Shown: one piece after another, positions 1 to 64,000 of the stretch
Layout: each line of letters begins with the position of its first letter
Position numbering within the stretch: position 1 is the stretch's first letter
Origin: Actinomadura sp. KC345
GTDB taxonomy: Bacteria > Actinomycetota > Actinomycetes > Streptosporangiales > Streptosporangiaceae
Length of the DNA stretch: 64,000 bases
NCBI RefSeq assembly: GCF_004348515.1
Contig: NZ_SMKH01000002.1
Location: 1 to 64,000, forward strand
Reading direction: 5' to 3'
Program-made: the position numbers and the translations under genes
Notes under the pieces: generated by a model
Database searches by the model: none
What the model was told of the DNA's origin: nothing
The model's input: the letters and a program-made list of their open reading frames with translations, nothing else

Positions 1-33
1 GCTATTGCGTGGTGGGGGCGGGCGTGGCAGGCT

Positions 34-57
34 ATTACTGACCGAGCGATAAGTAAT
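34..57 (+). promoter_or_regulatory. Likely PaaR operator upstream of paaA
   Basis: ATTACT (34-39) and AGTAAT (52-57) form a perfect 6-bp inverted repeat 18 bases before the paaA start. Inside it lies ACTGACCG (37-44), resembling the half site reported for TetR-type PaaR repressors of actinobacterial paa operons. A PaaR-like gene lies at the far end of the operon. The assignment is inference from sequence resemblance. Confidence 0.5.
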
Positions 58-75
58 TGGGTCTCGGAGGGGACG

Positions 76-1038
76 ATGACGACCGACGCGCTGGAGCCGG
101 AGCTGGAGGAGCGGCTTCAGGCGGGGTTCGACGCGACCATCGCGCGGCACGATCGCATCGAGCCGCGGGACTGGATGCCGGACGCCTACCGGAAGACGCT
201 CGTGCGGCAGATCGCGCAGCACGCGCATTCGGAGATCATCGGCATGCAGCCCGAAGGCGCCTGGATCGGGCGCGCTCCGTCCCTGCGGCGCAAGGCGATC
301 CTGTTGGCCAAGGTGCAGGACGAGGCCGGGCACGGGCTCTACCTGTACTCGGCGTGCGAGACGCTCGGGGTCTCCCGTGGGGAGCTGACCGAGCTGCTGC
401 TGTCCGGCAGGCAGAAGTACTCGTCGATCTTCAACTATCCGGCGCTGTCCTATGCCGACGTCGGCACGATCGGCTGGCTCGTCGACGGGGCCGCGATCGT
501 CAATCAGGTGCCGCTCTGCCGGACGTCCTACGGGCCGTACGGGCGCGCCATGATCCGTATCTGCAAGGAGGAGTCCTTCCACCAGCGGCAGGGCTTCGAG
601 TTGCTGATGACGATGATGCGCGGCACCGACGCCCAAAGGGAGATGGTGCAGGAGTCGGTCGATCGGTTCTGGTGGCCGTCGCTGATGATGTTCGGCCCGC
701 CGGACGCCGAGTCGCCCAACAGCGCGCGGTCGATGGCGTGGGGCGTCAAGCGCAACTCCAACGACGAGCTCCGGCAGAAGTTCGTCGACATGACCGTTCC
801 GCAGGCCGAAATGCTCGGGGTGACGCTGCCCGATCCCGGGCTGGCCTGGAACGAGGAGCGCGGCCACTACGACTTCGGCGAGCCGGACTGGGAGGAGTTC
901 GCGGCGGTCGTCCGGGGGAACGGGCCGTGCAACGCGCAACGGCTCGCCCACCGCCAGGCCGTCCACGACGACGGCGCCTGGGTGCGGGAGGCCGCTTCGG
1001 CGTTCGCCGACCGGTCCGCTGAGGGAGGTGCCGAGTGA
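76..1038 (+). CDS. paaA: 1,2-phenylacetyl-CoA epoxidase, catalytic diiron subunit PaaA
   Basis: Catalytic subunit of the cytosolic multicomponent monooxygenase that epoxidises the ring of phenylacetyl-CoA, the first committed step of aerobic phenylacetate breakdown. The 320-residue length is normal for PaaA. Diiron ligand motifs are visible: E53, E83-x2-H86 (in QDEAGH) and E166-x2-H169 (in KEESFH). The ATG at 76 follows a strong GGAGGGG ribosome site at 67-73. It is the first gene of paaABCDE, and its stop overlaps the paaB start by four bases (GTGA), so the genes are surely co-translated. Likely repressed by the TetR protein at 3837-4463 and relieved by phenylacetyl-CoA, as in related bacteria. 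Confidence 0.96.
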
Positions 1039-1325
1039 GCGCCGACAGGCGGGAATGGCCGCTCTACGAGGTGTTCGTCCGCGGCAAGCGCGGGCTCAAC
1101 CACGTGCACGTCGGGTCGCTGCACGCCCCGGACGACGCGATGGCCCTGCGGCACGCGCGGGACGTCTACACGCGGCGCAACGAGGGTGTGAGCATCTGGG
1201 TCGTGCGGGCCGACGCGATCACCGCGTCCAGCCCGGACGATAAGGACCCCCTGTTCGCGCCGAGCGGTGACAAGGTCTACCGGCACCCGACGTTCTACGA
1301 GATCCCCGACGTCCCGCATATGTGA
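1035..1325 (+). CDS. paaB: 1,2-phenylacetyl-CoA epoxidase subunit PaaB
   Basis: Small structural subunit (96 residues) of the phenylacetyl-CoA epoxidase; PaaB bridges PaaA/PaaC heterodimers in the complex. The opening [20 protein letters not shown] is characteristic of PaaB, and the length agrees with the family. It starts at GTG 1035 inside the paaA stop (GTGA overlap) with GAGGGAGG just upstream. Its stop abuts the paaC region directly. No cofactor-binding residues are expected in this subunit. Confidence 0.95.
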
Positions 1326-1336
1326 AGGGGATCAGC

Positions 1337-2251
1337 ATGAGCGACGAGAGCATCTTCGAGGGGCTGATCGGGACCGGGGACGCCTCGCAGTGGGCGTTCG
1401 GCACCGACTTCGAGGACCCGCTCGCCGGCGTCGACACGACCGTGCCCGGCGGCGTCGACCACGCCGAACTCGCCATGTACTGCCTCATGCTCGGCGACGA
1501 CGCCCTGATCATGTCGCAGCGCCTGTCGGAGTGGTGCAGCCGCGCGCCGGACCTCGAAGAGGACATCGCGTTGGCCAACATGGCTCTCGACCTGCTCGGG
1601 CAGGCGCGGCTGCTGCTGGCGCGGGCGGCCGCTGCCGATCCGGGCGTTGTGCCCGGTCTTCCGGAAGGTTCGCCGGTTCCTGCGGAGGACGCGCTCGCGT
1701 TCTTCCGTGACGCCGGGCAATTCCACAACGTGCGCCTGGTGGAGGTGGCGAACGGCGACTTCGCGCATGTCGTCGTCCGGCTGCTTCTGTTCTCGGTGGC
1801 CCGGCTCGCGTTGCTCGAACGGCTTCGCGCCAGCACCGACAGCGTGCTGTCTGCTGTGGCGTCCAAGGGCGTCAAGGAGGTCACCTACCACCGGGACTGG
1901 GCGGGACGCTGGTTCCTCACTCTGGCGCAGGGCACGGAGGAGTCGCGTCGCAGGCTCCTCTCGGCGCTAGAGGAGCTGTGGCCGCTCAAGCCTGAACTGG
2001 TCTCCACACACCCCCTGGAGCTTTCCCTTGCGAAGGCCGGTGTCGGTGTTGATCCTGCGTCCGTCCAAACCGACGTGGACGCCGTCCTTGACCAGGTGTT
2101 CGCCGTGAGCGGTGTCGAGCGTCCTGAGCGTCCGGCCCTTGCCGGTGTCGGCGGACGGACCGGGCGGCACGGCATGCACACCGAGGCCCTCAGCCTGCTC
2201 CTCGCCGAGATGCAGGTGGTGGCCCGCGCGCACCCGGGAGGTCGCTGGTGA
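1337..2251 (+). CDS. paaC: 1,2-phenylacetyl-CoA epoxidase subunit PaaC
   Basis: Structural, non-catalytic ferritin-like partner of PaaA (304 residues). YCLMLGDDALIMSQRLSEW and LANMALDLLGQARLLL are typical of PaaC helices, and YHRDWAGRWFLTLAQGTEES matches the family core. I place the start at ATG 1337, which has AAGGGG at 1325-1330 at normal spacing, rather than the GTG at 1322 that lies almost on the paaB stop. The 3' end overlaps the paaD GTG by four bases. The family has a degenerate metal site; this subunit serves as scaffold. Confidence 0.94.
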   Translation: MSDESIFEGLIGTGDASQWAFGTDFEDPLAGVDTTVPGGVDHAELAMYCLMLGDDALIMSQRLSEWCSRAPDLEEDIALANMALDLLGQARLLLARAAAADPGVVPGLPEGSPVPAEDALAFFRDAGQFHNVRLVEVANGDFAHVVVRLLLFSVARLALLERLRASTDSVLSAVASKGVKEVTYHRDWAGRWFLTLAQGTEESRRRLLSALEELWPLKPELVSTHPLELSLAKAGVGVDPASVQTDVDAVLDQVFAVSGVERPERPALAGVGGRTGRHGMHTEALSLLLAEMQVVARAHPGGRW

Positions 2252-2742
2252 ACGTGAGGGAACGCGCCGCCGAGGCCGCCGGGCAGGTCCGCGACCCCGA
2301 GATGCCGATGCTCACCCTCGCCGACCTCGGCGTACTGCGCGACGTCAACGTGGAAGACGGGGTGGTCGTCGCCTCGATCACGCCCACCTACACAGGCTGC
2401 CCGGCCATGGCGACCATGCGGGACGACCTCGTCCACCGCCTGAACGACGCGGGCTTCCCCCGGGTCGAGGTGCGGGTCGTCCTCGATCCGCCCTGGTCGA
2501 GCGACTGGATCTCCGAGCGCGGCCGGGCCGCTCTGCATGACGCGGGCCTGTCGGCGCCCGGACCGGCGCCCGTGGGCGGCCCCGTGGGCCTCAACCTCGG
2601 GCCGACGCGGCGCGCCCCGGCCTGCCCGCGCTGCGGCTCGACGGCCACCCGGCTGACCTCCGAGTTCAGCGCCACCGCCTGCAAGGCCCTCTACCGCTGC
2701 ACCGACTGCCTCGAACCGTTCGAGCACGTCAAGGAGATCTAG
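2248..2742 (+). CDS. paaD: Phenylacetate-CoA oxygenase maturation factor PaaD
   Basis: 164-residue DUF59/MIP18-family protein with a C-terminal zinc-ribbon-like module (C126-x2-C129 and C151-x2-C154), the usual architecture of PaaD (PaaJ). The N-terminal DUF59 domain (about 10-95, with PEMPMLTLADLGVL) links it to iron-sulfur or metal-centre assembly. In other bacteria it is needed for epoxidase activity but is not part of the final complex. It starts at GTG 2248 within the paaC stop and ends one base before paaE, confirming a tight operon. Confidence 0.92.
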   Translation: MNVRERAAEAAGQVRDPEMPMLTLADLGVLRDVNVEDGVVVASITPTYTGCPAMATMRDDLVHRLNDAGFPRVEVRVVLDPPWSSDWISERGRAALHDAGLSAPGPAPVGGPVGLNLGPTRRAPACPRCGSTATRLTSEFSATACKALYRCTDCLEPFEHVKEI

Positions 2743-2743
2743 G

Positions 2744-3826
2744 ATGACCACCCCGGCTCCAGCGCGGACCCGGCCGCCCGCCACCTTCCACACGCTGACC
2801 GTGGCGGCGGTCGACCACCTGTGCGAGGACGCCGCCGCGGTCACGTTCGACGTACCCGAGGAGCTGCGCGAGGCGTACGCCTTCCGCGCCGGGCAGTCGC
2901 TCACCCTGCGCCGGTTCGTCGACGGCGAGGAGCAGCGCCGGTCCTACTCCATCTGCGCCCCGGCCGGTTCCGCGCCCCGCATCGGTGTCCGCGAGATCCC
3001 GGACGGGCTGTTCTCCTCCTGGCTCGTCCGCGAGGTGGTGCCGGGGACGCGGATCGAGGTGCAGGCGCCGACCGGTTCCTGGCACGCCGACCCGACGCTC
3101 GGCGAGAGGCACCTGTGCATCGCCGCCGGGTCGGGGATCACGCCCATGCTGTCGGTCGCCTCGACCGTCCTGACCCACCCCGGCGCGCGGGTGTCGCTCG
3201 TGTACGGCAACCGGACGAGCCGCACCGTGATGTTCACCGAGGAGCTCGGCGACCTGAAGAACCGGTACGGCGCCCGGTTCCAGATGGTCCACGTGCTCTC
3301 CCGCGAGCCCCGCGACGTCGAGCTGTTCTCCGGCCGCCTCGACCGCGACCGGCTGCGCCGCCTGCTCACCGACCTCGTCCCCGCCGAGACGTTCGACCAC
3401 GTGTGGCTCTGCGGCCCGCTGCGGATGATCGAGGACGCGCGAAACGTCCTCGCCGAACTCGCCGTCCCCGCGACCGTGCACGTCGAGCTGTTCTACGTCG
3501 ATGAGCCCCCGCCGCAGCCACGACGCGACGCCGCCGCCCCTCCGGGCGCGACGACCGAGCTGACCATGGTGCTCGACGGCCTGCGCACCACCTCGACCGT
3601 CCCCCGGGACGCGACGATCCTCGAAGGCGCCCAGGCCACGCGCGCCGACCTGCCGTTCGCCTGCAAGGGCGGTGTCTGCGGGACGTGCCGCGCCGTCGTC
3701 CGCGAGGGCGAGGTGGACATGCGCCGCAACTACGCCCTGGAACCGTCCGAGCTGGACGCCGGTTTCGTCCTCACCTGCCAGTCCTTCCCGGTCGGCGAGA
3801 GCGTCACCATCGACTACGACGCCTGA
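2744..3826 (+). CDS. paaE: Phenylacetyl-CoA epoxidase reductase PaaE
   Basis: Class IA-type reductase passing electrons from NAD(P)H through FAD and a plant-type 2Fe-2S cluster to the PaaA diiron centre. N-terminal FNR-like half: FAD-binding RSYS (66-69) and nucleotide loop GSGITPM. C-terminal ferredoxin: cluster ligands C307, C312, C315 and C345. The length of 360 is normal. Last gene of the operon, starting one base after the paaD stop. It converges on the TetR gene, with ten bases between the stops. Genes for later steps (paaG, paaZ, paaK) are not in the window. Confidence 0.95.
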   Translation: MTTPAPARTRPPATFHTLTVAAVDHLCEDAAAVTFDVPEELREAYAFRAGQSLTLRRFVDGEEQRRSYSICAPAGSAPRIGVREIPDGLFSSWLVREVVPGTRIEVQAPTGSWHADPTLGERHLCIAAGSGITPMLSVASTVLTHPGARVSLVYGNRTSRTVMFTEELGDLKNRYGARFQMVHVLSREPRDVELFSGRLDRDRLRRLLTDLVPAETFDHVWLCGPLRMIEDARNVLAELAVPATVHVELFYVDEPPPQPRRDAAAPPGATTELTMVLDGLRTTSTVPRDATILEGAQATRADLPFACKGGVCGTCRAVVREGEVDMRRNYALEPSELDAGFVLTCQSFPVGESVTIDYDA

Positions 3827-3836
3827 GCCTCAACGT

Positions 3837-4463
3837 CTAGGCTTCGTGGCGGGCGAGGCCGTCGAAGGCCAGGGTGGTGATCGTGTCGGCGACGGTCGCC
3901 GGGTCGTACACGCCGTCCGCGCGGTACCACTCGACCAGCGAGTTCACCATGCCGAACAGCAGCCGGCTGACCAGCGCGGGCGGCACGTCGTCGCGCAGGG
4001 CGCCCTCCTTGACGGCGTCCGCGACGAGCGCGGCGAGCCGGTCGTCGAGCCAGCGGCGCCGCTCCAGCGCGGCCAGCTCGACCCCGCTGTTGCCCCGTAC
4101 CCGCAGGAGCAGCGTGACGGACGGCTGGTGCGCCACGAGAACCTCGACGCTGTGCCGCACCACCTCGCGCAACCGCCGGTAGGCGGTCGCCCCTTCCCGC
4201 TCGCGAAGCGCCTCGGTCACGGTGGCGGTGAGTTCGTCGAGGGCGTCGTCCAAGGCCCGGCTGAGCAGCTGTTCCTTGCTCGTGACGTGGTGGTAGATGG
4301 CCGCTTTCGTCAGCCCTAGCTCCTTGGCCAGGTCTCCCATGCTGGTGGCGTCGTACCCCTTGCGGTTGAACAGCTCCACCGCCGTCCGCAGGATCGCCTC
4401 CTGGTCATACCCGGGCCGTCCCCGCCGCCTCCGCGGCGGCTCGTCGGACCCGGTCGTCGTCAC
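3837..4463 (-). CDS. TetR-family regulator, PaaR-like
   Basis: 208-residue TetR repressor. After a basic [10 protein letters not shown] leader comes an HTH domain at about 20-66 (AVELFNRKGYDATSMGDLAKE, then LTKAAIYHHVTSKEQLL). The rest is a helical ligand-binding domain. Position directly against the 3' end of paaABCDE, and the family of known actinobacterial PaaR proteins, make it the likely repressor of phenylacetate genes with an aryl-CoA effector. The start is the ATG at 4463. The alternative is a regulator of the neighbouring P450 gene, but that has its own divergent TetR gene. Confidence 0.8.
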   Translation of the reverse strand: MTTTGSDEPPRRRRGRPGYDQEAILRTAVELFNRKGYDATSMGDLAKELGLTKAAIYHHVTSKEQLLSRALDDALDELTATVTEALREREGATAYRRLREVVRHSVEVLVAHQPSVTLLLRVRGNSGVELAALERRRWLDDRLAALVADAVKEGALRDDVPPALVSRLLFGMVNSLVEWYRADGVYDPATVADTITTLAFDGLARHEA

Positions 4464-4492
4464 CCTCGCAGCATCTCACGGCGGCCGAACGC

Positions 4493-5788
4493 TCACTTCA
4501 GCGTGACCGGGAGGTGGTCGACACCGGCGATGAAGCTGGACGTTATGCGCTTGACGTCGCCGTCGATGCGCAGGCGGGGGTGCCTGGTGAGCAGCTCGGT
4601 GAGCATGGTGGAGATCTCCAGTTTCGCCAGGCGCGAGCCCAGGCAGAAGTGCGGGCCGGTGCCGAACGCCAGATGGGGGTTCGGGTCCCGTGACAGGTCC
4701 GGGACGTGGGGGTCGGAGAACACGGCGGGGTCGCGGTTGGCGGCCGTGTACCAGAGGACGACCTTGTCTCCGGCGCGGATGTGCTGGCCGGCGAGTTCGG
4801 TGTGCCGGGTGGCGGTGCGCCGGAACTGCATGACGGGGGAGACGTGCCGCACCAGCTCGTCGGTGCCCGTGGCCAGGCGTTCGGGGGTGCGGGCCAGGTC
4901 GTCCCAGAGGCCGTGTTCCTGGAGCGCGATGACCGCACCCGACAGCGAGTTCCGGGTGGTCTCGTTGCCCGCGATGACGAGCAGGATCCAGAACATGGAG
5001 AACTCGTCGTCGGTGAGCCGCTCGCCGTCGACCTCGGCGTTGGCGATGGCGGACATGATGTCGTCCGCGGGGCGGGCACGGCGGTCCGCGGCGACCTGCT
5101 TGCCGTACTCGACGGTCTCGGCGAACATCGCCACCGCGGCGGACGGGTCGCCGGTCAGCTCGGCGTCCTCGAAGCCGATCATCCCGTCCGACCAGGTGAC
5201 GATCAGGTGCCGGTCCTCCTCGGGCATCCCGAGCAGGTCCGCCAGGACGCGGGTCGGGAGCTCCTTCGAGACCGTTGTGACGAGGTCCACCGTCCCGGCG
5301 CCGGTGAGGTCGTCCGCGATCTCGCGGGCATGGCGGCCGACGGAGTCGCGGAGCGCCTCCACGGCGCGCGGCGTGAACGCGGGCGAGACGATCTTGCGGA
5401 GCCGGGAGTGGTCCGGCGGGTCCATGTTGAGCATCATCAGCCGCAGGCCCGCGAGGGTCAGCGCGTCGGCGGTGAACATCTGGGCGCCGCCGAGGTGGCT
5501 GGAGAACAGCCCCGGGTTCCGCGAGATCTCGTGCACCAGCGCGTGGCTCGTCACCGCCCAGAAACCGGGGGACGGCGGGGCGGGGAGGCCGCTCGACGCC
5601 TCGCTCGCCCGGAGCGCGACCGGGCGCTCGTCCTGCCAGGCGACGGGGGCCGCGGCACGCAGGACGTCGAAGGCGGCGTGCGGCGGGCCCGTCTCGTAGG
5701 TGCGGGGGTCGGACAGGTCGGCGCCGCACAGGTCCGCGACCCGGGCGGCCCCTTGCGGAGCGGTCTGTGGCTGCTGTACCTCGGGCAA
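4493..5788 (-). CDS. Cytochrome P450, CYP124/CYP125/CYP142-like
   Basis: Soluble bacterial P450 of 431 residues. The heme motif is FGTGPHFCLG with thiolate C382; the I-helix has AGNETT (273-278), a signature shared by CYP124/125/142 enzymes that hydroxylate terminal carbons of methyl-branched lipids and sterol side chains. RLMMLNMDPPDHSRLRKIV also matches that group. The ExxR (ELVRH region) and PAFTPR segments are present. Substrate cannot be read from sequence. A divergent TetR gene and an acyl-CoA thioesterase next door suggest lipid or sterol breakdown. No ferredoxin gene is adjacent. Confidence 0.88.
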   Translation of the reverse strand: MPEVQQPQTAPQGAARVADLCGADLSDPRTYETGPPHAAFDVLRAAAPVAWQDERPVALRASEASSGLPAPPSPGFWAVTSHALVHEISRNPGLFSSHLGGAQMFTADALTLAGLRLMMLNMDPPDHSRLRKIVSPAFTPRAVEALRDSVGRHAREIADDLTGAGTVDLVTTVSKELPTRVLADLLGMPEEDRHLIVTWSDGMIGFEDAELTGDPSAAVAMFAETVEYGKQVAADRRARPADDIMSAIANAEVDGERLTDDEFSMFWILLVIAGNETTRNSLSGAVIALQEHGLWDDLARTPERLATGTDELVRHVSPVMQFRRTATRHTELAGQHIRAGDKVVLWYTAANRDPAVFSDPHVPDLSRDPNPHLAFGTGPHFCLGSRLAKLEISTMLTELLTRHPRLRIDGDVKRITSSFIAGVDHLPVTLK

Positions 5789-5827
5789 GGGTCACCGCCG
5801 TTGTGCGCTTGTGAACAACCCTGCGAC

Positions 5828-5856
5828 AATACACATTTACTCTTGTGTCTTGTCAA
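5828..5856 (-). promoter_or_regulatory. P450 promoter with embedded operator-like palindrome
   Basis: On the minus strand, TTGACA (5851-5856) and TGTATT (5828-5833) sit 17 bases apart, an excellent vegetative promoter for the P450 gene. ACACA (5831-5835) and TGTGT (5844-5848) form an inverted repeat with an 8-base spacer inside it. That is a natural place for the divergent TetR protein to bind and shut off the promoter. Promoter seen directly; operator role inferred. Confidence 0.6.
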
Positions 5857-5878
5857 GGGTGGTCGATACGTTGGCCCG

Positions 5879-6505
5879 GTGCGCACACATGGATGGGGCG
5901 GCTCGCCTCCCGCCGGTGACGACGAGGCGGTCGCCCGGATCAAGGCGGCCACGCACCGCTGCGTCCGGGAGCTGGGCGGCGCCACCACCATCGCGCACGT
6001 CGCCGCCGACCTGGGGATCAGCCGCCAGACCGTGTACCGCTACTTCCCCGGCACCGACGCGATGCTGATCGCCGCCGCACTCGACGGCACCCACGACTTC
6101 CTGGCCCGCCTGTCGCGACGCCTGCGCAGCGTCACCGACCCGGGCGAAGCGCTGGTCGAGGCCGTGGCGTACACCATCCACGAGGTGCCCCACGAGCCGT
6201 ACCTGCGGCTCCTGCTGGACGTCGAGGGCGGCAACTCCCTGCTGCGCAGCGTCACGTCCGACACCGCGCGGGCCATCGGCCGGTCCCTGCTGGACCAGAG
6301 CGCGGTGGACTGGGACGCGTCCGGCATCGGCCCCGCCCCGCGCGGCGACCTGATCGAGTGGACGCTGCGCACCGTGCAGTCCTTCCTCCTCGACCCGGGC
6401 GACCCGGCACGGACCCCGCACGAGCTGCGCGCCTTCCTCCGCCGCTGGCTCGCCCCCGCCGTCGCCGCCGCGTCCGGCCCGGCGCCCTCGCAGGCGGCCT
6501 CATGA
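5879..6505 (+). CDS. TetR-family regulator divergent from the P450 gene
   Basis: 208-residue TetR protein if started at GTG 5879. The HTH spans about 36-60: TTIAHVAADLGISRQTVYRY. The remainder is an alpha-helical regulatory domain of no clear subfamily. The frame stays open far upstream into the P450 gene, but codon use and domain limits place the start here; no good Shine-Dalgarno is seen, so a leaderless or weakly initiated message is possible. Its stop overlaps the thioesterase start (ATGA). It most likely controls the divergent P450 promoter and itself. Confidence 0.82.
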   Translation: MRTHGWGGSPPAGDDEAVARIKAATHRCVRELGGATTIAHVAADLGISRQTVYRYFPGTDAMLIAAALDGTHDFLARLSRRLRSVTDPGEALVEAVAYTIHEVPHEPYLRLLLDVEGGNSLLRSVTSDTARAIGRSLLDQSAVDWDASGIGPAPRGDLIEWTLRTVQSFLLDPGDPARTPHELRAFLRRWLAPAVAAASGPAPSQAAS

Positions 6506-7362
6506 CCACCGGCGGCCGCTCGGCCACCGCGGACGGCACCGCGGCGCGCGAACCCGGAAAGCACGAGGCCGCCCTGTTCGAGCGGGACGGCTCCCGCGTC
6601 GTCCCGACGGACCGCGCACGCGGCCCCTGGCGCCGGGACGCCCTGCACGGCGGCGCCGTCGCGGCCCTGCTGGCGCACGCGGTCGACGTACCGGGCCGGA
6701 CGCCCGCGCGCCTCACGATCGACCTGCTCGGCCCCGTCCCCGACGCCCCGCTGACCCTGGCGGTGACGGCGCCGGAGGGCGGCAAGCGCGTGGTGCGCCA
6801 GGAGATCACGCTGCTGGCGGACGGCGCACCGGTGGCCCGCGCCCACTGCGTCGCCGTCCGCCGGAGCGACCTCGACCTGCCCGAAGGCGCCACCGACCAC
6901 CCGGACCCGTTCGCCGGCGCCCCCGTCCCCGACCTGAGCACCCCCACGCCGGGAGCCCGCGAAGCCGTCGGCTGGGACTGCTTCGACTCCAGCGCGATCC
7001 GCGTCCACGGGCTGGCCTCGCCCGACGTCGGGCAGGGGGCGGCCGGGCTGTGGGTCAACCTGCTGGTCCCCGTCATCGCCGGTGAGCCGACGCCCGCCAT
7101 CGCGCGGGTCGCGGCGGCGGCCGACTACGCCTCCACCGCCACGAACATGCGGCTTGACCGGCGGCGATGGAGTTTCATGAACACCGAGCTCACCCTGCAC
7201 CTGTCGCGCGAGCCGGCCGCCTCCTGGGTCGGCCTCGTCGCCGCCGGCGTGGTCCAGCCCGTCGGCGCCGGGCTCAGCGTCGCCACGATCTACGACTCCG
7301 CCGGGCGCCTGGGCCAGTCCGCCCAAGCCCTGGTCGTCGAAGCCCGCGAATCCCGCCCCTGA
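6502..7362 (+). CDS. Acyl-CoA thioesterase, double-hotdog family
   Basis: 286-residue protein resembling the TesB-like thioesterase superfamily (two tandem hotdog domains). GPWRRDALHGGAVAALLAHA near residue 45 is the usual substrate-loop and central-helix motif, and RLTIDLLGPVP follows as a core strand. The second half (about 150-286) repeats the fold, with RRWSFMNTELTLHL. Such enzymes hydrolyse acyl-CoAs. It starts at ATG 6502, four bases inside the TetR stop, so it is co-transcribed with that regulator and probably acts in the same lipid or aromatic pathway as the P450. Substrate unknown. Confidence 0.78.
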   Translation: MTTGGRSATADGTAAREPGKHEAALFERDGSRVVPTDRARGPWRRDALHGGAVAALLAHAVDVPGRTPARLTIDLLGPVPDAPLTLAVTAPEGGKRVVRQEITLLADGAPVARAHCVAVRRSDLDLPEGATDHPDPFAGAPVPDLSTPTPGAREAVGWDCFDSSAIRVHGLASPDVGQGAAGLWVNLLVPVIAGEPTPAIARVAAAADYASTATNMRLDRRRWSFMNTELTLHLSREPAASWVGLVAAGVVQPVGAGLSVATIYDSAGRLGQSAQALVVEARESRP

Positions 7363-7387
7363 CCGCCGGGCCGGTAGGGTCGGTGGT

Positions 7388-7444
7388 ATGTCCGGTGCTT
7401 CGTGCGCGGCCGCTCCCGCCGCGGTGACGAGGGCGCTCCGCTAG
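7388..7444 (+). CDS. Putative leader peptide (uORF, 18 aa)
   Basis: ATG at 7388 opens an 18-codon frame (MSGASCAAAPAAVTRALR) ending at TAG 7442. TAGGGT at 7374-7379, eight bases before the ATG, fits a TANNNT -10 box placed for a leaderless transcript. It is followed by a strong hairpin and then the MFS gene. This matches the layout of ribosome-mediated attenuators of actinobacterial drug-resistance genes, in which an antibiotic-stalled ribosome on a short ORF allows read-through. Function is inferred; the peptide has no homology I recognise. Confidence 0.4.
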   Translation: MSGASCAAAPAAVTRALR

Positions 7445-7471
7445 CGGCGGGGCGTTCGTCTCACTTCCGTT

Positions 7472-7513
7472 GAACGTTCCGCCGCTCCGAGTTCGAACCG
7501 GAGCGGCACGTTC
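7472..7513 (+). promoter_or_regulatory. Attenuator-like hairpin upstream of MFS gene
   Basis: GAACGT (7472-7477) plus GCCGCTCC (7481-7488) pair with GGAGCGGC (7500-7507) plus ACGTTC (7508-7513), a 14-bp stem with a 3-base bulge and an 11-base loop. CCGCTAGCGG (7438-7447), a perfect palindrome over the leader-peptide stop, offers a competing structure. There is no T-run, as is common in high-GC terminators. Confidence 0.45.
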
Positions 7514-7551
7514 GTGCTGCTCGGAACCTTCTCTGAGCAACGGAGCGCTTG

Positions 7552-8985
7552 ATGTCCTCGGGCATTCTCTCTTCGCGCCGGGGGTCCCCGGCGCGTGCGT
7601 GGCCGGTGCTGTGCTGCATGGCCATGCTGCAGTTCTTCATCGCGGTCGACGTGACCGTGGTCAACGTCGCCCTCCCCTCGATCGGCGCCGGCTTCGGTGC
7701 CGACGCGCACGAACTGACCTGGGCCGTGGTCGGGTACACGGTCACCGGGGGCGGGCTGCTCATGCTGGGCGGACGGCTGGGCGACGTGTTCGGCAGGCGC
7801 CCCGTCCTCCTGCTCGGCACGGCCGTCTTCGGCGCCGCGTCCCTGCTGGCGGGGCTCGCGCCGTCGTTCGGCGTGCTGGTGGCGGCGCGGCTGCTGCAGG
7901 GGGCCGGTGAGGCGATCGCGCTTCCGGCGGCGATGGCGGTGATCGTGCTCATGTTCCCCGAGGGCCCGCGCAGGTCGCGGGCGCTGAGCGTGTGGGCGGC
8001 CGTCGCGAGCTGCGGGCTCGTCCTCGGGTTCGTGCTCTCCGGGATCATCACCGAGCTGCTCGGCTGGCGGTGGGTCTTCCTGGTGTCGGTGCCGTTCATC
8101 CTGGTCGTGCTCGTCGCGGCGGTCTTCCTCGTGCCGGGTGAACGACCCGCCGAGCCCGCCCCGCTGGACCTTCCCGGTGCGTTCCTGCTGGTGGCGGCTC
8201 CGCTGCTGTTCACCCTCGGCGTCGTCGAGGCGGGAGAGGCGGACGGCGGGACGCCGTGGACGCCGCCGGTGGCGCTCGCCGGGGCGGTGGCGGCCGGAGC
8301 CCTGTTCATCAGGGTCGAGCGCCGTTCGCGGAACCCGCTCGTGCCGTTGCGGGTCCTCCGTAACCGACCGCGCGTCCTCGCCAACCTCGCCACCGCCCTG
8401 CTGAGCGCGGCGCTGTCCACCTCGTTCCTCCTGTTCACCTACTACCTGCAGGACCGGCTGGGTGCCGGCCCGCTCCAGGCCGGGATGACGATGCTGCCTC
8501 TGGCGGTCTCGCTGATCGTGGTCTCGGTGCTGGTCCCCCGGCTGCTCGGACGATGGGGCCCGCAGGTCTGCGTCCTGACCGGGATCGGCTTCACCGCGGC
8601 GGCGATGGCCGCCATCGCGCTGGTGGCCTCCGTCGGGGCGGCCGGTCCGGCGTTGATTCCGGCCATGGTGCTGATCGCCGCCGGGATGGGCTTCGGGCTC
8701 GTCGGGCTCCAGTACGTCGCGGTGACCGGCGTATCCGAGGACGACGCGGGCATCGCCTCCGGCGTCCAGCGAGCCGCCGACCAGCTCGGAGGTTCCACCG
8801 GGGTCACCGTCTACGTCGGCATCGGGTTCGCGCCCGCCCTGGACGGCGTCGACCCGTTCCTCGCCGGCAGTTGCCTGGCCATCGCCGGGCTCGCCGTGGC
8901 CGGAGTCGTCGCCGGGCGGATCTCCCTGCCCGCCGAGGGGGTGACGCGGACCGCCGGGCCGGAGCCGCGCCCGTCCGAGGAATAG
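7552..8985 (+). CDS. MFS drug exporter, DHA2 (14-TM) family
   Basis: 477-residue inner-membrane proton antiporter of the EmrB/QacA class. FFIAVDVTVVNVALPSIGAGF is the first helix with motif D1, RLGDVFGRRP is motif A, and ARLLQGAGEAIALPAAMAVI contains motifs B/C. Fourteen hydrophobic segments can be counted. ATG 7552 has GGAG six bases upstream; a TTG three bases earlier is less likely. It is monocistronic and preceded by the leader peptide and hairpin, suggesting induction by a translation-inhibiting antibiotic. The exported compound is unknown. Confidence 0.87.
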   Translation: MSSGILSSRRGSPARAWPVLCCMAMLQFFIAVDVTVVNVALPSIGAGFGADAHELTWAVVGYTVTGGGLLMLGGRLGDVFGRRPVLLLGTAVFGAASLLAGLAPSFGVLVAARLLQGAGEAIALPAAMAVIVLMFPEGPRRSRALSVWAAVASCGLVLGFVLSGIITELLGWRWVFLVSVPFILVVLVAAVFLVPGERPAEPAPLDLPGAFLLVAAPLLFTLGVVEAGEADGGTPWTPPVALAGAVAAGALFIRVERRSRNPLVPLRVLRNRPRVLANLATALLSAALSTSFLLFTYYLQDRLGAGPLQAGMTMLPLAVSLIVVSVLVPRLLGRWGPQVCVLTGIGFTAAAMAAIALVASVGAAGPALIPAMVLIAAGMGFGLVGLQYVAVTGVSEDDAGIASGVQRAADQLGGSTGVTVYVGIGFAPALDGVDPFLAGSCLAIAGLAVAGVVAGRISLPAEGVTRTAGPEPRPSEE

Positions 8986-9015
8986 GCCGGGCGCGGCTCT
9001 GGGCGGCGGCGCTGG

Positions 9016-10251
9016 TCAATCCACCAGGAGGTCCCGGGCGATGGAGCCGCCGGGAGCGCCGCCACCCGGGACCGCGAAGACGGCGCTGGACTCGTGCCGG
9101 ATGAAGCGGGTCAGGCCGTCGGCGCCGTCGAGCTTGCGCTGCACCTGGATGAAGCCGGTCGTCGGGTCGGCCTGCCAGGCGACGAACAGCAGGCCCGCGT
9201 CGGGCGCGCCGTCCGGGCGGAGCCCGTCGTCGTAGGAGAAGCTCCGGCGCAGCATCGTCGCCCCGCCGTTGGACTCCGGCGCCGACACCCGGACGTGGGC
9301 GTCGCCCGCGATGGCGAGCGCCGCCCCGTCCGGGCCGACCGCCGAGAGGTCCGGACGCGTGGCCTCGGTGCCGCCCGACAGCGGGGCGCCGGTGTCCTTG
9401 CGGCGGCCGATCACCCGTTCCTGCTGGTGGCGGGGCAGCCGGTCCCAGTCGTCGAGCAGCATCCGGATCCGCCGGACGACCGCGTACGAGCCGCCGTTCA
9501 TCCAGGCGTGCGGGCCCGTCCCGGCCTTGACGAAGACCTTGGCGTCGAAGCCGTCCTCGGACGGGCGCGGGTTGCCGCTGCCGTCGATCTGGCCCATCAG
9601 GTTGCGGACCGTCCTCGGCCGGTCGGCGGCTCCGCGGGCGCGGTTGAAGCCGCCCATCTGCCAGCGCACCGCCGCCGTGCCGGACGCGGCCTTCACCAGG
9701 ACGCGCAGCGCGTGCGCGGTGACCAGGGGGTCGTCGGCGCCGATCTGTACCCACAGGTCGCCGTCGCTCCGGGACGGGTCCAGATCGTCGGCGGGGAACG
9801 GCGGCATCTCCACCAGCGCGGGCGGCATGCGGTCGCCGAGGCCGGTCTTCGCGAAGAAGGTCCGGCCGAACCCGAACGTCACGGTCAGCGAGGACGGTCC
9901 GGCGTCCAGCGCGACCTGGCCGTCGCCGGTGGGCGGACGTCCCGACGCCATCGCCTCGGCCGCCGCCGACCAGCGCCGCAGCAGTCCCGCCGCGGCACGG
10001 CGGTCCGCCTCGGGCCGCAGATCGAACGCGGCGAGCCGCCCGCACGCCTGGACCGGGGTGGTGATCCCTGCCTGGTGGCGGCCGTGGAACGGGACGGCCG
10101 TGGCGCCGACGGCGCTGAGCGGTTCCTCCCCGTCTCCCGCTCGGCCCCACGCGCTGCCGGTCAGGCCCCCGGCGGTCAGCCCGGCGGCCCCGGCGGCGCC
10201 CGCCATGCCGAACAGGCGCCGCCGCGAAAGGCCGGGACGCCCCTCACCCAT
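9016..10251 (-). CDS. Tat-exported DyP-type heme peroxidase (DtpA/EfeB-like)
   Basis: 411-residue dye-decolorising peroxidase. The twin-arginine signal SRRRLFGMAGAAGAAGL near residue 9 sends it folded across the membrane. D223 lies in the GxxDG motif (GQIDGSGNP) and H319 (DAHVRV) is the probable proximal heme ligand; GGSYAVVRRIR is a family motif. Its start overlaps the copper chaperone stop by eight bases, last in a Sco-chaperone-peroxidase operon. The same gene set in Streptomyces lividans (sco, ecuC, dtpA) serves copper delivery to a secreted radical copper oxidase and morphological development; a like role is inferred here. EfeB-type heme/iron work is the alternative. Confidence 0.88.
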   Translation of the reverse strand: MGEGRPGLSRRRLFGMAGAAGAAGLTAGGLTGSAWGRAGDGEEPLSAVGATAVPFHGRHQAGITTPVQACGRLAAFDLRPEADRRAAAGLLRRWSAAAEAMASGRPPTGDGQVALDAGPSSLTVTFGFGRTFFAKTGLGDRMPPALVEMPPFPADDLDPSRSDGDLWVQIGADDPLVTAHALRVLVKAASGTAAVRWQMGGFNRARGAADRPRTVRNLMGQIDGSGNPRPSEDGFDAKVFVKAGTGPHAWMNGGSYAVVRRIRMLLDDWDRLPRHQQERVIGRRKDTGAPLSGGTEATRPDLSAVGPDGAALAIAGDAHVRVSAPESNGGATMLRRSFSYDDGLRPDGAPDAGLLFVAWQADPTTGFIQVQRKLDGADGLTRFIRHESSAVFAVPGGGAPGGSIARDLLVD

Positions 10252-10717
10252 GCTCGTGCTCCGTCCCGGGAGAGCCGGGCCGGTGGCCCGTCGGCTTGAC
10301 CGGTGCCCGGACGGTCATGGGCGGCGACGTGGTGAAGCGCAGCGTGAACGTGACGGTGTCCCCGACCTTCGGCATGCGCTTCAGCCTCATCAGCATGAGG
10401 TGGTCGCCGCCCATGCTCAGCTCTAGGCGGCCCCGCGCGGGGACGGCCCACGACTCGACCTGCTTCATCTTCCCCTCAGGGGTTGTGGTGTGCAGCTGTA
10501 CCTCACCGGAGATGTCGCTGGACGCCGCGACCAGCGTGTCGGCGTCCGTTCCGCTGTTGCGGACCGTGAGGTAGCCGGCCGCCATGTCCGGCATCGGCGG
10601 CTGCCGGACGTAGGCGCCGGTCACCGTGAGGCGGGGCCCGTCATCGTCCGCGTCCTGTGCGGAGCAGGCGGCGAGAGGGAGGAGGAAGGCCGCGAGGGCG
10701 GCGGCGGAGCGCTTCAC
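10244..10717 (-). CDS. Extracellular PCu(A)C copper chaperone lipoprotein (ECuC-like)
   Basis: 157-residue lipoprotein: signal peptide with lipobox LAAC (C18), then a PCu(A)C cupredoxin-like domain. Copper ligands H76, M84, H106 and M108 are seen as H-x7-M-x21-H-x-M, three residues shorter between the first two ligands than the usual pattern. The C-terminal tail is His-rich (EHEHG), a possible extra copper site. It binds Cu(I) outside the membrane and hands it to Sco or a cuproenzyme. Start at ATG 10717, overlapping the sco stop by four bases. Confidence 0.88.
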   Translation of the reverse strand: MKRSAAALAAFLLPLAACSAQDADDDGPRLTVTGAYVRQPPMPDMAAGYLTVRNSGTDADTLVAASSDISGEVQLHTTTPEGKMKQVESWAVPARGRLELSMGGDHLMLMRLKRMPKVGDTVTFTLRFTTSPPMTVRAPVKPTGHRPGSPGTEHEHG

Positions 10718-11397
10718 TTCGCCCCCTTGACGAGCTCGGGCAGCGTGGCGTCGAACTCCTTGGCCGTCGCACCCGACGTGTAGACGGTGTGGACGCTGTC
10801 GTCGGCCGGGGAGAACGCCAGAACCTGCGCGCCGTGGTTGACGGTGACGCTCCCGTCGTCCTCCTTCACCGGCGCGTCCACGGAGATGCCGACGCTGCGC
10901 GCCGCCTTCTGGATCTTGTCGAAGTCGCCGGTGAGCCCGATGAAGCGCGGATCGAAGGCGGCGAGCCAGGTGTTCAGCCGCTTCGGGGTGTCACGTTCCG
11001 GGTCCGTGGTCACGAAGACGACGCGCAGCCGCTCCCGATCCGGTTCCGGCAGCTTCTTCACCGCGTTGGCGATGTCGGCCATCGTCGTCGGGCACACGTC
11101 GGGGCAGTGGGTGTAGCCGAAGTACATGAGCATCGGCTTGCCCGCCGTCCGATTCGTCAGGTCGAACGGGCGGCCCCGGTCGTCGGTGAGCGTCAGTCCG
11201 GGTTTCGCCAGCGGACGGTCCAGCCGGACGAAGTTGCCCGATGGGGACGACGACTCGGCCGCGGCGGGACGGTCGTCGGCCGGGGCCTCGCCGCAGGCGG
11301 CCGAGGCCAGGGAGATCGCCGCGACGGCGGCGGCCAGCCGGGCGGGGACGGACGTCCGGCGGGCGGGTCGTGTGTAGGCACGCGAAAGCACGCGCAT
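10714..11397 (-). CDS. Sco1/SenC-family copper-binding lipoprotein
   Basis: Thioredoxin-fold copper metallochaperone. It has the CxxxCP site C98-x3-C102 (GYTHCPDVCPTTM) and the conserved histidine H188 (VNHGAQ), the three Cu ligands of Sco proteins. The signal peptide ends in lipobox SAAC (C35), so it is anchored outside the membrane. I choose ATG 11397 with GGAGG upstream; the frame is open to 11478, but that would add 27 residues before the signal peptide. First of sco-ecuC-dtpA; proteins of this type supply copper to cytochrome oxidase CuA or secreted oxidases. Confidence 0.88.
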   Translation of the reverse strand: MRVLSRAYTRPARRTSVPARLAAAVAAISLASAACGEAPADDRPAAAESSSPSGNFVRLDRPLAKPGLTLTDDRGRPFDLTNRTAGKPMLMYFGYTHCPDVCPTTMADIANAVKKLPEPDRERLRVVFVTTDPERDTPKRLNTWLAAFDPRFIGLTGDFDKIQKAARSVGISVDAPVKEDDGSVTVNHGAQVLAFSPADDSVHTVYTSGATAKEFDATLPELVKGAK

Positions 11398-11451
11398 GAA
11401 GCCTCCGAGAAGAGGACGCCGCGCGGGAACGCCCCGCGGGCGCAGAGGGAG

Positions 11452-11476
11452 GACGGACGGGGCGCTCCCGTCCGTC
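11452..11476. terminator. Hairpin between membrane gene and sco
   Basis: GACGGACGGG (11452-11461) and CCCGTCCGTC (11467-11476) form a perfect 10-bp stem with a 5-base loop. It lies between the end of the frameshifted membrane gene and the sco start. It may be a partial terminator that lowers sco expression relative to the first gene. Confidence 0.45.
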
Positions 11477-11484
11477 ATGTCAGC

Positions 11485-12115
11485 TCAGGTGGCTTTCGGC
11501 GTGGGTGGCCCGCGACGGACCACGGCATGACCCAGCAGGACGATTCCCCGTTGCGGGACGTGGTCCCTGAAGTGGCGGGGCATGCGGATTCGCGGTCGCG
11601 CCGAGGGAAGCGCGGGCCGCGCGAGCATCACCGCCAGGAGCCCGGTGAGCGCCCCCGCACCGCGCAAGGCGGTTCGCACCGTCCGCCAGATGGCGCGCTC
11701 TCCCCGGTGTAGCACCCAGCCGAACAGGAACGCGGCGGCCAGGTGCACGGTGAACATGACCGGATCGGGCATGAGATGCGCGCCCGTGCCGTGGGCGTGG
11801 AAGCCCGGGGCCGCCGGAGCGGCGTGGAACCTGTCCCAGCGAGAACAGCGCGTGCAGGACCATCTGCCCGCACAGCAGGGTCGCGGTGATACCCGCACGG
11901 GAGCGCTCGCGCCCCGCCAGCGGCATCACCAGGAGCAGCGTCACGAACCAGCCGGCCGCGAGCGAACCCCAGGGCAGCCCGGCACCGGACACCAGCGCGT
12001 GACCGGACGCGGACACCGCGACGCAGACGGCCGAGAACGCCGCCGAGCGCAGCGTCCGCAGCCCGGCGTCGGCGCACGTCGCGTCGCCCGCCGCGTCCGT
12101 CATCCAGGGCCCCAC
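11485..12115 (-). pseudogene. Membrane protein, probable frameshift
   Basis: Two overlapping minus-strand frames together give one sensible protein. The 5' frame, from GTG 12115 or ATG 12103, encodes hydrophobic helices ending HALFSLGQ. It then needs a shift near 11830-11838 into the frame reading FHAAPAAPGFHAHG, HLMPDPVMFTVHLAAAFLFGWVLHRGE and on to the stop at 11485. The result is a roughly 210-residue, four-to-five-helix protein with His-rich loops of a type seen beside copper genes in actinomycetes. Neither frame alone looks complete. Either the gene is broken or the sequence carries an indel (one extra or two missing bases). First gene of the copper operon. Confidence 0.6.
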
Positions 12116-12129
12116 ATCTCCGGCGCGAA

Positions 12130-12146
12130 TACTACAAGCGGTAGTA
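12130..12146 (-). promoter_or_regulatory. BlaI/CopY-like palindrome of the copper operon
   Basis: TACTAC (12130-12135) and GTAGTA (12141-12146) form a perfect 6-bp inverted repeat around AAGCG, 15 bases upstream of the first gene of the copper operon. It resembles the TACTACA-type operators of the BlaI/MecI/CopY winged-helix repressors. Resemblance is seen; binding is inferred, and the spacer is one base longer than the usual site. Confidence 0.4.
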
Positions 12147-12196
12147 CATCATCCCCGCGTCCGCCGCGGTGGGCGCCCCCGGCCGTAGGGCGGGGC

Positions 12197-13315
12197 TCAG
12201 CCGAGGGCCAGGATCTGCATGACCAGGCGGGCGGTGCGGCCGCCCTCCTCTTCCGCGATGGCGAGTGCGGCGGGGACGTCGAGGTCGTCGAGGAGCGCGC
12301 GTGTCGCCGCCGCCTCCGCTCCGGACGACGAGTCGGGACGCCCGGCGCCGAGATGGAGCGCGTCCAGGCGCGCCGCGGCGGTGTCGAGGACGTCCGGCGT
12401 GTAGTCCCAGTCGTCCCGCCAGGGGGCGGTCATGAGCATGAGCCGGACGGCAGCCGCGGGGTGGTCGCGGACCAGGTCCGAGACCAGGACCAGGTTGCCG
12501 GTGGACTTGGCCATCTTGACGCCGTCCCGCTGGACCATGCCCACGTGCAGCCATGCCCGGGAGAACGGCCGCACGCCGGTCAGCGCCTCGGCGAGGGCCG
12601 CCTCGTAGGCGTGGTGGGGGAAGCGCAGGTCGGCGCCTCCGGCGTGCAGGTCCAGCGCCGGGCCGAAGGTCGTCATGGCCATCGCGGCGCACTCGGCGTG
12701 CCAGCCGGGGCGGCCCGGACCCCACGGGCTCGGCCAGGCGGGCTCTCCGGAGTTCGAGGGCCGCCAGACCGCGATGTCGAACGGGTGCTCCTTGGCGTGG
12801 CTCTCGGGCTCGTCGCCGTACTCGGCCATGAGGTCGTACGCCTCCTGGTCGCCGACCCCCGCACGCCCCGGCACGTCGGCGCCGTGGAAGTAGACCGCCC
12901 CGTCCCGGAGGTAGGCGTGGCCGGACGCGAGGAGACCCTGGGCGAGCGCGACGACCTCCCTGACGTGGTTGTGCGCGCGTGGCTGGTGGTCGACGGCGTG
13001 GACGCCGAGCGTCTCCAGGTCGCGCTCGAAGTAGAACTGCTGGACGGCGGCGAAACTGTCGTACGGGCTGCCCGCCCGGTCCGCGGCCTGGTGCAGCACG
13101 TCGTCGACATCGGTGACGTTGCGGCACACGCGCAGATCGCCGCCCGCGTGCCGCAGGAGGCGGGCCGCGATGTCGGCCCACACGAACGTCCGCGCGTGGC
13201 CCAGATGCGTCGCGTCGTACGGAGTGATCCCGCAGACGTACATGCGTGCCGGTCCGACGACCGGTAGCCGGTGGCCACCGATCCGGAGCGTGTGGTCCGG
13301 TGCGTTGAGCTCCAC
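12197..13315 (-). CDS. MshC/CysS-like cysteine ligase paralogue
   Basis: 372-residue class I aminoacyl-tRNA synthetase-like enzyme. ATP site HLGH (37-40), within MYVCGITPYDATHLGHA, and a KMSKS-type loop at 267-271 that reads KMAKS. Zinc ligands C28, C209 (GWHAEC) and the FPHH histidines are present. The GWHAECAA and GGADLRFPHH segments place it with MshC, which joins cysteine to GlcN-inositol in mycothiol synthesis, or with CysS. It lacks the usual MshC N-terminal PEVPxLPG leader and is about 40 residues short. Starts at GTG 13315 with GGGAG six bases upstream. It may be a second, specialised ligase rather than the housekeeping MshC. Confidence 0.75.
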   Translation of the reverse strand: MELNAPDHTLRIGGHRLPVVGPARMYVCGITPYDATHLGHARTFVWADIAARLLRHAGGDLRVCRNVTDVDDVLHQAADRAGSPYDSFAAVQQFYFERDLETLGVHAVDHQPRAHNHVREVVALAQGLLASGHAYLRDGAVYFHGADVPGRAGVGDQEAYDLMAEYGDEPESHAKEHPFDIAVWRPSNSGEPAWPSPWGPGRPGWHAECAAMAMTTFGPALDLHAGGADLRFPHHAYEAALAEALTGVRPFSRAWLHVGMVQRDGVKMAKSTGNLVLVSDLVRDHPAAAVRLMLMTAPWRDDWDYTPDVLDTAAARLDALHLGAGRPDSSSGAEAAATRALLDDLDVPAALAIAEEEGGRTARLVMQILALG

Positions 13316-13422
13316 GAGATCTCCCGTTCCTCCGGCCGCGCCGCCGTCAGTCCCTCCATACCCCGGTGCGCCGGGGAATGTGCGGGGGCCATCAGCCTGT
13401 CAGGCGGTCCCGCGCGGCGTCG

Positions 13423-13542
13423 ATGGCGGTGGCGGGCATGTCGGAGTTCCCGGCCTACGAGCGCACGGCCCCGCTGCTCCAGCGGTTGGAGGACGAGGTC
13501 CGGCGGCGCCCCTGGTCGCGCTCCGTCCCGGCCGCGCCCTGA
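13423..13542 (+). other. Possible small ORF or gene remnant
   Basis: A 39-codon frame from ATG 13423 (or ATG 13438) encodes SEFPAYERTAPLLQRLEDEV and a basic tail. The helix looks protein-like, but there is no clear ribosome site and I know no family. It may be the tail of a lost gene. The rest of the 13316-13597 gap shows nothing else. Confidence 0.2.
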
Positions 13543-13597
13543 CCGGCGCACCCCACCGGACTCGCCCGTCACGTTGCGTAAATAGACTCGCCGGGTG

Positions 13598-15493
13598 ATG
13601 TGGACGAGGAAGCGCGAGAACTCACAGACGCGGGCCAGAAGGCGGGAACTCCTCGCTCAGCTGTCCGGGCCGGTGCGGCGCTTCCTGGCGACGGAGGTCG
13701 GCGGCGCGGGGCTGCTGCTGGCGGCGGTCGTGGTGGCCCTGGTCTGGGCCAACTCCCCGTGGTCGGACCAGTACGAGTCCCTGTGGGCGACGGAGGCGTC
13801 CGTGTCGATCGGGGACGCCGTGCTGTCGATGGACCTCGGGCACTGGGTGAGCGACGGCCTGATGGCCCTGTTCTTCTTCGTCATCGGCCTGGAGGTCCGG
13901 TACGAACTCTCCGTCGGCGAACTGAGGGAACGCCGCCGCGTCGCCATCCCCATCGTGGGCGCCATCGGCGGGATGGCGGTCCCGGCGCTCCTGTACCTGC
14001 TGATCGCGCCCGGGGGAGAGGCCGCGAACGGCTGGGGCGTGGTCATCGGCACCGACACGGCGTTCATGCTGGGCGCGCTCGCCGTCGTCGGGCCCACGTT
14101 CCAGACGCAGCTGCGGATCTTCCTGCTGGCGCTGACGGTCATCGACGACATCGTGGCCGTGAGCGTGATCGGCTTCGTCTACTCGGGTTCCATCCGCGTT
14201 CTGCCGCTCATCGGCATGTTCGTCCTCTGCACGGCGGCGGTGGTGCTGAGCCGGCGGGGCGTCTGGCGCGCGGCGCCGTACGTGGCCGTGGTCCTGGTGC
14301 TGTGGCTCGTCACCCTCCACGCGGGTCTGCACGCGTCCATCGCGGGCATGCTCGGCGGTCTCCTCGTCCCCGCGTACGCACCCGTGCGCGAGGCGGTCGA
14401 GAAGGCGGCCCGGAACGTCCGCGCGTTCCGGCAGTCGCCCATGGCCGACGTGGGGATGACCGCCCGTGTCGGGCTGACGCGTGCCGTGTCGGTCAACGAG
14501 CGGCTGCAGACGATCCTGCACCCCTGGAGCAGCTACTTCATCGTCCCGGTCTTCGCCCTGGCGAACGCCGGCGTCGACCTTCGCGGCGGCGTCCTCGGCC
14601 AGGCGCTCACCTCGCCCGTCACGTGGGCCGTGGTCGTCGGTCTCGTCCTCGGCAAGCCCGTGGGCGTCGGCCTGAGCGCCGTCCTCGCCACCCGGTTCGG
14701 CATCGGGCATCTGCCCCGGGGAGTCAGCGCGGAGCACGTGTTCGGCGGCGCCGCCCTCTCCGGCATCGGGTTCACGGTCTCGCTGCTGATCGCCCGGCTG
14801 GCCTTCGAGGACGAGATCCTCCGCGACGAGGCCATCGTCGGCGTGCTGCTGGCGGCCGTGCTGGCGACCCTCCTCGGGTGGGTGGTGTTCCACGCGGCGG
14901 CGGTCCTGCGCGGCCAGTCGGAGGCCGACCTCCCGCGCTTCCTCGACCGGCCGGTGGACCCGGAGGTGGACCACATCAAGGGCCCCGCCGACGCGCCGCT
15001 CACCCTGGTCGAGTACGCCGACTTCGAGTGCCCGTTCTGCGCCCGCGCCACGGGGACCGCGCTCGAACTGCGCAAGCGGTTCGGCGACGACCTGCGGTAC
15101 GTCTTCCGCCACCTGCCGTTCCCGGACGTACACCCGTACGCCGAACTGGCGGCCCACGCGGCGGTCGCGGCCGACGCGCAGGGGCGGTTCTGGGAGATGC
15201 ACGACCTCCTGTTCGCGCACCAGGACGAACTCCAGTACGAGGACCTCGCCGGCTACGCCGCCGACCTCGGCATGGACGTCGAGAAGTTCCTCCGCGATCT
15301 CGACGACGAGAAGACGTCCGCCCGGATCCGGGCCGACGTCCTCAGCGCCGAGGCCAGCGGCGCACGCGGCACCCCGACCTTCTTCGTCGACGGCCGCCGC
15401 CACACCGGCCCCTTCGACGCCGCGACCCTCGCCGCCGAACTCGAACGCTCCCGCACCGCCCCGACCACACCCGCCGACCGCAAGGAGCCGTGA
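13598..15493 (+). CDS. nhaA: NhaA Na+/H+ antiporter fused to DsbA-like thioredoxin domain
   Basis: 631-residue fusion. Residues about 20-435 are an NhaA antiporter with some 12 membrane segments; the paired aspartates D183-D184 (VIDDIVAV) correspond to the ion-binding pair of E. coli NhaA. Residues about 455-625 are a DsbA/thioredoxin domain with the C478-x2-C481 (CPFC) active site and a cis-Pro loop (GTPTFF). Such fusions are known in actinobacteria; the role of the redox domain is unproven. ATG 13598 has no Shine-Dalgarno, and TAAATA-like sequence 15-20 bases upstream suggests a near-leaderless message. Confidence 0.9.
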
Positions 15494-15575
15494 CGCCCGG
15501 CGGTTTCCCGCCTCGCGATCCCGTCCCGCCGGATACCGCGCCGCATCCGGCGGGACGAGCCTGGTGCGGGCAGGG

Positions 15576-15725
15576 TCAGCCGCCGAAAAGGGGGAGGCTG
15601 GCTCTGACGGTTTCGATCAGGCCGTAGGCCAGGGGGATGCCGACGATGAGCCAGGCGATGGTGAGGCGTGCCGGGGACGTGGTGGGCGCTGACTCCGGCT
15701 CGGGGGCCGGTTCGGGGTGCGTCAT
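15576..15725 (-). CDS. MFS transporter small subunit (49 aa)
   Basis: 49-residue protein: Pro/Glu-rich N-terminus (PEPAPEPESAP) followed by one membrane helix (LTIAWLIVGIPLAYGLIETV). It starts at ATG 15725, fifteen bases beyond the stop of the upstream transporter gene, and is translated in the same direction. Single-helix partners of this kind repeatedly follow oxalate/formate-antiporter-family genes and are annotated as MFS small subunits; whether they are needed for transport is not known. It is easily missed because of its size. Confidence 0.7.
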   Translation of the reverse strand: MTHPEPAPEPESAPTTSPARLTIAWLIVGIPLAYGLIETVRASLPLFGG

Positions 15726-15739
15726 TGGTGACCCTCCGG

Positions 15740-17122
15740 TCAGGTCGCGGGGCTGGCGTCGGGGGTGCGGGGCTCCGCCGCGGGCATGTGGTGGCGTTCG
15801 GCGACCGGGCGGATGAGCAGGTTGGCGACGAAGCCGACCGCCAGGACGCCGACCATCGTGAACAGCGCGGGGCGGTAGTCGGCGGCCACGAGTCGGCCGG
15901 GCTCGCCCCGCGCGTCCAGGAAGCGGTTGACGATGAGCGGCCCGGCCACGCCCGCCGCCGACCACGCCGTCAGCAGCCGGCCGTGGATGGCGCCGACCTG
16001 GTAGGTGCCGAACAGGTCGCGCAGGTAGGCCGGGACGGTCGCGAACCCGCCGCCGTAGAAGGAGATGATCAGGGCGGCGAGGAAGACGAAGAACGCGGTG
16101 GAGGAGTCGCCGAGGACGGCGAGCAGGACGTAGGCGACCATCCCGATGCCGAGGTAGCCCACGTAGGTGGGCTTGCGGCCGATGTAGTCGGAGGTCGAGG
16201 ACCAGGTGAAGCGCCCGGCCATGTTGAACAGCGACAGCAGCCCGACGAACCCGGCCGCCGCGGTCGCCGACACCGTGGTCGAACCGCCGTTCCGGAAGAA
16301 GTCGCTGATCATGGGCCCGGCCTGTTCGAGGATGCCGATCCCGGCGGTGACGTTGCAGAACAGCACCGTCCAGAGCAGCCAGAACTGCGGCGTCCTGATC
16401 GCGGAGCCGGCCGAGACGCTGTTCGCCGTGACCATGCTCCTGGACCGTTCCGCCGCGGGGTCGAAGCCCGCGGGCCGCCATCCCGGGGCCGGGACGCGGA
16501 CGTTGAACACGCCGAACATCATCACCAGGAAGTAGGCGACGCCGAGCGTCGCGAACAGTTTGGCGACGGCCGCGCCGGACGGGACGCCCTCGCCGGAGTC
16601 GTAGAAGTCCAGCAAGGCGCGGGACAGCGGCGAGGCGATCAGCGCGCCGCCGCCGAAGCCCATGATGGCCATGCCGGTCGCCATCCCCGGCCGGTCCGGG
16701 AACCACTTGATCAGGGTGGACACCGGCGAGATGTAGCCGATGCCGAGACCGATCCCGCCGATGAACCCGTAGCCCAGGTAGACCAGCCACAGCTGCCCGG
16801 TGGCGATGCCGAGGGCTCCGACCAGGAATCCCGAGGCCCAGAAGCAGGCCGCGGTGAACATCGCGCGCCGCGGGCCGACCCGGTCCACCCAGGTCCCCAT
16901 GACCGCCGACGCCACGCCGAGCATGACGATCGCGATGGAGAAGATGACGCCGATCGAGGTGAGGCTGACGTCGAAGTGCTCGACCAGGGCGGACTTGTAC
17001 ACGCTGGTGGCGTACGCCTGGCCGATGCACAGATGGACCGCCAGCGCGGCCGGCGGGATCAGCCAGCGGTTGTACCCGGGCGGTGCCACGGTGTGCCGCT
17101 GGTCGAGGAACGAGAACGCCAC
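15740..17122 (-). CDS. OFA-family MFS transporter (oxalate/formate antiporter-like)
   Basis: 460-residue, 12-helix major facilitator of the oxalate:formate antiporter family, probably a monocarboxylate carrier. Typical segments are GIGLGIGYISPVSTLIKWFPDRPGMATG (about 130-157), GYGFIGGIG and the WTSDYIGRKP-like motif A repeat SSTSDYIGRKPTYV. The frame is open upstream, but GTG 17122 has GGAGG at ideal spacing and begins just before the first helix. It diverges from furA across a region holding a Fur box, so iron or peroxide control is possible. Substrate is not predictable; formate, oxalate or lactate are family precedents. Confidence 0.83.
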   Translation of the reverse strand: MAFSFLDQRHTVAPPGYNRWLIPPAALAVHLCIGQAYATSVYKSALVEHFDVSLTSIGVIFSIAIVMLGVASAVMGTWVDRVGPRRAMFTAACFWASGFLVGALGIATGQLWLVYLGYGFIGGIGLGIGYISPVSTLIKWFPDRPGMATGMAIMGFGGGALIASPLSRALLDFYDSGEGVPSGAAVAKLFATLGVAYFLVMMFGVFNVRVPAPGWRPAGFDPAAERSRSMVTANSVSAGSAIRTPQFWLLWTVLFCNVTAGIGILEQAGPMISDFFRNGGSTTVSATAAAGFVGLLSLFNMAGRFTWSSTSDYIGRKPTYVGYLGIGMVAYVLLAVLGDSSTAFFVFLAALIISFYGGGFATVPAYLRDLFGTYQVGAIHGRLLTAWSAAGVAGPLIVNRFLDARGEPGRLVAADYRPALFTMVGVLAVGFVANLLIRPVAERHHMPAAEPRTPDASPAT

Positions 17123-17235
17123 TGCGGACCTCCAAGCGCGGTGGTGGCGGGCTCCCCGATGGTGATGAACATAGACATGATCGTGACGTACGTCAAAGGT
17201 CTTGTGGGGCATGGCCGCGAAGGGCGCCGGTCGAA

Positions 17236-17252
17236 TCTTGACTCGTTCAAGA
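17236..17252. promoter_or_regulatory. FurA/CatR-type operator
   Basis: TCTTGA (17236-17241) and TCAAGA (17247-17252) form a perfect inverted repeat with spacer CTCGT, 21 bases before the furA start. It is very close to the FurA operator mapped ahead of mycobacterial furA-katG. It probably mediates autorepression of furA-katG and could also affect the divergent transporter gene. Confidence 0.75.
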
Positions 17253-17273
17253 AGATGAGCCAGTCTGTTCGAC

Positions 17274-17705
17274 GTGGCAACACCCGTGGACTTCCGGCGG
17301 ATGTTGCGCCGGACCGCCTTGCGCGTGACCCGTCCCCGGGTGGCGGTGCTGGCCGCGGTCCACGCGCATCCGCACGCCGACACCGACTCGATCATCGGCG
17401 CCGTGCGCCGGGAGATCCCGAAGGTGTCCCACCAGGCCGTTTACGACTCGCTGCACACGCTGACGGCGGCGGGGCTGGTGCGGCGCATCCAGCCGTCCGG
17501 CTCCGTCGCGCGCTACGAGGCGCGGGTCGGGGACAACCATCACCACGTCGTGTGCCGGTCCTGCGGCGCGATCGCGGACGTCGACTGCGCCGTCGGCGAC
17601 GTCCCGTGCCTGACCGCCTCCGACGGCCACGGCTTCTCGATCGACGAGGCCGAGGTCGTCTACTGGGGCCTGTGCCCCCGCTGTTCCGCCGACGACAGCT
17701 CCTGA
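17274..17705 (+). CDS. furA: Fur-family redox/iron regulator FurA
   Basis: 143-residue Fur protein, closely like mycobacterial FurA (LRVTRPRVAVL, AVYDSLHTLTAAGLVRRIQP, GFSIDEAEVVYWGLCP). Winged helix about 1-80; metal sites around HHHVVCRSC (88-97), with zinc-type cysteine pairs C94/C97 and C134/C137. In mycobacteria and Streptomyces (as CatC/FurS) it represses its own gene and katG, with derepression by peroxide. GTG 17274 lacks a strong ribosome site, as in the mycobacterial leaderless furA. katG follows 27 bases downstream. Confidence 0.92.
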   Translation: MATPVDFRRMLRRTALRVTRPRVAVLAAVHAHPHADTDSIIGAVRREIPKVSHQAVYDSLHTLTAAGLVRRIQPSGSVARYEARVGDNHHHVVCRSCGAIADVDCAVGDVPCLTASDGHGFSIDEAEVVYWGLCPRCSADDSS

Positions 17706-19955
<2,250 letters not shown>

Positions 19956-19968
19956 TCCGGTGACCCGA

Positions 19969-20002
19969 CGTCAGGGCCGGCCCGCACGGGCCGGCCCTGA
20001 CG
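19969..20002. terminator. Bidirectional terminator between katG and fur2
   Basis: A perfect 16-bp stem, CGTCAGGGCCGGCCCG (19969-19984) against its complement (19987-20002), with a 2-base nominal loop. It lies between the convergent katG and second Fur gene and is followed by CTTTCC. Confidence 0.85.
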
Positions 20003-20032
20003 CTTTCCAGCCGGGCGTTCTCAGCCGGACGT

Positions 20033-20473
20033 TCAGCCGGTCGTCGCCACCGGGCGGCACTGCGGGCACAGGCCCCAGAAGGTGACGTCGGCCTCGTCGA
20101 CCAGGTAGCCGGCCTCGTCCACCGGCTCCAGGCAGGGCGGGTGCCCCACGGCGCAGTCGACGTCCTTGACCGCCCCGCAGCTCCGGCACACCAGGTGGTG
20201 GTGGTTGTCGCCGACGCGTCCCTCGAACCGGGCGGGGCTGTCGCCGGGCTCGATGCGGCGCACGAGCCCCACCGCCGTCAGCGCGTGGAGCGCCTCGTAG
20301 ACGGCTTGGAGAGAGATGTGGCCGACGCGGTCGCGGACCCCGGAGGCGATCGCCTCGACACCGAGGTGGTCGCCGTCCCGGACGGTCTCCAGCAGCGCGA
20401 CGCGGGCGGCCGTCACCCGCAGGCCGGCACCGCGCAGCTCCTCGGCCGTGGTCGGGGTCTGGGATGCGGTCAT
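20033..20473 (-). CDS. Second Fur-family regulator (FurA-like paralogue)
   Basis: 146-residue Fur protein, convergent with katG. It shares the FurA signatures AVYEALHALTAVGLVRRIEP, GDNHHHLVCRSCGAVKDVDC and FWGLCPQC, so it belongs to the same peroxide/iron-sensing subgroup as the upstream furA, not to Zur or Nur. Zinc-type cysteine pairs and the HHH motif are intact. ATG 20473 has GGTAGG upstream. Its own promoter is TTGACG (20510-20515) and TATGAA (20488-20493) on the minus strand. It might regulate the divergent DHA2 exporter gene or share targets with FurA. Confidence 0.87.
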   Translation of the reverse strand: MTASQTPTTAEELRGAGLRVTAARVALLETVRDGDHLGVEAIASGVRDRVGHISLQAVYEALHALTAVGLVRRIEPGDSPARFEGRVGDNHHHLVCRSCGAVKDVDCAVGHPPCLEPVDEAGYLVDEADVTFWGLCPQCRPVATTG

Positions 20474-20487
20474 GCGCCGGACCTACC

Positions 20488-20515
20488 TTCATAAAGCGCG
20501 AGCGATTTACGTCAA
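20488..20515 (-). promoter_or_regulatory. Promoter of second fur gene
   Basis: TTGACG (20510-20515) and TATGAA (20488-20493), 16 bases apart on the minus strand. A further TATATA at 20544-20549 in the same AT-rich divergent region may serve the exporter gene at 20679. Confidence 0.5.
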
Positions 20516-20678
20516 CCGTTGCTCCCAGTCTAGTCCGATGTGGTATATACCCGTCCGTCAAGGTCAACACGGCACGCCGGCCATTCCGGAGCGGTCCCCG
20601 CGGTGCGGGAACGCCGAGGCCACGGCCGACTTCCGGGCTGATCGATGAGTTTCCGCGGCGGTCCCGGTCTGACCCGGC

Positions 20679-22214
20679 ATGAACCTTGCACCTGATTCCG
20701 CAGACCTGAAGAAGGGCCCCGGGACGGCGGCCCCCGGCACCGCCCCCGGCCGCGGGACGCCCGCCGTGATCCGGTTGCTCGTCCTCGCGACGTTCGTGGT
20801 CATCCTCAATGAGACGATCATGATCAACGCGATCCCGCGGCTGATGACCGACCTGCACATCACCGAGCAGGCGGCGCAGTGGCTCTCGACGGCGTTCATG
20901 CTGACGATGGCCGCGGTGATCCCGGTGACCGGCTGGTTCCTGCAGCGGGTCACCACCCGCCGGGCCTACGCGATCGCGATGGGCGTCTTCCTCGGCGGGA
21001 CGGCGCTGGCCGCGGTCGCGCCGGTCTTCGAGGTTCTGCTGCTCGCGCGGATCGTCCAGGCGTCCGGCACGGCGGTGATGATGCCGCTGCTCATGACGAC
21101 GCTGATGACCGTCGTGCCCGAGCGGGACCGCGGGAGGGTGATGGGCACCGTGACGATGGCGATCTCGGTCGCGCCGGCGATGGGCCCGGCGGTGTCGGGG
21201 CTGATCCTGCAGCTCGGCTCGTGGCGGCTGCTGTTCGTGGCGGTGCTGCCGATCGCGGGCCTGATCACCTGGCGCGGCCTGGCCCGGCTGGAGAACGTCG
21301 GGGAGCCGCAGGCCTCGACCGTCGACTGGTTCAGCGTCGCCGCCGCGGCGGGCGGGTTCGGGTCCCTGGTGTACGGGCTGAGCCGGTTCGGCGAGGGCGG
21401 GACGGCGGTGCCCGCGGTGATCGTCGCCGCCGGGGCCGTCCTGATCGCCGTCTTCGTGATCCGCCAGCTCGCGCTCCAGCGCCGCGACGTCCCGCTCATG
21501 GACCTGCGCGTCCTGCGGCACCGTACCTACGCCCTCTCCCTGCTGCTGATGGCGCTGGGGTTCATGGCGATGCTGGGCGCGATGATCCTGCTGCCGATCT
21601 ACCTGCAGAACCTGCGCGGCCTCAGCCCGCTGGAGACCGGGCTGCTGGTGATGCCCGGCGGTCTCGCCATGGGGCTGCTCGGACCGGTCGTGGGCCGGGT
21701 CTTCGACCGCTTCGGCGCCCGCGTGCTGGTCGTCCCCGGGGCGGCGGGCGTCGTGCTCGCGCTGGCCGGGTTCACCCAGATCTCGATGACGATGCCGTAC
21801 TGGCAGGTGCTCGGCCTGCACACGCTGCTCACGGCCTCGCTGGCCGCGGCGTTCACGCCCGTGTTCACGCTCGGGCTCGGTGCGCTCCCGTCGCACCTGT
21901 ACTCCCACGGCAGCTCGATGCTGGGCACCCTCCAGCAGGTCGCCGCCGCCTTCGGGACCGCGCTCGTCGTCACCGTGATGGCCGGCCGCGCCGAGACCCG
22001 GATCGCCGACGGCGTCACCCAGGCCGTCGCCCAGCTCGACGGGATGCGGCTGGCGTTCGTGATCAGCGCCGCGCTGTCGGTGGTGATGGTCGGGATCGCC
22101 CTCCTGCTGCCGAAGCGGGCGACGCCCCCCGCCGAGGTGCCCGAGCCGGTCCCCGCCCCGAAGGCCGACGAGCGGCAGACGTCCGACGACCTGTGCCTTG
22201 AGCCGGTCGGCTGA
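20679..22214 (+). CDS. MFS exporter, DHA2 family
   Basis: 511-residue, 14-helix drug:proton antiporter. Helix 1 (VIRLLVLATFVVILNETIMI) carries NETIM, a motif D1 variant common in the Lmr/MDR group. GWFLQRVTTRRAY replaces the usual GRLGDRFGRR loop. ARIVQASGTAVMMPLLMTTL is the motif C region. Long soluble N- and C-terminal tails. Divergent from the second Fur gene across about 200 bases. No clear Shine-Dalgarno at ATG 20679. Likely exports an unidentified small molecule. Confidence 0.83.
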   Translation: MNLAPDSADLKKGPGTAAPGTAPGRGTPAVIRLLVLATFVVILNETIMINAIPRLMTDLHITEQAAQWLSTAFMLTMAAVIPVTGWFLQRVTTRRAYAIAMGVFLGGTALAAVAPVFEVLLLARIVQASGTAVMMPLLMTTLMTVVPERDRGRVMGTVTMAISVAPAMGPAVSGLILQLGSWRLLFVAVLPIAGLITWRGLARLENVGEPQASTVDWFSVAAAAGGFGSLVYGLSRFGEGGTAVPAVIVAAGAVLIAVFVIRQLALQRRDVPLMDLRVLRHRTYALSLLLMALGFMAMLGAMILLPIYLQNLRGLSPLETGLLVMPGGLAMGLLGPVVGRVFDRFGARVLVVPGAAGVVLALAGFTQISMTMPYWQVLGLHTLLTASLAAAFTPVFTLGLGALPSHLYSHGSSMLGTLQQVAAAFGTALVVTVMAGRAETRIADGVTQAVAQLDGMRLAFVISAALSVVMVGIALLLPKRATPPAEVPEPVPAPKADERQTSDDLCLEPVG

Positions 22215-22249
22215 GCCGTCCCACGGCGGCGGCCGGAACCCGCCGCCGG

Positions 22250-22273
22250 CCCCCCGGTGCGCTCACCGGGGGG
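22250..22273 (+). terminator. Terminator after DHA2 exporter
   Basis: CCCCCCGGTG (22250-22259) and CACCGGGGGG (22264-22273) pair perfectly around CGCT, followed by CTTTG. A second 9-bp hairpin (CGGCGGCGG 22224-22232 with 22240-22248) lies just before. The first runs into the 3' end of the convergent sulfotransferase gene. Confidence 0.8.
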
Positions 22274-23195
22274 CTTTGACGGCCAGGTGGACGAATTCGG
22301 CGACGTTGTAGCCGAGGAGGCTCGCCGTGTCGGCCACCCCGGGCGTGCTCAGGAGCATGTTGGCCTCGACCGGGCTGAGGCTGCGATGCCAGCGGGTGTC
22401 CGCCCTGGGCTTGTCGTCGTTCCAGTACGCCCGCGCGTGCTCCACGAACGCCTCCGCCTCGGCGCGCCCGTCTCCGTCGAGCCGCTCGATGTGCTGGGCC
22501 AGCTGCTCTTCGCCCACGTAGGGCACGAACGAGCTCCAGTTGCCGCCCGTGTCGTGGAGCCTGGTGCCGTCCGGCTCGGCGTCGAGCGGCAGGCGCAGGA
22601 AGGCGGCCAGGCGCTTCAGGGAACGCTCTGGGCGCGCCATGTGGTCCTCGTAGCGGATCACCATGTGCGGGAGCCCGAACGTGTTGGCCGTGCGGAGGGC
22701 GTCGACGTAGGTGTCGCGCCAGATGTTCGCTCCCTGCCACAGCGGTTCCCCCGTCCGGTTCCGGTGGCTGGTCGCGAAGGCGACGGGGTTGCGGGCGGTG
22801 ACGATCACGTACAGGGGGGAGCGGTCCGCCCGATCGGGGCTCATCTGCTGGACGGCATGCCGGAGCCAGGCGACGTACTTGCTCCCGTCGATGATCGCCG
22901 ACGCGCCCAGTGACCGCGCGAGCCGGCCGTGCAGGCCGAGGATGTCCTCGTGGGTCGCGTGCTCCCGGAGGTCGTCGGTGAAGTGGGGGCAGTGCCTGCC
23001 GAGCAGGGAGCAGGGCCCGCAGCGCCGGCCGGACGTCGGATGGCTCATGCCGGGGATCTGCGTGAAGTTGTTCAGCTCGCCGGCATAGTGGGCGTTCCTG
23101 ATGCGGGTGGTCATGTCGCGCCCGATGAGGGTCGACCCCGAGAACAAGGTGCCGACGACGAAGACCGATGTCGGATGCCGATCCGGCGCGTCCAC
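22263..23195 (-). CDS. PAPS-dependent sulfotransferase-family protein
   Basis: 310-residue cytosolic sulfotransferase fold. The 5'-phosphosulfate-binding loop is VFVVGTLFSGSTLIGRDM (about 11-28) and the 3'-phosphate region is VIVTARNPVAFATSHRNR. CGPCSLLGRHCPHF, a cysteine-rich insert (about 58-72), is unusual and could bind a metal or form disulfides. The acceptor is unknown; carbohydrate, lipid or phenolic sulfation are precedents. It starts at GTG 23195 after a GGGGGG ribosome site. No PAPS-synthesis or glycosyltransferase gene is nearby, so it stands alone. Confidence 0.75.
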   Translation of the reverse strand: MDAPDRHPTSVFVVGTLFSGSTLIGRDMTTRIRNAHYAGELNNFTQIPGMSHPTSGRRCGPCSLLGRHCPHFTDDLREHATHEDILGLHGRLARSLGASAIIDGSKYVAWLRHAVQQMSPDRADRSPLYVIVTARNPVAFATSHRNRTGEPLWQGANIWRDTYVDALRTANTFGLPHMVIRYEDHMARPERSLKRLAAFLRLPLDAEPDGTRLHDTGGNWSSFVPYVGEEQLAQHIERLDGDGRAEAEAFVEHARAYWNDDKPRADTRWHRSLSPVEANMLLSTPGVADTASLLGYNVAEFVHLAVKAPR

Positions 23196-23296
23196 GCAAT
23201 CCCCCCCGAGATATCTCTTTCACCGGCCGGTAGAACGAGACGGCCGTGCCGGACATTGTGCCCGCTACCAGTGGGTCAGGTGACCAACGAGGACCG

Positions 23297-23365
23297 CCGG
23301 GCGCGCGAGAACCGCCGGGCGCGCGAAAGGGCCGGGCGCGCGAAAGGGCCGGGCGCGCGAAAGGG
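23297..23365. repeat. 17-bp tandem repeat, 3-4 units
   Basis: Three contiguous units of CCGGGCGCGCGAAAGGG (23315-23331, 23332-23348, 23349-23365), preceded by a diverged copy beginning at 23297. It lies in the gap between the sulfotransferase start and the downstream end of the LVIVD gene and reaches the terminator at 23363. Confidence 0.85.
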
Positions 23366-23392
23366 CCGGGCACCGTCGCCGGTGCCCGGCCC
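23363..23392 (-). terminator. Terminator of LVIVD gene
   Basis: GGGCCGGGCACC (23363-23374) and GGTGCCCGGCCC (23381-23392) form a perfect 12-bp stem with a 6-base loop, 41 bases beyond the stop of the minus-strand LVIVD gene. Confidence 0.75.
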
Positions 23393-23433
23393 CTTGCGCG
23401 ACCTAGCGGTTCGCCCGGAGGCGTCCGGTCAGG

Positions 23434-24879
23434 TCAGTCGAAGTAGTTCGGCTGGGTCTGGGCGTTGAGCATGTCGAGCTTGACGCGCTTGGCCCTGTCG
23501 GTGCGACGGTCCCGGATGTCGATGACGTCCAGGCCCATCTGGATGTCGCTGGAGTAGATGAAGCCGTTGTAGTAGTAGGCGGACCAGCTCCCGGCGATGC
23601 CCAGCACGTCCGACCACGGGCCGCGGTCGAACCAGGCGATCTCCTTGGGCTTGCGGGAGTTGGTGAAGTCCATGACCGAGATGCCGCCCTGGTACCAGGC
23701 CTGGACCATGATGTCCTTGCCCTTCACCGGGATCAGCGAGCCGTTGTGGGCCACGCAGTTCTCGGTCTCGGCGTTGTGGCGCGGGATCTTGTAGTAGCTG
23801 CGGAACTTCAGCTTGGCGCGCTTGCCCTTGCCGACGATGTCGTAGATGGCGTTGGCGCCCTTCTCCGGCCCGACCTCCGCGTTGCAGGTGGCTGCGCCGC
23901 CACCGCCCAGCTCGTCGGTGAAGACGACCTTGCTGGCGCGGTTGTTGAACGTCGCCGAGTGCCAGAACGCGAAGTTCTCGTCGTCGCGCACGCTGGTGAT
24001 GGTGCGCGGCTTGAGCGGGTCGGAGATGTCGAACAGCACGCCGTCGCCCATGCAGGCGCCGGCCATCAGGTCCTTCTCGGGGTACGCCGTCAGGTCGTGG
24101 CAGCCCGAGGTGGCGCTGGTGCCGTTGGGCCATTCGGTGTCCGGCGGGTCACCGGGGTTGCCGCCGTCCGGGAACAGCACCGGCTCGGCCGCCACGTGCG
24201 CCGCGGCCGGGTTGTTCAGCGGGACCTTCACGATCGAGATGAGGTCGTGCGGGGGCTGGCAGTCAGGGAAGGTGCCGTCCGGCCTGTACGAGGACACGTA
24301 GATGTAGGCCGTGCCGCGCTTGCCCGGCACGAGGGTGTTGGTGTGCGAGCCGCACTTGGTCTCGACGGCCTTGACGTAGCGCGGGTTGCGCACGTCGCTG
24401 ATGTCGAAGATCTTGATGCCCTCCCACGCCGACTTGTCGGTCGCGGGCTTGGACACCGACTGGCACGAGTCGTCGCTCCGCGAACTGTCCGTCGACAGGA
24501 ACAGCAGGTTCCCCTCGATCGACACGTCGTTCTGGGAGCCCGGGCAGTGCACCACGGTGACGACCTTCGGGCGCGACGGCCGGCTGATGTCGTAGACCGT
24601 GAAGCCCTCGTAGTTGCCGCCGAAGGCGTACTTGCCCTTGAAGGCCCAGTCCGAGTTGAGGGCGTCGGGTCCGGCGAGCGGCCCCTGCTTGGGGATGTTC
24701 GCCAGGTGGTGCATGTTGGGGGTCTTGGAGATGCCGTCGTCCGGTCCGCCGTCGGCCGAGGCCGACGGAACGTACAGGGCCGACATCACGAGCACGATGC
24801 CTGAGACGATGCTTACCAGGGTCCTGCGTCTGGTTCTTCGCTTGGAAACGGGCGCCACCCTTGACTCCTTTGTCTGCAT
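23434..24879 (-). CDS. Secreted LVIVD-repeat beta-propeller protein
   Basis: 481-residue exported protein. Basic N-terminus and one hydrophobic stretch (TLVSIVSGIVLVMSALYVPS) with a likely cleavage at SASADG. The body repeats GIKIFDISDVRNPR-, GFTVYDISRPSRPK-, GVLFDISDPLKPR- and GISVMDFTNSRKPK-type segments, the LVIVD blades thought to build an extracellular propeller. Several paired cysteines suggest disulfides. ATG 24879 is possible, but GTG 24858, with AAGGAG six bases upstream, is an equally good start. Divergent from a DUF305 lipoprotein gene, a pairing I recall from other actinomycetes. Biochemical function unknown. Confidence 0.8.
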   Translation of the reverse strand: MQTKESRVAPVSKRRTRRRTLVSIVSGIVLVMSALYVPSASADGGPDDGISKTPNMHHLANIPKQGPLAGPDALNSDWAFKGKYAFGGNYEGFTVYDISRPSRPKVVTVVHCPGSQNDVSIEGNLLFLSTDSSRSDDSCQSVSKPATDKSAWEGIKIFDISDVRNPRYVKAVETKCGSHTNTLVPGKRGTAYIYVSSYRPDGTFPDCQPPHDLISIVKVPLNNPAAAHVAAEPVLFPDGGNPGDPPDTEWPNGTSATSGCHDLTAYPEKDLMAGACMGDGVLFDISDPLKPRTITSVRDDENFAFWHSATFNNRASKVVFTDELGGGGAATCNAEVGPEKGANAIYDIVGKGKRAKLKFRSYYKIPRHNAETENCVAHNGSLIPVKGKDIMVQAWYQGGISVMDFTNSRKPKEIAWFDRGPWSDVLGIAGSWSAYYYNGFIYSSDIQMGLDVIDIRDRRTDRAKRVKLDMLNAQTQPNYFD

Positions 24880-24889
24880 GCCCCCCGGC

Positions 24890-24957
24890 GAACATGTTCC
24901 GATCTTCAGGAGTATGAAGGCTTCCAGGGTGGATGCCTAGATCTGAACACATATGTG
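24890..24957. promoter_or_regulatory. Divergent control region with two palindromes
   Basis: GAACATGTTC (24890-24899) and CACATATGTG (24948-24957) are perfect 10-bp palindromes between the divergent LVIVD and DUF305 genes. Either could be an operator that co-regulates both. No regulator gene is adjacent. Confidence 0.4.
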
Positions 24958-25044
24958 AGCGTCTCGATATCAAAAGACCCTTTTGTGGCATCCCGCTCCG
25001 CGGATACGGTCCGAGGTGGGTGACCGGATGGACTGGGAGGCTCG

Positions 25045-25683
25045 ATGCTGCACCGGATCGCGGTGACGGGGGCGGCGGCCGTGGTGGCCGCCGGCGTCCT
25101 TGCAGGGTGCGGCGGCGGTGACGAACCCGAGGCGGCCCCGTCGCGGTCCGTGCTGGTTCCGGGGCGTCCGGGCGAGCCCAACAAGACCGAGCTCAAGGGC
25201 CCGCGCAAGCCCTCGGAGCCCACCGCGGCCGAGGTGCGGTTCATGCAGATGATGATCCCGCACCACGCGCAGGCGCTGGAGATGTCCCGGCTGGCCCCGG
25301 AGCGCGCGTCCGACGAGCAGGTACGCGCGCTGGCGGACCGCATCGACACGGCGCAGAAGGTCGAGATCGCGGCGATGAAGTCGTGGCTGGAGAAGAACCC
25401 CAAGGCCGTCCTGAAGGCGCACGGCGAGAACCACGGGGGGCACCAGGGCGGCATGGCGGGAATGGCCACGCCGGAGCAGCTCAAGCAGCTCCGGGAGGCG
25501 CGCGGCGCCGCGTTCGACAAGCTCTACCTGACGCTGATGATCACTCACCACCAGGGCGCGCTCACCATGGTGAAGGACGTCGTGGACAAGGGCTCCGACG
25601 TCACCGTCCAGCAGATGGCCCGGGACGTCGAGTCCGGCCAGTCGGCCGAGATCGGCCGCATGCGGGCACTGCTGGAAGGCTGA
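25045..25683 (+). CDS. DUF305 lipoprotein
   Basis: 212-residue lipoprotein with lipobox LAGC near residue 20. The DUF305 (ferritin-like) domain carries the two hallmark histidine motifs MMIPHHAQALEMS and LMITHHQGALTMV on paired helices. A Gly/His/Met-rich linker (ENHGGHQGGMAGM) lies between them and could bind metal. DUF305 proteins are exported and often found near copper or LVIVD genes; their role is not settled. GGGAGG lies five bases before ATG 25045. Probably functions with the divergent LVIVD protein at the cell surface. Confidence 0.85.
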   Translation: MLHRIAVTGAAAVVAAGVLAGCGGGDEPEAAPSRSVLVPGRPGEPNKTELKGPRKPSEPTAAEVRFMQMMIPHHAQALEMSRLAPERASDEQVRALADRIDTAQKVEIAAMKSWLEKNPKAVLKAHGENHGGHQGGMAGMATPEQLKQLREARGAAFDKLYLTLMITHHQGALTMVKDVVDKGSDVTVQQMARDVESGQSAEIGRMRALLEG

Positions 25684-25710
25684 CCGCCGCGTCCTGGCGG
25701 CGCGGGATTA

Positions 25711-25755
25711 CCGGCACTGGCCGCGCGTTTCGGCGCGCGACGCGGCCAGTGCCGG
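25711..25755 (+). terminator. Terminator of DUF305 gene
   Basis: A perfect 15-bp stem, CCGGCACTGGCCGCG (25711-25725) with its complement at 25741-25755 and a 15-base loop, 27 bases after the DUF305 stop. Confidence 0.75.
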
Positions 25756-25852
25756 AGACTCGTCCCGGGCGGTCGCCCGTTGCCGGCTCCTCGTCGGTCG
25801 ACGAGGGCGGGCCGACCCTTGCGTGGTGGCCCTGGTCGAGACACTACAGCCT

Positions 25853-25871
25853 TATTGGCGCTGCGCCAATA
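25853..25871. repeat. AT-containing perfect palindrome
   Basis: TATTGGCG (25853-25860) and CGCCAATA (25864-25871) around CTG in the gap between the DUF305 gene and the carboxylase gene. Unlike the neighbouring GC-rich terminators, it looks like a protein-binding site or a relic attachment site; purpose unknown. Confidence 0.35.
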
Positions 25872-25897
25872 GCTGCCCGCGCAAAGGCGGAAAGCGG

Positions 25898-25926
25898 GAG
25901 GGGACCGGCCCGTGGCCGGTCCCCTC
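25898..25926. terminator. Terminator after acyl-CoA carboxylase
   Basis: GAGGGGACCGGCC (25898-25910) and its complement (25914-25926) form a perfect 13-bp stem with loop CGT, 18 bases beyond the carboxylase stop (minus strand). Confidence 0.8.
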
Positions 25927-25944
25927 TTGCTCAGGTGTCCGCGG

Positions 25945-28900
25945 TCAGCCCAGGCGGGACTCGATGGCCTCGATGATCCGCGGGCGCATCTCCGCGGCGC
26001 TGATGACGGCGTCCACGGAACCGACCTCGACCGCGCGCCGGATGTCGTGCACGCGGTCGAACTCCGCGGCCACCTCGCCGAGCTTCTCCGCGCGGACCGA
26101 CGCCCGGAGCTCGTCCAGCTCCGCGGTCAGCGCGGCGCGGTCGGCGCCGGTGGCCGGCGCGACGCGGGCCTCCAGGTCGCGCACGCGCGGGTCCGCCGCG
26201 GTGCGGGCGTCGACGTCGCGGGCGAACACCACCGCGGCGGCGGGGGCGCCGCCGAGCACCGACGCGAACGAGCCCTCCAGCGCGAGGACGGTCATGTACG
26301 GGTTCAGCGCCTTGGAGAACACCACGAACGCGCCGCCGTGGTACCGCGAGATCACGCAGAACACGATCGGCCCGCGGAAGTTCACGATCGCGCGCCCGAT
26401 CTCGGCGCCGTACTCCAGTTGGAGCTTGCGCATCGACTCGGGCGAGCCGTCGAAGCCCGACAGGTTCGCCAGCACCACCAGCGGCCGGTTGCCGCTGGCC
26501 GCGTTGATCGCCCGCGCGGCCTTCTTCGACGACTGCGGGAACAGCGTGCCCGCGGTGTAGGCGTCGGGGCCGTCGGTGGGCGGGAAGCCGCGCCGCGGCA
26601 GCGCCCGCGACTCGATGCCGAGCAGGCACACCGGCATGCCGCCGAGGTGGACGTCCTGCACCGCCGCGGTCTCCGCGTCGGCCATGCCCGCCCAGCGTTC
26701 CAGCACCGGGTGGTCCTGGTCGGACAGCGCCCGCATCACGGTCCGGATGTCGAACGGCTTCTTGCGGTCCGGGTTCGCCTCGGCGGAGAAGATCTCGCCG
26801 ACCGTGGTGAAGTCGCTGCCCTCCACGGCATGCGGGAAGGCCGAGATGTCGCGGTCGGCGGGGTCGCTCGTCCAGGCGCGGCGCGGTGCCTCCTCGCCGG
26901 GGGCAACGTACGTGTGGTCGTAGTGCGACATCAGCACGTCCCGCGCGGCGGCCAGGTTCGGGGCCCAGTACTGCGCCTGCCCGTTCGGGCCCATCACCCG
27001 GTCGTAGCCGCCGATGCCGAAGTTGTCCTCGGCCGACACGCCGCCGGAGAAGTCGAGCGACTGCTTGCCGGTCAGCACCATCGCCGACTCCGGCGTCATC
27101 ACCAGGATGCCCTTGGTGTGCATGAGCATCGTCGCCTCGGCGTTCCAGTACGGCTGCGCGCCGACGTTGATGCCCGCGACCACGATGTTGATCTCGCCGC
27201 CGTCCTGGGTGAACTCGACGATCCGCTTGAGCGCCGCGGCCACCCAGTCCATGTTCTCCGTGCCGGAGTCCATGGAGATCCGCGCGCCGGCCGACAGCGC
27301 GTACCACTCCACCGGCACCCGCATCCGCTCGGCCAGGTCGAGCGCCGCGATCACGCGGCGGCACTCCGGCTCCGACAGCGCGCCGAGCGCCTTGGTCGGG
27401 TCGCCGAGCAGCACGACCCGGGTGATGCCCAGCGGATGCCGCCGGGTCGTCGTGGTCACCACGCCCGCGACGATCGCCGCGGTGTTGCGTCCCGGCGGCC
27501 GCTCGACCGGCACCAGCGCGTGGCCGCCCGCCCCGTCCTCTTCGAGGTCGTGTTCGGCGAAGTCGCCGAGCATGCGGGTCAGCTCGTACGGGTAGACGGT
27601 GTTGCGGCTGCTCGCCCGCAGCACCTTCTGCCGGTAGCCGTCGAGCGGCTCGACCGGTGCGTCGGACGGCTCGCCGACCGTCAGCCTCGTCCCGCCGGCG
27701 GCGTCGAACGCGATGCGCACGGCGATCTTGCGCAGCTCGCCGGTCGCCGTGTCGCGCTGCCGCCCGATGATCAGCAGCTCCTCCAGCCCGGCGCCCGCGG
27801 TGGTCGGCACGACGCGCCTGGCCAGCGTCTCCAGCTCCGCGCGGGTCAGCTCGCTCGGCGGCCAGACGTAGACCACGATCCGGTTGGTGGGGAACCGGTT
27901 CTTCGGCGGCCGCAGCGTCCGCGCCCGGCGGATCGAGTCGACGCAGGTGGCGATCGTGTACTCGGCGGTCGGCAGGGTGAGCAGCCTGCCGTCGTGGTCG
28001 CGCAGCTCGGTCAGGTCGCGCACCTGCGCGAACGCGACGAGGCGGTCGTCGGACGGGTTCTCCCGCGCCACGCACCGGTAGAGGTAGACCTCCTCGTCCG
28101 AGGACGGCAGCCGGGTGAGGTCGAACCCGCTCAGCCGCTCCATCTGCATCCGCTGCGCGATGTACGGGTGCAGGCCGCGGATCAGCCGCTCCTCCGCCAT
28201 CCCGGTGGCCGACGGGCGGAACGTGAAGTGGTGGTGCATCACCGCGCCGTCCCGGGCCGCCACGGTGGCGGTGAGCCTGCGGATCTGCTCCGGCAGCGGG
28301 CGCGCGTTGACGGCCTCGTGCAGGGCGGCGGCCATCGCGTCGAAGTCCTCCGGCTGGTTCTCCCAGGCGAGGTAGATGTCGGCGTCGACGGCGTTCACGC
28401 CGTCCGCCAGCTCCGCGAGGCCCCGCAGCGCGCCGTCCAGCGCGTCGTAGCCGACCGCGGCGGACACCAGGTGCGACCCGGCGCGCTCGGCGACCACGAA
28501 CCCGCAGCCCGCGACCTCGCTCGTGCGGACGCCGGTGAGGCCCTTGTTGCCGTAGTACCGCCGGGTCAGCACCTCCAGCATGACCGCGTTGTCCCGGTCG
28601 TCGCGGATGAGTCGCTGGCCGAGCAGCCGCACCAGCGGCTCGGTGCTGCGCACCATCTCGGCGATGCGCTCCGCGCGGTCCGGCGCGTCCGGGTGGGCGT
28701 CCAGGTGGCGGAGGTGCCTGCGGACGTTGGCGTAGACGCGGGCCCGGTTGCGGCGCAGCAGCGGCTGGGCGTACCAGGCGAACACCACGCCCGCCGCGAG
28801 GTCGTAGACCACGGGGAAGCGGACCTGCGTCGCGGCGATCAGCCGCTCCAGCGCGAGACCGGCGGGCTCGCGCAGCTCCTCGTCCGGCGGCGGCTCCCGC

Positions 28901-31473
28901 AGCCACGCGCGCAGCAGCGCCGTGACGACCGAGGCGTCGGCGGACGCGCGCTGCTGGGCGAGGAAGATCCGGAACACCGCGGCTTCGAGTTCGGGGGAGC
29001 GCTCCAGCTCGGTGACGCCGTAGTGCCCGAGCGCCTTGGCGAGCTTGGCCTGGAACGCCTCCGGCAGCGCCGCCCGCTCGATGTCGAGGCTCTGCAGATA
29101 GCTGTGGAAGTGCTCACGGGCGCTGTGGACGTGGCTCTCACCGCCGCCGTCCCCCGCGCCGTCCTCGCCCGCCGGCCGGTTGCGGCTCAGCTCGGCGAGG
29201 TCGGCGAACACGTCGAGAAGCTCGACCTCCTGCGCCAGCGTCCGGTGGCCCTGCTCGGCCGCCGCCCGCCGCGCGGCGAGGTAGTCGTCGAGGACCCGGT
29301 GCCCGTCGTGCGGGTCGGCGTCGAAGCCCAGCAGCAGGCTGCGCAGGCCCGCCTGCCCGCGCGCGGCGCGCTCCCGCGCCGGGACCTCCGCGGGCGCGGC
29401 GGGCAGGTCCAGCTCGACGGCCCCGGCCGCCGGGGCGCCGGTCCCGTCGCCGACCCCGTCGTCCCCGGAGTCGTCGGCGAGCGGCTCCAGCCGCAGCAGC
29501 GGTGCGCCGGTCTCCACCTGGCTGCCCACCGCGACGACGCATTCCTTCAGCCGCGCCTTGAACGGCGCCCGCAGCACCGTCTCCATCTTCATGCTCTCCA
29601 GCACCAGGACGGGCGCGCCCGCCTCGACCTCGGCGCCGACCTTCAGCGGCGTGTCGACGACCAGCGCGGGCGCGGGGGAGCGGACGACGCCGCCCTCGTC
29701 GCGGCTGATCCGGTGGGTCACGCCGTCCACCTCGACCAGGTGGACGGGCCCGTGCGTGCCGGTGAGCAGGTGGTACCGGGCGCCGTTGACGACGATCTGC
29801 CCGGTGTGCCGGTCGAAGCGTTCGAGCTCGACGTCGGCGGTCCGGACCCCGTCCCCCGTGCCGTCCCCCGCCTCGACGCCGACGCGGAACAGGTGCGCGC
29901 CGGTCCGCGCGACGCGCACGCGGTAGGCGGCGCCGCGCAGCTTGAGCTCCAGCGGCCGGCCGCTCTCGTGCTGCACCTGCGGGCGCCCGCCGAACGCCGT
30001 GGACAGCAGCCGCTGCCGCTCGGCGCGCTCCTCCTCCTCGTACGCCTCGATGGCGGCCGCCGCCAGCGCGACGGCCGAGTGCCGGTGCGAGACGAGCCGG
30101 CCCTCGCCGCGGACGCGGTCGATCCAGCCGGTGTCCGCGCTCGCGTCGATCACCTCTGGCTGGTCGAGCAGGTCGAGCACGAAGCTCTTGTTCGTCGCCC
30201 CGCCCTCGATGATCACCGAGGTCTGCGCCATCGCCCGGCGCAGCCGTCCGAGCGCCTCGTCCCGGTCCCGCCCGTAGGCGATGATCTTCGCGATCATCGA
30301 GTCGAAGTCGGCGGGGATCACGTCGCCCTCCCGGACGCCGGTGTCCACGCGGATGCCGGGCCCGGCGGGCAGGTCCAGCCGGGCGATGCGGCCCGGGGCG
30401 GGCGCGAAGTCGCGGTCCGGGTCCTCGGCGTTCAGCCGGGCCTCGATCGCGTGCCCGCGCTCGGCCGGCGGCGCGCCTTCGTGTTCCCGCTCCCCGAGCT
30501 TTCCGCCGGACGCGACGTGCAGCTGCGCCTTGACCAGGTCGAACCCGGTGGTGGACTCGGTGATCGGGTGCTCGACCTGGAGCCGGGTGTTGACCTCCAG
30601 AAAGGCGAACAGCTGGTCGCCGGGGTGGTAGAGGAACTCGACGGTCGCCGCGCCCCGGTAGCCGACCGCGACGGCCAGCCGCTCGGCGGACGCCTTGAGC
30701 TCGGCCGCCTGCCCGGGGCCGAGCACCGGCGACGCCGACTCCTCGATGACCTTCTGGTTGCGCCGCTGCACCGAGCAGTCGCGGACGCCGAGCGCCCATG
30801 CGGTCTCGCCGTCCGCGATCACCTGGACCTCGACGTGCCGGGCACCGGTCACCAGGCGCTCCAGGAACACGACGCCGCTGCCGAACGCCCGCGCGGCCTC
30901 CTGGCTGGTGCGCTCGTAGGCGTCGGCCAGCTCGGCCTCGTTCGTGATCACGCGGATGCCGCGTCCGCCGCCGCCCGCGGTCGCCTTCAGCATCAGCGGG
31001 TAGCCGACCTCGGCGCCCGCCGCCAGCGCGGCGTCCAGCGTCTCGACCGCGCCGCGGCTCCACGGCGCCACGGGCACGCCGACCTCCTCGGCGAGGAGCT
31101 TCGCGCCGATCTTGTCACCGAGCCTGCGCATCGCCTCCGCGCTCGGCCCGACGAAGGTGACGCCGACCCTCGCGCACAGCTCCGCGAACGCCGGGTCCTC
31201 GGCGACGAAGCCCCAGCCGACCCACGCCGCGTCGGCCCCGGTCTCCACCAGCGCGCGTTCCAGCACCTCCAGGTCCAGGTACGGCCGCGCGGCCGCGGGA
31301 CCGAGGTCGTAGGCGGCGTCCGCCTCGCGCACGAACGTGGCGGTGCGGTCGACGTCGGTGTGCAGGGCGACGGTCTCGATCCGCGTCCCGGTCTCCGCGG
31401 CGATGTCCCGTACGGCGTGGATGAGGCGCATGGCGGCCTCACCACGGTTGACGATGGCGACACGACTGAACAC
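25945..31473 (-). CDS. Single-chain multidomain acyl-CoA (acetyl/propionyl-CoA) carboxylase
   Basis: 1842-residue protein carrying all carboxylase functions, in the order used by eukaryotic ACC. Biotin carboxylase is about 1-455, with ATP-grasp loop KATAGGGGRGIRV near 160-172 and EVNTRLQVEHP. The biotin carrier has ESMKMET with acceptor K629. A long central region (about 700-1280) has no obvious active site. The carboxyltransferase is about 1290-1842, with GINVGAQPYW, SLDFSGGVSAEDNFG and GMPVCLLGIE. It makes malonyl- or methylmalonyl-CoA from bicarbonate and ATP. GTG 31473 lies ten bases after AGGAGG. Most actinomycete carboxylases are multisubunit, so this is a supplementary enzyme. Upstream neighbours are a flavin reductase and TetR genes. 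Confidence 0.88.
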   Translation of the reverse strand: MFSRVAIVNRGEAAMRLIHAVRDIAAETGTRIETVALHTDVDRTATFVREADAAYDLGPAAARPYLDLEVLERALVETGADAAWVGWGFVAEDPAFAELCARVGVTFVGPSAEAMRRLGDKIGAKLLAEEVGVPVAPWSRGAVETLDAALAAGAEVGYPLMLKATAGGGGRGIRVITNEAELADAYERTSQEAARAFGSGVVFLERLVTGARHVEVQVIADGETAWALGVRDCSVQRRNQKVIEESASPVLGPGQAAELKASAERLAVAVGYRGAATVEFLYHPGDQLFAFLEVNTRLQVEHPITESTTGFDLVKAQLHVASGGKLGEREHEGAPPAERGHAIEARLNAEDPDRDFAPAPGRIARLDLPAGPGIRVDTGVREGDVIPADFDSMIAKIIAYGRDRDEALGRLRRAMAQTSVIIEGGATNKSFVLDLLDQPEVIDASADTGWIDRVRGEGRLVSHRHSAVALAAAAIEAYEEEERAERQRLLSTAFGGRPQVQHESGRPLELKLRGAAYRVRVARTGAHLFRVGVEAGDGTGDGVRTADVELERFDRHTGQIVVNGARYHLLTGTHGPVHLVEVDGVTHRISRDEGGVVRSPAPALVVDTPLKVGAEVEAGAPVLVLESMKMETVLRAPFKARLKECVVAVGSQVETGAPLLRLEPLADDSGDDGVGDGTGAPAAGAVELDLPAAPAEVPARERAARGQAGLRSLLLGFDADPHDGHRVLDDYLAARRAAAEQGHRTLAQEVELLDVFADLAELSRNRPAGEDGAGDGGGESHVHSAREHFHSYLQSLDIERAALPEAFQAKLAKALGHYGVTELERSPELEAAVFRIFLAQQRASADASVVTALLRAWLREPPPDEELREPAGLALERLIAATQVRFPVVYDLAAGVVFAWYAQPLLRRNRARVYANVRRHLRHLDAHPDAPDRAERIAEMVRSTEPLVRLLGQRLIRDDRDNAVMLEVLTRRYYGNKGLTGVRTSEVAGCGFVVAERAGSHLVSAAVGYDALDGALRGLAELADGVNAVDADIYLAWENQPEDFDAMAAALHEAVNARPLPEQIRRLTATVAARDGAVMHHHFTFRPSATGMAEERLIRGLHPYIAQRMQMERLSGFDLTRLPSSDEEVYLYRCVARENPSDDRLVAFAQVRDLTELRDHDGRLLTLPTAEYTIATCVDSIRRARTLRPPKNRFPTNRIVVYVWPPSELTRAELETLARRVVPTTAGAGLEELLIIGRQRDTATGELRKIAVRIAFDAAGGTRLTVGEPSDAPVEPLDGYRQKVLRASSRNTVYPYELTRMLGDFAEHDLEEDGAGGHALVPVERPPGRNTAAIVAGVVTTTTRRHPLGITRVVLLGDPTKALGALSEPECRRVIAALDLAERMRVPVEWYALSAGARISMDSGTENMDWVAAALKRIVEFTQDGGEINIVVAGINVGAQPYWNAEATMLMHTKGILVMTPESAMVLTGKQSLDFSGGVSAEDNFGIGGYDRVMGPNGQAQYWAPNLAAARDVLMSHYDHTYVAPGEEAPRRAWTSDPADRDISAFPHAVEGSDFTTVGEIFSAEANPDRKKPFDIRTVMRALSDQDHPVLERWAGMADAETAAVQDVHLGGMPVCLLGIESRALPRRGFPPTDGPDAYTAGTLFPQSSKKAARAINAASGNRPLVVLANLSGFDGSPESMRKLQLEYGAEIGRAIVNFRGPIVFCVISRYHGGAFVVFSKALNPYMTVLALEGSFASVLGGAPAAAVVFARDVDARTAADPRVRDLEARVAPATGADRAALTAELDELRASVRAEKLGEVAAEFDRVHDIRRAVEVGSVDAVISAAEMRPRIIEAIESRLG

Positions 31474-31499
31474 CCGGCCGAACCCTCCTGTAACCGACA

Positions 31500-31513
31500 C
31501 TGTCCCGTGACAG
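31500..31513. promoter_or_regulatory. Inverted repeat upstream of carboxylase
   Basis: CTGTC (31500-31504) and GACAG (31509-31513) with spacer CCGT, 27 bases before the carboxylase start. A related TGTC-N3-GACA sits at 31581-31591. They may be operators of one of the neighbouring TetR proteins. Confidence 0.35.
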
Positions 31514-31665
31514 ACATTGCGCAGGCCGCGAGACGGCGGCCGACCGTGTTCACCTTTCCCTCTACCGGCCCGTAGCGCCATGTCGGTGACAGAGCACGCT
31601 GAGCGCCCCCAGTTGTGGGAAACCTGCAAAAGCCCCAGCCGCCCGCGCGCGGTGCGGGCGGGCGG

Positions 31666-32181
31666 TCAGCGGGGGGTGAACGTGCCGTAGGCGCCCTGAT
31701 GGAACAAGAGCGGGGTGTCGCCGTCGCCCGGCTGCAGGTGGGTGACCCGGCCCACGACGATGTGGCGGTCTCCGGCGTCGTGGAGCTGCTCGGTGACGCA
31801 GTCGATCCAGGCGACGGCACCATCGATGATCGGGTTGCCGGCGGGGGAGGGGGACCAGCCGATGTCGTGGAACTTGTCGGTCCTGCGCATCGCCACGGCG
31901 CGGCAGACGTCCTCCTGCCCGGCGGACAGGACGTTCACGCAGAAGCGTTCGCCCGACTCGCGCAGCGCACGCCATGAGCTGGAGTTCTTGTCGGGCAGGA
32001 AGGCCACGAGCGGCGGGTCGAGCGAGACCGACATGAACGAGCCGACCGTCATGCCGATGGCCGTGCCGGCCGGGTCGAGCGCGGTCACCACGACGATGCC
32101 GGTCGGGTAGTGGCCCAGCACCTGCCGGAAGCGCGCCGGGTCGATGGCCGGCGGGCAGGCCCCGTTGGCTGTCAGGGACAT
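31666..32181 (-). CDS. Flavin reductase-like protein (HsaB type)
   Basis: 171-residue split-barrel flavin reductase (FMN-binding, flavin_reduct family). FRQVLGHYPTGIVVVTAL, GMTVGSFMSVSLDPPLVAFLPDKNS and RFCVNVLSAGQEDV are the family's flavin-contact segments. Such proteins supply reduced FMN/FAD to two-component monooxygenases (HsaB for HsaA in steroid-ring cleavage, HpaC type). No partner oxygenase is adjacent. GGAGGAG lies 9 bases before ATG 32181, right after the TetR operator at 32197-32214, so this is the best candidate target of the tandem TetR genes upstream. Confidence 0.85.
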   Translation of the reverse strand: MSLTANGACPPAIDPARFRQVLGHYPTGIVVVTALDPAGTAIGMTVGSFMSVSLDPPLVAFLPDKNSSSWRALRESGERFCVNVLSAGQEDVCRAVAMRRTDKFHDIGWSPSPAGNPIIDGAVAWIDCVTEQLHDAGDRHIVVGRVTHLQPGDGDTPLLFHQGAYGTFTPR

Positions 32182-32196
32182 GACAGGAACTCCTCC

Positions 32197-32214
32197 CTGT
32201 AGCGATCACTACAG
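32197..32214. promoter_or_regulatory. TetR-type operator, copy 1
   Basis: CTGTAG (32197-32202) and CTACAG (32209-32214) form a perfect inverted repeat around CGATCA, just ahead of the flavin reductase ribosome site. The same 18-bp sequence with two changes recurs at 33643-33660, inverted. The two copies bracket the tandem TetR genes. Confidence 0.65.
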
Positions 32215-32266
32215 TGAATGCCATGCGAAACCCCGAGGTGACAACCGTCTCTTTCGCGCCGGGCGC

Positions 32267-32902
32267 TCAGCCGGCGTCCGCGACCGCCTGGTCGACGATG
32301 GCCACGACGATCGCGATGAAGTCGTCCGGGTCCCAGTCGTCGTGGATCTGGTGGGTCAGGAAGAGCCCGTCGGTCGAGGCGAGGACGACGCGGGCCAGGT
32401 CCATCGCCAGCTCGGGGTGCCGGGCCTGCAACTCGGGGCCGAAGTACGAGGTGAACCAGGCCGCGATGCTGCCCGCCACCGCGTCGCGGGTGGCGAGGAA
32501 GTACTGGCGTGCCTCCGCCTCCACCTCCCGCGACTCCAGCAGCAGCATGTGGCCGATGCGGAGGAAGTCGGGCGCGTCCGGCAGGGTCCGCACCGACCGC
32601 GCGAGGATCGCGTGCAGCCCCTCCGCCAGCGGGCGCTCGTCGCGCGGATCGCGCTCCCAGCGCGGCTGCGCGGCGATCCACCGCTCGAAGCTGTGCCGGA
32701 CGACCTCGGCGATGAGGTGGTCCTTGTCCCGGAAGAACCAGTAGACGGAGCTGGCCGGCAGGCCGGAGCGCTTGGTGACCCGGGAGATCGTCGTGCCCTC
32801 GTAGCCGCACTCCGAGGCGATCTCGGCCGCCGCCGTCAGGATGCGGACCCGGGAGACCTCCCGGTCGTCGGCGGAGCGGGACGCGGACGCCATCGTGCTC
32901 AC
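32267..32902 (-). CDS. TetR-family regulator (downstream member of tandem pair)
   Basis: 211-residue TetR protein. HTH at about 20-64: GYEGTTISRVTKRSGLPASSVYWFF, then RDKDHLIAEV. It is a paralogue of the gene directly upstream: the SGLPASSVYWxFRxKDxLxAE block is nearly identical. The GTG start at 32902 overlaps the stop of the upstream TetR gene by four bases (GTGA), so the two are made from one message and could form heterodimers. The flavin reductase follows 85 bases downstream, behind an operator. Confidence 0.87.
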   Translation of the reverse strand: MSTMASASRSADDREVSRVRILTAAAEIASECGYEGTTISRVTKRSGLPASSVYWFFRDKDHLIAEVVRHSFERWIAAQPRWERDPRDERPLAEGLHAILARSVRTLPDAPDFLRIGHMLLLESREVEAEARQYFLATRDAVAGSIAAWFTSYFGPELQARHPELAMDLARVVLASTDGLFLTHQIHDDWDPDDFIAIVVAIVDQAVADAG

Positions 32903-33540
32903 GCCGCCTCACCGAGCCAGCTCATCGCCTGCGCGTGCACCCCGGCCGCGATCAGGTCGACGAGCCGCTCCAGGTTCCAGTTCCGGCCCGAGTGGACGCC
33001 GATGTAGAGCCCGTCCATGACCGCGAGGTGGAACCGCGACAGCCGGTCGGCGACCTCCCGCGCCCGCTCCGGCGAGTCGGCCGGGAGCACCTGCTCCCAC
33101 CAGTCCCGGATGGCGGCGCGGGTCTCGGCGCGCACCTCGATGTAGCGGCGCCGCGCGGCCGGCTCCTTCGGGCGGTTCGCCAGGCCGAGCATCAGCCCCA
33201 GCCGCCAGAACTCCGGCCGGACGGTGATCGCGCGCGAGGCCCGCTGGAGCCGGTCGCGGATCTCCTCGGCGGGGTCGGACATCCCGACCCGCTCCTGCCA
33301 GGTCGGCGCGGTCTCGCGCCAGCGCCGGTAGCTGAACTCCAGGGTCTCGGCGAGCAGTTCGTCCTTGTTGCGGAAGTGCCAGTAGACGGAGCTGGCCGGC
33401 AGCCCGGTGGCCTCCGTCACCGCGGCGATCGAGGTGCCGTCGTAGCCGCGCTCGGCGGCGATGGCGAGGGTCGCCTCAAGGATCCGAAGCCTGGACTCCT
33501 CGCCCTGCTGATGGCGTCGCGCAGTCTTCCGCATCCGCAC
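32899..33540 (-). CDS. TetR-family regulator (upstream member of tandem pair)
   Basis: 213-residue TetR protein with HTH about 20-66 (GYDGTSIAAVTEATGLPASSVYWHF, then RNKDELLAE) and a helical effector domain ending in ERLVDLIAAGVHAQAMSW. GTG 33540 has GAGG five bases upstream; an ATG two codons later is an alternative. It shares its DNA-binding helix with the overlapping downstream paralogue. A second copy of the 18-bp operator lies about 100 bases upstream, consistent with autoregulation. Confidence 0.87.
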   Translation of the reverse strand: MRMRKTARRHQQGEESRLRILEATLAIAAERGYDGTSIAAVTEATGLPASSVYWHFRNKDELLAETLEFSYRRWRETAPTWQERVGMSDPAEEIRDRLQRASRAITVRPEFWRLGLMLGLANRPKEPAARRRYIEVRAETRAAIRDWWEQVLPADSPERAREVADRLSRFHLAVMDGLYIGVHSGRNWNLERLVDLIAAGVHAQAMSWLGEAA

Positions 33541-33642
33541 ATTATCCTCTGGCCTTCAGCGACCCGGCTCCAGCGGGGCTCGTGCCGACCATCCCATCAC
33601 GAGCGGTGTTCCTTCACGTCCATGGAGTGCTCACTCTATTCA

Positions 33643-33660
33643 GTGTAGTGATCGCTATAG
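33643..33660. promoter_or_regulatory. TetR-type operator, copy 2
   Basis: GTGTAGTGATCGCTATAG differs at two positions from the inverse complement of the operator at 32197-32214, and the adjacent ATTCA is conserved too. It lies between the divergent tandem TetR genes and the Ser/Thr kinase gene and could control either. Confidence 0.6.
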
Positions 33661-33740
33661 AGTTCGTTGCGGAGTCACGGCCGGGCCCGGGTGCACGAAT
33701 GAGGTTGCACGGTGCGGGGTGATCTAGAAGGGTCTCCCGG

Positions 33741-36044
33741 GTGGAGCCCCTCACCCCCTCCGATCCCGCCCGGATCGCCTCGTACGAGTTGCTGGCGCGG
33801 CTCGGTGCCGGTGGGATGGGGCTGGTCTACCTGGCCCGCTCGCCCGGGGGACGGCTCGTCGCGGTCAAGGTCATCCACACGCACCTGACCGACGACCCGA
33901 GCTTCCTGCAGCGCTTCCGGAGCGAGGTCCGCGCCGCCAGGGCGGTCAGCGGCTTCTTCACCGCTCCGGTCATCGACGCCGACACCGACAGCCGCCCGGC
34001 CTGGCTGGCGACCGCGTACGTCACCGGCCCCGACCTCGGCGCCCTCGTCACGTCCCGCGGACCGCTGCCGGGGACGTCGGTCACCGCTCTCGCGGCCGCG
34101 CTCGCCGAAGCGCTCAAGGCCGTCCACGCCTCCGGGGTGGTCCACCGGGATCTCAAACCGTCCAACATCCTGCTCGCCCAGGACGGGCCACGGGTGATCG
34201 ACTTCGGGATCGTGCACGCGCTCGACGGTCCCGCGACGCTCGGCGGGCTGGTCGGGACGCCAGGCTACATGTCGCCGGAACAGGCCGGGGGCGGAGAGAT
34301 CGAACCGGCGAACGACGTGTTCGCGCTGGGCGGCGTGCTGTACTTCGCCTCCACGGGCCGTCCGCCGTTCGGAACCGGCGACCTTCCCGTGATCCTGCAT
34401 CGCGTCGTCCACGAGGAGCCCGATCTGGCCCTGGTCCCGCCGGCGCAGCGGGATCTGGTGGCCCGCTGCATGGCCAAGCGGCCGTCCGAGCGCCCCAGCC
34501 CGGACCAGCTCCTGGACGCGCTGGCGGCCTCGATCGCGGCGGCGGACCACGTGGACTGGGCCGGGCTGTACGGCACGGTGATCGACGCGTACGCCACCGA
34601 GACCGCGGCCTACACGAGTGTCGAGCCTGCTCCTGCTGTGGATCCCGAGCCCGGCTCGGAGCCGGATCCCGATCCGGAGCCGAGGCGGACGGTCCGACTG
34701 GAACCGGATGAGACGGTACAGCCGGAATCAGCGCGCAAGCCCGATCCTCGGCCGCCCGCCTCGCCCGCGGGCCCCCGTCCGCGTTCCCGCAGGCGGCGCT
34801 GGGCGTTGCTGCCGGTCGTCGGGTCAGTGGTCGCGGTCGCGATCGCCCTGGCCTCGGGGGACGCGGGACAGGGCGCGGGCTTCAGGCCGTGGTCCGTCGA
34901 TGACGTGCGCGGACGTGCCGTCGTGTCCGATGGGCTGGTGTACGTGGGCAAGGCGGACGGCTCGGCCGCCTATGACGCGCGGACCGGCCGTCAGCGCTGG
35001 GAGTCCAAGACCGGTGCGGAGGAGGCGGCGGGGGGAGTGCACGGCGGCGTGCTCTTCGTCCGGAGTGCCCGACGGCTGAGCGCCCTCGACGCGCGCTCGG
35101 GGAGGCGGCGCTGGCAGGCCCCGCTGAGCGAGGACGGCTGCCTGACGGAATCACCGGACCCCGCGGGCCGCGTCATGGTGGCGGAGAAGATCGACCGGGG
35201 GAACGCGCCCGATCGGCTGCGACTCTCCGCCTTCGGGTCGGCCGCCGGGAAGCCGCTCTGGAGCAGGACGCTGGGGCGGAGTCACTGCGGAGGCGACCTG
35301 ACCGTCGGCGGTGGCCGTGTCAGCCTGGTCGAGCGCCGCGCGAGCGGATCGGAGGAGGAGCACCTGGTCTCCATCGCGATCGGCTCTGGCGAAAGCTGGA
35401 GCGTCCCCACGGAGCGCGTCCAGGCGATGGCGGCCGACGACACGAACGTCTACACGGTCGTCCGCGGCGGTGACGAGCGGTACCGGGTCCACGCGTACGA
35501 GGCCGGCACCGGGCGTTCGCGGTGGGACGTCCGGCTCCCGGGATCGGGCCTCGAAATGTACGTTGCGGGCTCCCGCCTCTACGTGCTCGGCAACGACGGG
35601 TTCTACGCCCTGGACGCCGAGGACGGACGTCGGCGCTGGACGTCCACCCTCAAGACGGAGGGCTCCGGAGAATTCCTCGTCATGGGGAGCACCGCCTACG
35701 TGTGGTGGGACGACACCGAGCACGGCCCTTTCCGCACCAAGGTGCGGACCGCGATGTCGGCGATCGACCTCACGAACGGCCACCGCCGGTGGTGGAAGCG
35801 AACCGACTCGCGCGCGGACATCGCCTGGGCCGACGACCGCACCGTCTATATCGCCTCCTTCAGGGAACGCCGCTTCCGGCCGGACGACAACGCGCTCATC
35901 GCCCTCCACACGCGAACCGGCGGCGAACGCTGGCGCCGGGACATGGACGTCGACGACGTCGTCGTCGCTTCGTCCGGAGTCCTCTACGTCCGCGACGGCC
36001 ATACCCTGGAGGCCATCGACGCGGCGACCGGCGAGGGCCCCTGA
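33741..36044 (+). CDS. Membrane Ser/Thr protein kinase with PQQ-like beta-propeller
   Basis: 767-residue PknB-type kinase. Glycine loop GAGGMG (22-27), ATP lysine K43 (VAVKV), catalytic D137 (HRDLKPSN) and Mg-binding D154 (DFG) are all present, so it should be active. A Pro/Asp/Glu-rich linker (about 290-350) precedes one membrane helix (WALLPVVGSVVAVAIALASG). Outside the cell, about 385-767 forms a propeller of PQQ-like repeats (YDARTGRQRWE, LDARSGRRRWQ, IDLTNGHRRWW, LHTRTGGERWR). That domain probably senses a wall ligand or protein rather than PQQ. Starts at GTG 33741. Confidence 0.9.
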   Translation: MEPLTPSDPARIASYELLARLGAGGMGLVYLARSPGGRLVAVKVIHTHLTDDPSFLQRFRSEVRAARAVSGFFTAPVIDADTDSRPAWLATAYVTGPDLGALVTSRGPLPGTSVTALAAALAEALKAVHASGVVHRDLKPSNILLAQDGPRVIDFGIVHALDGPATLGGLVGTPGYMSPEQAGGGEIEPANDVFALGGVLYFASTGRPPFGTGDLPVILHRVVHEEPDLALVPPAQRDLVARCMAKRPSERPSPDQLLDALAASIAAADHVDWAGLYGTVIDAYATETAAYTSVEPAPAVDPEPGSEPDPDPEPRRTVRLEPDETVQPESARKPDPRPPASPAGPRPRSRRRRWALLPVVGSVVAVAIALASGDAGQGAGFRPWSVDDVRGRAVVSDGLVYVGKADGSAAYDARTGRQRWESKTGAEEAAGGVHGGVLFVRSARRLSALDARSGRRRWQAPLSEDGCLTESPDPAGRVMVAEKIDRGNAPDRLRLSAFGSAAGKPLWSRTLGRSHCGGDLTVGGGRVSLVERRASGSEEEHLVSIAIGSGESWSVPTERVQAMAADDTNVYTVVRGGDERYRVHAYEAGTGRSRWDVRLPGSGLEMYVAGSRLYVLGNDGFYALDAEDGRRRWTSTLKTEGSGEFLVMGSTAYVWWDDTEHGPFRTKVRTAMSAIDLTNGHRRWWKRTDSRADIAWADDRTVYIASFRERRFRPDDNALIALHTRTGGERWRRDMDVDDVVVASSGVLYVRDGHTLEAIDAATGEGP

Positions 36045-36144
36045 ACCGGCCCGGTTCCGTACCCGTCCGGGCCGGGCAGGGACCTCGGGCACCGCTGCCT
36101 GTCGGCGGGCCGCTTCGGAATTCGAAGAAATGCGGGAGGGCTCC

Positions 36145-36723
36145 ATGGAGCGGTATCTGACGTCACTCGGCGAGATCCACCGGTCGGTCGGCCACCGGAA
36201 GATCGCCAGAGGAGAGGGCCGCAGCGCCGTGGTGCGACGGCACTACAGGACGCCGATCGAGGACGTCTGGCGGGCCTGCACCGAGCCGGGCCGGGTCAGC
36301 CGCTGGCTCGCCGGGCCCGAGGGCGACCTGAGGGAGGGCGGTACGTATGTTCTGCCGGGGCACGCGCATGGAGGAATCCTGCGGTGCCACGCCCCGCGCA
36401 CCCTCACGCTGAGCTGGATCTACGAGGACTACCCGGCCGACGAGCTGGAACTGCGGCTCAGTCCTGCCGACGGCGGCGGCACGATTCTCGAAGTGGAACA
36501 CACGACGGTCGACGAGCCCGCGGCGCTGGCCGAAAGCCTGACGCAGGTGGGCGTCGGCTGGGAGAACGGCACAGACCATCTAGAGGAGTACCTGCGCGGG
36601 GATCTCCCGGACGCGCCCCGGCAGGCGAAGCAGGAGCCCGGCGAAGACGAGGCGCTCCGGATCACCGAAAGCGACCGGCTGTGGCGGGAGGTCATCGCCT
36701 CCGCCCTGGTCTCCGGCGGCTAG
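36145..36723 (+). CDS. SRPBCC (AHSA1-like) domain protein
   Basis: 192-residue START/Bet v1-like protein of the activator-of-Hsp90 (AHSA1) type. RHYRTPIEDVWRACTEPGRVSRWLAGPEGDLREGG is the usual N-terminal strand and helix; GGGTILEVEHT leads to the long C-terminal helix (VGVGWENGTDHLEEYL). Such proteins bind hydrophobic ligands or stress substrates; no catalytic residues are diagnostic. ATG 36145 has GGGAGGG four bases upstream. It follows the kinase gene by 100 bases on the same strand. Confidence 0.8.
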   Translation: MERYLTSLGEIHRSVGHRKIARGEGRSAVVRRHYRTPIEDVWRACTEPGRVSRWLAGPEGDLREGGTYVLPGHAHGGILRCHAPRTLTLSWIYEDYPADELELRLSPADGGGTILEVEHTTVDEPAALAESLTQVGVGWENGTDHLEEYLRGDLPDAPRQAKQEPGEDEALRITESDRLWREVIASALVSGG

Positions 36724-36827
36724 TGCGATGACGAGCCGCCTGGCGCCGCGTCCGCCATGGCCCGACGTGAGGGCAGTCGGAGGCCGAAGCGGAGAGCCCG
36801 GCCCATCCGCCCGGCGAGCCGGGACGG

Positions 36828-37022
36828 TCAGCGCTCCGGGTGTCGCTTGACCTGCTCGATCAGGCTGGCGAACTCCGCAATGGACAGGGTGAGGCGCCCG
36901 CCGTCCGGGTTCTTGCTGTCTCGCACCCCGATACCGGCCCCTGGCGCAAGTCGCCCCAGCTCAACGCAGTGCTCGTCGTCCGCTCCGCCACTATGGGTGC
37001 TCTTGCGCCACTGCACGATCAT
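36828..37022 (-). CDS. DUF397 protein
   Basis: 64-residue DUF397 protein. Hallmarks WRKSTHSGG, CVELG, VRDSKNPDGGRLTLS and the closing FASLIEQVK helix are all present. DUF397 genes nearly always follow an XRE/DUF5753 regulator and often neighbour a small ATPase gene, as here. In Streptomyces such pairs (BldB-like, WhiJ-like) tune development; biochemical role unknown. ATG 37022 overlaps the stop of the upstream XRE gene (ATGA). Confidence 0.93.
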   Translation of the reverse strand: MIVQWRKSTHSGGADDEHCVELGRLAPGAGIGVRDSKNPDGGRLTLSIAEFASLIEQVKRHPER

Positions 37023-37834
37023 TCGTAGCTCTCCAAGTACCGCTTGATGATCTCGCGGGAAGCCTCAAGGGAGGCCGCCTTCGCGCCGATACGATCGAAC
37101 TTAACCGACAATTCGCGTACCTCGCCAGGCGTTTCGATCAAGCGGCCACCGTTCTGGGCGCCCGAATAGGCGATGTCGCGGCTCTCCAGGCTGAGGATCT
37201 GCAGCGACCCGTCAACACCCAGGTGAGCGCCCGACTTGAACGGGACGATGCGTAGGCTGACCTGCGGCAGGTCGGCCATGGCGAGCAGGTGCTCCAACTG
37301 CGCCTTGTGCACTTCCGGGCTGCCGACTTCCCGTGCCAGCACACTCTCATCGACCGTGGCCCACATCTCGATCTCTGTCCCCCGCTCGAAGAAGGACTTC
37401 TTCCGAGCGACACGCCTCTCCATCGCGGCCTCGAAGTCCTTCGGTGTGCCGGACTGGACATAGGCCCAGGTGTATTCGTCGGTCTGGAGGGCTAGCGGGA
37501 TGACCTGACCGTGGTAGGTCTTGATCAGATTCGCCTCCTGCTCGTACTTGACGAGCTGCTTTCCCCAGTTGGGGTCGTGGGCCATTCGGGCAAACCAGAG
37601 CAAGAGCTGAAATAGCAGACCCGTCCCGAAGTGTCGGTCGAGTGCCCGGACATGGTCGTCCTGCAGGCGCCGCCGACCCGCCTCGAAGTTGGATACAGTT
37701 CCCCGCGTTACCCCCATGACCTCCCCGCATTGAGTCAGCGACAGACCCATTTTCTCCCGCCAAAATCGCAGGTAGAAGGCCAGGAAGTACCACATGGAGA
37801 TCTTGGGGTCGAGCGGCTCGCGAACGAGTGGCAT
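37019..37834 (-). CDS. XRE-family regulator with DUF5753 domain
   Basis: 271-residue regulator. HTH_31/XRE domain about 20-75 (MGLSLTQCGEVMGVTRGTVSNFEAGRRR), then a DUF5753 domain (about 90-265: HGQVIPLALQTDEYTWAYV, LEHLLAMADLPQVSLRIVPF, EVRELSVKFDRI). ATG 37834 has GGAGG six bases upstream; the frame is open further, but that extension covers the divergent promoter region. It likely represses itself and affects the divergent ATPase gene. Forms the WhiJ-like module with DUF397. Confidence 0.92.
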   Translation of the reverse strand: MPLVREPLDPKISMWYFLAFYLRFWREKMGLSLTQCGEVMGVTRGTVSNFEAGRRRLQDDHVRALDRHFGTGLLFQLLLWFARMAHDPNWGKQLVKYEQEANLIKTYHGQVIPLALQTDEYTWAYVQSGTPKDFEAAMERRVARKKSFFERGTEIEMWATVDESVLAREVGSPEVHKAQLEHLLAMADLPQVSLRIVPFKSGAHLGVDGSLQILSLESRDIAYSGAQNGGRLIETPGEVRELSVKFDRIGAKAASLEASREIIKRYLESYE

Positions 37835-37934
37835 TGCTTCCTCCCTGTATTCATCTTCGGTGACTACAGGAAAAACATAGAACGCTCGGTGATCCTTGTC
37901 ACAGAAATTCGGAATCTCGGGCAAGGACGGGACG

Positions 37935-38363
37935 ATGGCGATGACGGCGACCGAAGAGTCGGTCATGCCCCTTATGGGGACACCGGCCGCAGTGGGGCTT
38001 GCGCGCACCTTTGTGGATACACGAATCCGCAAATGGGACTATTTCCACATTCTCGACGGCGCGCTTCTCGTCGTCTCGGAGCTCGTGACCAACGCGGCCC
38101 GTCAGACGCCGCGCGAGGAGATCCGCCTCCAGCTCAGCAGGGACGCGTACGGCGTCATCATCGCCGTCTGGGACGCGGCCCACGAACTGCCCCAGGCCAA
38201 GCCGATGACCGAACTCACCCTCGAAGACCTCGACCTGTCCGAGGAAGCCTTCGACGACAACGGTGGCTGGGGCCTCCACATCGTCCAGGCCCTGTCCTCC
38301 GATTGCGGCGTCGTCCGCGACCCCGCCGGAGGCAAGTGGATCTGGTGTCGAATGCGTCCGTAG
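37935..38363 (+). CDS. RsbW-like ATP-binding (HATPase_c_2) protein
   Basis: 142-residue GHKL ATPase of the anti-sigma/regulatory type. The N box LLVVSELVTNAARQT and G box NGGWGLHIVQAL are clear; a C-terminal KWIWCRM strand completes the fold. Such orphan ATPases sit beside XRE/DUF397 pairs in actinomycetes and may act as serine kinases or bind partner proteins. ATG 37935 follows AAGGACGGG. Divergent from the XRE gene across 100 bases holding a likely minus-strand promoter (GTGACA, 17 bases, TATGTT). Confidence 0.85.
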   Translation: MAMTATEESVMPLMGTPAAVGLARTFVDTRIRKWDYFHILDGALLVVSELVTNAARQTPREEIRLQLSRDAYGVIIAVWDAAHELPQAKPMTELTLEDLDLSEEAFDDNGGWGLHIVQALSSDCGVVRDPAGGKWIWCRMRP

Positions 38364-38389
38364 CGGTGGGCGCAGACAGGCGACACGAT

Positions 38390-38886
38390 CGGCGCGGCCA
38401 ACGCCCCGGCGGGCGCCGCCGAAACGACGACGACATCGCCTTCGTCGATCTCGGGTCGCATGGCGGTGAGGTCGCCGGGGTGGGCGTTTCCCAGAACGGC
38501 TCCTTGCAGCGCGTCCGGGCGGACGCCGTCGTGCTGGCCGCGGACGGCTTCGCGGCCGATCGCGGCGCCCTGGCCGCGTCGCTGAGCGGGACGGCCGAGG
38601 AGACCGAGCGCGCCCTGGCTCCGCTGCCGGGCCGCCGCCCCCTCACCGCGCCCTATCACTTCGCGTGGGTCACCCACGGGCTGCTCGCCACGCAGGGCGG
38701 CCTGGAGATCGACCCGTCCGGCCGCGTCCTGGACGGTGCCGGCGCACCGATCCCGCGGCTGTTCGCGGGCGGCGGCACCGCCTGCGGCTGGCCGGCCCGC
38801 ACTCGGACGGCTAGCTGTCCGGCAACGGCCTCCTGTCCGCGTTCGGCATGGGCTGGATCGTCGGCAACGCCTTGGCCGCCGGCTGA
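38390..38886 (+). pseudogene. Remnant of FAD-dependent dehydrogenase (FAD_binding_2)
   Basis: The frame reads DDIAFVDLGSHGGEVAGVGV, ADAVVLAADGFAADRGALAA, YHFAWVTHGLLATQGGLEID and IPRLFAGGGTACG, the C-terminal half of a fumarate-reductase/KstD-like flavoprotein. Near 38788 one base is missing; the shifted frame continues as AGPHSDG, a TAG stop (38812-38814), then LSGNGLLSAFGMGWIVGNALAAG and TGA at 38884. So it has a 5' truncation, a frameshift and a nonsense codon where a tyrosine (TAC) would be expected. It is surely inactive. Confidence 0.8.
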
Positions 38887-38978
38887 GGACACGCGCTCCG
38901 GCACGTTCCGGCAGGTCAAGGCCCTTGATGTCCTGTTTGCAATCTCTTGGGGCTTTGGTACCGTCTGCCGGGATTTGC

Positions 38979-39145
38979 AACGCCGAGTCCGCGACCAGCG
39001 CGGAACCGGGGAACCAGCGCGAGCGTCGTCCAGGCCGATCCGCCTGTGGCGCCTCGCAGGGGTGAATCGACGCCTCCTTGCCACGTGAGGAATGTCGTAG
39101 GGCGACTTCCACGCCCGAATCCGTCAGCTAACCCGGTAGGCGGCA
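38979..39145 (+). ncRNA. c-di-AMP (ydaO/yuaA-type) riboswitch
   Basis: The leader of the M15 peptidase gene holds the conserved blocks of actinobacterial ydaO riboswitches: CGCCGAGTCCG (38981-38991), GGAACCGGGGAACC (39002-39015), GGGGTGAATCG (39059-39069), CCGAATCCGTCAGCTAACCC (39115-39134) and GGTAGGCGGC (39135-39144). The AAGGAG ribosome site follows at once. In actinobacteria this class precedes cell-wall hydrolase genes and turns them off when cyclic di-AMP binds. Upstream, TTGCAA (38938-38943) and TACCGT, 16 bases on, may be the promoter. I did not fold the RNA. Confidence 0.85.
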
Positions 39146-39162
39146 TGGAAGGAGCAGATGCC

Positions 39163-39819
39163 GTGATAGGTCGGCATGCCAAGAAGAAGACCAACCCCGC
39201 GCCGGTCATGGGCGTCGTCCTGGCGGGACTGTTCGCCGGGTCCCTCGCCCTGGCGCCGCTGGACGGAGGTTCCGGGGGCTCGGAGGCCTCGGGAGGCTCC
39301 AGCGGCCCCGACCGGACGAAGGTCTCGGCGGACCGCGCCGAACCGTCCCCCTCCCGGAAGGCCGAGAAGGCGCCGAGCAAGCCGCCGGACGACTGCGAGC
39401 CCTCAGAGGCCACGGACCACGGGTATTCCAACGGCCGGATCCCGACCAAGGAACTCTGCCCACTGCCCCAGGACGACGAGTTCCTGCGGGCCGACGCCGC
39501 GGTGGCCTTCTACAAGCTCAACGTCGCCTACGAGGAGCGCTTCGGCGAGCAGATGTGCGTCCGCAGCTCCTACCGCAGCTACGAGAAGCAGGAGGAGCTG
39601 TACGAGAGCATGCCGTCCGGCATGGCGGCGGCGCCCGGCAACAGCAAGCACGGCATCGGCATCGCCGTCGACCTGTGCGACGGCGTCCAGGACGACGACT
39701 CGCCCCGGTTCGCGTGGCTGGAGGACAACGCCGAGAAGTACGACTGGCTCCACCCGGACTGGGCCTACAGCAGCCCGTACGAGCCGTGGCACTGGGAGTT
39801 CGACGTCGGCCAGGACTAG
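39163..39819 (+). CDS. Exported M15-family D,D-carboxypeptidase (VanY-like)
   Basis: 218-residue exported protein: an Ala/Gly-rich signal or anchor helix (VMGVVLAGLFAGSLALAPL), a disordered Ser/Lys/Pro linker, then an M15 peptidase domain (about 85-218). Zinc-ligand motif SKHGIGIAVDL (His and Asp) and the late WHWEF (His) are intact, with catalytic-fold arginine in SSYRSYEKQEELY. It trims D-Ala-D-Ala peptidoglycan stems. GTG 39163 has AAGGAG eight bases upstream; an in-frame ATG at 39145 is an alternative. Control by the c-di-AMP riboswitch fits a growth-linked wall hydrolase. Confidence 0.87.
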   Translation: MIGRHAKKKTNPAPVMGVVLAGLFAGSLALAPLDGGSGGSEASGGSSGPDRTKVSADRAEPSPSRKAEKAPSKPPDDCEPSEATDHGYSNGRIPTKELCPLPQDDEFLRADAAVAFYKLNVAYEERFGEQMCVRSSYRSYEKQEELYESMPSGMAAAPGNSKHGIGIAVDLCDGVQDDDSPRFAWLEDNAEKYDWLHPDWAYSSPYEPWHWEFDVGQD

Positions 39820-39831
39820 CACGCCGCGATT

Positions 39832-39908
39832 CACCGGGTGCGTTGACTTGCGGCGTGTTGTTGTTATGAGCGCGTCGAAAACAACAACACGCCGCAAGTC
39901 AACGAGAT
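39832..39908. repeat. 77-bp palindromic repeat element, copy A
   Basis: This 77-bp segment matches the inverse complement of 47803-47879 at 76 of 77 positions by eye. Its core is a perfect 25-bp inverted repeat (39841-39865 with 39880-39904; arm begins CGTTGACTTGCGGCGTG) around a 14-base loop. It lies just after the M15 gene and before the response regulator stop. Confidence 0.9.
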
Positions 39909-39927
39909 GTGGCTCGGTCCTCGGTGA

Positions 39928-40593
39928 CTAGGGGCGAGTGCGGCGGGACAGGGCCGCGGCCTGTCCCCGGCTGCGCAGCCCGAGTTTCCTGCTGACGTGG
40001 GATTTGACGGTGTGCTCGGAGACGACGAGCCGCTCCGCGATCTCGCTGTTGCTCAGGCCGTCCCCGATCAGGTGCAGGACGTCGTGCTCGCGCGGCGTGA
40101 GGTCGTGCAGGCGGGCCAGGTCGGCGGGGTCCGCCCGCCTGGCCCGCCGGTGGGCCGCGTAGCCGTCGATGACCCGGCGGGCGACGCTGGGACTCAGCGC
40201 GCCGTCGCCGCCGGCGGCGGCGCGCACGGCGGCCAGCAGCTCCTCGTACGAACTGCTCTTCAGCAGGAAGCCGCTGGCCCCCTGGGTCAGCGCCTCGTCG
40301 ATGTACTCGTCGAGGTCGAAGGTGGTCAGCATCAGGACGCGGGTGCGGTCCAGGGCGCCGGCGCGGGCGAGGCGGCCGAGCGTCCACAGGCCGTCGTGCC
40401 CGGGCATGCGCACGTCGAGCAGCAGCACGTCCGGCCGCAGGTCGCGGCAGAGCCGCAGGGCGTGGTCGCCGTCCCCGGCCGTGCCGGTCACGGCGATGTC
40501 GTCCTGGGTTTCGAGGATGGCGCGCAGCCCGTCGCGGACGACGCTCTCGTCGTCGGCGATCACGACGCTGACGGGGCCGTCACCGGGCGGCAT
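39928..40593 (-). CDS. NarL/FixJ-family response regulator
   Basis: 221-residue two-component regulator. The receiver domain (about 8-125) has acidic pocket DDE, phospho-acceptor in LLLDVRMPGHDG, T in MLTTFD and K in FLLKSSS. A LuxR-type HTH (about 150-215: LTPREHDVLHLIGDGLSNSEIAERLVVSEHTVKSHV) binds DNA. ATG 40593 overlaps the end of the histidine kinase fragment by 14 bases, so it was the second gene of a kinase-regulator operon. With its kinase deleted, it may be orphaned or silent. Confidence 0.9.
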   Translation of the reverse strand: MPPGDGPVSVVIADDESVVRDGLRAILETQDDIAVTGTAGDGDHALRLCRDLRPDVLLLDVRMPGHDGLWTLGRLARAGALDRTRVLMLTTFDLDEYIDEALTQGASGFLLKSSSYEELLAAVRAAAGGDGALSPSVARRVIDGYAAHRRARRADPADLARLHDLTPREHDVLHLIGDGLSNSEIAERLVVSEHTVKSHVSRKLGLRSRGQAAALSRRTRP

Positions 40594-40905
40594 CGCGGGT
40601 CCCCTCGACGCTGCGCGGAAGGGTGGCGCCGAGACGGAACCCGCCGTCCGGTGCCGGTCCGGCGTCCAGGTCGCCGCCGAGCGCGGCGACGCGTTCGGTG
40701 AGCCCCGCCAGGCCGAGCCTGGGGCCGGGTCCCGCCTGCGCCGGGCGGGGCGGCGGGCCGGAGGTGATCTCCAGGTCGACGACGTCCGCTCTGACGTCCA
40801 GGCGGACGGTGGCCTCTGCTCCCGGCGCGTGCCGGCGCGCGTTGGACAGGCTCTCCTGGACGATCCGGTATCCGGCGAGCTGGACGGGGCGGGGCAGCTC
40901 GACCA
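40580..40905 (-). pseudogene. Histidine kinase, C-terminal fragment (5' deleted)
   Basis: Only the ATPase domain of a NarL-type sensor kinase remains: VQLAGYRIVQESLSNARRHA (N box) and GLAGLTERVAALGGDL (G box), ending at TGA 40580. The membrane sensor and the phospho-accepting histidine are gone. Upstream of roughly 40890-40915 the DNA turns into the tail of an MMPL transporter gene on the other strand. Confidence 0.85.
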
Positions 40906-41476
40906 CCGGGAGGCCGCGCTGGACGACACGAAGCGCATCGTGCCTCTCGTCCTGCTCGCGGTCACGCTGATCCTCTGCCTGCTGCTCCGGTCGATCCTCG
41001 CACCGCTGATGCTGCTCGCCACGGTGGTGCTGTCCTTCGCCGCGTCGCTGGGCGTCTCCGCCCTGGTCTTCACCCACCTGTTCGACTTCGGCGGCGTGGC
41101 GGCCGACCTGTTCATCTACATATTCGTCTTCCTCGTCGCCCTGGGCGTGGACTACAACATCTTCCTCATGGAACGCGTCCGCGAGGAGAGCCGCCGCGTT
41201 CCGACCGCCGAGGCCGTCCGCCGCGGGCTCGCCGCCACCGGCGGCGTCATCACCGCCGCGGGGCTCGTCCTCGCCGGCACCTTCGCCGCGCTCGCCCAGA
41301 TCCCCGACGTGACCGTCGCCCAGGTCGGCATCGCCGTCGGCACCGGGGTCCTGATCGACACCTTCCTGGTCCGCGCCCTCCAGGTCCCGGCGCTGGCCAC
41401 GCTGCTCGGCGACCGCACCTGGTGGCCCGCCCGGCGGGCAAAGAACCTGCATCCACCTATTGAATATAACCAATAG
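40890..41476 (+). pseudogene. MMPL/RND transporter, C-terminal fragment (5' deleted)
   Basis: About 190 residues of the second membrane domain of an MmpL-type exporter: IVPLVLLAVTLILCLLLRS, FVFLVALGVDYNIFLMERVR, AATGGVITAAGLVLAGTFAAL and LGDRTWWP. The first domain and the start are missing, so it cannot be a working transporter. Kinase-regulator operons often lie divergent from mmpL genes in actinomycetes; one deletion removing both 5' halves explains the head-to-head junction. Confidence 0.85.
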
Positions 41477-41524
41477 GTGTCTTAGGTTCGTTGTCACGCC
41501 TCCGCACACCCTGGAGTCCACCGA

Positions 41525-42517
41525 ATGTCCTTTCTTCACCGCCCCCACGACAGGCGTCCCGCCAAGCTCACCGCGCTCGCGGCCACCGCGGCGCTGGCCC
41601 TGACGGCCCTCGCCGGCTGCGGCTCCGGCGAGGGCGAGGTCTCCGCCGACGGCGTGGCGAAGGTGAAGCTCGGCGTCATTCCCATCATCGACATCGCCCC
41701 GGTGGAACTGGGGATCAAGAAGGGCGTGTTCAAGCGCCACAAGCTGGAGGTCACCACGCAGGCCGCCCAGGGCGGCGCCGCCATCGTCCCCGCCGTGGTC
41801 AGCGGCGACTTCCAGTTCGGCTACTCCAACATCGTCAGCCTGCTCATCGCCAAGGAGAAGGGCGTCCCGGTCTCGATGGTCTCGGTGGGGGCCCGCGCCT
41901 CCGACGACGAGATGGACGACGGATCCGGGCAGCTGATGACCGCCGACCCCGCGATCACGAAGGTCGCCGACCTCAAGGGCAAGAAGATCGCGGTCAACAC
42001 CCTCAAGGGCATCAACGAGGTCGCGGTGGCCTCCAGCCTCAAGAAGCACGGGGTGCGGCGCGGTGACGTTCAGCTGGTGGAGGTGCCGATCCCCAACATG
42101 CCCGCCGCCCTCAAGGACGGCCAGGTGGACGCCATCATGGTCAGCGAGCCGTTCATCTCGATGGCCGCGAAGCAGGGCGCCGAGCCGCTGCCCGTCAGCT
42201 ACGCCAGCATGGGCAAGAAGCTGCCCTTCGCCGCCTGGTTCGCCGCCGAGCCGTACGCGGCCAAGAACCCGAAGGTCGTCGAGCGCTTCACCGCCGCGCT
42301 GAAGGAGTCCCTGACCTACGCCGAGAACCACCCGGACGAGGCCCGCGCGGCGCTGAACGGCTACCTGAAACTGGACGCCGGCCTCAGCGAGGAGGTGACC
42401 CTGCCCGGCTGGAACCCCGAGGCCGGGCAGGCCGACATCGCCCCACTCGCCCAGCTCACCGTCGACTCCGGCCTCATCAAGAGCACCGATCCGCTGAAGG
42501 AGCTGCTCGACCGGTGA
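41525..42517 (+). CDS. ABC-type solute-binding lipoprotein (SsuA/NMT1-like)
   Basis: 330-residue substrate-binding protein. Lipobox LAGC near residue 36 after a signal peptide. KLGVIPIIDIAPVELGIKKGVFKRHKLEV is typical of the NMT1/THI5, SsuA, TauA group binding pyrimidine precursors, sulfonates, nitrate or related nitrogenous molecules; DLKGKKIAVNT and PAALKDGQVDAIMVSEPF are further family marks. No permease or ATPase gene is nearby, so it must share one elsewhere or have lost it. Its stop overlaps the creatininase start (GTGA). Confidence 0.87.
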   Translation: MSFLHRPHDRRPAKLTALAATAALALTALAGCGSGEGEVSADGVAKVKLGVIPIIDIAPVELGIKKGVFKRHKLEVTTQAAQGGAAIVPAVVSGDFQFGYSNIVSLLIAKEKGVPVSMVSVGARASDDEMDDGSGQLMTADPAITKVADLKGKKIAVNTLKGINEVAVASSLKKHGVRRGDVQLVEVPIPNMPAALKDGQVDAIMVSEPFISMAAKQGAEPLPVSYASMGKKLPFAAWFAAEPYAAKNPKVVERFTAALKESLTYAENHPDEARAALNGYLKLDAGLSEEVTLPGWNPEAGQADIAPLAQLTVDSGLIKSTDPLKELLDR

Positions 42518-43350
42518 CCAGGAGGGAAGGCAAGGAGGGCGACGTCTTCGCCGGCACGCTGGCGGAGCTGACCTGGCACGAGGTCGACGAGGCCGCCCGG
42601 ACCGGCGCGGTGCTGCTCTGGGCCTTCGGCGTGATCGAGCAGCACGGGCCGCACCTGCCGACGGGCACCGACGTCTACCTCCCCGGCGCCCGGCTGCGCG
42701 CCGTCCGGGCGCTGCTGGCCGACCGCGGCGTGGAGGCGCTGATCGTCCCGCCCTACTACTGGGGCGTCAACGTCGTGTCCGGGTCCTTTCCCGCGTCCTA
42801 CAGCGTGCGGCCCGAGCTGATCCGGGAGGTCATGGTAGACCTGCTCGGCGGCATGGCGCGCGACGGCTTCCGGCACGTGTTCTGCTTCTCCGGCCACGGC
42901 GACGCGCTCCACAACCGCACGGTGCACGACGGGATACGGTCGGCCTGCGAACGCACGGACGCGGACGCGAGCTTCGTGACCGAACCGGCGCTGGCCCGGC
43001 GCATCGGCCTCGACCTGGACGACCCGTACCTGACGCTGTCCGGGCCGGACGAGCCGCCGCCGGACGGCCCGGCCGACGTCCACGCCGGCAACTGGGAGAC
43101 GTCCCTGATGATGCACACCCACCCGGAGCTGGTGCGCGAGGAGGTCCGCGTCCGGCTCGCGCCCAGCGGCCTGGGCCCCCGCGAACTGACCGTCTGGCGC
43201 CAGGGCCACGAGCACGCCCGCCGCGTCACCCCCGACGGCTACCTCGGCGACCCGGCCGCCGCCGACGCCGCCGAGGGGCGCCGCATCAACGCCTCCACCG
43301 CCGAACAGGCCGCCGACGCCATCGTCCATCGACTACGGGGAGCCGCATGA
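42514..43350 (+). CDS. Creatininase-family amidohydrolase
   Basis: 278-residue member of the creatininase/creatinine amidohydrolase family (cytosolic, two metal ions). Metal-site motif E42-x-H44 ... D53 (IEQHGPHLPTGTD), FSGHGD and HAGNWETS are all present. Family members open creatinine, cleave formamide-like or dipeptide-like bonds, or mature mycofactocin (MftE). No mycofactocin gene is nearby, so MftE is unlikely. Overlapping starts and stops tie it to the binding protein upstream and the cysteine hydrolase downstream; together they suggest uptake and breakdown of a small amide or ureide. Confidence 0.85.
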   Translation: MTRREGKEGDVFAGTLAELTWHEVDEAARTGAVLLWAFGVIEQHGPHLPTGTDVYLPGARLRAVRALLADRGVEALIVPPYYWGVNVVSGSFPASYSVRPELIREVMVDLLGGMARDGFRHVFCFSGHGDALHNRTVHDGIRSACERTDADASFVTEPALARRIGLDLDDPYLTLSGPDEPPPDGPADVHAGNWETSLMMHTHPELVREEVRVRLAPSGLGPRELTVWRQGHEHARRVTPDGYLGDPAAADAAEGRRINASTAEQAADAIVHRLRGAA

Positions 43351-43973
43351 CCTCGCAGACCGCTCTGCTCGTCATCGACATGCAGAACGACTACTGCCAT
43401 CCCGACGGCGTGTTCGCCCAGGCCGGGCTCCGCGTCACCGGCCTGGACGCCCTGGTCGGGCAGGTCAACACCCTCGCCGCCGCGGCACGCTCCGCCGGCC
43501 GCCCCGTCATCTGGGTGCGGATGGAGTGGACGGAGGACGCCGAGGTCGGCCTCCTCGCCGAGCGGAGCCCGTTCCTGCGGGCCCGGGGCCTGCGGCGCGG
43601 AACGTGGGGAAGCGAACTGCTCGGCGGCCTCGACCGGGCGCCGGGCGACCATGAGATCGTCAAGTCCCGCTTCGACGCGTTCCACGGCACCGGGCTCGAC
43701 GAGCTGCTGCGCGGCCTCGGCGTCGGCACGCTGGTGATGGCCGGAGTGCGCACCGACTTCTGCGTCGAGTCGACCGTCCGCGCCGCGTTCTTCCGCGACC
43801 TGCGCGCGATAGTGGCGCGAGAGGCCGTCGCCGGATATGTGGCGGACCTGCACACGGCCAGCCTGCGCCTGATGAACACCGTCTTCGCCGAGGTCGTCCC
43901 TGTCGGGGAGGCGGTCGCGCGGCTCAGCCCGGCGCGGCCGGGAACAGTCCCGGATTCTCCAGATCGGCGCTGA
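43347..43973 (+). CDS. Isochorismatase-family cysteine hydrolase
   Basis: 208-residue amidase of the isochorismatase-like superfamily. The catalytic triad D11 (LLVIDMQND), K106 (IVKSRFDAF) and C139 (RTDFCVEST) is intact, the pattern of N-carbamoylsarcosine amidase, biuret hydrolase, ureidoacrylate hydrolase and nicotinamidase. ATG 43347 overlaps the creatininase stop. Its 3' end overlaps the convergent kinase gene by about 50 bases. An amide- or carbamoyl-hydrolysing role after the creatininase-family enzyme is inferred; exact substrate unknown. Confidence 0.86.
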   Translation: MTSQTALLVIDMQNDYCHPDGVFAQAGLRVTGLDALVGQVNTLAAAARSAGRPVIWVRMEWTEDAEVGLLAERSPFLRARGLRRGTWGSELLGGLDRAPGDHEIVKSRFDAFHGTGLDELLRGLGVGTLVMAGVRTDFCVESTVRAAFFRDLRAIVAREAVAGYVADLHTASLRLMNTVFAEVVPVGEAVARLSPARPGTVPDSPDRR

Positions 43974-45528
43974 TGTCGGCGGGGATCCCCCCGTCGATGC
44001 GGCGGGCGTCCCAGTCGCTGTTCAAGGCGTCGGGGGAGCCGCCCCATTTCCCGTCCAGCCGGACGTCGTCGCCCGAGCGCTCGATGGCGAACCTGACCTG
44101 CCCTGTGGCCTCGGTGCCTTCACCTTCCGTATAGGACGCGTGGATGGATGAGCCGTCCCCCTGGATGGCGCCGTGGATGCGGCTCTTGCCCCGGAACCGG
44201 TAGATCATCCACACCTCCTCGCCGTCGACGCGGACGTACATGTCGCCGTAGCTGCTCGTGTAGTGCCCGTCGAGGTAGGAGTGATCGGTCCCCAGCAGGC
44301 GCGGGACGGCGAATGCGGCGATCACGGCCGCGAGCGCGACACCGGCGGCGATCACCCCGAACAGGACGGCGCGGCGCCGCGGGCGCGGGGCGGGGACGTC
44401 GACCCGCGTACCGGCGGGCAGGGTCGGCGCGGCCCCGCCCTGGCCGCCCGCCACCGGGCTCGGCCCGTCCGGCCGATGCTGGGACGGCGGCAGGCCGCCG
44501 ACGTGCCGCGGAGGCGGTGCCGGGGGCGGCAGCCGCCCCGGCGGCGTCCCTGGAGGCGAAGTCCCTGGAGGCGAAGTCCCTGGAGGCTGGGGCGGCTCGG
44601 CGGCATACGGCCACGCCCCCGCGTCCGCCGCGGTGCGCGGGGTGCCGCTCCCGCCCGCGGCGGCCGCGGGGTCGCCGCCCGCGACGCCGAGCCGGGAGAG
44701 CAGGTCGCGCGCCGTGGGACGCCGGGCGGGGTCCTTCTCCAGCGCCGCGACGATGACCTCGCGCAGCGCGCCCTCGATACCGTCCAGGTCGGGTTCGCGG
44801 TGCACGATCCGGTACGCGATGGCCGGGACCGGGCCGACCCCGAAGGGGCCGCGGCCTGTCGTGGCGAAGGCCATGACGGCGCCCCAGGCGAACACGTCGC
44901 CGGCCTCGCCCGCGCTCGCACCCTCGAACAGCTCGGGTGCCATGTACGCGGGCGTCCCGACGAGCTGACCGGTCTCGGTGAGACCGAGCGTGGTGTCCAG
45001 GGCGCTGGCGATGCCGAAGTCGATCACGCGCGGGCCCATCCGGCTCAGCAGCACGTTGCCGGGCTTCAGATCGCGGTGGACCACCCCGGCGCCGTGGATG
45101 GCCGCCAGCGCGGCGGCCATGCTGACGCCCAGCTGCTCGACCTCGGCGCGGCGCAGCGGGCCGCCCTCCTCGATCGCCTCGCCCAGCGTGGGGCCGTCGA
45201 TGTACTCGGTGACCAGGTAGGGGTTCGCGGCGTCCGGGTCGGCGTCCAGCACCTCGGCGGTGCAGAACCGCGGGACCTTGAGCGCGTGCGCGGCCTCGTG
45301 CCGGAACCGTTCGCGGAAGGCGCCGTGCCGGGCGTGGTCGGAGCGGACGACCTTGATCGCCACCAGCCCGCCGCCCGGACCGGGCCCGCGTCCGAGATAG
45401 ACCGACCCCATTCCGCCCTCTCCCAGGAACCCGGCCACCTCGTACTCGCCGATGCGTTCCGGATCCCCGGCCCGCCGGGGGACGGCCTTGGAAGGCAGGG
45501 AGCTCGCGGACGACGGGTCTTCGGACAT
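43924..45528 (-). CDS. Membrane Ser/Thr protein kinase
   Basis: 534-residue PknB-type kinase. Glycine loop GEGGMG, ATP lysine K59 (VAIKVV), catalytic D153 (HRDLKPGN) and D170 (DFG) are present. A proline-rich linker (about 290-390) includes three tandem PPGTS/P units. One membrane helix (about 408-430) follows. The extracytoplasmic tail (about 435-534) has HSYLDGHYTSSYGDMYVRVDG and no recognised repeat. AGGAG lies six bases before ATG 45528. Stands alone, divergent from a small gene of unknown role. Confidence 0.88.
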   Translation of the reverse strand: MSEDPSSASSLPSKAVPRRAGDPERIGEYEVAGFLGEGGMGSVYLGRGPGPGGGLVAIKVVRSDHARHGAFRERFRHEAAHALKVPRFCTAEVLDADPDAANPYLVTEYIDGPTLGEAIEEGGPLRRAEVEQLGVSMAAALAAIHGAGVVHRDLKPGNVLLSRMGPRVIDFGIASALDTTLGLTETGQLVGTPAYMAPELFEGASAGEAGDVFAWGAVMAFATTGRGPFGVGPVPAIAYRIVHREPDLDGIEGALREVIVAALEKDPARRPTARDLLSRLGVAGGDPAAAAGGSGTPRTAADAGAWPYAAEPPQPPGTSPPGTSPPGTPPGRLPPPAPPPRHVGGLPPSQHRPDGPSPVAGGQGGAAPTLPAGTRVDVPAPRPRRRAVLFGVIAAGVALAAVIAAFAVPRLLGTDHSYLDGHYTSSYGDMYVRVDGEEVWMIYRFRGKSRIHGAIQGDGSSIHASYTEGEGTEATGQVRFAIERSGDDVRLDGKWGGSPDALNSDWDARRIDGGIPADISADLENPGLFPAAPG

Positions 45529-45655
45529 TGGTGCTCCTGGACCGGGGGGTAAGGCAAGTGTCCAGTATTCCGAACCGGACTCCCTGACGCGGCCACCGGT
45601 CGCCATGCGGTCCAAACGATTCCCCCGCGACCGGCACGAATGCGACGCTGAAGCC

Positions 45656-46012
45656 ATGGACGAAAGGCGCCTGGTGGATGCGGCCAGGCTGGCGGTCGCC
45701 GAAGGTTCCCGGCAGGAGCGGTACGAGGCGCTCGGCGCTCTCTCCGATCTGCTGAGAGGAGCCGCCTTCACCCAGGATTCGGCCGAACGGGTGGCGGCTT
45801 TCCTCGTGGAGGTCGCGCTGACCTCCCGATACGAGGACGATCGTGAAGAGGCCCTCCACGCCCTGGGAGATGCCGGCTATGCCTGGCCCTACCAGTTGGT
45901 GAAGCCCTTGGCCGACGCCGTACCTCCGATGGGCGGCGCCGAGTCGGATCATGTCCAGGCGATCCTGGAGAACGCCGAGCACGAAGACGCCGGCGGATCA
46001 GCGGGCTCTTAG
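45656..46012 (+). CDS. Small alpha-helical protein of unknown function
   Basis: 118-residue acidic, all-helical protein (ALGALSDLLRGAAFTQDSAE, EDDREEALHALGDAGYAWPY) with two units resembling HEAT-type alpha-alpha repeats. No catalytic motif, signal or membrane segment. HEAT-like small proteins are common as immunity or adaptor proteins in actinomycetes, but no toxin gene is adjacent. ATG 45656 is chosen because the helical pattern starts here; an upstream in-frame extension would overlap the kinase promoter. I do not recognise the family. Confidence 0.6.
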   Translation: MDERRLVDAARLAVAEGSRQERYEALGALSDLLRGAAFTQDSAERVAAFLVEVALTSRYEDDREEALHALGDAGYAWPYQLVKPLADAVPPMGGAESDHVQAILENAEHEDAGGSAGS

Positions 46013-46081
46013 GTCTGCCCGAGGCGCCGGCCGGGCACCCGGTGGTCGTGGGTGAGGGCGTGGAGACGGGTCAGGTCGTCG

Positions 46082-46219
46082 AGGGCCGGTCTGCGCGGCG
46101 ACCTCGGTGTCGAGCCGGGGCTCGAGCTGCGCGAGGCCGAGCGGAGCGTCCTGGCGGGCGAGTTCTTCCAGAGCGTCTTCGTCTCCGCCCAGAAGCAACG
46201 CGAGCCGCACACCGGCTGA
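46082..46219 (+). pseudogene. Remnant of SARP/BTAD regulator C-terminus
   Basis: The frame AGLRGDLGVEPGLELREAER, then SVLAGEF, ending at TGA 46217, matches the last helices of a bacterial transcriptional activation domain (normally ELGVEPGPELRxLHxRIL). Nothing upstream of 46082 in this frame looks like the rest of the protein. It is probably a short relic; the remainder of the gap to 46310 holds the promoter region of the dehydrogenase. Confidence 0.5.
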
Positions 46220-46240
46220 GCGGCCGGTGTATGTTGCATG

Positions 46241-46255
46241 TTGAAACGTCATTCC
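46241..46255 (+). promoter_or_regulatory. TTGAAACG-N3-TTCC motif, copy 1
   Basis: TTGAAACG (46241-46248) followed after three bases by TTCC, upstream of the flavoprotein dehydrogenase. The same motif and spacing occur upstream of the VOC gene (48870-48884), there inside a long palindrome. It may be the operator of one shared regulator. Confidence 0.4.
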
Positions 46256-46310
46256 GAGTGGCGGAACAACGAGCCGGAGGGTGCGCTTTGCCGGGCAGGG
46301 GTGGGCGGTC

Positions 46311-47771
46311 ATGACCGCCGAGGATCTCGGGCGCTACGACGTCATCGTGGTCGGCGCCGGCGTGGGCGGGCTGTGCGTGGCCATCGAGGCCGCGGCGGTC
46401 GGCGCGCGGGTGCTGGTCGCTGAGAAGACCGAGCGGGTCGGCGGGATGCTGCACATATCCAGCGGCGAGTTCAGCGGCGCGGGCACGCGCAGGCAGGCCG
46501 CGCGCGGCATCGAGGACGATCCCGAGCGCCACTGGCAGGAGGTCATGCGGCTGTCGCACGGACGGGCCGACCCCGACCTCACGTGGCGGACCGTGCGCGC
46601 CCAGGGCGAGACGGTCGACTGGCTGGACGGCCTCGGCTTCGACTTCCACCCCGAGACTCCCGGGTTGGTGCACGGGCACGAGGTCTACTCGGTGCCCCGC
46701 ACCTACTGGGGCGTGAACCAGGGCGACTCGCTGCTGCGGGTGCTGGAACGCGAGCTGGCGCGCTGGACTCCGGAGCAGGTGCGCGTGCTCACCGGCACCC
46801 GTGTCACCGGCGCCGTCCAGGACGGCGCCGGCCGGGTCGCCGGCATCACCGCGGTCCGCGACGGGACGCACGAGATCGCCGCGCACGCGGCCACCGTGGT
46901 GCTGGCCACCGGCGGATACGACGCGGAGCCCGGGCTGCGCAACCGCTTCCTGCCTCCGGGCTGCGAGGACGCGATGATCGCCTGCCTCGACCACGCCACC
47001 GGCGACGGGCTCAGGCTGGCCGAGGGACTGGGCGCCGCCGTCAGCGGCAACGGGATCTTCCTCCCCGTGATGGGGCTGATCCCCGATCCCGGACGGCCCG
47101 GCTTCGCCGTCGACTACCGGGAGGCGTTCATCGAGCTGGCGCCCGCGTACCGGACGCCCCACGAGATCTGGGTCAACCGCGCCGGCGAGCGATTCGTCCC
47201 CGAGGACGGGACGAGCCCCGAAAGGCGCGAGCGGGCCCTCCTTGAGCAGCCCGGCCTGGCGATGCACATCGTCTGGGACGAGGCGACCGCACGCGAGGCG
47301 GAACCGCTCATCAGGAACGGCGCGGGCGGCTGGACCCGCGAGCGGTTCCTGGCCGAGCAGGAGAGCGGCCGCTGGATCGTCACGGCACCGACACCGGAAG
47401 AGCTGGCGGTGCGGCTGGGCGTGGACCCCGCCGGACTGGCGGCGACCCTCCGGCGCTACAACGAGGCGGTCCGCGCCGGCCACGATCCCGACCAGGGCAG
47501 GACCACGCTGCCGATGACGATCGACTCGCCCCCGTACTACGGCATCACCTCCACCGCCGCCTCGCTGCTCAGCAGGGACGGGCTCCAGGTGACCGGCGAC
47601 CTGGCCGTGGTCGACCGCGACGGTCGTCCGATCCCGGGCCTGTACGCGGTGGGCGAGGTACTGGGCAACGACGTCTTCGCCGGAGACAACTACGTCGGCG
47701 GCATGAGCGTGACACCCGCGATGACACTGGGCCGCGCGCTCGGCCGCGCCCTGGCCGCGGAGGCTTCCTAG
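46311..47771 (+). CDS. FAD-dependent dehydrogenase (FAD_binding_2/fumarate reductase flavoprotein-like)
   Basis: 486-residue flavoprotein. Rossmann dinucleotide motif VIVVGAGVGGLCVAIEAAAVGARVLVAEK at the N-terminus, ATVVLATGGYD mid-way, and a C-terminal FAD-closing segment GLYAVGEVLGNDVFAGDNYVGGMSVTPAMTLGR. This is the family of fumarate reductase, tricarballylate dehydrogenase and 3-ketosteroid dehydrogenases. The capping domain (about 250-380) decides substrate and is not diagnostic to me. GTG 46281 would add ten residues, but ATG 46311 is adjacent to the fold. Possibly co-regulated with the VOC protein through the TTGAAACG motif. Confidence 0.83.
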   Translation: MTAEDLGRYDVIVVGAGVGGLCVAIEAAAVGARVLVAEKTERVGGMLHISSGEFSGAGTRRQAARGIEDDPERHWQEVMRLSHGRADPDLTWRTVRAQGETVDWLDGLGFDFHPETPGLVHGHEVYSVPRTYWGVNQGDSLLRVLERELARWTPEQVRVLTGTRVTGAVQDGAGRVAGITAVRDGTHEIAAHAATVVLATGGYDAEPGLRNRFLPPGCEDAMIACLDHATGDGLRLAEGLGAAVSGNGIFLPVMGLIPDPGRPGFAVDYREAFIELAPAYRTPHEIWVNRAGERFVPEDGTSPERRERALLEQPGLAMHIVWDEATAREAEPLIRNGAGGWTRERFLAEQESGRWIVTAPTPEELAVRLGVDPAGLAATLRRYNEAVRAGHDPDQGRTTLPMTIDSPPYYGITSTAASLLSRDGLQVTGDLAVVDRDGRPIPGLYAVGEVLGNDVFAGDNYVGGMSVTPAMTLGRALGRALAAEAS

Positions 47772-47802
47772 CGCGGTGACCACGAACGTCGACCGGGTCG
47801 CC

Positions 47803-47879
47803 ATCTCGTTGACTTGCGGCGTGTTGTTGCTTTCGACGCGCTCATAACAACAACACGCCGCAAGTCAACGCACCCGGTG
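47803..47879. repeat. 77-bp palindromic repeat element, copy B
   Basis: Inverse copy of 39832-39908 with a single difference (C for T at 47830, at the edge of the stem). The palindromic core pairs 47807-47829 with its complement ending at 47870. It lies between the ends of the dehydrogenase and the convergent VOC gene, so it could also act as a transcription terminator. Confidence 0.9.
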
Positions 47880-47908
47880 ACCCTTGGGGGAGCGCACTAG
47901 CGGTCGCC

Positions 47909-48841
47909 TCAGCGGCGGCGGTAGAACTCCAGCAGTTCCCCGTCGCGGCCCAGGAACGTCTGGACCGCGGCGGGGCCGTAGGGAGGAACGTCCAGCTCGA
48001 CCGGGTCGCAGACCGGGACCGCGCCGTGCGCGGCGAGCAGCCCCGCGGTCGCGGGCAGGTCGTCGGTCTCCAGCGAGACGGACAGGAGACCGGTGTTGGG
48101 CGGGACGGCGCGGTCGCGCTGGTCGCGGCCGGGGAAGCCGACGTACTGCGCGATCTCCACGCGGCCGTTCATCGTGCCGCCGGGCATGTACATGTTGATG
48201 TTGTGCAGCGAGGTGCCCGGCGGGAGGCGGAAGAACGCCTCCATGCCCTCGATCACCTGGTCGTACATCGGCTCGAAGCCGAGCGCCCCGTAGAAGCCCA
48301 TCGCCGCCCGCGCGTCACCGACGTGCACCGCGACCGTCTGAAGCTCGCTGGGAGAGCCGTCGTACTCGGCGAGCGGGGAGCCGTCCCGCGCTTCGAGTTC
48401 GAAGACGTCGAGGATGACGCCGTCGGGGTCGTACGACAGCGAGTCCCAGGCGGCCAGCTCCGGAGTCACCGTCCAGCGGGTGGGCTCCGACTTGGCCCTG
48501 CCTCCCGCCTCGCGTAGCCGGTGGACCGTGGCGCGGACGTCGTCCACCCGGATGTTGAGCGCGTAGTGGCCGTAGTCCTGGGCGCGCGAGTAGTCGCCCC
48601 AGATCCGGTCGCCCGGGGCATCGAAGCTCACAAGGCGCACCAGGCCGGTCGTGGCGCCCTCCGGTCCCAGCACGACCGTCCGGCCCGTCAGCCCTGCGGG
48701 CATGCGCCACGCACGCTCGATCTCCGGACCCCCGACCGCGACCTCCGGCCCGGCCACGTAGCCGAACACGTCTCGGTAGAACGCGACCGACCGCTCCAGA
48801 TCCGACACCGCCACCGTCGCCACCCGCAGCTCACTGATCAA
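47909..48841 (-). CDS. Two-domain VOC (glyoxalase/extradiol dioxygenase-like) protein
   Basis: 310-residue protein with two vicinal-oxygen-chelate modules: ELRVATVAVSDLERSVAFYRDVFGY (start of module 1) and ELQTVAVHVGDARAAMGFYGALGFEP (start of module 2 at about 165). GHYALNIRVDD and the late GELLEFY supply candidate metal ligands (His, Glu). Two-module VOC proteins include extradiol dioxygenases, HPPD-like enzymes and lyases; I cannot choose. It starts at TTG 48841 behind GAGGG. A long palindrome just upstream suggests tight regulation. Confidence 0.78.
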   Translation of the reverse strand: MISELRVATVAVSDLERSVAFYRDVFGYVAGPEVAVGGPEIERAWRMPAGLTGRTVVLGPEGATTGLVRLVSFDAPGDRIWGDYSRAQDYGHYALNIRVDDVRATVHRLREAGGRAKSEPTRWTVTPELAAWDSLSYDPDGVILDVFELEARDGSPLAEYDGSPSELQTVAVHVGDARAAMGFYGALGFEPMYDQVIEGMEAFFRLPPGTSLHNINMYMPGGTMNGRVEIAQYVGFPGRDQRDRAVPPNTGLLSVSLETDDLPATAGLLAAHGAVPVCDPVELDVPPYGPAAVQTFLGRDGELLEFYRRR

Positions 48842-48865
48842 ACCGACTCGCCCTCAGCTGTTCCG

Positions 48866-48890
48866 TATATTGAAACGATGTTCCAATATA
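48866..48890 (-). promoter_or_regulatory. IclR-like palindromic operator with TTGAAACG motif, copy 2
   Basis: TATATTGAAAC (48866-48876) and GTTCCAATATA (48880-48890) form an 11-bp inverted repeat with one mismatch and a 3-base spacer, right before the VOC gene. Paired GAAA/TTCC half sites with short spacers are typical of IclR-family operators. No IclR gene is in the window. Confidence 0.55.
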
Positions 48891-48908
48891 TCCACCGGAG
48901 GCGGGAGG

Positions 48909-49062
48909 TCAGCAGGGGCCTTCGTCGATCGACGTCGAGACCGCGACCAGGGAACGCGTGGCGGTGGACTCGGGACGCCGGTCGGCGTAGATCGTCACGC
49001 AGACCGGGTGGTCGCCGTCGGCGTTCGTGATCTCGAACGGCATCCCGTTCGCCAGGGGACCG
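48909..49062 (-). pseudogene. Short C-terminal gene fragment, unknown family
   Basis: The minus frame reads GMPFEITNADGDHPVCVTIY and ADRRPESTATRSLVAVSTSI, ending at a stop at 48909; composition is protein-like. Beyond about 49065 the opposite strand reads as a different gene fragment, so this is probably the tail of a truncated gene. Confidence 0.4.
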
Positions 49063-49064
49063 GA

Positions 49065-49460
49065 CTCTGGCCGGACCACTTGAGGCTCTACGTTCCGGCG
49101 CCCGGCCCCGGTCTCACGCACGTCGATCTCGGGCGGTCGGGGCTGGAGTCCGACCAGCTCCGGGACCTGTTCGAGGACGAGGTCGTGGGGCCGTCCGACG
49201 ATCTCGATCCTGGTTCCATGCTGCTGCCCTGGGCCTCGACCGGCACGGGGGTCACGCTCTACTGGCAGGTCTCACCTGGGACGCCGACTGGTTCGTACCC
49301 GATCCGGGTCTCGGACCGGAGCGGCGACGTGTGGGAGAGGTACGACCTGCTCACCACTGAGCTTCTTCTGGGAATCGCCCAGGGCGAGGTGCACAGTGAG
49401 CTGCTCAACGAGTCGTGGATGGAACGCGACCTACTTTTCAGGCCCTATATCAACGAGTAG
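49065..49460 (+). pseudogene. SMI1/KNR4 (SUKH)-like protein fragment
   Basis: The frame contains GSMLLPWASTGTGVTLYWQV, SDRSGDVWERYDLLTTELLL and GEVHSELLNESWMERDLLF. The WG/PWxST-x-G-x-x-LYW and WERY-x(4)-T-x-F/L pattern is that of SUKH-superfamily proteins, many of which are immunity proteins. No start codon with a ribosome site precedes the domain and the N-terminal third is missing, so it is likely a relic. Confidence 0.45.
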
Positions 49461-49523
49461 CGCGACCTGAGCACCAGGCGGAGCCACCGAGCAGGCCGAC
49501 GCGCGCGGTGTCGGGGACGTTGG

Positions 49524-49536
49524 TCGCTAAGTCTAA
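49524..49536. promoter_or_regulatory. Shared 13-mer TCGCTAAGTCTAA, copy 1
   Basis: TCGCTAAGTCTAA occurs here and at 56465-56477. This copy is 190 bases ahead of the MFS/CoA-transferase/PadR genes, the other inside the thiolase promoter. It may be the PadR operator that links the two gene sets. Confidence 0.45.
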
Positions 49537-49595
49537 AGTTCCCAGACTCACTCGCGGGCAATCTGCTGGCATGCAGGAACTTTTGGGCTTGAGTC

Positions 49596-49625
49596 TTGAC
49601 GTGTCCCAGTAAACATCGTTCTATT
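49596..49625 (+). promoter_or_regulatory. Promoter of MFS/CoA-transferase genes
   Basis: TTGACG (49596-49601) and TCTATT (49620-49625) at 18-base spacing in an AT-rich stretch about 100 bases ahead of the transporter ATG. CTATTAGT at 49621-49628 is an inverse match to ACTAATAG at 56384-56391. Confidence 0.5.
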
Positions 49626-49727
49626 AGTCACAGGCAACTTGTGATCTAGCCCACGCCAGATGGCCCGGCGACGACGCTGACGGGTCCCGACTCCACCCCC
49701 ACCCCACATCGGAAAGTCGGTACGGCC

Positions 49728-51227
49728 ATGCCCGGAACGAGATCCTCCAGATCCGCCGTTCTCCTGATCGCGGTGCTCGTGCTCGCCGAGACGGTGTCGG
49801 CGTTCGAGACGACGATGTCCGTCCAGCTGCTCTACGCCCAACTCCCCTTCTTCGGGTCCGACATCAACAAGCTCACCTGGATCGTGACCGCGTACATGCT
49901 GGTCGCGGCGGCCGCCACGGGGGTGTGCGGTCGCCTGGGCGACCAGTTCGGCCGCGCGCGGGTGCTCAACATCGTGCTGCTGATCTCGGCGGCGGGCTCC
50001 GCGCTCAGCGCGATCGCCCCCAACCTGGAGATCCTCATCGTCGGCCGGGGCCTGCAAGGGGTGTCCGGCGCCGTGCTGCCCCTGGTGATCGGGCTGGCGC
50101 GCGAGATCCTGCCGAAGGAGAAGGTCACCACCGGGATCGCCGTCGTCAGCGCGTCGGCGCTCATCGCCGGAGCGTCGGGCATGCTCGTGTCCGGGTTCAT
50201 CCTGGATCACTTCAACTGGCGCTTCATCTTCTGGACCGCGGTGATCCTGGCCGCGCTCGCGATGGCCGGGATCCGTGCCGTCATCCCCAACTCCAAGGCC
50301 GCGGACGCGGACCCCGGGAGGGTCGACTACCTGGGCGCCGCGCTGTTCTCGGTGGCCATCGGGACGACGCTCTACGGCGTCACCAAGTCGAGCGAGTGGA
50401 CGTGGGGCGACTCCCGGACGCTGGGCTTCCTGGGCGTCGGGCTTGTCCTGCTCGCCCTGTGGACGGTCTGGGAGCTGCGCGTGGAGCACCCGATGATGGA
50501 GGTCCGGCGGTTCGTCAATCCCAAGTTCGCGATCGGGATGCTCGCCACGGTGATCATCGCCTTCGGGGTCTTCGGGCTCAGCCAGGTCATGCCGACGGCC
50601 GTCCTGCGCACCCCGACGGAGATCCCCGTGCCGGGCGGCGCCCCCATCGAGCTGCCGGTCGGGCTGGGACTGACGGCGACGATGACCGGGCTGGTGGGCG
50701 GCCTCGGCGCGCTCATCGGGTTCGCCATCTCCCCGCTGCCCGGCCGGATCTCCCGCCGCTACGGCGCGGCCCGGACGATCATGATCGGGTCCGTGGTCGC
50801 CGTGGGGGCCTTCTGGTCGGTCATGTCCCTCCACACGTCGCTGGGCGGCTTCATCGCCTTCACGATCATCAGCTCGATCGCCGTCACGTTCTGCTACGGC
50901 GCCCTGCCGACGCTCATCGCCGAGTGCGTCCCGCCGGAGGAGACCAGCGCGGCCGTCGGCATGCAGGCCGTGGTGCGGACGACGTTCCAGGGCGTCGCCG
51001 CGTCCTTCTCGGGGGTCTTCCTGGCACGGGGCGAGATCATGGTCGGTGATCACGCCTTCCTGAGCGAGCAGGGCCTGGAGACCCTCGCCGTCGCGGCCAT
51101 CGTCGCCTCCGTCATCGGGTTCGTGCTCGCGGTCGCGGCGTCGCGCTACCGCGACTCCATGCTCAACGACCGGGACGACGGAGCCGTCCCGGCCGCCGGG
51201 CCCAAGGCGGCCGTCCAGATCGACTGA
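49728..51227 (+). CDS. MFS transporter, DHA2-like 14-TM family
   Basis: 499-residue, 14-helix major facilitator. Helix 1 carries AETVSAFETTMSVQLLYAQL instead of the usual D-x-TIVNVAL; GRLGDQFGRARV is motif A and GRGLQGVSGAVLPLVIGLAR motif C. The periplasmic insert TPTEIPVPGGAPIELPVGLG is unusual. Context (CoA-transferase, PadR, ligase) suggests uptake or efflux of the catabolised acid rather than drug export. First gene of a plus-strand set; the CoA-transferase follows 48 bases on. Confidence 0.82.
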   Translation: MPGTRSSRSAVLLIAVLVLAETVSAFETTMSVQLLYAQLPFFGSDINKLTWIVTAYMLVAAAATGVCGRLGDQFGRARVLNIVLLISAAGSALSAIAPNLEILIVGRGLQGVSGAVLPLVIGLAREILPKEKVTTGIAVVSASALIAGASGMLVSGFILDHFNWRFIFWTAVILAALAMAGIRAVIPNSKAADADPGRVDYLGAALFSVAIGTTLYGVTKSSEWTWGDSRTLGFLGVGLVLLALWTVWELRVEHPMMEVRRFVNPKFAIGMLATVIIAFGVFGLSQVMPTAVLRTPTEIPVPGGAPIELPVGLGLTATMTGLVGGLGALIGFAISPLPGRISRRYGAARTIMIGSVVAVGAFWSVMSLHTSLGGFIAFTIISSIAVTFCYGALPTLIAECVPPEETSAAVGMQAVVRTTFQGVAASFSGVFLARGEIMVGDHAFLSEQGLETLAVAAIVASVIGFVLAVAASRYRDSMLNDRDDGAVPAAGPKAAVQID

Positions 51228-51275
51228 GAACCACGATCGACGCTGCACCGATCCGCACCACATCGAGAGGAACCG

Positions 51276-53675
51276 ATGGACAGCACCCTCCCGCTCGCCG
51301 ATGTCCGTGTCCTGGAGTGCACCGGGGGCATCCCGGGCGCGTACTGCGGAAAGATGCTCGTCGACGCCGGTGCGCAGGTGGTGAAGGTCGAGCCCCCGGA
51401 CGGTGACCCGCTGCGCTCCTGGAGCGCGTCGGGGGATCTCGCCCTCGGGCCGGGCGAGCACGCGCCCCTGTTCCAGTTCCTCGCGGCGGGCAAGCGGTCG
51501 GTCGTCTCGGACGACGCCGGGTCGCCCGCCGTCCACGACCTGGTCCGGGGCGCGGACATCGTGATCGTCGACGGGACGGGGGGCTGGGACCTGGCGCGGA
51601 TGCGGTCCCTCTCGGCGGGTGACGAGAGCGTCGTCATCAGCATCACCCCGTTCGGCACCGAAGGCCCCTACGTCGACCAGGGGGTGCAGGCCAACGAGTT
51701 CATCCTCCAGGCGCTGTGCGGGTCGACCGGGAGCCGCGGCTGGCCCGGTGAGGAGCCGCTGCAGGCGGGCGGCCGGACCGGCGAGTGGGTGGCGGGGGCG
51801 TACGCCGCCTTCGCCGCCGCCGCCGGGATCCGCCGGCTCCGGCGGACCGGCCGGGGTGACGTCTTCGACGTCTCGATCTACGAGGCGATGATCGTCACCA
51901 TGGGCGGTCTCGGCGCCGTCGCCGCGGGCGTCCTCGGCGAGGACGCCCCGGCGGCGGCCAGGAGCCTGGAGATGCCGTCGATCGTGCCCACCGCGGACGG
52001 CCTCGTCGGCTTCTGCACGATCACCGCGCAGCAGTTCGCGGACTTCCTCGTCCTGATCGACCGCGCGGACCTCCTGGACGACGCCGACCTCGCGTCGTTC
52101 GCGGGCCGGACTCGGCGGCGCGACGAGTTCCTGGAGATGGTCCACGGCTGGGCCTCCACCCGCACCACCGCCGAGATCGTGGAGCTGGCGGCCGCGCTGC
52201 GGATCCCGGTCGCCCCGATCGGGACGCCGGAGACGCTGGCCGAGATCGACCAGTTCCGGGAACGCGGCGTCTTCGTCAAGAACGCGCTGGGCCACCTCCA
52301 GCCGCGGGTCCCGTACCGGACCAGCGCGTTCGAGGCGTCCCCGCCGGGAACGGTGCCGGACCCCGGCCGGGACGCCGGCGAGGTGCGCTGGCCGGCGCGC
52401 GAACGTCCGGCAGGCGAACGTCCGGCACGGCAGGGCACACAGCCGGACCGGCGGCCGCTGGACGGGGTGCGGGTCGCCGACTTCACCGCCTTCTGGGCCG
52501 GTCCGACCGCCACCCAGCTGCTGGCCGCGTTCGGCGCCGACGTGGTCAAGATCGAGGGGCTGCGCCGTCCCGACGGCATGCGGTTCTCCGGTGGACGGCC
52601 GCCGAGCGTCGACCAGTGGTGGGAATGGGGGTCGGTGTTCCTCGCCAGCAACAACGACAAGCGCGGGATCAGCCTGGAGCTGAGCGATCCGCGGGCGCGG
52701 GACGTGGCCCTGAAGATCATCGGTGGCAGCGACCTGGTCGTCGAGAACTTCTCGCCGCGCGTGATGGCGAACTTCGGGCTGGAGTGGCCGGACGTCGCGG
52801 CGGCCAACCCCCGGGCGTGCATGGTGCGGATGCCCGCGTTCGGGCTCGACGGCCCCTGGCGCGACCGGGTCGGGTTCGCCCAGACGATGGAGCAGGCGAG
52901 CGGCATGGCCTGGATGACCGGGCACCCGGACGGCCCGCCGATCATCCCGCGCGGCGTCTGCGACCCGGTCGCCGGCATCCACGCGGCCTTCGCGGCCGTG
53001 GTCGCCCTGGAGAGCCGCGATGCCACCGGCCAGGGGGTGCACATCGAGGGGACCATGGTCGAGGCCGCGCTCAACGTGGCGGCCGAGGCGCTACTGGAGC
53101 ACTCCGTCCGCGGCGTCACCCTGCGCCGCGACGGCAACCGCGGGCCGGGCGCCTCGCCCCAGGGCGTCTACCGGACGGCCGGAGCCGACGAATGGGCGGC
53201 GATCGCCGTGACGGACGACGCGCAATGGCCCGCGCTCGCCGCCGTCATCGGCCGCCCCGACCTGGCGGACGACCGCGACCTGGCGACGCGGTCCGGCCGC
53301 CGGGCCCGCGCGGCGGAGATCGACACGGCCATCGCGTCCTGGGCGGCGGGCGTCGACGTCGAGGCCGCCGTCGCGGCGCTCCGCGCGGCGGGCGTCCCGT
53401 CGGCCAGGGTGACGCCGCCGAGCGACCTGCTGGCCGACGAGCATCTGCGCGCTCGCGGGTTCTGGGAGAACGTCCGGCATCCGGTGGCGGGCGAGTTCCG
53501 CTCGACGGGGCTGCCGTTCGGGTCCCGGACCGTGGCCTCCGGGTGGGTACGGTCCGGGGCGCCGCTCTACGGCCAGCACAACCACGAGGTCCTGGCGGAG
53601 ATCGGCCTGGGCCGGAGCGAGATCGAGGCGCTGGAGGAGGACGGGGTCATCGGCTCCCGGCCCGCCGGGCTCTGA
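51276..53675 (+). CDS. Tandem-fused class III CoA-transferase (CaiB/BaiF)
   Basis: 799-residue protein made of two complete family III CoA-transferase domains (about 8-385 and 400-790), joined by an Arg/Pro-rich linker. The C-terminal half has DFTAFWAGPTATQLLAAFGA and catalytic D563 (GVCDPVAGIHAAF). At the equivalent place the N-terminal half has E170 (GRTGEWVAGAYAAF) rather than Asp. Class III enzymes form interlocked dimers moving CoA between acids, so this may be a built-in heterodimer with one active site. Likely activates the pathway's starting acid. GAGAGG lies before ATG 51276. Confidence 0.87.
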   Translation: MDSTLPLADVRVLECTGGIPGAYCGKMLVDAGAQVVKVEPPDGDPLRSWSASGDLALGPGEHAPLFQFLAAGKRSVVSDDAGSPAVHDLVRGADIVIVDGTGGWDLARMRSLSAGDESVVISITPFGTEGPYVDQGVQANEFILQALCGSTGSRGWPGEEPLQAGGRTGEWVAGAYAAFAAAAGIRRLRRTGRGDVFDVSIYEAMIVTMGGLGAVAAGVLGEDAPAAARSLEMPSIVPTADGLVGFCTITAQQFADFLVLIDRADLLDDADLASFAGRTRRRDEFLEMVHGWASTRTTAEIVELAAALRIPVAPIGTPETLAEIDQFRERGVFVKNALGHLQPRVPYRTSAFEASPPGTVPDPGRDAGEVRWPARERPAGERPARQGTQPDRRPLDGVRVADFTAFWAGPTATQLLAAFGADVVKIEGLRRPDGMRFSGGRPPSVDQWWEWGSVFLASNNDKRGISLELSDPRARDVALKIIGGSDLVVENFSPRVMANFGLEWPDVAAANPRACMVRMPAFGLDGPWRDRVGFAQTMEQASGMAWMTGHPDGPPIIPRGVCDPVAGIHAAFAAVVALESRDATGQGVHIEGTMVEAALNVAAEALLEHSVRGVTLRRDGNRGPGASPQGVYRTAGADEWAAIAVTDDAQWPALAAVIGRPDLADDRDLATRSGRRARAAEIDTAIASWAAGVDVEAAVAALRAAGVPSARVTPPSDLLADEHLRARGFWENVRHPVAGEFRSTGLPFGSRTVASGWVRSGAPLYGQHNHEVLAEIGLGRSEIEALEEDGVIGSRPAGL

Positions 53676-53744
53676 CGGGCCTGCGGCGTCCCGGCGAGGA
53701 CTACGATCGCTGGCAGGACGACGGCGATCGGCGGGAATGACGAC

Positions 53745-54455
53745 GTGGGACTCGACGAGGCATCGCGGGAGGCGGACGAGGCCGCCGCGCGGGAGGGCGC
53801 CGCCGATCCCGGCTACCCGGATCTGCCGACGACGGCGTACCTCGTCCTCGGCATGCTGATCGTCAACGACGAGTCGCTCACCGCGGGCGAGATCAAGGTG
53901 CGCTCCCAGTACACGGTCGGCCACTTCTACTGGGCCCCGGCCGTCAGCCACATCCGGCGGGAGCTGACACGCCTGATCGAGCACGACATGGCGGCCGAGC
54001 GCACGATCCACGTCGGCAAGCGCAAGATGACGGTCTACGAGTCGACCCCGCGGGGCGAGCGTGCGCTGCGCGCGTGGGCCGAGGCCCTTCCGGGGGACGA
54101 GCCGGTGATGATCAAGCATCCGCTGATGCTCAAGATCTGGCTCGCGGGGGACACCGAACCGGCCGTGGTCCTGGAGGCCATCGACCGCTACCTGGAGACC
54201 GTCCAGAAGTCGATCGACGAGCTGATGTGGGCGCAGGGCAGGAGCCGGGAACTCGGGCTGCTGGAGGAGATGAGGTCGAGGTACCCGCTCCAGGTGGCGA
54301 CCTACACCCTGCGCTCGCTGTACGCCGAGATGGCCAACGTCCGGCAGCTCCGCGACGAGATCGAATGGAACCTCGGAGACGCCTACCAGCGGCACGCCGA
54401 CCACCCGAAGACGGCCATACGCCGCAGGGTGCGGCCGGAGGCCGGGGACGACTGA
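53745..54455 (+). CDS. PadR-family regulator
   Basis: 236-residue PadR regulator. Winged helix about 28-100: TTAYLVLGMLIVNDESLTAG and YWAPAVSHIRRELTRLIEHDM, a wing with RKMTVYESTPRGERALRAW; then a C-terminal coiled-coil-rich dimer domain (Vir-like, about 125-205: EAIDRYLETVQKSIDELMWAQ). PadR proteins classically sense phenolic acids and repress their catabolic genes. GTG 53745, 69 bases after the CoA-transferase stop. Probably controls both this set and the divergent ligase/thiolase genes. Confidence 0.85.
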   Translation: MGLDEASREADEAAAREGAADPGYPDLPTTAYLVLGMLIVNDESLTAGEIKVRSQYTVGHFYWAPAVSHIRRELTRLIEHDMAAERTIHVGKRKMTVYESTPRGERALRAWAEALPGDEPVMIKHPLMLKIWLAGDTEPAVVLEAIDRYLETVQKSIDELMWAQGRSRELGLLEEMRSRYPLQVATYTLRSLYAEMANVRQLRDEIEWNLGDAYQRHADHPKTAIRRRVRPEAGDD

Positions 54456-54488
54456 CCTCCGGCCGCGTTCCGGCCGCCGAGGGGCGGG

Positions 54489-54803
54489 TCAGTCGCTGGC
54501 GGGGAGCGGCTTGGCGTCCTTGACCACGAGCGGGGTGTCGCCGTCCGACAGCGAGCCCGCACCCGGGCTGGTCACCAGGACTTCGAAGGAATCGTCGTCC
54601 GGGTGGGTGTAGCGCTTGCCCAGCAAGGAGCCCTCGTCGAACGGACTGTGCGGTTCCCCCACGGTCGCGCGGTCGGCCGACAGGGACATCGGAACTCCGC
54701 CGCACCGCAGGTCCAGGCCCGGCGGCCCCGGCCGGACCACGATGACGCCGGTGCCGCACACCTGGCTGTGCAGGCGTGTCCCGGGCTTGATGATGTCGCT
54801 CAA
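54489..54803 (-). CDS. Small conserved-type protein of unknown function
   Basis: 104-residue protein with two cysteines in SQVCGTGVIVVRPGPPGLDLRCGGVPM, which could bind a metal or form a redox pair, followed by an acidic tail. No signal peptide. I have a sense that similar short proteins accompany acyl-CoA ligase genes in actinomycetes, but I cannot name a family. TTG 54803 has AGGAGA about seven bases upstream and lies 18 bases after the ligase stop on the same strand, so they are co-transcribed. Confidence 0.65.
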   Translation of the reverse strand: MSDIIKPGTRLHSQVCGTGVIVVRPGPPGLDLRCGGVPMSLSADRATVGEPHSPFDEGSLLGKRYTHPDDDSFEVLVTSPGAGSLSDGDTPLVVKDAKPLPASD

Positions 54804-54821
54804 CTGCTTCTCCTGTCTCGA

Positions 54822-56348
54822 TCAGGCGTGTGTGGGGGAGTGGAGCCCGGCGACGATCTCTCGGCGCAGGAGCTTGCCCGTCTGGGTGTAGGGGAGCTCT
54901 TCCCTGAACACGACCTCGTCAGGCGTGCGGGAGCCGCGCAGCCGCGACCGGACGAAGGCGCGCAGCTCCGCGGCGAGGTCGTCACCGGCCCCTCCGTCGG
55001 GGACCACGACCGCCACCAGCCGTTCCCCCCAATGGGGATCGGCCGCTCCGACCACGGCGGCCTCACGGACCAGGTCATGGGCGAGCAGGACGTCCTCGAT
55101 CTCGGCCGGCGCGATGTTCTCCCCGCCGCGGATGATCGTGTCGTCCGCGCGTCCCTCCACGTAGAGGTAGCCGTCCCCGTCGAGGCGCGCGAGGTCGCGG
55201 GTCGGGAACCAGCCGCCGGCGTCCAGGACCGAGCCGAGCCCGGTGTACTCGCCGGAGACCTGCGGCCCCCGGACCCACAGCTCGCCGACCGTGCCGCCGG
55301 GCACCGCGCGGCCGTCCTCGTCCCGGATCTCCGCCTCGACGCCGGGGACGACGCGGCCGACCGAGGCGAGGCGGTGGGTCTCCCCCGAGGCCATCGCCTG
55401 GCGGTGGTCCTCGGGGCCGAGGACCGCGATCGTCGAGCTGGTCTCGGTGAGGCCGTAGGCGTTGACGAAACCGGTCGCGGGGAACGCCTCCAGCGCCCGC
55501 GCGAGCACCGGGAGCGGCATCCGCGCACCTCCGTAGGCGAGCGTCGAGAGACCGGGGCAGTCCGCCGGGCGGTCCCCGAGATGCTCGACGATGCGGGCCA
55601 GCATGGTCGGCACCACCATCGCGTGGCTCACCCGCCGGTCGCGGACGACGCCGAGCCACCCCTCCGGGGTGAAGTCGGTCAGGTAGGCGGTCTTGCGGCC
55701 GGAGTAGGCGTTGGTGAGCACGGCCCCGATCCCGGCGATGTGGTACGGCGGGACGCTGAGCAGCGCGCACTCGTCCTCCGCCGCCGCCGCGCCGAACTCG
55801 ACGGTTCCGAGGACGTAGGAGAGCAGGTTCGAGTGCCGCAGGACGGCGCACTTCGGCGCCGCCGTCGTGCCGCTCGTGAACAGCAGGAGCGCGGGGCTCT
55901 CCTCGGACACCTCCGCGGGCCCCGCGTCTGACGCCGCCTCCGACGCGTCCCCGGCTCCCGGCGCCGCGACGATGTCGAACCACTCGCGGGTCGTCATCGA
56001 CGCGACCACGTTGCCGGGCGGTCCGACGCGCTGGGACGGGTCGGTGACGAGCACGGGCGCGTCCAGGCGGGCGATCAGTTCGCGCAGGGCAGGCTCGGAC
56101 AGGCGGTAGTTGAGCGGAGCGAACGGGACTCCGGCGCCGGCCGCGGCGAACAGCAGCGCGGGAACCGCGGGGGAGTTGGCGCCGACGAACGCCAGCGTGC
56201 GGGCGCCCCGGCGTCTCAGCAGCGCGCTTCCGGCGTCGGCCAGCCCGGCGAGGCCGCCGAAGGTCGTCGGCTCGCCGGCGGCCGGCAGCAGGGCGGCGCG
56301 GTCGGCGCCCGCCTGCGCGGCCATGTCCAGGATCAGGCGGATGGTCAT
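54822..56348 (-). CDS. AMP-forming acyl-CoA ligase
   Basis: 508-residue ANL-superfamily enzyme. A3/P-loop LLFTSGTTAAPK (about 155-166), A5 NAYGLTETSS, A7 GWFPTRDLARLD, hinge GRADDTIIRGGENIAPAEIE and A10 lysine in PYTQTGKLLRRE are all intact. It converts a carboxylic acid, ATP and CoA to acyl-CoA; family precedents include fatty, benzoic and cyclohexane acids. ATG 56348 has GGGAG six bases upstream. Divergent from the thiolase operon; the shared 145-bp region carries promoters and repeats of CTAATAG. Confidence 0.9.
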   Translation of the reverse strand: MTIRLILDMAAQAGADRAALLPAAGEPTTFGGLAGLADAGSALLRRRGARTLAFVGANSPAVPALLFAAAGAGVPFAPLNYRLSEPALRELIARLDAPVLVTDPSQRVGPPGNVVASMTTREWFDIVAAPGAGDASEAASDAGPAEVSEESPALLLFTSGTTAAPKCAVLRHSNLLSYVLGTVEFGAAAAEDECALLSVPPYHIAGIGAVLTNAYSGRKTAYLTDFTPEGWLGVVRDRRVSHAMVVPTMLARIVEHLGDRPADCPGLSTLAYGGARMPLPVLARALEAFPATGFVNAYGLTETSSTIAVLGPEDHRQAMASGETHRLASVGRVVPGVEAEIRDEDGRAVPGGTVGELWVRGPQVSGEYTGLGSVLDAGGWFPTRDLARLDGDGYLYVEGRADDTIIRGGENIAPAEIEDVLLAHDLVREAAVVGAADPHWGERLVAVVVPDGGAGDDLAAELRAFVRSRLRGSRTPDEVVFREELPYTQTGKLLRREIVAGLHSPTHA

Positions 56349-56383
56349 GCGAACTCCCGGGCTCGTCCCACCAGCTTTCTTAA

Positions 56384-56392
56384 ACTAATAGT
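56384..56392. promoter_or_regulatory. ACTAATAGT motif in divergent promoter
   Basis: ACTAATAGT lies 36 bases before the ligase start; CTAATAGT recurs at 56474-56481 in the thiolase promoter and inversely at 49621-49628. On the minus strand it may supply the ligase -10 (ACTATT) or a regulator half site. Confidence 0.35.
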
Positions 56393-56449
56393 CCCTCATG
56401 ATGGTCACACAGCGATCTGCAAAGCGCCAGTTCTCCGGACAATCGACCC

Positions 56450-56478
56450 TTGACAGTCCGGAAATCGCTAAGTCTAAT
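56450..56478 (+). promoter_or_regulatory. Strong promoter of thiolase operon, with shared 13-mer
   Basis: TTGACA (56450-56455) and TCTAAT (56473-56478) lie exactly 17 bases apart, a near-consensus vegetative promoter. The 13-mer TCGCTAAGTCTAA (56465-56477) overlaps its -10 box, so a repressor bound there would block transcription. Confidence 0.7.
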
Positions 56479-56532
56479 AGTGCGTAGCCGTTAGTGATCT
56501 ACGGCACATGGCTCGACCTTCAAGGAGACCGA

Positions 56533-57696
56533 GTGAGGGCATCGAACCGCCGGGCCGTCATCGCCGGGGTGCACAACACCCGCCAGGCGCGCCGCCTGGA
56601 GGAGGAGACCTCCCGCAGCCTCATGGTCAAGGCGCTCCTCGGCGCGCTGGACGACGCCGGGCTGGACCTGTCCGACGTCGACGGGATCAGCGCCATGGAC
56701 GACAGCACGTCCCTGATCTACGACCTCGGTGTCGGGCCGGCCTGGCAGGGCCACGACTTCGGCGCCGGCATGTTCGCCGAGGCCGCGTCCGCCGTCGAGA
56801 AGGGCTACGCCGACGTCGTCGTGCTGGTCTCCGCGCAGGCCGGCAGCTACACCGACCGCGCGGCGACCGCGCCGTGGACCCGCCCGGAGAACGAGTTCGT
56901 CGCCCCCTGGGGCATGTTCACCGCCGCCGAGTTCGCGCTGATCGCGCGCCGCCACATGGAGGTCTTCGGGACGACGCGGGAGCAGATGTCGCGGGTCGCG
57001 GCCACGATCCGCAACAACGGGGACCGCAACCCGGAGGCCGTCTACCACGGGCGGGGCCCCTTCAAGCCCGAGGACATCACCGCCTCCCGCCCCATCGCCG
57101 AGCCCTTCCACCTCCTCGACTGCGCCATGACGTCGGAGGGCGGCTGCGCGGCCGTCGTCACCACGGCCGAGCGCGCCCGGTCCCTGCGCCGCGACCCGGT
57201 CCACGTGCTCGGCGCCGGGGTCGACTTCTTCGGCCCGTCCTACCAGTACCCGCCGAGCTGGGACCTGCGCGGGCGGCGCGACGCGCCGTCCAACGGGCAG
57301 GCCGGACGCCGGGCCGGCGACCTCGCGTTCCGCCAGGCCGGCATCGGCCGCGACGACGTGGACGTCCTGGAGCTCTACGACCCCTTCTCGTTCGAAATCA
57401 TCCGCCAGCTGGAGGCCCTGCGGTTCTGCCCCGAGGGGGAGGGCGGGCCGTTCGTCGAGGACGGCCGCATCGAGCCGGGCGGCAGCCACCCGATCACCAC
57501 CGACGGCGGCCTGATGTCGTTCAGCCACGCGGGCGCGAACCCCCAGATGATGCAGCGCGTGATCCGCGGGGTCCAGCAGGTGCGCGGCGACGCCGGGCCC
57601 CTCCAGGTCCCGGACGCGCACGTCGCCCTGTGCACCACCGGCGGAGCCGGCGCCCTGTTCACCGGCGTGATCCTCCTGGGAGACGAGCTGCCATGA
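56533..57696 (+). CDS. Thiolase-like protein (lipid-transfer/aldolase type)
   Basis: 387-residue thiolase-superfamily protein. HDFGAGMFAEAASAVEKGYADVVVLVSAQ and LLDCAMTSEGGCAAVVTT are core helices; GGLMSFSHAGANPQMMQ holds the conserved His, and ALCTTGGAGAL the late Cys. The usual N-terminal nucleophilic Cys position reads DDSTS, without Cys. That points to an Ltp2-like retro-aldolase rather than a true thiolase; those act with a DUF35 partner, which follows here. GTG 56533 has AAGGAG five bases upstream; the frame is open to 56494. Its stop overlaps the DUF35 start. Confidence 0.82.
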   Translation: MRASNRRAVIAGVHNTRQARRLEEETSRSLMVKALLGALDDAGLDLSDVDGISAMDDSTSLIYDLGVGPAWQGHDFGAGMFAEAASAVEKGYADVVVLVSAQAGSYTDRAATAPWTRPENEFVAPWGMFTAAEFALIARRHMEVFGTTREQMSRVAATIRNNGDRNPEAVYHGRGPFKPEDITASRPIAEPFHLLDCAMTSEGGCAAVVTTAERARSLRRDPVHVLGAGVDFFGPSYQYPPSWDLRGRRDAPSNGQAGRRAGDLAFRQAGIGRDDVDVLELYDPFSFEIIRQLEALRFCPEGEGGPFVEDGRIEPGGSHPITTDGGLMSFSHAGANPQMMQRVIRGVQQVRGDAGPLQVPDAHVALCTTGGAGALFTGVILLGDELP

Positions 57697-58112
57697 CGAC
57701 CCCGCTGCGGGCCCAGACCCGCGACCTTCCGCACGCCGTCCCGAGCGAGGTGACCCGCCCCTTCTGGGACGGGTGCGCGCGGGGAGAGCTGCTGTTCCAG
57801 CGCTGCGAGCGGTGCGAGGCCATCACCTTCCCGCCTGGCGAGCACTGCCGCGGCTGCCTGGCCCGGGGCCAGGTGTGGGAGGCGAGCGCCGGGCGCGGCG
57901 TCCTCTACAGCTGGACCGTCGTCCACCGGCCGGTCACGCCCGCCTTCGACCCGCCCTACGCCGCCGCGATCGTGACCCTCGACGAGGGCTACCAGATGCT
58001 GACCAACATCGTCGACGCCGCGCCGGACGACCTGCGCGCCGAGCTGCCGGTCCAGGTGTCGTTCCGCCGGACCGGAAACGATCTCTGGCTCCCCTACTTC
58101 GTCCCCGCCTGA
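57693..58112 (+). CDS. DUF35 OB-fold/zinc-ribbon protein, thiolase partner
   Basis: 139-residue protein: rubredoxin-like zinc ribbon C38-x2-C41, C52-x2-C55 (FQRCERCEAITFPPGEHC), then an OB-fold (about 62-135; GRGVLYSWTVVHRPVTPAFD, PYAAAIVTLDEG). Such proteins form complexes with thiolase-like enzymes and help present acyl-CoA, as in the Ltp2-ChsH2 aldolase of steroid side-chain loss. ATG 57693 lies within the thiolase stop (ATGA), fitting a fixed stoichiometric complex. Confidence 0.9.
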   Translation: MTTPLRAQTRDLPHAVPSEVTRPFWDGCARGELLFQRCERCEAITFPPGEHCRGCLARGQVWEASAGRGVLYSWTVVHRPVTPAFDPPYAAAIVTLDEGYQMLTNIVDAAPDDLRAELPVQVSFRRTGNDLWLPYFVPA

Positions 58113-58142
58113 CCCGGGAAAGACCGAGCGAAGGATTCCCCC

Positions 58143-59489
58143 ATGCACAAGGACGATCTGATCCTCATCAGCGTCGACGACCACATCGCCGAGCCCGCCG
58201 ACATGTTCGACGCCCACGTCCCGGACCGGTACCGGGACCGCGCGCCGCGCGTCATCATCGAACCGGACGGCGTCCAGCAGTGGTACTACGGCGATCTCCG
58301 GGGCCGGAACATGGGGCTGAACGCGGTCGCCGGGAAGCCGCGCGAGATGTACAACATCGACGCCAGCAGCTACGACGAGATGCGTCCGGGCTGCTTCAAC
58401 GTCGACGAGCGGGTCAGGGACATGAACGCCGGCGGCCAGCTCGCTGGGCTGAACTTCCCGAACTGGACCGGGTTCTCCGGCCAGGTCCTCAACCAGGGCC
58501 CGGACCGCGAGACCAACCTGGTGATGATCAAGGCCTACAACGACTGGCACATCGACGAGTGGTGCGGCGCGTACCCCGGCCGGTTCATCCCCTGCGGGAT
58601 CCTTCCGCTGTTCGACGTCCAGGAGGCCGCCAAGGAGATCCGGCGCCTGGCGGCCAAGGGGTGCCACGCGGTGACGTTCTCGGAGAACCCCGAGGCGCTG
58701 AACATGCCCAGCATCCACACCAGGTACTGGTATCCGCTGTTCGAGGCGGCCAGCGAATGCAAGACCGTCCTGTGCACGCACATCGGGTCGTCCTCGCGGG
58801 CGCCGATGTTCTCCAGCGACGCCCCGGCGAGCGTGGCCATGACCGGGTCCTCGATCATGAGCGCGTACACGCTGCTCGAACTGATGTGGGCCGAGTTCTG
58901 GGGCGACTTCCCCGACCTGAGGTTCTCGCTGACCGAGGGCGACATCGGCTGGATCCCGTACTTCCTCTGGCGGGCCGAGCACGTGCAGAACCGGCACTCG
59001 GGCTGGACGAAGGCGACGTTCCCGCGCGGCTACGACGGCCCGTCCGACGTGTTCAGGAAGCACATCCACACGTGCTTCATCGCCGACAAGGTCGGCCCGA
59101 AGGTCCTCGACTGGTTCGACACCGACATGGTCTGCTGGGAGTCGGACTACCCGCACTCCGACAGCAACTGGCCGTTCGCGCCCGAGGACGTCATCGAGAC
59201 CCTCGGCCATCTCGACGACGCGCTGATCGACAAGATCACCCACGAGAACGCGATGGCGGCGTACTCCTTCGACCCGTTCGCGCACGTCCCGAAGGAGAAC
59301 GCCCGCGCCGGGCACCTGCGCTCCCAGGCGACGGACGTCGACGTCGTCACGCACGTGGGACGCGAGGCGAGCCAGCGCGACCTGGACGCGTGGGCGCGGA
59401 TGACGAGCTTCGCCACCGAGCACCCGGCGAAGGTCACCGCGAACGCCGACATCTCCGGGCGCGCCGAGAAGCTCGGCGAGAACCTCTGA
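58143..59489 (+). CDS. Amidohydrolase_2-family metal-dependent hydrolase/decarboxylase
   Basis: 448-residue TIM-barrel protein of the amidohydrolase 2 family (ACMSD/gamma-resorcylate decarboxylase relatives). N-terminal metal motif SVDDHIAEPADMF has D-x-H-like residues; CTHIGSSS supplies a strand-5 His and CWESDYPHSDSNWP the catalytic Asp with His. Family members hydrolyse cyclic esters or decarboxylate aromatic or heterocyclic acids. It follows the DUF35 gene by 30 bases with AAGGA before ATG 58143. The exact reaction is not predictable. Confidence 0.85.
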   Translation: MHKDDLILISVDDHIAEPADMFDAHVPDRYRDRAPRVIIEPDGVQQWYYGDLRGRNMGLNAVAGKPREMYNIDASSYDEMRPGCFNVDERVRDMNAGGQLAGLNFPNWTGFSGQVLNQGPDRETNLVMIKAYNDWHIDEWCGAYPGRFIPCGILPLFDVQEAAKEIRRLAAKGCHAVTFSENPEALNMPSIHTRYWYPLFEAASECKTVLCTHIGSSSRAPMFSSDAPASVAMTGSSIMSAYTLLELMWAEFWGDFPDLRFSLTEGDIGWIPYFLWRAEHVQNRHSGWTKATFPRGYDGPSDVFRKHIHTCFIADKVGPKVLDWFDTDMVCWESDYPHSDSNWPFAPEDVIETLGHLDDALIDKITHENAMAAYSFDPFAHVPKENARAGHLRSQATDVDVVTHVGREASQRDLDAWARMTSFATEHPAKVTANADISGRAEKLGENL

Positions 59490-59511
59490 GACCGCGGGGA
59501 GCAGGTTGACG

Positions 59512-59832
59512 ATGGGCATGAGCCTGTGCGTGCCGCCGCGGCCGGGTGAGCTCTGCGCCCCCATCCGGCTGCGGCTGCCCGGCGAGCACTCGACGCAGCA
59601 GCTGACGTCCCGGCACCGCGTGACCGGGATCGAGGCGGACGGCGGGACGGTCGTCGTCCGGGTGGAGATCACCGATCCGCAGACGTCCCGCCCGATCGAC
59701 GTCCGCTTCGACGTGGTCCCGCCGGGCGGGCGGCCGGCCGCGCGGTCCGTCCTGCTGGGCACGGCCGACCTGCCCACCGGCCCGGCCGAGGTGTACGGCA
59801 CCTACCTCGGCGTCGTCGCCGACGAGAACTAG
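59512..59832 (+). CDS. Small beta-rich protein of unknown function
   Basis: 106-residue cytosolic protein of alternating beta strands (HRVTGIEADGGTVVVRVEIT, then RPIDVRFDVVPPGG) and a Gly-rich end. No catalytic motif is evident. Last gene of the thiolase-DUF35-amidohydrolase operon, 22 bases after the amidohydrolase stop, so it may be a subunit or accessory of one of these enzymes. ATG 59512 follows GGGGAGCAGG; ATG 59518 is an alternative. Family not recognised. Confidence 0.6.
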   Translation: MGMSLCVPPRPGELCAPIRLRLPGEHSTQQLTSRHRVTGIEADGGTVVVRVEITDPQTSRPIDVRFDVVPPGGRPAARSVLLGTADLPTGPAEVYGTYLGVVADEN

Positions 59833-59869
59833 GGCCCGGGACCAGGGCCCGGAACCAGGGCCCGGAACC
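59831..59869. repeat. Three tandem 13-bp repeats
   Basis: AGGGCCCGGGACC, AGGGCCCGGAACC, AGGGCCCGGAACC in direct order immediately after the operon stop, between convergent genes. Self-complementary GGGCCC in each unit could give terminator-like hairpins. Confidence 0.75.
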
Positions 59870-59879
59870 GGGCCGGGGC

Positions 59880-60452
59880 TCAGCGGCCCGTCCAGAACGG
59901 GTCGCGGCCGATGAAGCCGAGGAGCCTGGTCTGGGTGTCCGCGCCGGCGGGCACCTCGACCCGAGGGCCGTACTGGCCGGAGGAGCGGATGACGTCCTCC
60001 ATCGCCTCCATCCCCGCGAGGAGTTCGGCGCAGAAGGCGGGGTCCAGCCGGTCGTCCTGGCCGGTGGCCCTGGACAGGTCCCAGGTGTGCATGAACACGT
60101 CGGCGGTGTAGAAGCGGTCGATCGCGGTCTCCAGCGGGAGGGTGCCGATGTGCGGGTTGGTGAACTTCCGGTCGGCGCTCTCCGGATCGTCCAGGACCGC
60201 CTGCACGCCGTCGCACTGGACCTGCCACGCGGCGACCGGGTCGTCCTCCACCGGCGGTCCGCCGGGCAATCGGACGTCTGCGCCGGACGACAGGAACCCG
60301 GGGAACCATTCGGTCAGGTGGCGCACGACGTCGCGGGCGGTCCAGCCGGCGACCGGGGACGGCGCGTCCCAGGACCGCGTGCCGCGGACCCGCTCCGTGA
60401 ACAGCCCGGCCACCTGCCGGTGCCGCTCGCCCGGATGGTCGGACAGAGTCAT
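59880..60452 (-). CDS. TIGR03086-type DinB/mycothiol-transferase-fold protein
   Basis: 190-residue four-helix protein of the TIGR03086/maleylpyruvate-isomerase-like group. W-x-A-R-D-V-V-RHL (WTARDVVRHLTEW) near 38-48 and FMHTWDLSRATG near 118-130 give the three-His metal site of the mycothiol-dependent DinB fold. Family members use mycothiol in detoxification or isomerisation; most are uncharacterised. ATG 60452. Two TCAACC-N4-GGTTGA operators lie upstream, and no regulator gene is adjacent. Confidence 0.83.
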   Translation of the reverse strand: MTLSDHPGERHRQVAGLFTERVRGTRSWDAPSPVAGWTARDVVRHLTEWFPGFLSSGADVRLPGGPPVEDDPVAAWQVQCDGVQAVLDDPESADRKFTNPHIGTLPLETAIDRFYTADVFMHTWDLSRATGQDDRLDPAFCAELLAGMEAMEDVIRSSGQYGPRVEVPAGADTQTRLLGFIGRDPFWTGR

Positions 60453-60466
60453 TCGATCAGCATCCT

Positions 60467-60530
60467 TTCAACCGTTTGGTTGAAGACGACCGTAGTCCGC
60501 GAGACCGCCAATCGTCAACCGAATGGTTGA
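60467..60530. promoter_or_regulatory. Two TCAACC-N4-GGTTGA operators
   Basis: TTCAACC-GTTT-GGTTGAA (60467-60484) and TCAACC-GAAT-GGTTGA (60515-60530) are perfect palindromes of the same type, 47 bp centre to centre, in front of the DinB-like gene. Twin identical operators suggest cooperative binding of a TetR- or ArsR-type repressor encoded elsewhere. Confidence 0.65.
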
Positions 60531-60553
60531 ACAAGCGGACACGACCCCCCACA

Positions 60554-60588
60554 CTTACATTTCCATCAGTACCCGGCAAAAATGTAGG
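60554..60588. promoter_or_regulatory. HxlR/MarR-like inverted repeat before imine-reductase-like gene
   Basis: CTTACATTT (60554-60562) and AAATGTAGG (60580-60588) form a 9-bp inverted repeat with one mismatch and a 17-base spacer in an AT-rich island, about 115 bases before ATG 60704. TAC-type half sites are common for HxlR regulators. Confidence 0.45.
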
Positions 60589-60703
60589 TACTTGAGAAAA
60601 GGTCTGTGCTCACCCCAGCATGAGACGGGCGCCGCGTTGAGCCACCACGGAATCGAAGGCGGCGCTCACCTTCTTCTCTCTTCTCTGCGACTGGAGTAAG
60701 CAC

Positions 60704-61594
60704 ATGCATGGAGACCGCCGCACGCCCGTGACCGTCATCGGGCTGGGCTCGATGGGAACGGCGCTGGCCGAGACCTTCGTCAGCGCCGGACATCCGACCG
60801 CGGTCTGGAACAGGACCGCCGCCAAAGCCGCGCCTCTCGTCGCCAAAGGCGCCCGCCACCTGCCGTCCATCGAGGACGCGGTGAACGCGAGCCCCCTGGT
60901 CATCACCTGCCTGACCACCTTCGAGGACACCCGGACGGCGTTGGAGCCCGCCGTCGCCTCGCTGCACGGACGGGCGCTCGTCACCCTCAACAGCGGCTCC
61001 CCGGCCGGCGCCCGCGAGACGGACGCCTGGGCCACCGGCCACGGCGCCCGCTTCCTCGCCGGGGCGGTCAAGAACGTGCCTTCGGCCGTGGGGGCGCCGG
61101 ACACCCTCCTCTACTACAGCGGCGACCGGACGGTCTTCGAGGAGTTCGCGTCGACGCTGAGGGTGCTGGGCGGCGACACCGTCCACCTGGGCGACGAGAC
61201 GGACCTCGCCGCCCTCTACGAGATGGCGGTGGGCGCCACACTGCTGCCCGCACTGGTCGGCTTCTTCCAGGGGGCGGCGGCCGTCCAGGCGCGAGGGCTG
61301 GAGGTGACCTCCATGGTCCGGTTCTCCGGCAAGTGGCTGGACATGATCAAGTCTCTGCTGCCCGTCTACGCCGAGGAGATCGACAGCGGCGACTACAGCG
61401 ACGCCGCCTCCTCGGTGAACCTCTTCCTCAGCGGAGCCGCCCACGACGCGGACCTCACCAGGGAGACGAACGTCGACACCGCATGGCTCACCCCCATGCA
61501 CGACCTGGTGAAGCGGGCGGCCGAGATGGGGTACGGCGAGCACAGCATCGCCGCTCTCACCGAGGTCCTCAGGAAGCCGGAACGAGCGGCATGA
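60704..61594 (+). CDS. Imine-reductase-like NADPH-dependent oxidoreductase
   Basis: 296-residue beta-hydroxyacid-dehydrogenase-superfamily enzyme closest in style to imine reductases. Rossmann motif VIGLGSMGTALAETFVSAGH, then TAVWNRT whose Arg favours NADPH; TLNSGSPAGAR is the substrate loop; the long helix YEMAVGATLLPALVGFFQGAA carries the catalytic-region residues, and a helical dimer domain follows. IREDs reduce cyclic imines or do reductive amination; 3-hydroxyisobutyrate dehydrogenase is the alternative, but its catalytic Lys motif (GNxGxGxxxK) is not seen. TGGAG lies eight bases before ATG 60704. Confidence 0.8.
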   Translation: MHGDRRTPVTVIGLGSMGTALAETFVSAGHPTAVWNRTAAKAAPLVAKGARHLPSIEDAVNASPLVITCLTTFEDTRTALEPAVASLHGRALVTLNSGSPAGARETDAWATGHGARFLAGAVKNVPSAVGAPDTLLYYSGDRTVFEEFASTLRVLGGDTVHLGDETDLAALYEMAVGATLLPALVGFFQGAAAVQARGLEVTSMVRFSGKWLDMIKSLLPVYAEEIDSGDYSDAASSVNLFLSGAAHDADLTRETNVDTAWLTPMHDLVKRAAEMGYGEHSIAALTEVLRKPERAA

Positions 61595-61784
61595 ACCCGG
61601 AACGGCCGGGCCCCCGGACAGCGGTCGGCGAGACGGCTGAGGCGGTAGGCCATCATGCGGTCGACCGGGGGAAGCGCTGAGACGGGGAGGCGCATGGCCG
61701 GATCGGGCCGGGGGCAGCGGAGAACTTCTGTCTCGCCGGTGAAGTCCAACAAGATCCAAAGCCTCCCGAGCCGCTGGAGTTCGC

Positions 61785-63089
61785 GTGTCCGATTCCGACC
61801 CCGACGGCTGGGCGCTTCGCCTCCGGACCGACCGCGGATGGCGGCTCGCGGCCGTGGCCGGAGCGGTCGCCCTCGCCCTCGGTGTCACGATCGCCGTGGC
61901 CGCGGGCCGCGACACCCGGTCCGGCGGGATCGCCGACGGGCCGCTGCGGCCGGCGCCCGCGATCGCCGACCCCGTGCCCGCAGGCCGGATCATCGAGAAG
62001 CTCCCCCGCAACTGCGGGGTGTCGGATGAGACCGCCCTCAGGCTCGCGCCCGGGGCCGACCGCGACGCCGAGGAAGGCGGCGTGTTCCGGCGCGGCGGCC
62101 CCGGAAGCTGCATGTGGTACTCGCTGGACGACGGGAAGGCCAAGTGCGACTGGTGCATGGGCGACTTCGCGAACGAGCGCGTCCTCGACGTCTCCATCAC
62201 CCTGGCGGAAGGCCGCAGCCAGTCGCCGATCACCGAGGCGATGGATCTGGTGGCCCGGTCCGAGCCGAACGAGGCCGCGCCCGAGGTCGTGGAGGGACTG
62301 GGCGAGGAGGCCACCGCCCGCTACTCGCCGGACGGCCGCACCGAAGGCGCGGTCGTGACCTTCCGGGAGGGCAACGCCGTCGCGACCATCGAGTACCGAG
62401 GGTGGGACGACGCGGGAGAGCGGCGCGAGACGATCCCGAAGAAGACCGCGATGGACGGGGCCCTCGCCGCGGCGGCGGAGGCGGCGAAGAGCCTCGGGGC
62501 CGCGGCGAGCCCCAAGCTGAGCACCGTGAAGCACCCGGTCACACGCCCGCTGGGCCGCGTTCCCAAGCCCTGCGACGCGGTTCCCGGTGACACCGTGGAC
62601 AAGGTCGCCCGCGACGCGTACCGGCGGCGGGGGAGCCCGACCCTGTTCTCCATGACGGTCCAACCGGGGATGTCCGGCGACTCCTGCATGTGGAGGGCCG
62701 AGACGTCCCGTTACGCGTACGAGGGGCGGTCGCGCACGCTCAAGGTCTCACTCGCGGTCGCGGAGGAACGCCTGCCGGGTATGGGCGTTCACACGGCCAC
62801 GCGCCAGTACCAGGGCCTCCACCGGAACCTGCGCGACGGGAAGGTGATCGGTGCCGACGACCTCACCGGTTTCACGCCGCTGGCCGGGCCCGGCGACCGG
62901 GCCTTCGCGGTCACCAAGACCGGGACGGGATCGAGCGGCGACATCGGGGTGGTGGTCTTCCGGAAACGCAACGTCCTGGTCGAGGTGGCCTACGAGGGTG
63001 CCGACGAAAGGACGAAGCTGCACGGAAGCTTGTTGATCGACAGCGCCTACACGGTCGCCGTCGCGGTCGAAAGGTCGTTGCGCCCATGA
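61785..63089 (+). CDS. Membrane-anchored DUF3558-like protein with two repeats
   Basis: 434-residue protein: short cytoplasmic N-terminus, one membrane helix (LAAVAGAVALALGVTIAVAAG), then two extracytoplasmic domains (about 65-225 and 260-434). Each has a proline-led Cys start (NCGVSDET, PCDAVPGD), a CxW motif (GSCMWYSL, DSCMWRAE), and a GLGEEA or GPGDRAF turn, the layout of DUF3558-type surface proteins. Cysteines likely pair within each domain. Function unknown. GTG 61785 has TGGAG six bases upstream. Translationally coupled to the following paralogue (ATGA overlap). Confidence 0.7.
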   Translation: MSDSDPDGWALRLRTDRGWRLAAVAGAVALALGVTIAVAAGRDTRSGGIADGPLRPAPAIADPVPAGRIIEKLPRNCGVSDETALRLAPGADRDAEEGGVFRRGGPGSCMWYSLDDGKAKCDWCMGDFANERVLDVSITLAEGRSQSPITEAMDLVARSEPNEAAPEVVEGLGEEATARYSPDGRTEGAVVTFREGNAVATIEYRGWDDAGERRETIPKKTAMDGALAAAAEAAKSLGAAASPKLSTVKHPVTRPLGRVPKPCDAVPGDTVDKVARDAYRRRGSPTLFSMTVQPGMSGDSCMWRAETSRYAYEGRSRTLKVSLAVAEERLPGMGVHTATRQYQGLHRNLRDGKVIGADDLTGFTPLAGPGDRAFAVTKTGTGSSGDIGVVVFRKRNVLVEVAYEGADERTKLHGSLLIDSAYTVAVAVERSLRP

Positions 63090-64000
63090 CCGGCCCCGAA
63101 CCGACGCGGCGTCCCGGTGGCGGCGACACCGACGCCGTCGTCGTCGCCTTCCTCGTCGCATTCGTGATCAGCATCGCCCTCGTGGTGGTGACGCCGGCGC
63201 CCGGAAGCCTCGACAGGCTGGCCGCCCCGCCCGCCGGACCCGACCGGGTTCCGGAGGGTCCGATCATCGAGGCGGTCCCGGAGGGCTGCGGGGTCTCGCC
63301 GGCCACCGTCGGCCGGCTGGTGGCCGAATCGCGGACGATGATGCGCGGCCCGGACGGGGAGTGCTCGTGGTCGTCCGGCGCCGACGGCGTATCGCGCCGC
63401 ATGCTGTCGGTCAACGTCATCCTGTCCGAGGGCACCGCCGCCGGCCCGATGACGGCTCAGGCCGCCGGGCGGGCGCCGGTCGCCGCGGCCATGAGGTCGT
63501 TCGGGCCGAGATGGTCCGACGTGACCACCCGGGCGGTGACGGGACTGGGCGACGAGGCGCTCGCGCAGTTCTCGCCGTCCACCGGCTCGACGGTCGTGAC
63601 GCGCGTCGGGAACGCGAAGGTCATCGTCAGGTACTCCGACGTCGGCCCGCCGATGCCGGAGGAGACCGCGCGTTCCGGCGCGTTCACCGCAGCGGCGGAG
63701 GTCGTCGGCCGGCTCGGCGTGCGCACGCCCTCCCGTCCCGCGATCGCGCCCGCCGCGCCCCGGTCGCCCGGCCGCGAGATCCCCGACCTGTGCGGGGCGG
63801 TGTCCGAACGGACCCTGCACCGCCTGGTGAAGGGCGAGGAGTACTCCAGCGGCCGTGAATCGGGCGAGGGGGAACTCGCCGTCAAAGGCGCCGACCGCCG
63901 CGGCTGCACCTGGATGTCCATGGAGCAGGTGCTCACGGTCTCGGCGGCGGTCGTGCCCGGCACGGAACTGTCCGACGGCACCCGGCTCGCCGTCCGCGAG
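63086..64000 (+). CDS. Second membrane-anchored DUF3558-like protein (partial, runs off window)
   Basis: At least 305 residues with no stop before the window end. ATG 63086 overlaps the previous stop. An N-terminal helix (AVVVAFLVAFVISIALVVVT) anchors an external domain with GCGVSPATV, GECSWSS and GLGDEALAQFSP, then a second unit starting LCGAVSERTL with GCTWMSME. It is therefore a paralogue of the preceding gene with the same two-domain plan. Tandem pairs of this kind probably act together outside the membrane; role unknown. Confidence 0.7.
   Translation, partial: MTGPEPTRRPGGGDTDAVVVAFLVAFVISIALVVVTPAPGSLDRLAAPPAGPDRVPEGPIIEAVPEGCGVSPATVGRLVAESRTMMRGPDGECSWSSGADGVSRRMLSVNVILSEGTAAGPMTAQAAGRAPVAAAMRSFGPRWSDVTTRAVTGLGDEALAQFSPSTGSTVVTRVGNAKVIVRYSDVGPPMPEETARSGAFTAAAEVVGRLGVRTPSRPAIAPAAPRSPGREIPDLCGAVSERTLHRLVKGEEYSSGRESGEGELAVKGADRRGCTWMSMEQVLTVSAAVVPGTELSDGTRLAVRE

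Follow-up and report, generated by a model that had tools for sequence, protein, structure and literature searches.

The window, a stretch of 64,000 nucleotides from Actinomadura sp. KC345, contains a cluster of nine genes with an operator-like palindrome upstream of each of three transcription units (Table 1). All genes listed in a preliminary description of this DNA are present as open frames, and Pfam and NCBIfam confirmed their families, with the exception of the PadR-type regulator, which has no significant Pfam match. A simple gene call based on codon-position GC recovered every listed gene except the one for the DUF35 protein. Judged from homologues, the thiolase start is probably located near 56542 rather than at 56494; the thiolase and DUF35 frames overlap.

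Table 1. Genes and operator-like sites of the cluster (positions in the window).
Feature	Position	Strand	Basis
Operator-like palindrome TTCTATTAGTC, upstream of MFS gene	49619-49629		Sequence pattern
MFS transporter, DHA2 (EmrB/QacA-like) type	49728-51227	+	Open frame, Pfam/NCBIfam
Fused family-III CoA-transferase, BbsE-like N-half and BbsF-like C-half	51276-53675	+	Pfam/NCBIfam, half-by-half comparison
PadR-family regulator, presumed repressor	53745-54455	+	Profile match, conservation
104-aa protein, family usually accompanying CoA ligase of same type	54489-54803	-	Homologue neighbourhoods
AMP-forming acyl-CoA ligase	54822-56348	-	Pfam/NCBIfam
Operator-like palindrome AACTAATAGTC, upstream of ligase	56383-56393		Sequence pattern
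Operator-like palindrome GTCTAATAGTG, upstream of thiolase	56472-56482		Sequence pattern
Thiolase-fold protein without nucleophilic Cys, candidate retro-aldolase	56494-57696	+	Pfam/NCBIfam
DUF35/ChsH2-type zinc ribbon and OB-fold partner	57693-58112	+	Pfam/NCBIfam
Amidohydrolase-fold candidate dinuclear oxygenase	58143-59489	+	Pfam, metal-ligand alignment
106-aa all-beta orphan protein	59512-59832	+	Homologue search, model

The preliminary description regarded these genes as a single island and proposed a synteny search. Among 27 loci from five genera of actinobacteria in which the amidohydrolase is at least 75% identical, the genes for the fused CoA-transferase, the thiolase-fold protein and the DUF35 protein are always present (27/27), and those for the PadR regulator and the 106-aa protein nearly always (26/27). 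This linkage is retained although the gene order is reshuffled, and loci of paralogues (amidohydrolase identity below 55%) have almost no accompanying core genes. The remaining genes are not part of the core: the mycobacterial loci lack the MFS, ligase and 104-aa genes, the ligase is limited to Actinomadura and Streptosporangium, and the MFS gene is found in Actinomadura loci and, in a diverged form, in those of Streptosporangium. The unconserved order and the mycobacterial absences could be taken as signs of unrelated neighbours assembled by chance, but the co-occurrence that persists despite reshuffling and a genome-unique operator-like site common to all three promoters refute this. Judged from these sequence comparisons, the nine genes are one jointly controlled unit of a soil actinomycete and not a chance neighbourhood, and the claim of a single island is upheld. 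The phage collection searched gave no match, and the plasmid collection no close copy (best below 60%).

The palindrome has the form (G)ACTA-N-TAGT(C). In its degenerate form it occurs nowhere else in the 8.27-Mb genome of the strain, and a related 9.4-Mb genome has it in the cluster alone. In the loci compared, 226 kb of cluster DNA contain 57 copies, but 342 kb of flanking DNA only 2. Its presence at all three units and its uniqueness in the genome therefore point to a dedicated operator, and presumably it is the PadR protein that binds it. A single-sequence Pfam search with this regulator gave nothing at significance, and its family profile matches the solved PadR proteins 5x11 (E 8.9e-08), 6jyi (E 3.6e-06) and 1yg2. 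The likeness to 5x11 and 6jyi consists of the profile match over the winged-helix part and of a presumed short palindromic operator; the difference is that the operator-like sequence here, GACTANTAGTC, is cluster-specific in the genomes searched. The earlier label of a phenolic-acid-type regulator holds as far as the PadR family is concerned and means nothing beyond that.

Two ways to make an acyl-CoA had been proposed, and both are encoded: the ligase and a fused CoA-transferase, the latter present in all genera. The transferase is composed of two family-III halves, an inert BbsE-like N-terminal half with Glu170 and a BbsF-like C-terminal half with the catalytic Asp563, a pairing found in 30 of 30 cases. 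In combining an inert E-like with an active F-like half, it is reminiscent of benzylsuccinate CoA-transferase BbsEF (9fn0). It differs in that both halves are fused in one chain and that it occurs in aerobic actinobacteria, beside a candidate oxygenase, with no glycyl-radical enzyme seen; since this gene context is unlike bss/bbs, it is not classed as BbsEF.

The thiolase-fold protein of the window has no Cys in the nucleophile region; in two distant members there is a Cys several positions away from it. A Cys-less thiolase fold adjoining a DUF35 protein is also characteristic of the steroid side-chain aldolase Ltp2-ChsH2 (6ok1) and of Sal/Shy, and with the thiolase nucleophile missing, retro-aldol chemistry is therefore the best guess, as it was in the preliminary description, which had an aromatic or alicyclic acid in mind as the substrate. 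The protein is close to Ltp2, though nearer still to the uncharacterised 4u4e. Tyr295 aligns with one of two Ltp2 tyrosines, which we take to be catalytic residues, and the position of the other is occupied by His345, a difference that counts against the catabolic reading favoured below. A MaoC-type hydratase partner, another element of difference, was found neither in the unit nor conserved in the loci checked, so that the pair is not classed as an Ltp2 system and would merely work like one. Ltp2 itself is a known aldolase (PMC11321319).

The neighbouring amidohydrolase-fold protein had been described as a metal-dependent hydrolase or decarboxylase, and this assignment is not supported. Its PF04909 domain (Pfam E 2.7e-24) contains the full set of dinuclear ligands, D12, H14, H213, E265, D335 and H338, with D340 in the second sphere. 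All seven residues are present in 92 of 94 homologues; the other two are truncated and keep the remaining ones. The corresponding AibH2 ligands are D25, H27, H211, E265, D337 and H340, with D342 in the second sphere (Glu313 in PtmU3) (PMC7782822, PMC12141560). The best solved matches are oxygenase-type proteins, the closest being DitZ (8uyr; 38% identity), for which no description of function was found in the literature searched; PtmU3 is 26% identical. With PtmU3 (6omp), AibH2, SfbO (8sm6) and DitZ the protein shares the PF04909 fold and identical D-x-H, H, E and D-x-x-H-x-(D/E) ligands, and it differs from the known dinuclear oxygenases in being accompanied by an aldolase, a CoA-transferase and PadR.

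The enzyme might instead be a mononuclear hydrolase or decarboxylase of the ordinary type that acts on a ring or a carboxyl group once the aldol cleavage has taken place. Most characterised non-oxygenase PF04909 enzymes are of that kind (PMC10811679), and the unit is without a reductase. This reading is nevertheless improbable, given the nature of the best solved matches and the replacement of the usual His by Glu265, which is kept together with His338 and Asp340 in all homologues read. In this respect the enzyme agrees with the oxygenases and differs from mononuclear-type paralogues encoded in its own genome, a contrast that rests on the PF04909 paralogues of the + strand. Most likely, the product is an O2-dependent hydroxylase and not a hydrolase or decarboxylase, and the chemistry of the pathway therefore changes.

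A domain search among the proteins of the unit revealed no Rieske protein, ferredoxin or reductase, and a search with the operator pattern across the genome revealed no further regulon member as electron donor. In the aib system, AibG and AibF are encoded alongside AibH1H2 and a Rieske protein is adjacent; the lack of an electron-transfer protein in the present unit counts against the favoured reading. A neighbouring Rieske protein serves as a search aid for such oxygenases and is not a defining trait (PMC10811679). On plasmids of Massilia and Sphingopyxis, such an oxygenase is accompanied by a CoA-transferase whose length corresponds to two domains, and in Rhodococcus DK17 by CoA-transferase, OB-fold and thiolase genes.

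The two small proteins, grouped in the preliminary description as unknowns, indeed belong to no known family, but they are unlike in kind. The 106-aa protein is confined to the cluster and is part of the core. The 104-aa protein is mostly found together with its CoA ligase, or else with other amidohydrolase-fold oxygenases. With the 106-aa model (pLDDT 82), neither Foldseek (E<=0.001) nor VIA-align (Z>=5) gave a match, and with the 104-aa model (pLDDT 88) Foldseek gave no significant one; neither result amounts to proof of a new fold. A weak Desulfoferrod_N match had suggested that the 104-aa protein donates electrons in the manner of a desulforedoxin; this was rejected, the cysteines being unconserved.

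Taken together, the cluster probably breaks down a carboxylic acid via CoA loading, hydroxylation and cutting of the chain by the aldolase. In Actinomadura and Streptosporangium the ligase could convert the acid into its CoA ester at the expense of ATP. The fused BbsEF-like CoA-transferase, present in all genera, would be the other route, and it could take its CoA from the acyl-CoA released at a later step. The amidohydrolase-fold enzyme, as a PtmU3-type dinuclear Fe2 or Mn/Fe oxygenase, would then hydroxylate this ester, with the beta carbon as the most likely position. From the beta-hydroxyacyl-CoA the Cys-less thiolase-fold enzyme with DUF35 would split off a ketone or aldehyde in a retro-aldol reaction, leaving an acyl-CoA of shorter chain. 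As long as neither the substrate nor its CoA ester is present, PadR, bound to GACTA-N-TAGTC operators, may keep all three units silent. We consider the chances about even that the unit is such a PadR-controlled regulon for CoA loading, O2-dependent hydroxylation of an acyl-CoA and retro-aldol cleavage of an acid. Each part is of a known kind, and no description of the assembled set was found in the literature searched, as the preliminary description had anticipated.

Neither a dehydrogenase nor a hydratase was found in the conserved core, and the beta-hydroxyl must therefore have another source. PtmU3 is a beta-hydroxylase acting on CoA-linked substrates, namely diterpenoids in platensimycin biosynthesis (PMC7782822), and this is a further point for the favoured reading. 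AibH2 and SfbO, on the other hand, take free small molecules and not CoA esters (PMC10401708, PMC10811679). This would fit a scheme with the same regulon and oxygenase in which hydroxylation or dealkylation occurs elsewhere on the molecule or on the free acid, and in which, as in the degradation of steroid side chains, dehydrogenases and hydratases from other loci supply the beta-hydroxyacyl-CoA for the aldolase. In many mycobacterial loci, the genes directly upstream encode an acyl-CoA dehydrogenase (fusion) and a further thiolase-DUF35 pair, so that dehydrogenation is possible there. However, none of these additional genes occurs in the loci of Actinomadura, Streptosporangium or Blastococcus, and in mycobacteria the operator-like sites do not precede them but separate them from the oxygenase gene. 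With two CoA-loading enzymes in the unit and the CoA-linked substrates of PtmU3 as precedent, we regard this scheme as unlikely, albeit a serious rival.

The DHA2-type transporter resembles efflux pumps and counts against the favoured catabolic reading. Together with the PtmU3 precedent (PMC7782822), it would suit a cluster for the biosynthesis or tailoring of a natural product, or for its detoxification and export, instead of one for feeding on an acid. Yet no terpene, polyketide or peptide synthase was found among the genes checked around the unit in the window, and 22 mycobacteria carry the core without the MFS gene; such a role seems very improbable.

Within the favoured catabolic reading, a bolder and more tentative proposal, to which we give somewhat less than an even chance, is that the unit represents an undescribed aerobic strategy. 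The CoA ester would be beta-hydroxylated directly by a dinuclear amidohydrolase-fold oxygenase, with no dehydrogenation or hydration, the aldol cut would be made by the Cys-less thiolase-DUF35 pair, and CoA would be recycled by a single-chain BbsEF-like transferase. The 106-aa protein would be an obligatory partner of the oxygenase, for example an effector or electron-transfer adaptor.

Among the more than 100,000 "amidohydrolases" of PF04909, dinuclear oxygenases have been recognised in very few cases, mostly without a known natural substrate (PMC10811679). The cluster places one candidate oxygenase of this family in a context, with CoA loading before and aldol cleavage after it, and the catabolic role of such oxygenases therefore becomes directly testable in a soil bacterium. 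The dedicated operator provides a handle for finding the inducer, and the 106-aa orphan a candidate partner for the oxygenase.

All nine genes that the preliminary description had grouped as one island are present, with their families confirmed, on DNA that most likely derives from Actinomadura. The nearest loci in the amidohydrolase scan are those of Actinomadura sp. 7K507 and A. darangshiensis; the source assembly comprises 8.27 Mb in 600 contigs. With the amidohydrolase-fold protein as the query and one genome per species, 79 loci were found. In 27 of them, termed orthologous, this protein is at least 75% identical (mycobacteria 22, Actinomadura 2, Streptosporangium, Blastococcus and Pseudofrankia 1 each). 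All 27 carry the fused CoA-transferase, thiolase and DUF35 genes, and 26 those for PadR and the 106-aa protein, the mycobacterial loci being a mutually non-independent sample in this count. The 26 paralogue loci (<55%) hold one DUF35 gene and none of the other four. This co-occurrence bears out the grouping and argues strongly against unrelated neighbours, and since gene order and orientation vary from genus to genus, the linkage exceeds that of an inherited chromosome segment.

In Actinomadura the unit also includes the MFS, ligase and 104-aa genes, as it does in Streptosporangium, where they have diverged further. Mycobacteria carry a compact form (oxygenase - CoA-transferase - 106 aa - thiolase - DUF35 - PadR), and two Acidimicrobiia MAG loci look like distant versions by their gene content. 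Few genomes of the order sampled carry the unit, so that its distribution is patchy.

Features of the cluster, its surroundings and related loci
Feature	Location	Strand	Remarks
Nine-gene cluster	49728-59832		
Unit 1			MFS - CoA-transferase - PadR; suggested by spacing
Unit 2		-	ligase - 104 aa; suggested by spacing
Unit 3			thiolase - DUF35 - amidohydrolase - 106 aa; suggested by spacing
Candidate oxygenase	58143-59489	+	amidohydrolase fold, PF04909
Operator-like palindrome	49619-49629		upstream of MFS
Operator-like palindrome	56383-56393		upstream of ligase
Operator-like palindrome	56472-56482		upstream of thiolase
Biotin-dependent carboxylase	25945-31629	-	1894 aa, single chain
Fumarate-reductase-like FAD enzyme	46281-47771	+	adjoins cluster
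VOC/dioxygenase-like protein	47909-48841	-	two-domain; adjoins cluster
Reductive-aminase-like NAD(P) enzyme	60704-61594	+	adjoins cluster; not conserved with it
Second PF04909 gene	L064:16310-17539		near first oxygenase
Second PF04909 gene	L072:3446-4888		near first oxygenase
Second PF04909 gene	L073:8433-9875		near first oxygenase
Long acyl-CoA dehydrogenase protein, second thiolase-DUF35 pair	L048:5948-9810		5' of oxygenase; also in similar mycobacterial loci
Distant version	L087		Acidimicrobiia MAG; oxygenase, CoA-transferase, thiolase, DUF35
Distant version	L088		Acidimicrobiia MAG; oxygenase, CoA-transferase

The nine genes almost certainly form one regulon. A palindrome, (G)ACTA-N-TAGT(C), precedes the MFS, ligase and thiolase genes, and none of 100 shuffles matched the count of CTANTAGT. 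In the orthologous loci, the clusters (226 kb with 400-bp margins) contain CTANTAG 57 times and their own flanks (342 kb) twice; the paralogue loci have five in 454 kb. In most mycobacterial loci the site stands twice ahead of the oxygenase, at distances of about 30 and 120-220 bp, and the Streptosporangium cluster has only a variant. Genome-wide, WCTAWTAGTS has three occurrences in the source genome and four in a 9.4-Mb relative, always inside the cluster, and ACTAWTAGTC is confined to the cluster of a 5.6-Mb mycobacterial-type genome; the pattern was fitted to the source genome's sites, the other two genomes being fair tests. The site resembles nothing searched. PadR, as the sole regulator conserved in the unit, would be the protein that binds it. 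No such site precedes the mycobacterial dehydrogenase and second thiolase-DUF35 genes.

The amidohydrolase-fold protein had been taken for a hydrolase or decarboxylase. Its top solved relative is DitZ (8uyr, 38% identity), followed by PtmU3 (26%) and other dinuclear oxygenases, with the family's decarboxylases and hydrolases ranking lower. In AibH2 the metals are bound by Asp25, His27, His211, Glu265, Asp337 and His340, and Asp342 belongs to the second sphere (PMC7782822, PMC12141560); the corresponding residues of the cluster's protein are Asp12, His14, His213, Glu265, Asp335, His338 and Asp340. DitZ agrees at all seven positions, whereas PtmU3 has at the seventh Glu313, reported to bind iron. 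All seven are kept in 92 of 94 homologues, the remaining two being truncated with their other residues kept; the readable mononuclear-type PF04909 proteins of the source genome have His in place of Glu265 and no counterpart of His338. On this ligand set and these relatives, the protein is very probably a dinuclear oxygenase rather than a hydrolase or decarboxylase. For PtmU3, beta-hydroxylase activity and acceptance of CoA-linked substrates have been reported (PMC7782822).

Contig C166 of the same genome (L030, L144, L164, L168) holds a second locus, where two more PF04909 genes of oxygenase type accompany a 104-aa gene paralogue and a ligase 61% identical to that of the cluster. The tabulated second PF04909 genes, with oxygenase-type motifs, are reminiscent of AibH1-AibH2, here with ligand motifs kept in both partners. 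Related oxygenase genes lie near CoA-transferase genes on megaplasmids of Rhodococcus DK17 (NZ_CP118327.1, L152), Massilia (NZ_CP019037.1, L150) and Sphingopyxis (NZ_CP013345.1, L151). These loci suggest that the association is a wider one; in Massilia and Sphingopyxis the transferase genes have two-domain length. FAD-enzyme and VOC homologues are absent near the cluster in related loci, except that two distant loci show a weak, partial match to the VOC protein. The carboxylase (biotin carboxylase, ACC_central, biotinyl and carboxyltransferase domains) is a fusion unusual in a bacterium.

The 106-aa protein is found in the cluster only. Its predicted structure is all-beta (pLDDT 82), two of its cysteines never vary and its C-terminus hardly does, and the searches linked it to no family or solved fold; one may guess at an effector or adaptor. 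Among 346 actinobacterial genomes its sole clear match beyond the window is in one mycobacterial-type genome, adjoining CoA-transferase, thiolase, DUF35 and oxygenase genes. The 104-aa family, without conserved cysteines, is broader; of 13 further loci, 10 have a member beside a ligase about 50% identical to that of the cluster, and members elsewhere adjoin oxygenase paralogues.

The CoA-transferase resembles BbsE in its N-half and BbsF in its C-half (benzylsuccinate CoA-transferase), with the catalytic Asp in the C-half only (Glu170/Asp563 in 30 of 30 homologues). The thiolase-fold protein, closest to the solved structures of 4u4e (uncharacterised) and Ltp2, reported to be an aldolase (PMC11321319), retains Tyr295, His345 and Cys380 and has no cysteine in its nucleophile region; this makes thiolysis through a Cys unlikely and leaves retro-aldol cleavage, as guessed before, as the best candidate reaction.

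Each enzyme is of an already known kind. The assembled set is not described in the mainly open-access literature searched, and within it the earlier statement that no described pathway has exactly this set holds. An acid would be converted to its CoA ester by the ligase or the transferase, undergo O2-dependent hydroxylation, probably at the beta position, and be cleaved by retro-aldol reaction, with the transferase recycling CoA and PadR mediating induction. The core of the orthologous loci lacks a dehydrogenase or hydratase gene, in keeping with an aldolase supplied by direct beta-hydroxylation; for the entire order, beta-hydroxylation then retro-aldol cleavage, the chances seem about even.

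Follow-up and report, generated by a model that had tools for sequence, protein, structure and literature searches.

Does a CoA-transferase that carries its domain twice in one chain, with glutamate in place of the catalytic aspartate in the first copy, work with one active site or with two? The question is raised by an ORF at 51276..53675 on the forward strand of the window, by which we mean the whole 64,000-nucleotide stretch of Actinomadura DNA that was analyzed. The ORF encodes a fused two-domain class III CoA-transferase of 799 amino acids (all coordinates given below for parts of this gene refer to the same strand).

Domains and catalytic position of the fused chain

The reading frame contains no internal stop, and its GC content at the three codon positions (0.75/0.55/0.95) matches that of coding sequence in the Actinomadura genome. 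PF02515 (CoA_transf_3) was found twice in the chain, with scores of 208.9 and 330.7 bits (cut-off, 23.3). The N-terminal domain, in which the catalytic Asp is replaced, lies at 51294..52373 and covers positions 1-365 of the 366 in the model, and the C-terminal domain, which has the catalytic residues, lies at 52458..53582 and covers positions 1-366; both are therefore full-length domains, as the original prediction had held. Between them is a linker at about residues 373-391 (52392..52448), for which pLDDT falls below 50 at residues 378-388. As both domains match PF02515, the protein is a member of the class III (type III, Frc/CaiB) CoA-transferases. A search of the 799-aa protein against NCBIfam matched seven models, none of them at its cut-off, the highest being those for formyl-CoA, succinate-glutarate, and mesaconate CoA-transferases. 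The fused CoA-transferase adds a member to an already known kind of enzyme, and the find is real and largely ordinary. The Actinomadura genome contains 22 stretches matching PF02515, two of which belong to a second two-domain CoA-transferase (L002, 1498-3747; 35% identity) with Glu in its first half as well. This second gene appears by eye to be followed directly by an AMP-ligase frame, and the two are a possible cassette of the thioacid type (the type to which PtmU4, discussed below, belongs).

An alignment was made of both halves, three E. coli proteins (FRC, YfdE, and CaiB), and partial BbsE and BbsF sequences. E170 (codon 51783..51785) and D563 (codon 52962..52964) share the column of FRC D169, and alignments of the fused set gave the same placement as that with FRC, YfdE, and CaiB. 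The catalytic Asp at FRC position 169 is thus present in the second half (D563) and absent from the first (E170). Alignment with formyl-CoA transferase thereby confirmed that these two residues occupy the position of the covalent-intermediate Asp. The outcome named beforehand as refuting, in which the N-terminal half would place a different Asp in that column, was not seen in the FRC/YfdE/CaiB/BbsE/BbsF alignment. A frameshift or an assembly joint as the origin of the fusion was also rejected, given that both closely and distantly related homologues have the fusion too; in the 86%-identical relative (G002), for example, the gene is one ORF with both E and D.

Number of working sites

Fused ORFs were gathered from close relatives, a scan of named genomes (best 80 loci listed), and 396 phylum genomes, using models from 13 fused sequences. 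Among the matches listed, this gave 90 ORFs of at least 600 amino acids, the window's own included; paralogues and near-copies are among these rows, and a few rows change residue between alignments (e.g., L085, with F in one and S in others). The second-half Asp is present in all 90. The first-half position holds Glu in 49 and Asp in 10, followed by Tyr (7), Ala (5), Gln (5), Ser (4), Gly (3), His (3), Phe (2), Val (1), and Leu (1), so that 31 of the 90 have no carboxylate there. Since an N-type domain had to precede a C-type domain for an ORF to be selected, proteins with the reversed order would be lost from this set. A control search with a generic domain model and no order rule (best 80 loci listed) returned 57 fused pairs, with second-half Asp in 57 of 57 and with first halves distributed as E 24, D 7, S 5, Q 5, Y 4, A 4, G 3, H 3, F 1, and one gap. 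Among the best 80 loci listed there were also 25 adjacent separate pairs: 17 with non-Asp followed by Asp (2 of these gap-first), 6 with Asp in both members, and 2 with Asp followed by a gap. As Asp occurs in both members of 7 of the 57 fused and 6 of the 25 separate pairs listed, an Asp-less first half is common, though not universal.

A quick tree of the listed loci, built without bootstrap, places the window among 27 rows that form an all-fused clade (SH-aLRT 100). Across this tree, fused and split forms alternate: the fused or split state changes at least 10 times, with five changes forced by well supported branches, and the first-half state (E, D, or other) changes at least 16 times. At three loci (L106, 10010-13835; L081; L087), two CoA-transferase pairs follow one another, one split and one fused in the case of L081 and L087, which hints at local duplication.

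The two halves also differ in the residues expected to hold CoA. In a mesaconyl-CoA transferase from Roseiflexus, CoA is described as being held by N100, F101, R104, and R75 on the Rossmann domain that bears Asp165 (extracts of PMC9196870). Matched by spacing, the second-half counterparts are N491, F492, R495, and K462/R463. By analogy with that enzyme (PMC9196870), residues 490-495 (ENFSPR, 52743..52760) would form the CoA-binding motif, whose aligned counterpart in the first half is IVDGTGGW (residues 97-104, 51564..51587). The motif Asn is found in 67 of 69 second halves versus 5 of 69 first halves, and the next residue is Phe or Tyr in 65 of 69 second halves versus Phe in 6 of 69 first halves. 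Among the 90 listed fused ORFs, N491 is kept in 88, Phe or Tyr at 492 in 86, and R495 in 56. The ENF motif is absent from E. coli CaiB in our alignment; hence, activity cannot be judged by this motif alone.

By both phmmer and Foldseek, the top PDB match of the whole chain was BbsEF (PDB 9fn0 and 9fol), the succinyl-CoA:(R)-benzylsuccinate CoA-transferase of an anaerobic toluene pathway; it also ranked first for the second half. Judged by sequence, BbsEF resembles the window protein in combining one Asp-bearing with one Asp-less domain, but these are two separate proteins rather than a single ORF, and BbsE has Tyr (Tyr171, aligned to E170) where the window protein has Glu. BbsF D178 is aligned to D563, and the entry title of 9fol refers to a 'D178-CoA adduct'. 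In VIA-align comparisons, the second half was tied between YfdW (Z 30.1) and BbsF (Z 29.3), with lower rmsd and higher identity for BbsF (1.9 Å and 36% over 400 aligned residues). For the first half, 4ed9 ranked first and BbsE second among PDB entries by sequence. Its model gave VIA Z scores of 25.1-29.5 at rmsd 5.7-7.5 against whole CoA-transferase chains, with SUGCT, 4ed9, and BbsE tied at Z 28.6-29.5 (for BbsE, rmsd 6.2 over 351 residues at 27%).

Because the second-half Asp is constant, the first half lacks the CoA motif, and the chain matches BbsEF, we favor one live site over two sites for two acids: in this two-domain class III CoA-transferase, only the second half would be catalytically active, and the first would serve as silent partner and lid (estimated probability about 0.8). 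The 799-aa chain would fold on itself as an interlocked dimer, and the Rossmann domain of the second half would bind CoA through K462, N491, F492, and perhaps R495. D563 would then attack the donor acyl-CoA to give an acyl-aspartyl anhydride, which would pass into an aspartyl-CoA thioester to be resolved by the acceptor acid. The catalytically silent first half would complete the interlocked fold, its small domain (about residues 226-241) probably crossing over to cover the D563 site, and E170 would lie in a dead pocket, most likely with a structural role.

The cross-over is modeled on simpler relatives. Frc/YfdW and YfdE have the domain fold and the Asp169/Asp173 position of the window protein and an active site shared by two chains, but each is a homodimer whose two sites are equal. 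YfdE is described as having its Asp and the loop opposite it on different subunits (extracts of PMC3720670). Carried over to the fused chain, this topology would place D563 under a small-domain loop of the first half (RSLEMPSI; residues 226-241, 51951..51998) and E170 under the GN loop of the second half (residues 616-632, 53121..53171). The second-half GN loop is well kept (Gly in 66 and Asn in 58 of 69) although the topology points it at the dead pocket, and this counts against the one-site model. AlphaFold2 predicted the whole chain with confidence (pLDDT 88.0, pTM 0.93), as would be expected of an intramolecular interlocked dimer. The N-terminal half alone scored lower (pLDDT 77.6, pTM 0.68), and pLDDT for residues 151-160 and 161-170 rose from 43 and 62 in that half alone to 87 and 90 with the chain complete, although the underlying alignments were unequal (20 rows for the half and 13 for the whole chain), so that the comparison is no more than suggestive. 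Domain-wise conservation was considered as proof of the lid cross-over and rejected: the fit is weak in the window's clade, where the differences are small (C-large 0.532, C-small 0.452, N-small 0.472, N-large 0.459), and there is none in the outer families (N-small 0.336, N-large 0.362).

The glutamate of the first half

Among the matches listed, the window's clade comprises 49 rows with at least 38% identity (32 once thinned at 75% identity), and the outer families comprise 41 rows (37 after the same thinning). The E170 position holds Glu in 26, Asp in 5, and Tyr in 1 of the 32 thinned clade rows listed (rank 55 of 360 first-half columns), and Glu in 5, Asp in 3, and other residues in 29 of the 37 thinned outer rows listed (rank 254 of 357). 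Given a clade-wide Glu or Asp (31 of the 32 thinned rows listed), Glu looks selected in the window's clade, and neutral drift at this position was rejected there. In the outer families, drift is kept as the reading: 8 of the 37 thinned rows listed there have Glu or Asp.

The same near-constant carboxylate in the listed clade rows could be taken as a sign that E170 is an alternative nucleophile and the chain has two working sites accepting two different acids, as the original prediction proposed. The first half also retains the fold and K73 (in 80 of the 90 listed fused ORFs). Nonetheless, this first half has neither the Asp nor the Asn of the CoA motif, the Asn-Phe pair is absent from most first halves, and relatives vary at position 170, with 31 of the 90 listed fused ORFs lacking a carboxylate there. 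PDB entry 1vgr is, according to its title, the Asp169-to-Glu mutant of formyl-CoA transferase, and we confirmed the residue letter; this mutant is reportedly inactive. In PtmU4, which likewise has two domains, the changes D430A, D430E, and D430N are described as lowering activity 125-400-fold (extracts of PMC6006322). By analogy with this related enzyme, in which the effect is directly evidenced, Glu is a poor replacement for Asp at the catalytic position, even if Family I CoA-transferases are described as employing Glu (extracts of PMC9813914). The part of the prediction that stands is that the fused chain permanently combines a normal with an altered catalytic position, which the alignment bears out; that the altered site is a second working one was not supported, and the acceptance of two different acids by this means appears very improbable.

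For the single-site enzyme, the cheapest explanation of the conserved E170 is a buried structural role. A candidate salt-bridge partner is hinted at by residue 154, which is Arg in 50 of 59 acid-bearing rows versus about 6% of the 31 others among the matches listed, an association confounded by ancestry. First-half F142 and Q145 are likewise enriched in acid-bearing rows, with the same confounding. It is conceivable, albeit unlikely, that E170, R154, F142, and Q145 together with the second-half GN loop form a non-transferring second ligand site, which might gate D563 by sensing or holding substrate or product.

Gene neighborhood and candidate route

Neighborhoods were compared at the 34 loci with matches, over about 10 kb or less on each side. 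In the window, positions 51276-59832 form a conserved module of the fused CoA-transferase with a PadR-like regulator, an Ltp2-like thiolase, a ChsH2-like DUF35 protein, a PtmU3/DitZ-like amidohydrolase, and a small orphan protein designated P0002. In the 86%-identical relative, the companions are again an MFS protein (88%), PadR (86%), ligase (83%), thiolase (93%), DUF35 (87%), amidohydrolase (95%), and P0002 (91%). A Mycobacterium locus (L034) and loci in three genomes of the same class (L142-L144) carry the set in another order than the window, running amidohydrolase, fused CoA-transferase, P0002, thiolase, DUF35, and PadR. Within about 10 kb or less on each side, these four loci had no match to the MFS protein or to two proteins encoded upstream of the gene in the window, a VOC-fold protein (47909-48841, reverse strand) and a FAD-dependent dehydrogenase (46281-47771, forward strand), both from the scan of window proteins. 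In an Acidimicrobiaceae locus (L036), a 65%-identical amidohydrolase adjoins the CoA-transferase on the opposite strand. The module was absent from most other clade loci in the 34-locus comparison.

PDB matches for the thiolase-like protein (56494-57696, forward strand) were 4u4e and 6ok1 chain A, and that for the DUF35 protein was 6ok1 chain B, which is ChsH2. We take this Ltp2/ChsH2 pair to be a retro-aldolase. In the thiolase-like protein, the stretch where the nucleophile is expected, GPAWQGHDFGAG, contains no Cys (by eye), and the protein may consequently be an aldolase rather than a thiolase. Judged by sequence match, the 'amidohydrolase' (58143-59489, forward strand) is a putative diiron hydroxylase, closest to DitZ (E value 4.6e-91) and then to PtmU3 (6.4e-24). 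All three proteins share D.H, HIG, E, and DYPH stretches, which hold the six metal ligands in diiron oxygenases of this fold; PtmU3 is described as a diiron hydroxylase of a diterpenoid-CoA (extracts of PMC7782822 and PMC10127204). P0002 (108 amino acids; 59506-59832, forward strand) had no match in Pfam or NCBIfam and none in a plasmid collection. Copies 50-55% identical to it adjoin the fused CoA-transferase in the Mycobacterium locus and in L142-L144, and it was matched in 3 of 296 phylum genomes, its own included, with one match at merely E 8e-4.

An AMP-ligase is also encoded in the window (54822-56348, from the scan of window proteins), beyond the PadR-like gene and a predicted 104-aa ORF. 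Its presence would suit an enzyme like PtmU4, which is in the two-domain family and, together with a ligase partner, produces a thiocarboxylic acid (extracts of PMC6006322); the fused protein would in that case move the acyl group from acyl-CoA to a sulfur carrier, with the nearby ligase providing activation. In the same source, 160 of 175 thioacid-group genes lie at most two genes from a PtmA3-like synthetase. We consider such a thioacid former quite improbable here: the ligase is matched at only 24-26% identity in L034 and L142-L144, which otherwise carry the module, and P0002 ends in ADEN rather than the Gly-Gly of a sulfur carrier. Compared with PtmU4 as described, the window gene also differs in the module around it, where a thiolase/DUF35 pair and a PtmU3/DitZ-like protein are found.

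Another enzyme with two CaiB domains in one chain is the DMSP CoA-transferase/lyase DddD (extracts of PMC7174347), which couples transfer to cleavage (extracts of PMC8163506). A similar two-step enzyme, acting on the CoA ester after transfer, is the reading to which we give least credence for the window protein. DddD, compared here by description, adds cleavage to what the one-site model contains, and extracts of PMC6006322 place it outside the two-domain clade of PtmU4. The neighbor described for dddD is a transporter of the betaine/carnitine/choline type (extracts of PMC7174347), whereas the sole transporter among ten window proteins, one of which is the CoA-transferase itself, is of the MFS type.

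The conserved module suggests an actinobacterial route that can be tested: CoA activation or exchange, diiron acyl-CoA hydroxylation, and then retro-aldol cleavage, acting on a branched or polycyclic acid. In its one-sided loss of the catalytic Asp, the fused family resembles BbsEF-type pairs and can be seen as their one-chain counterpart. Should the lid cross over as proposed, the live site would be covered by the silent half, and it is in this half, which annotation would label inactive, that substrate specificity would need to be sought.
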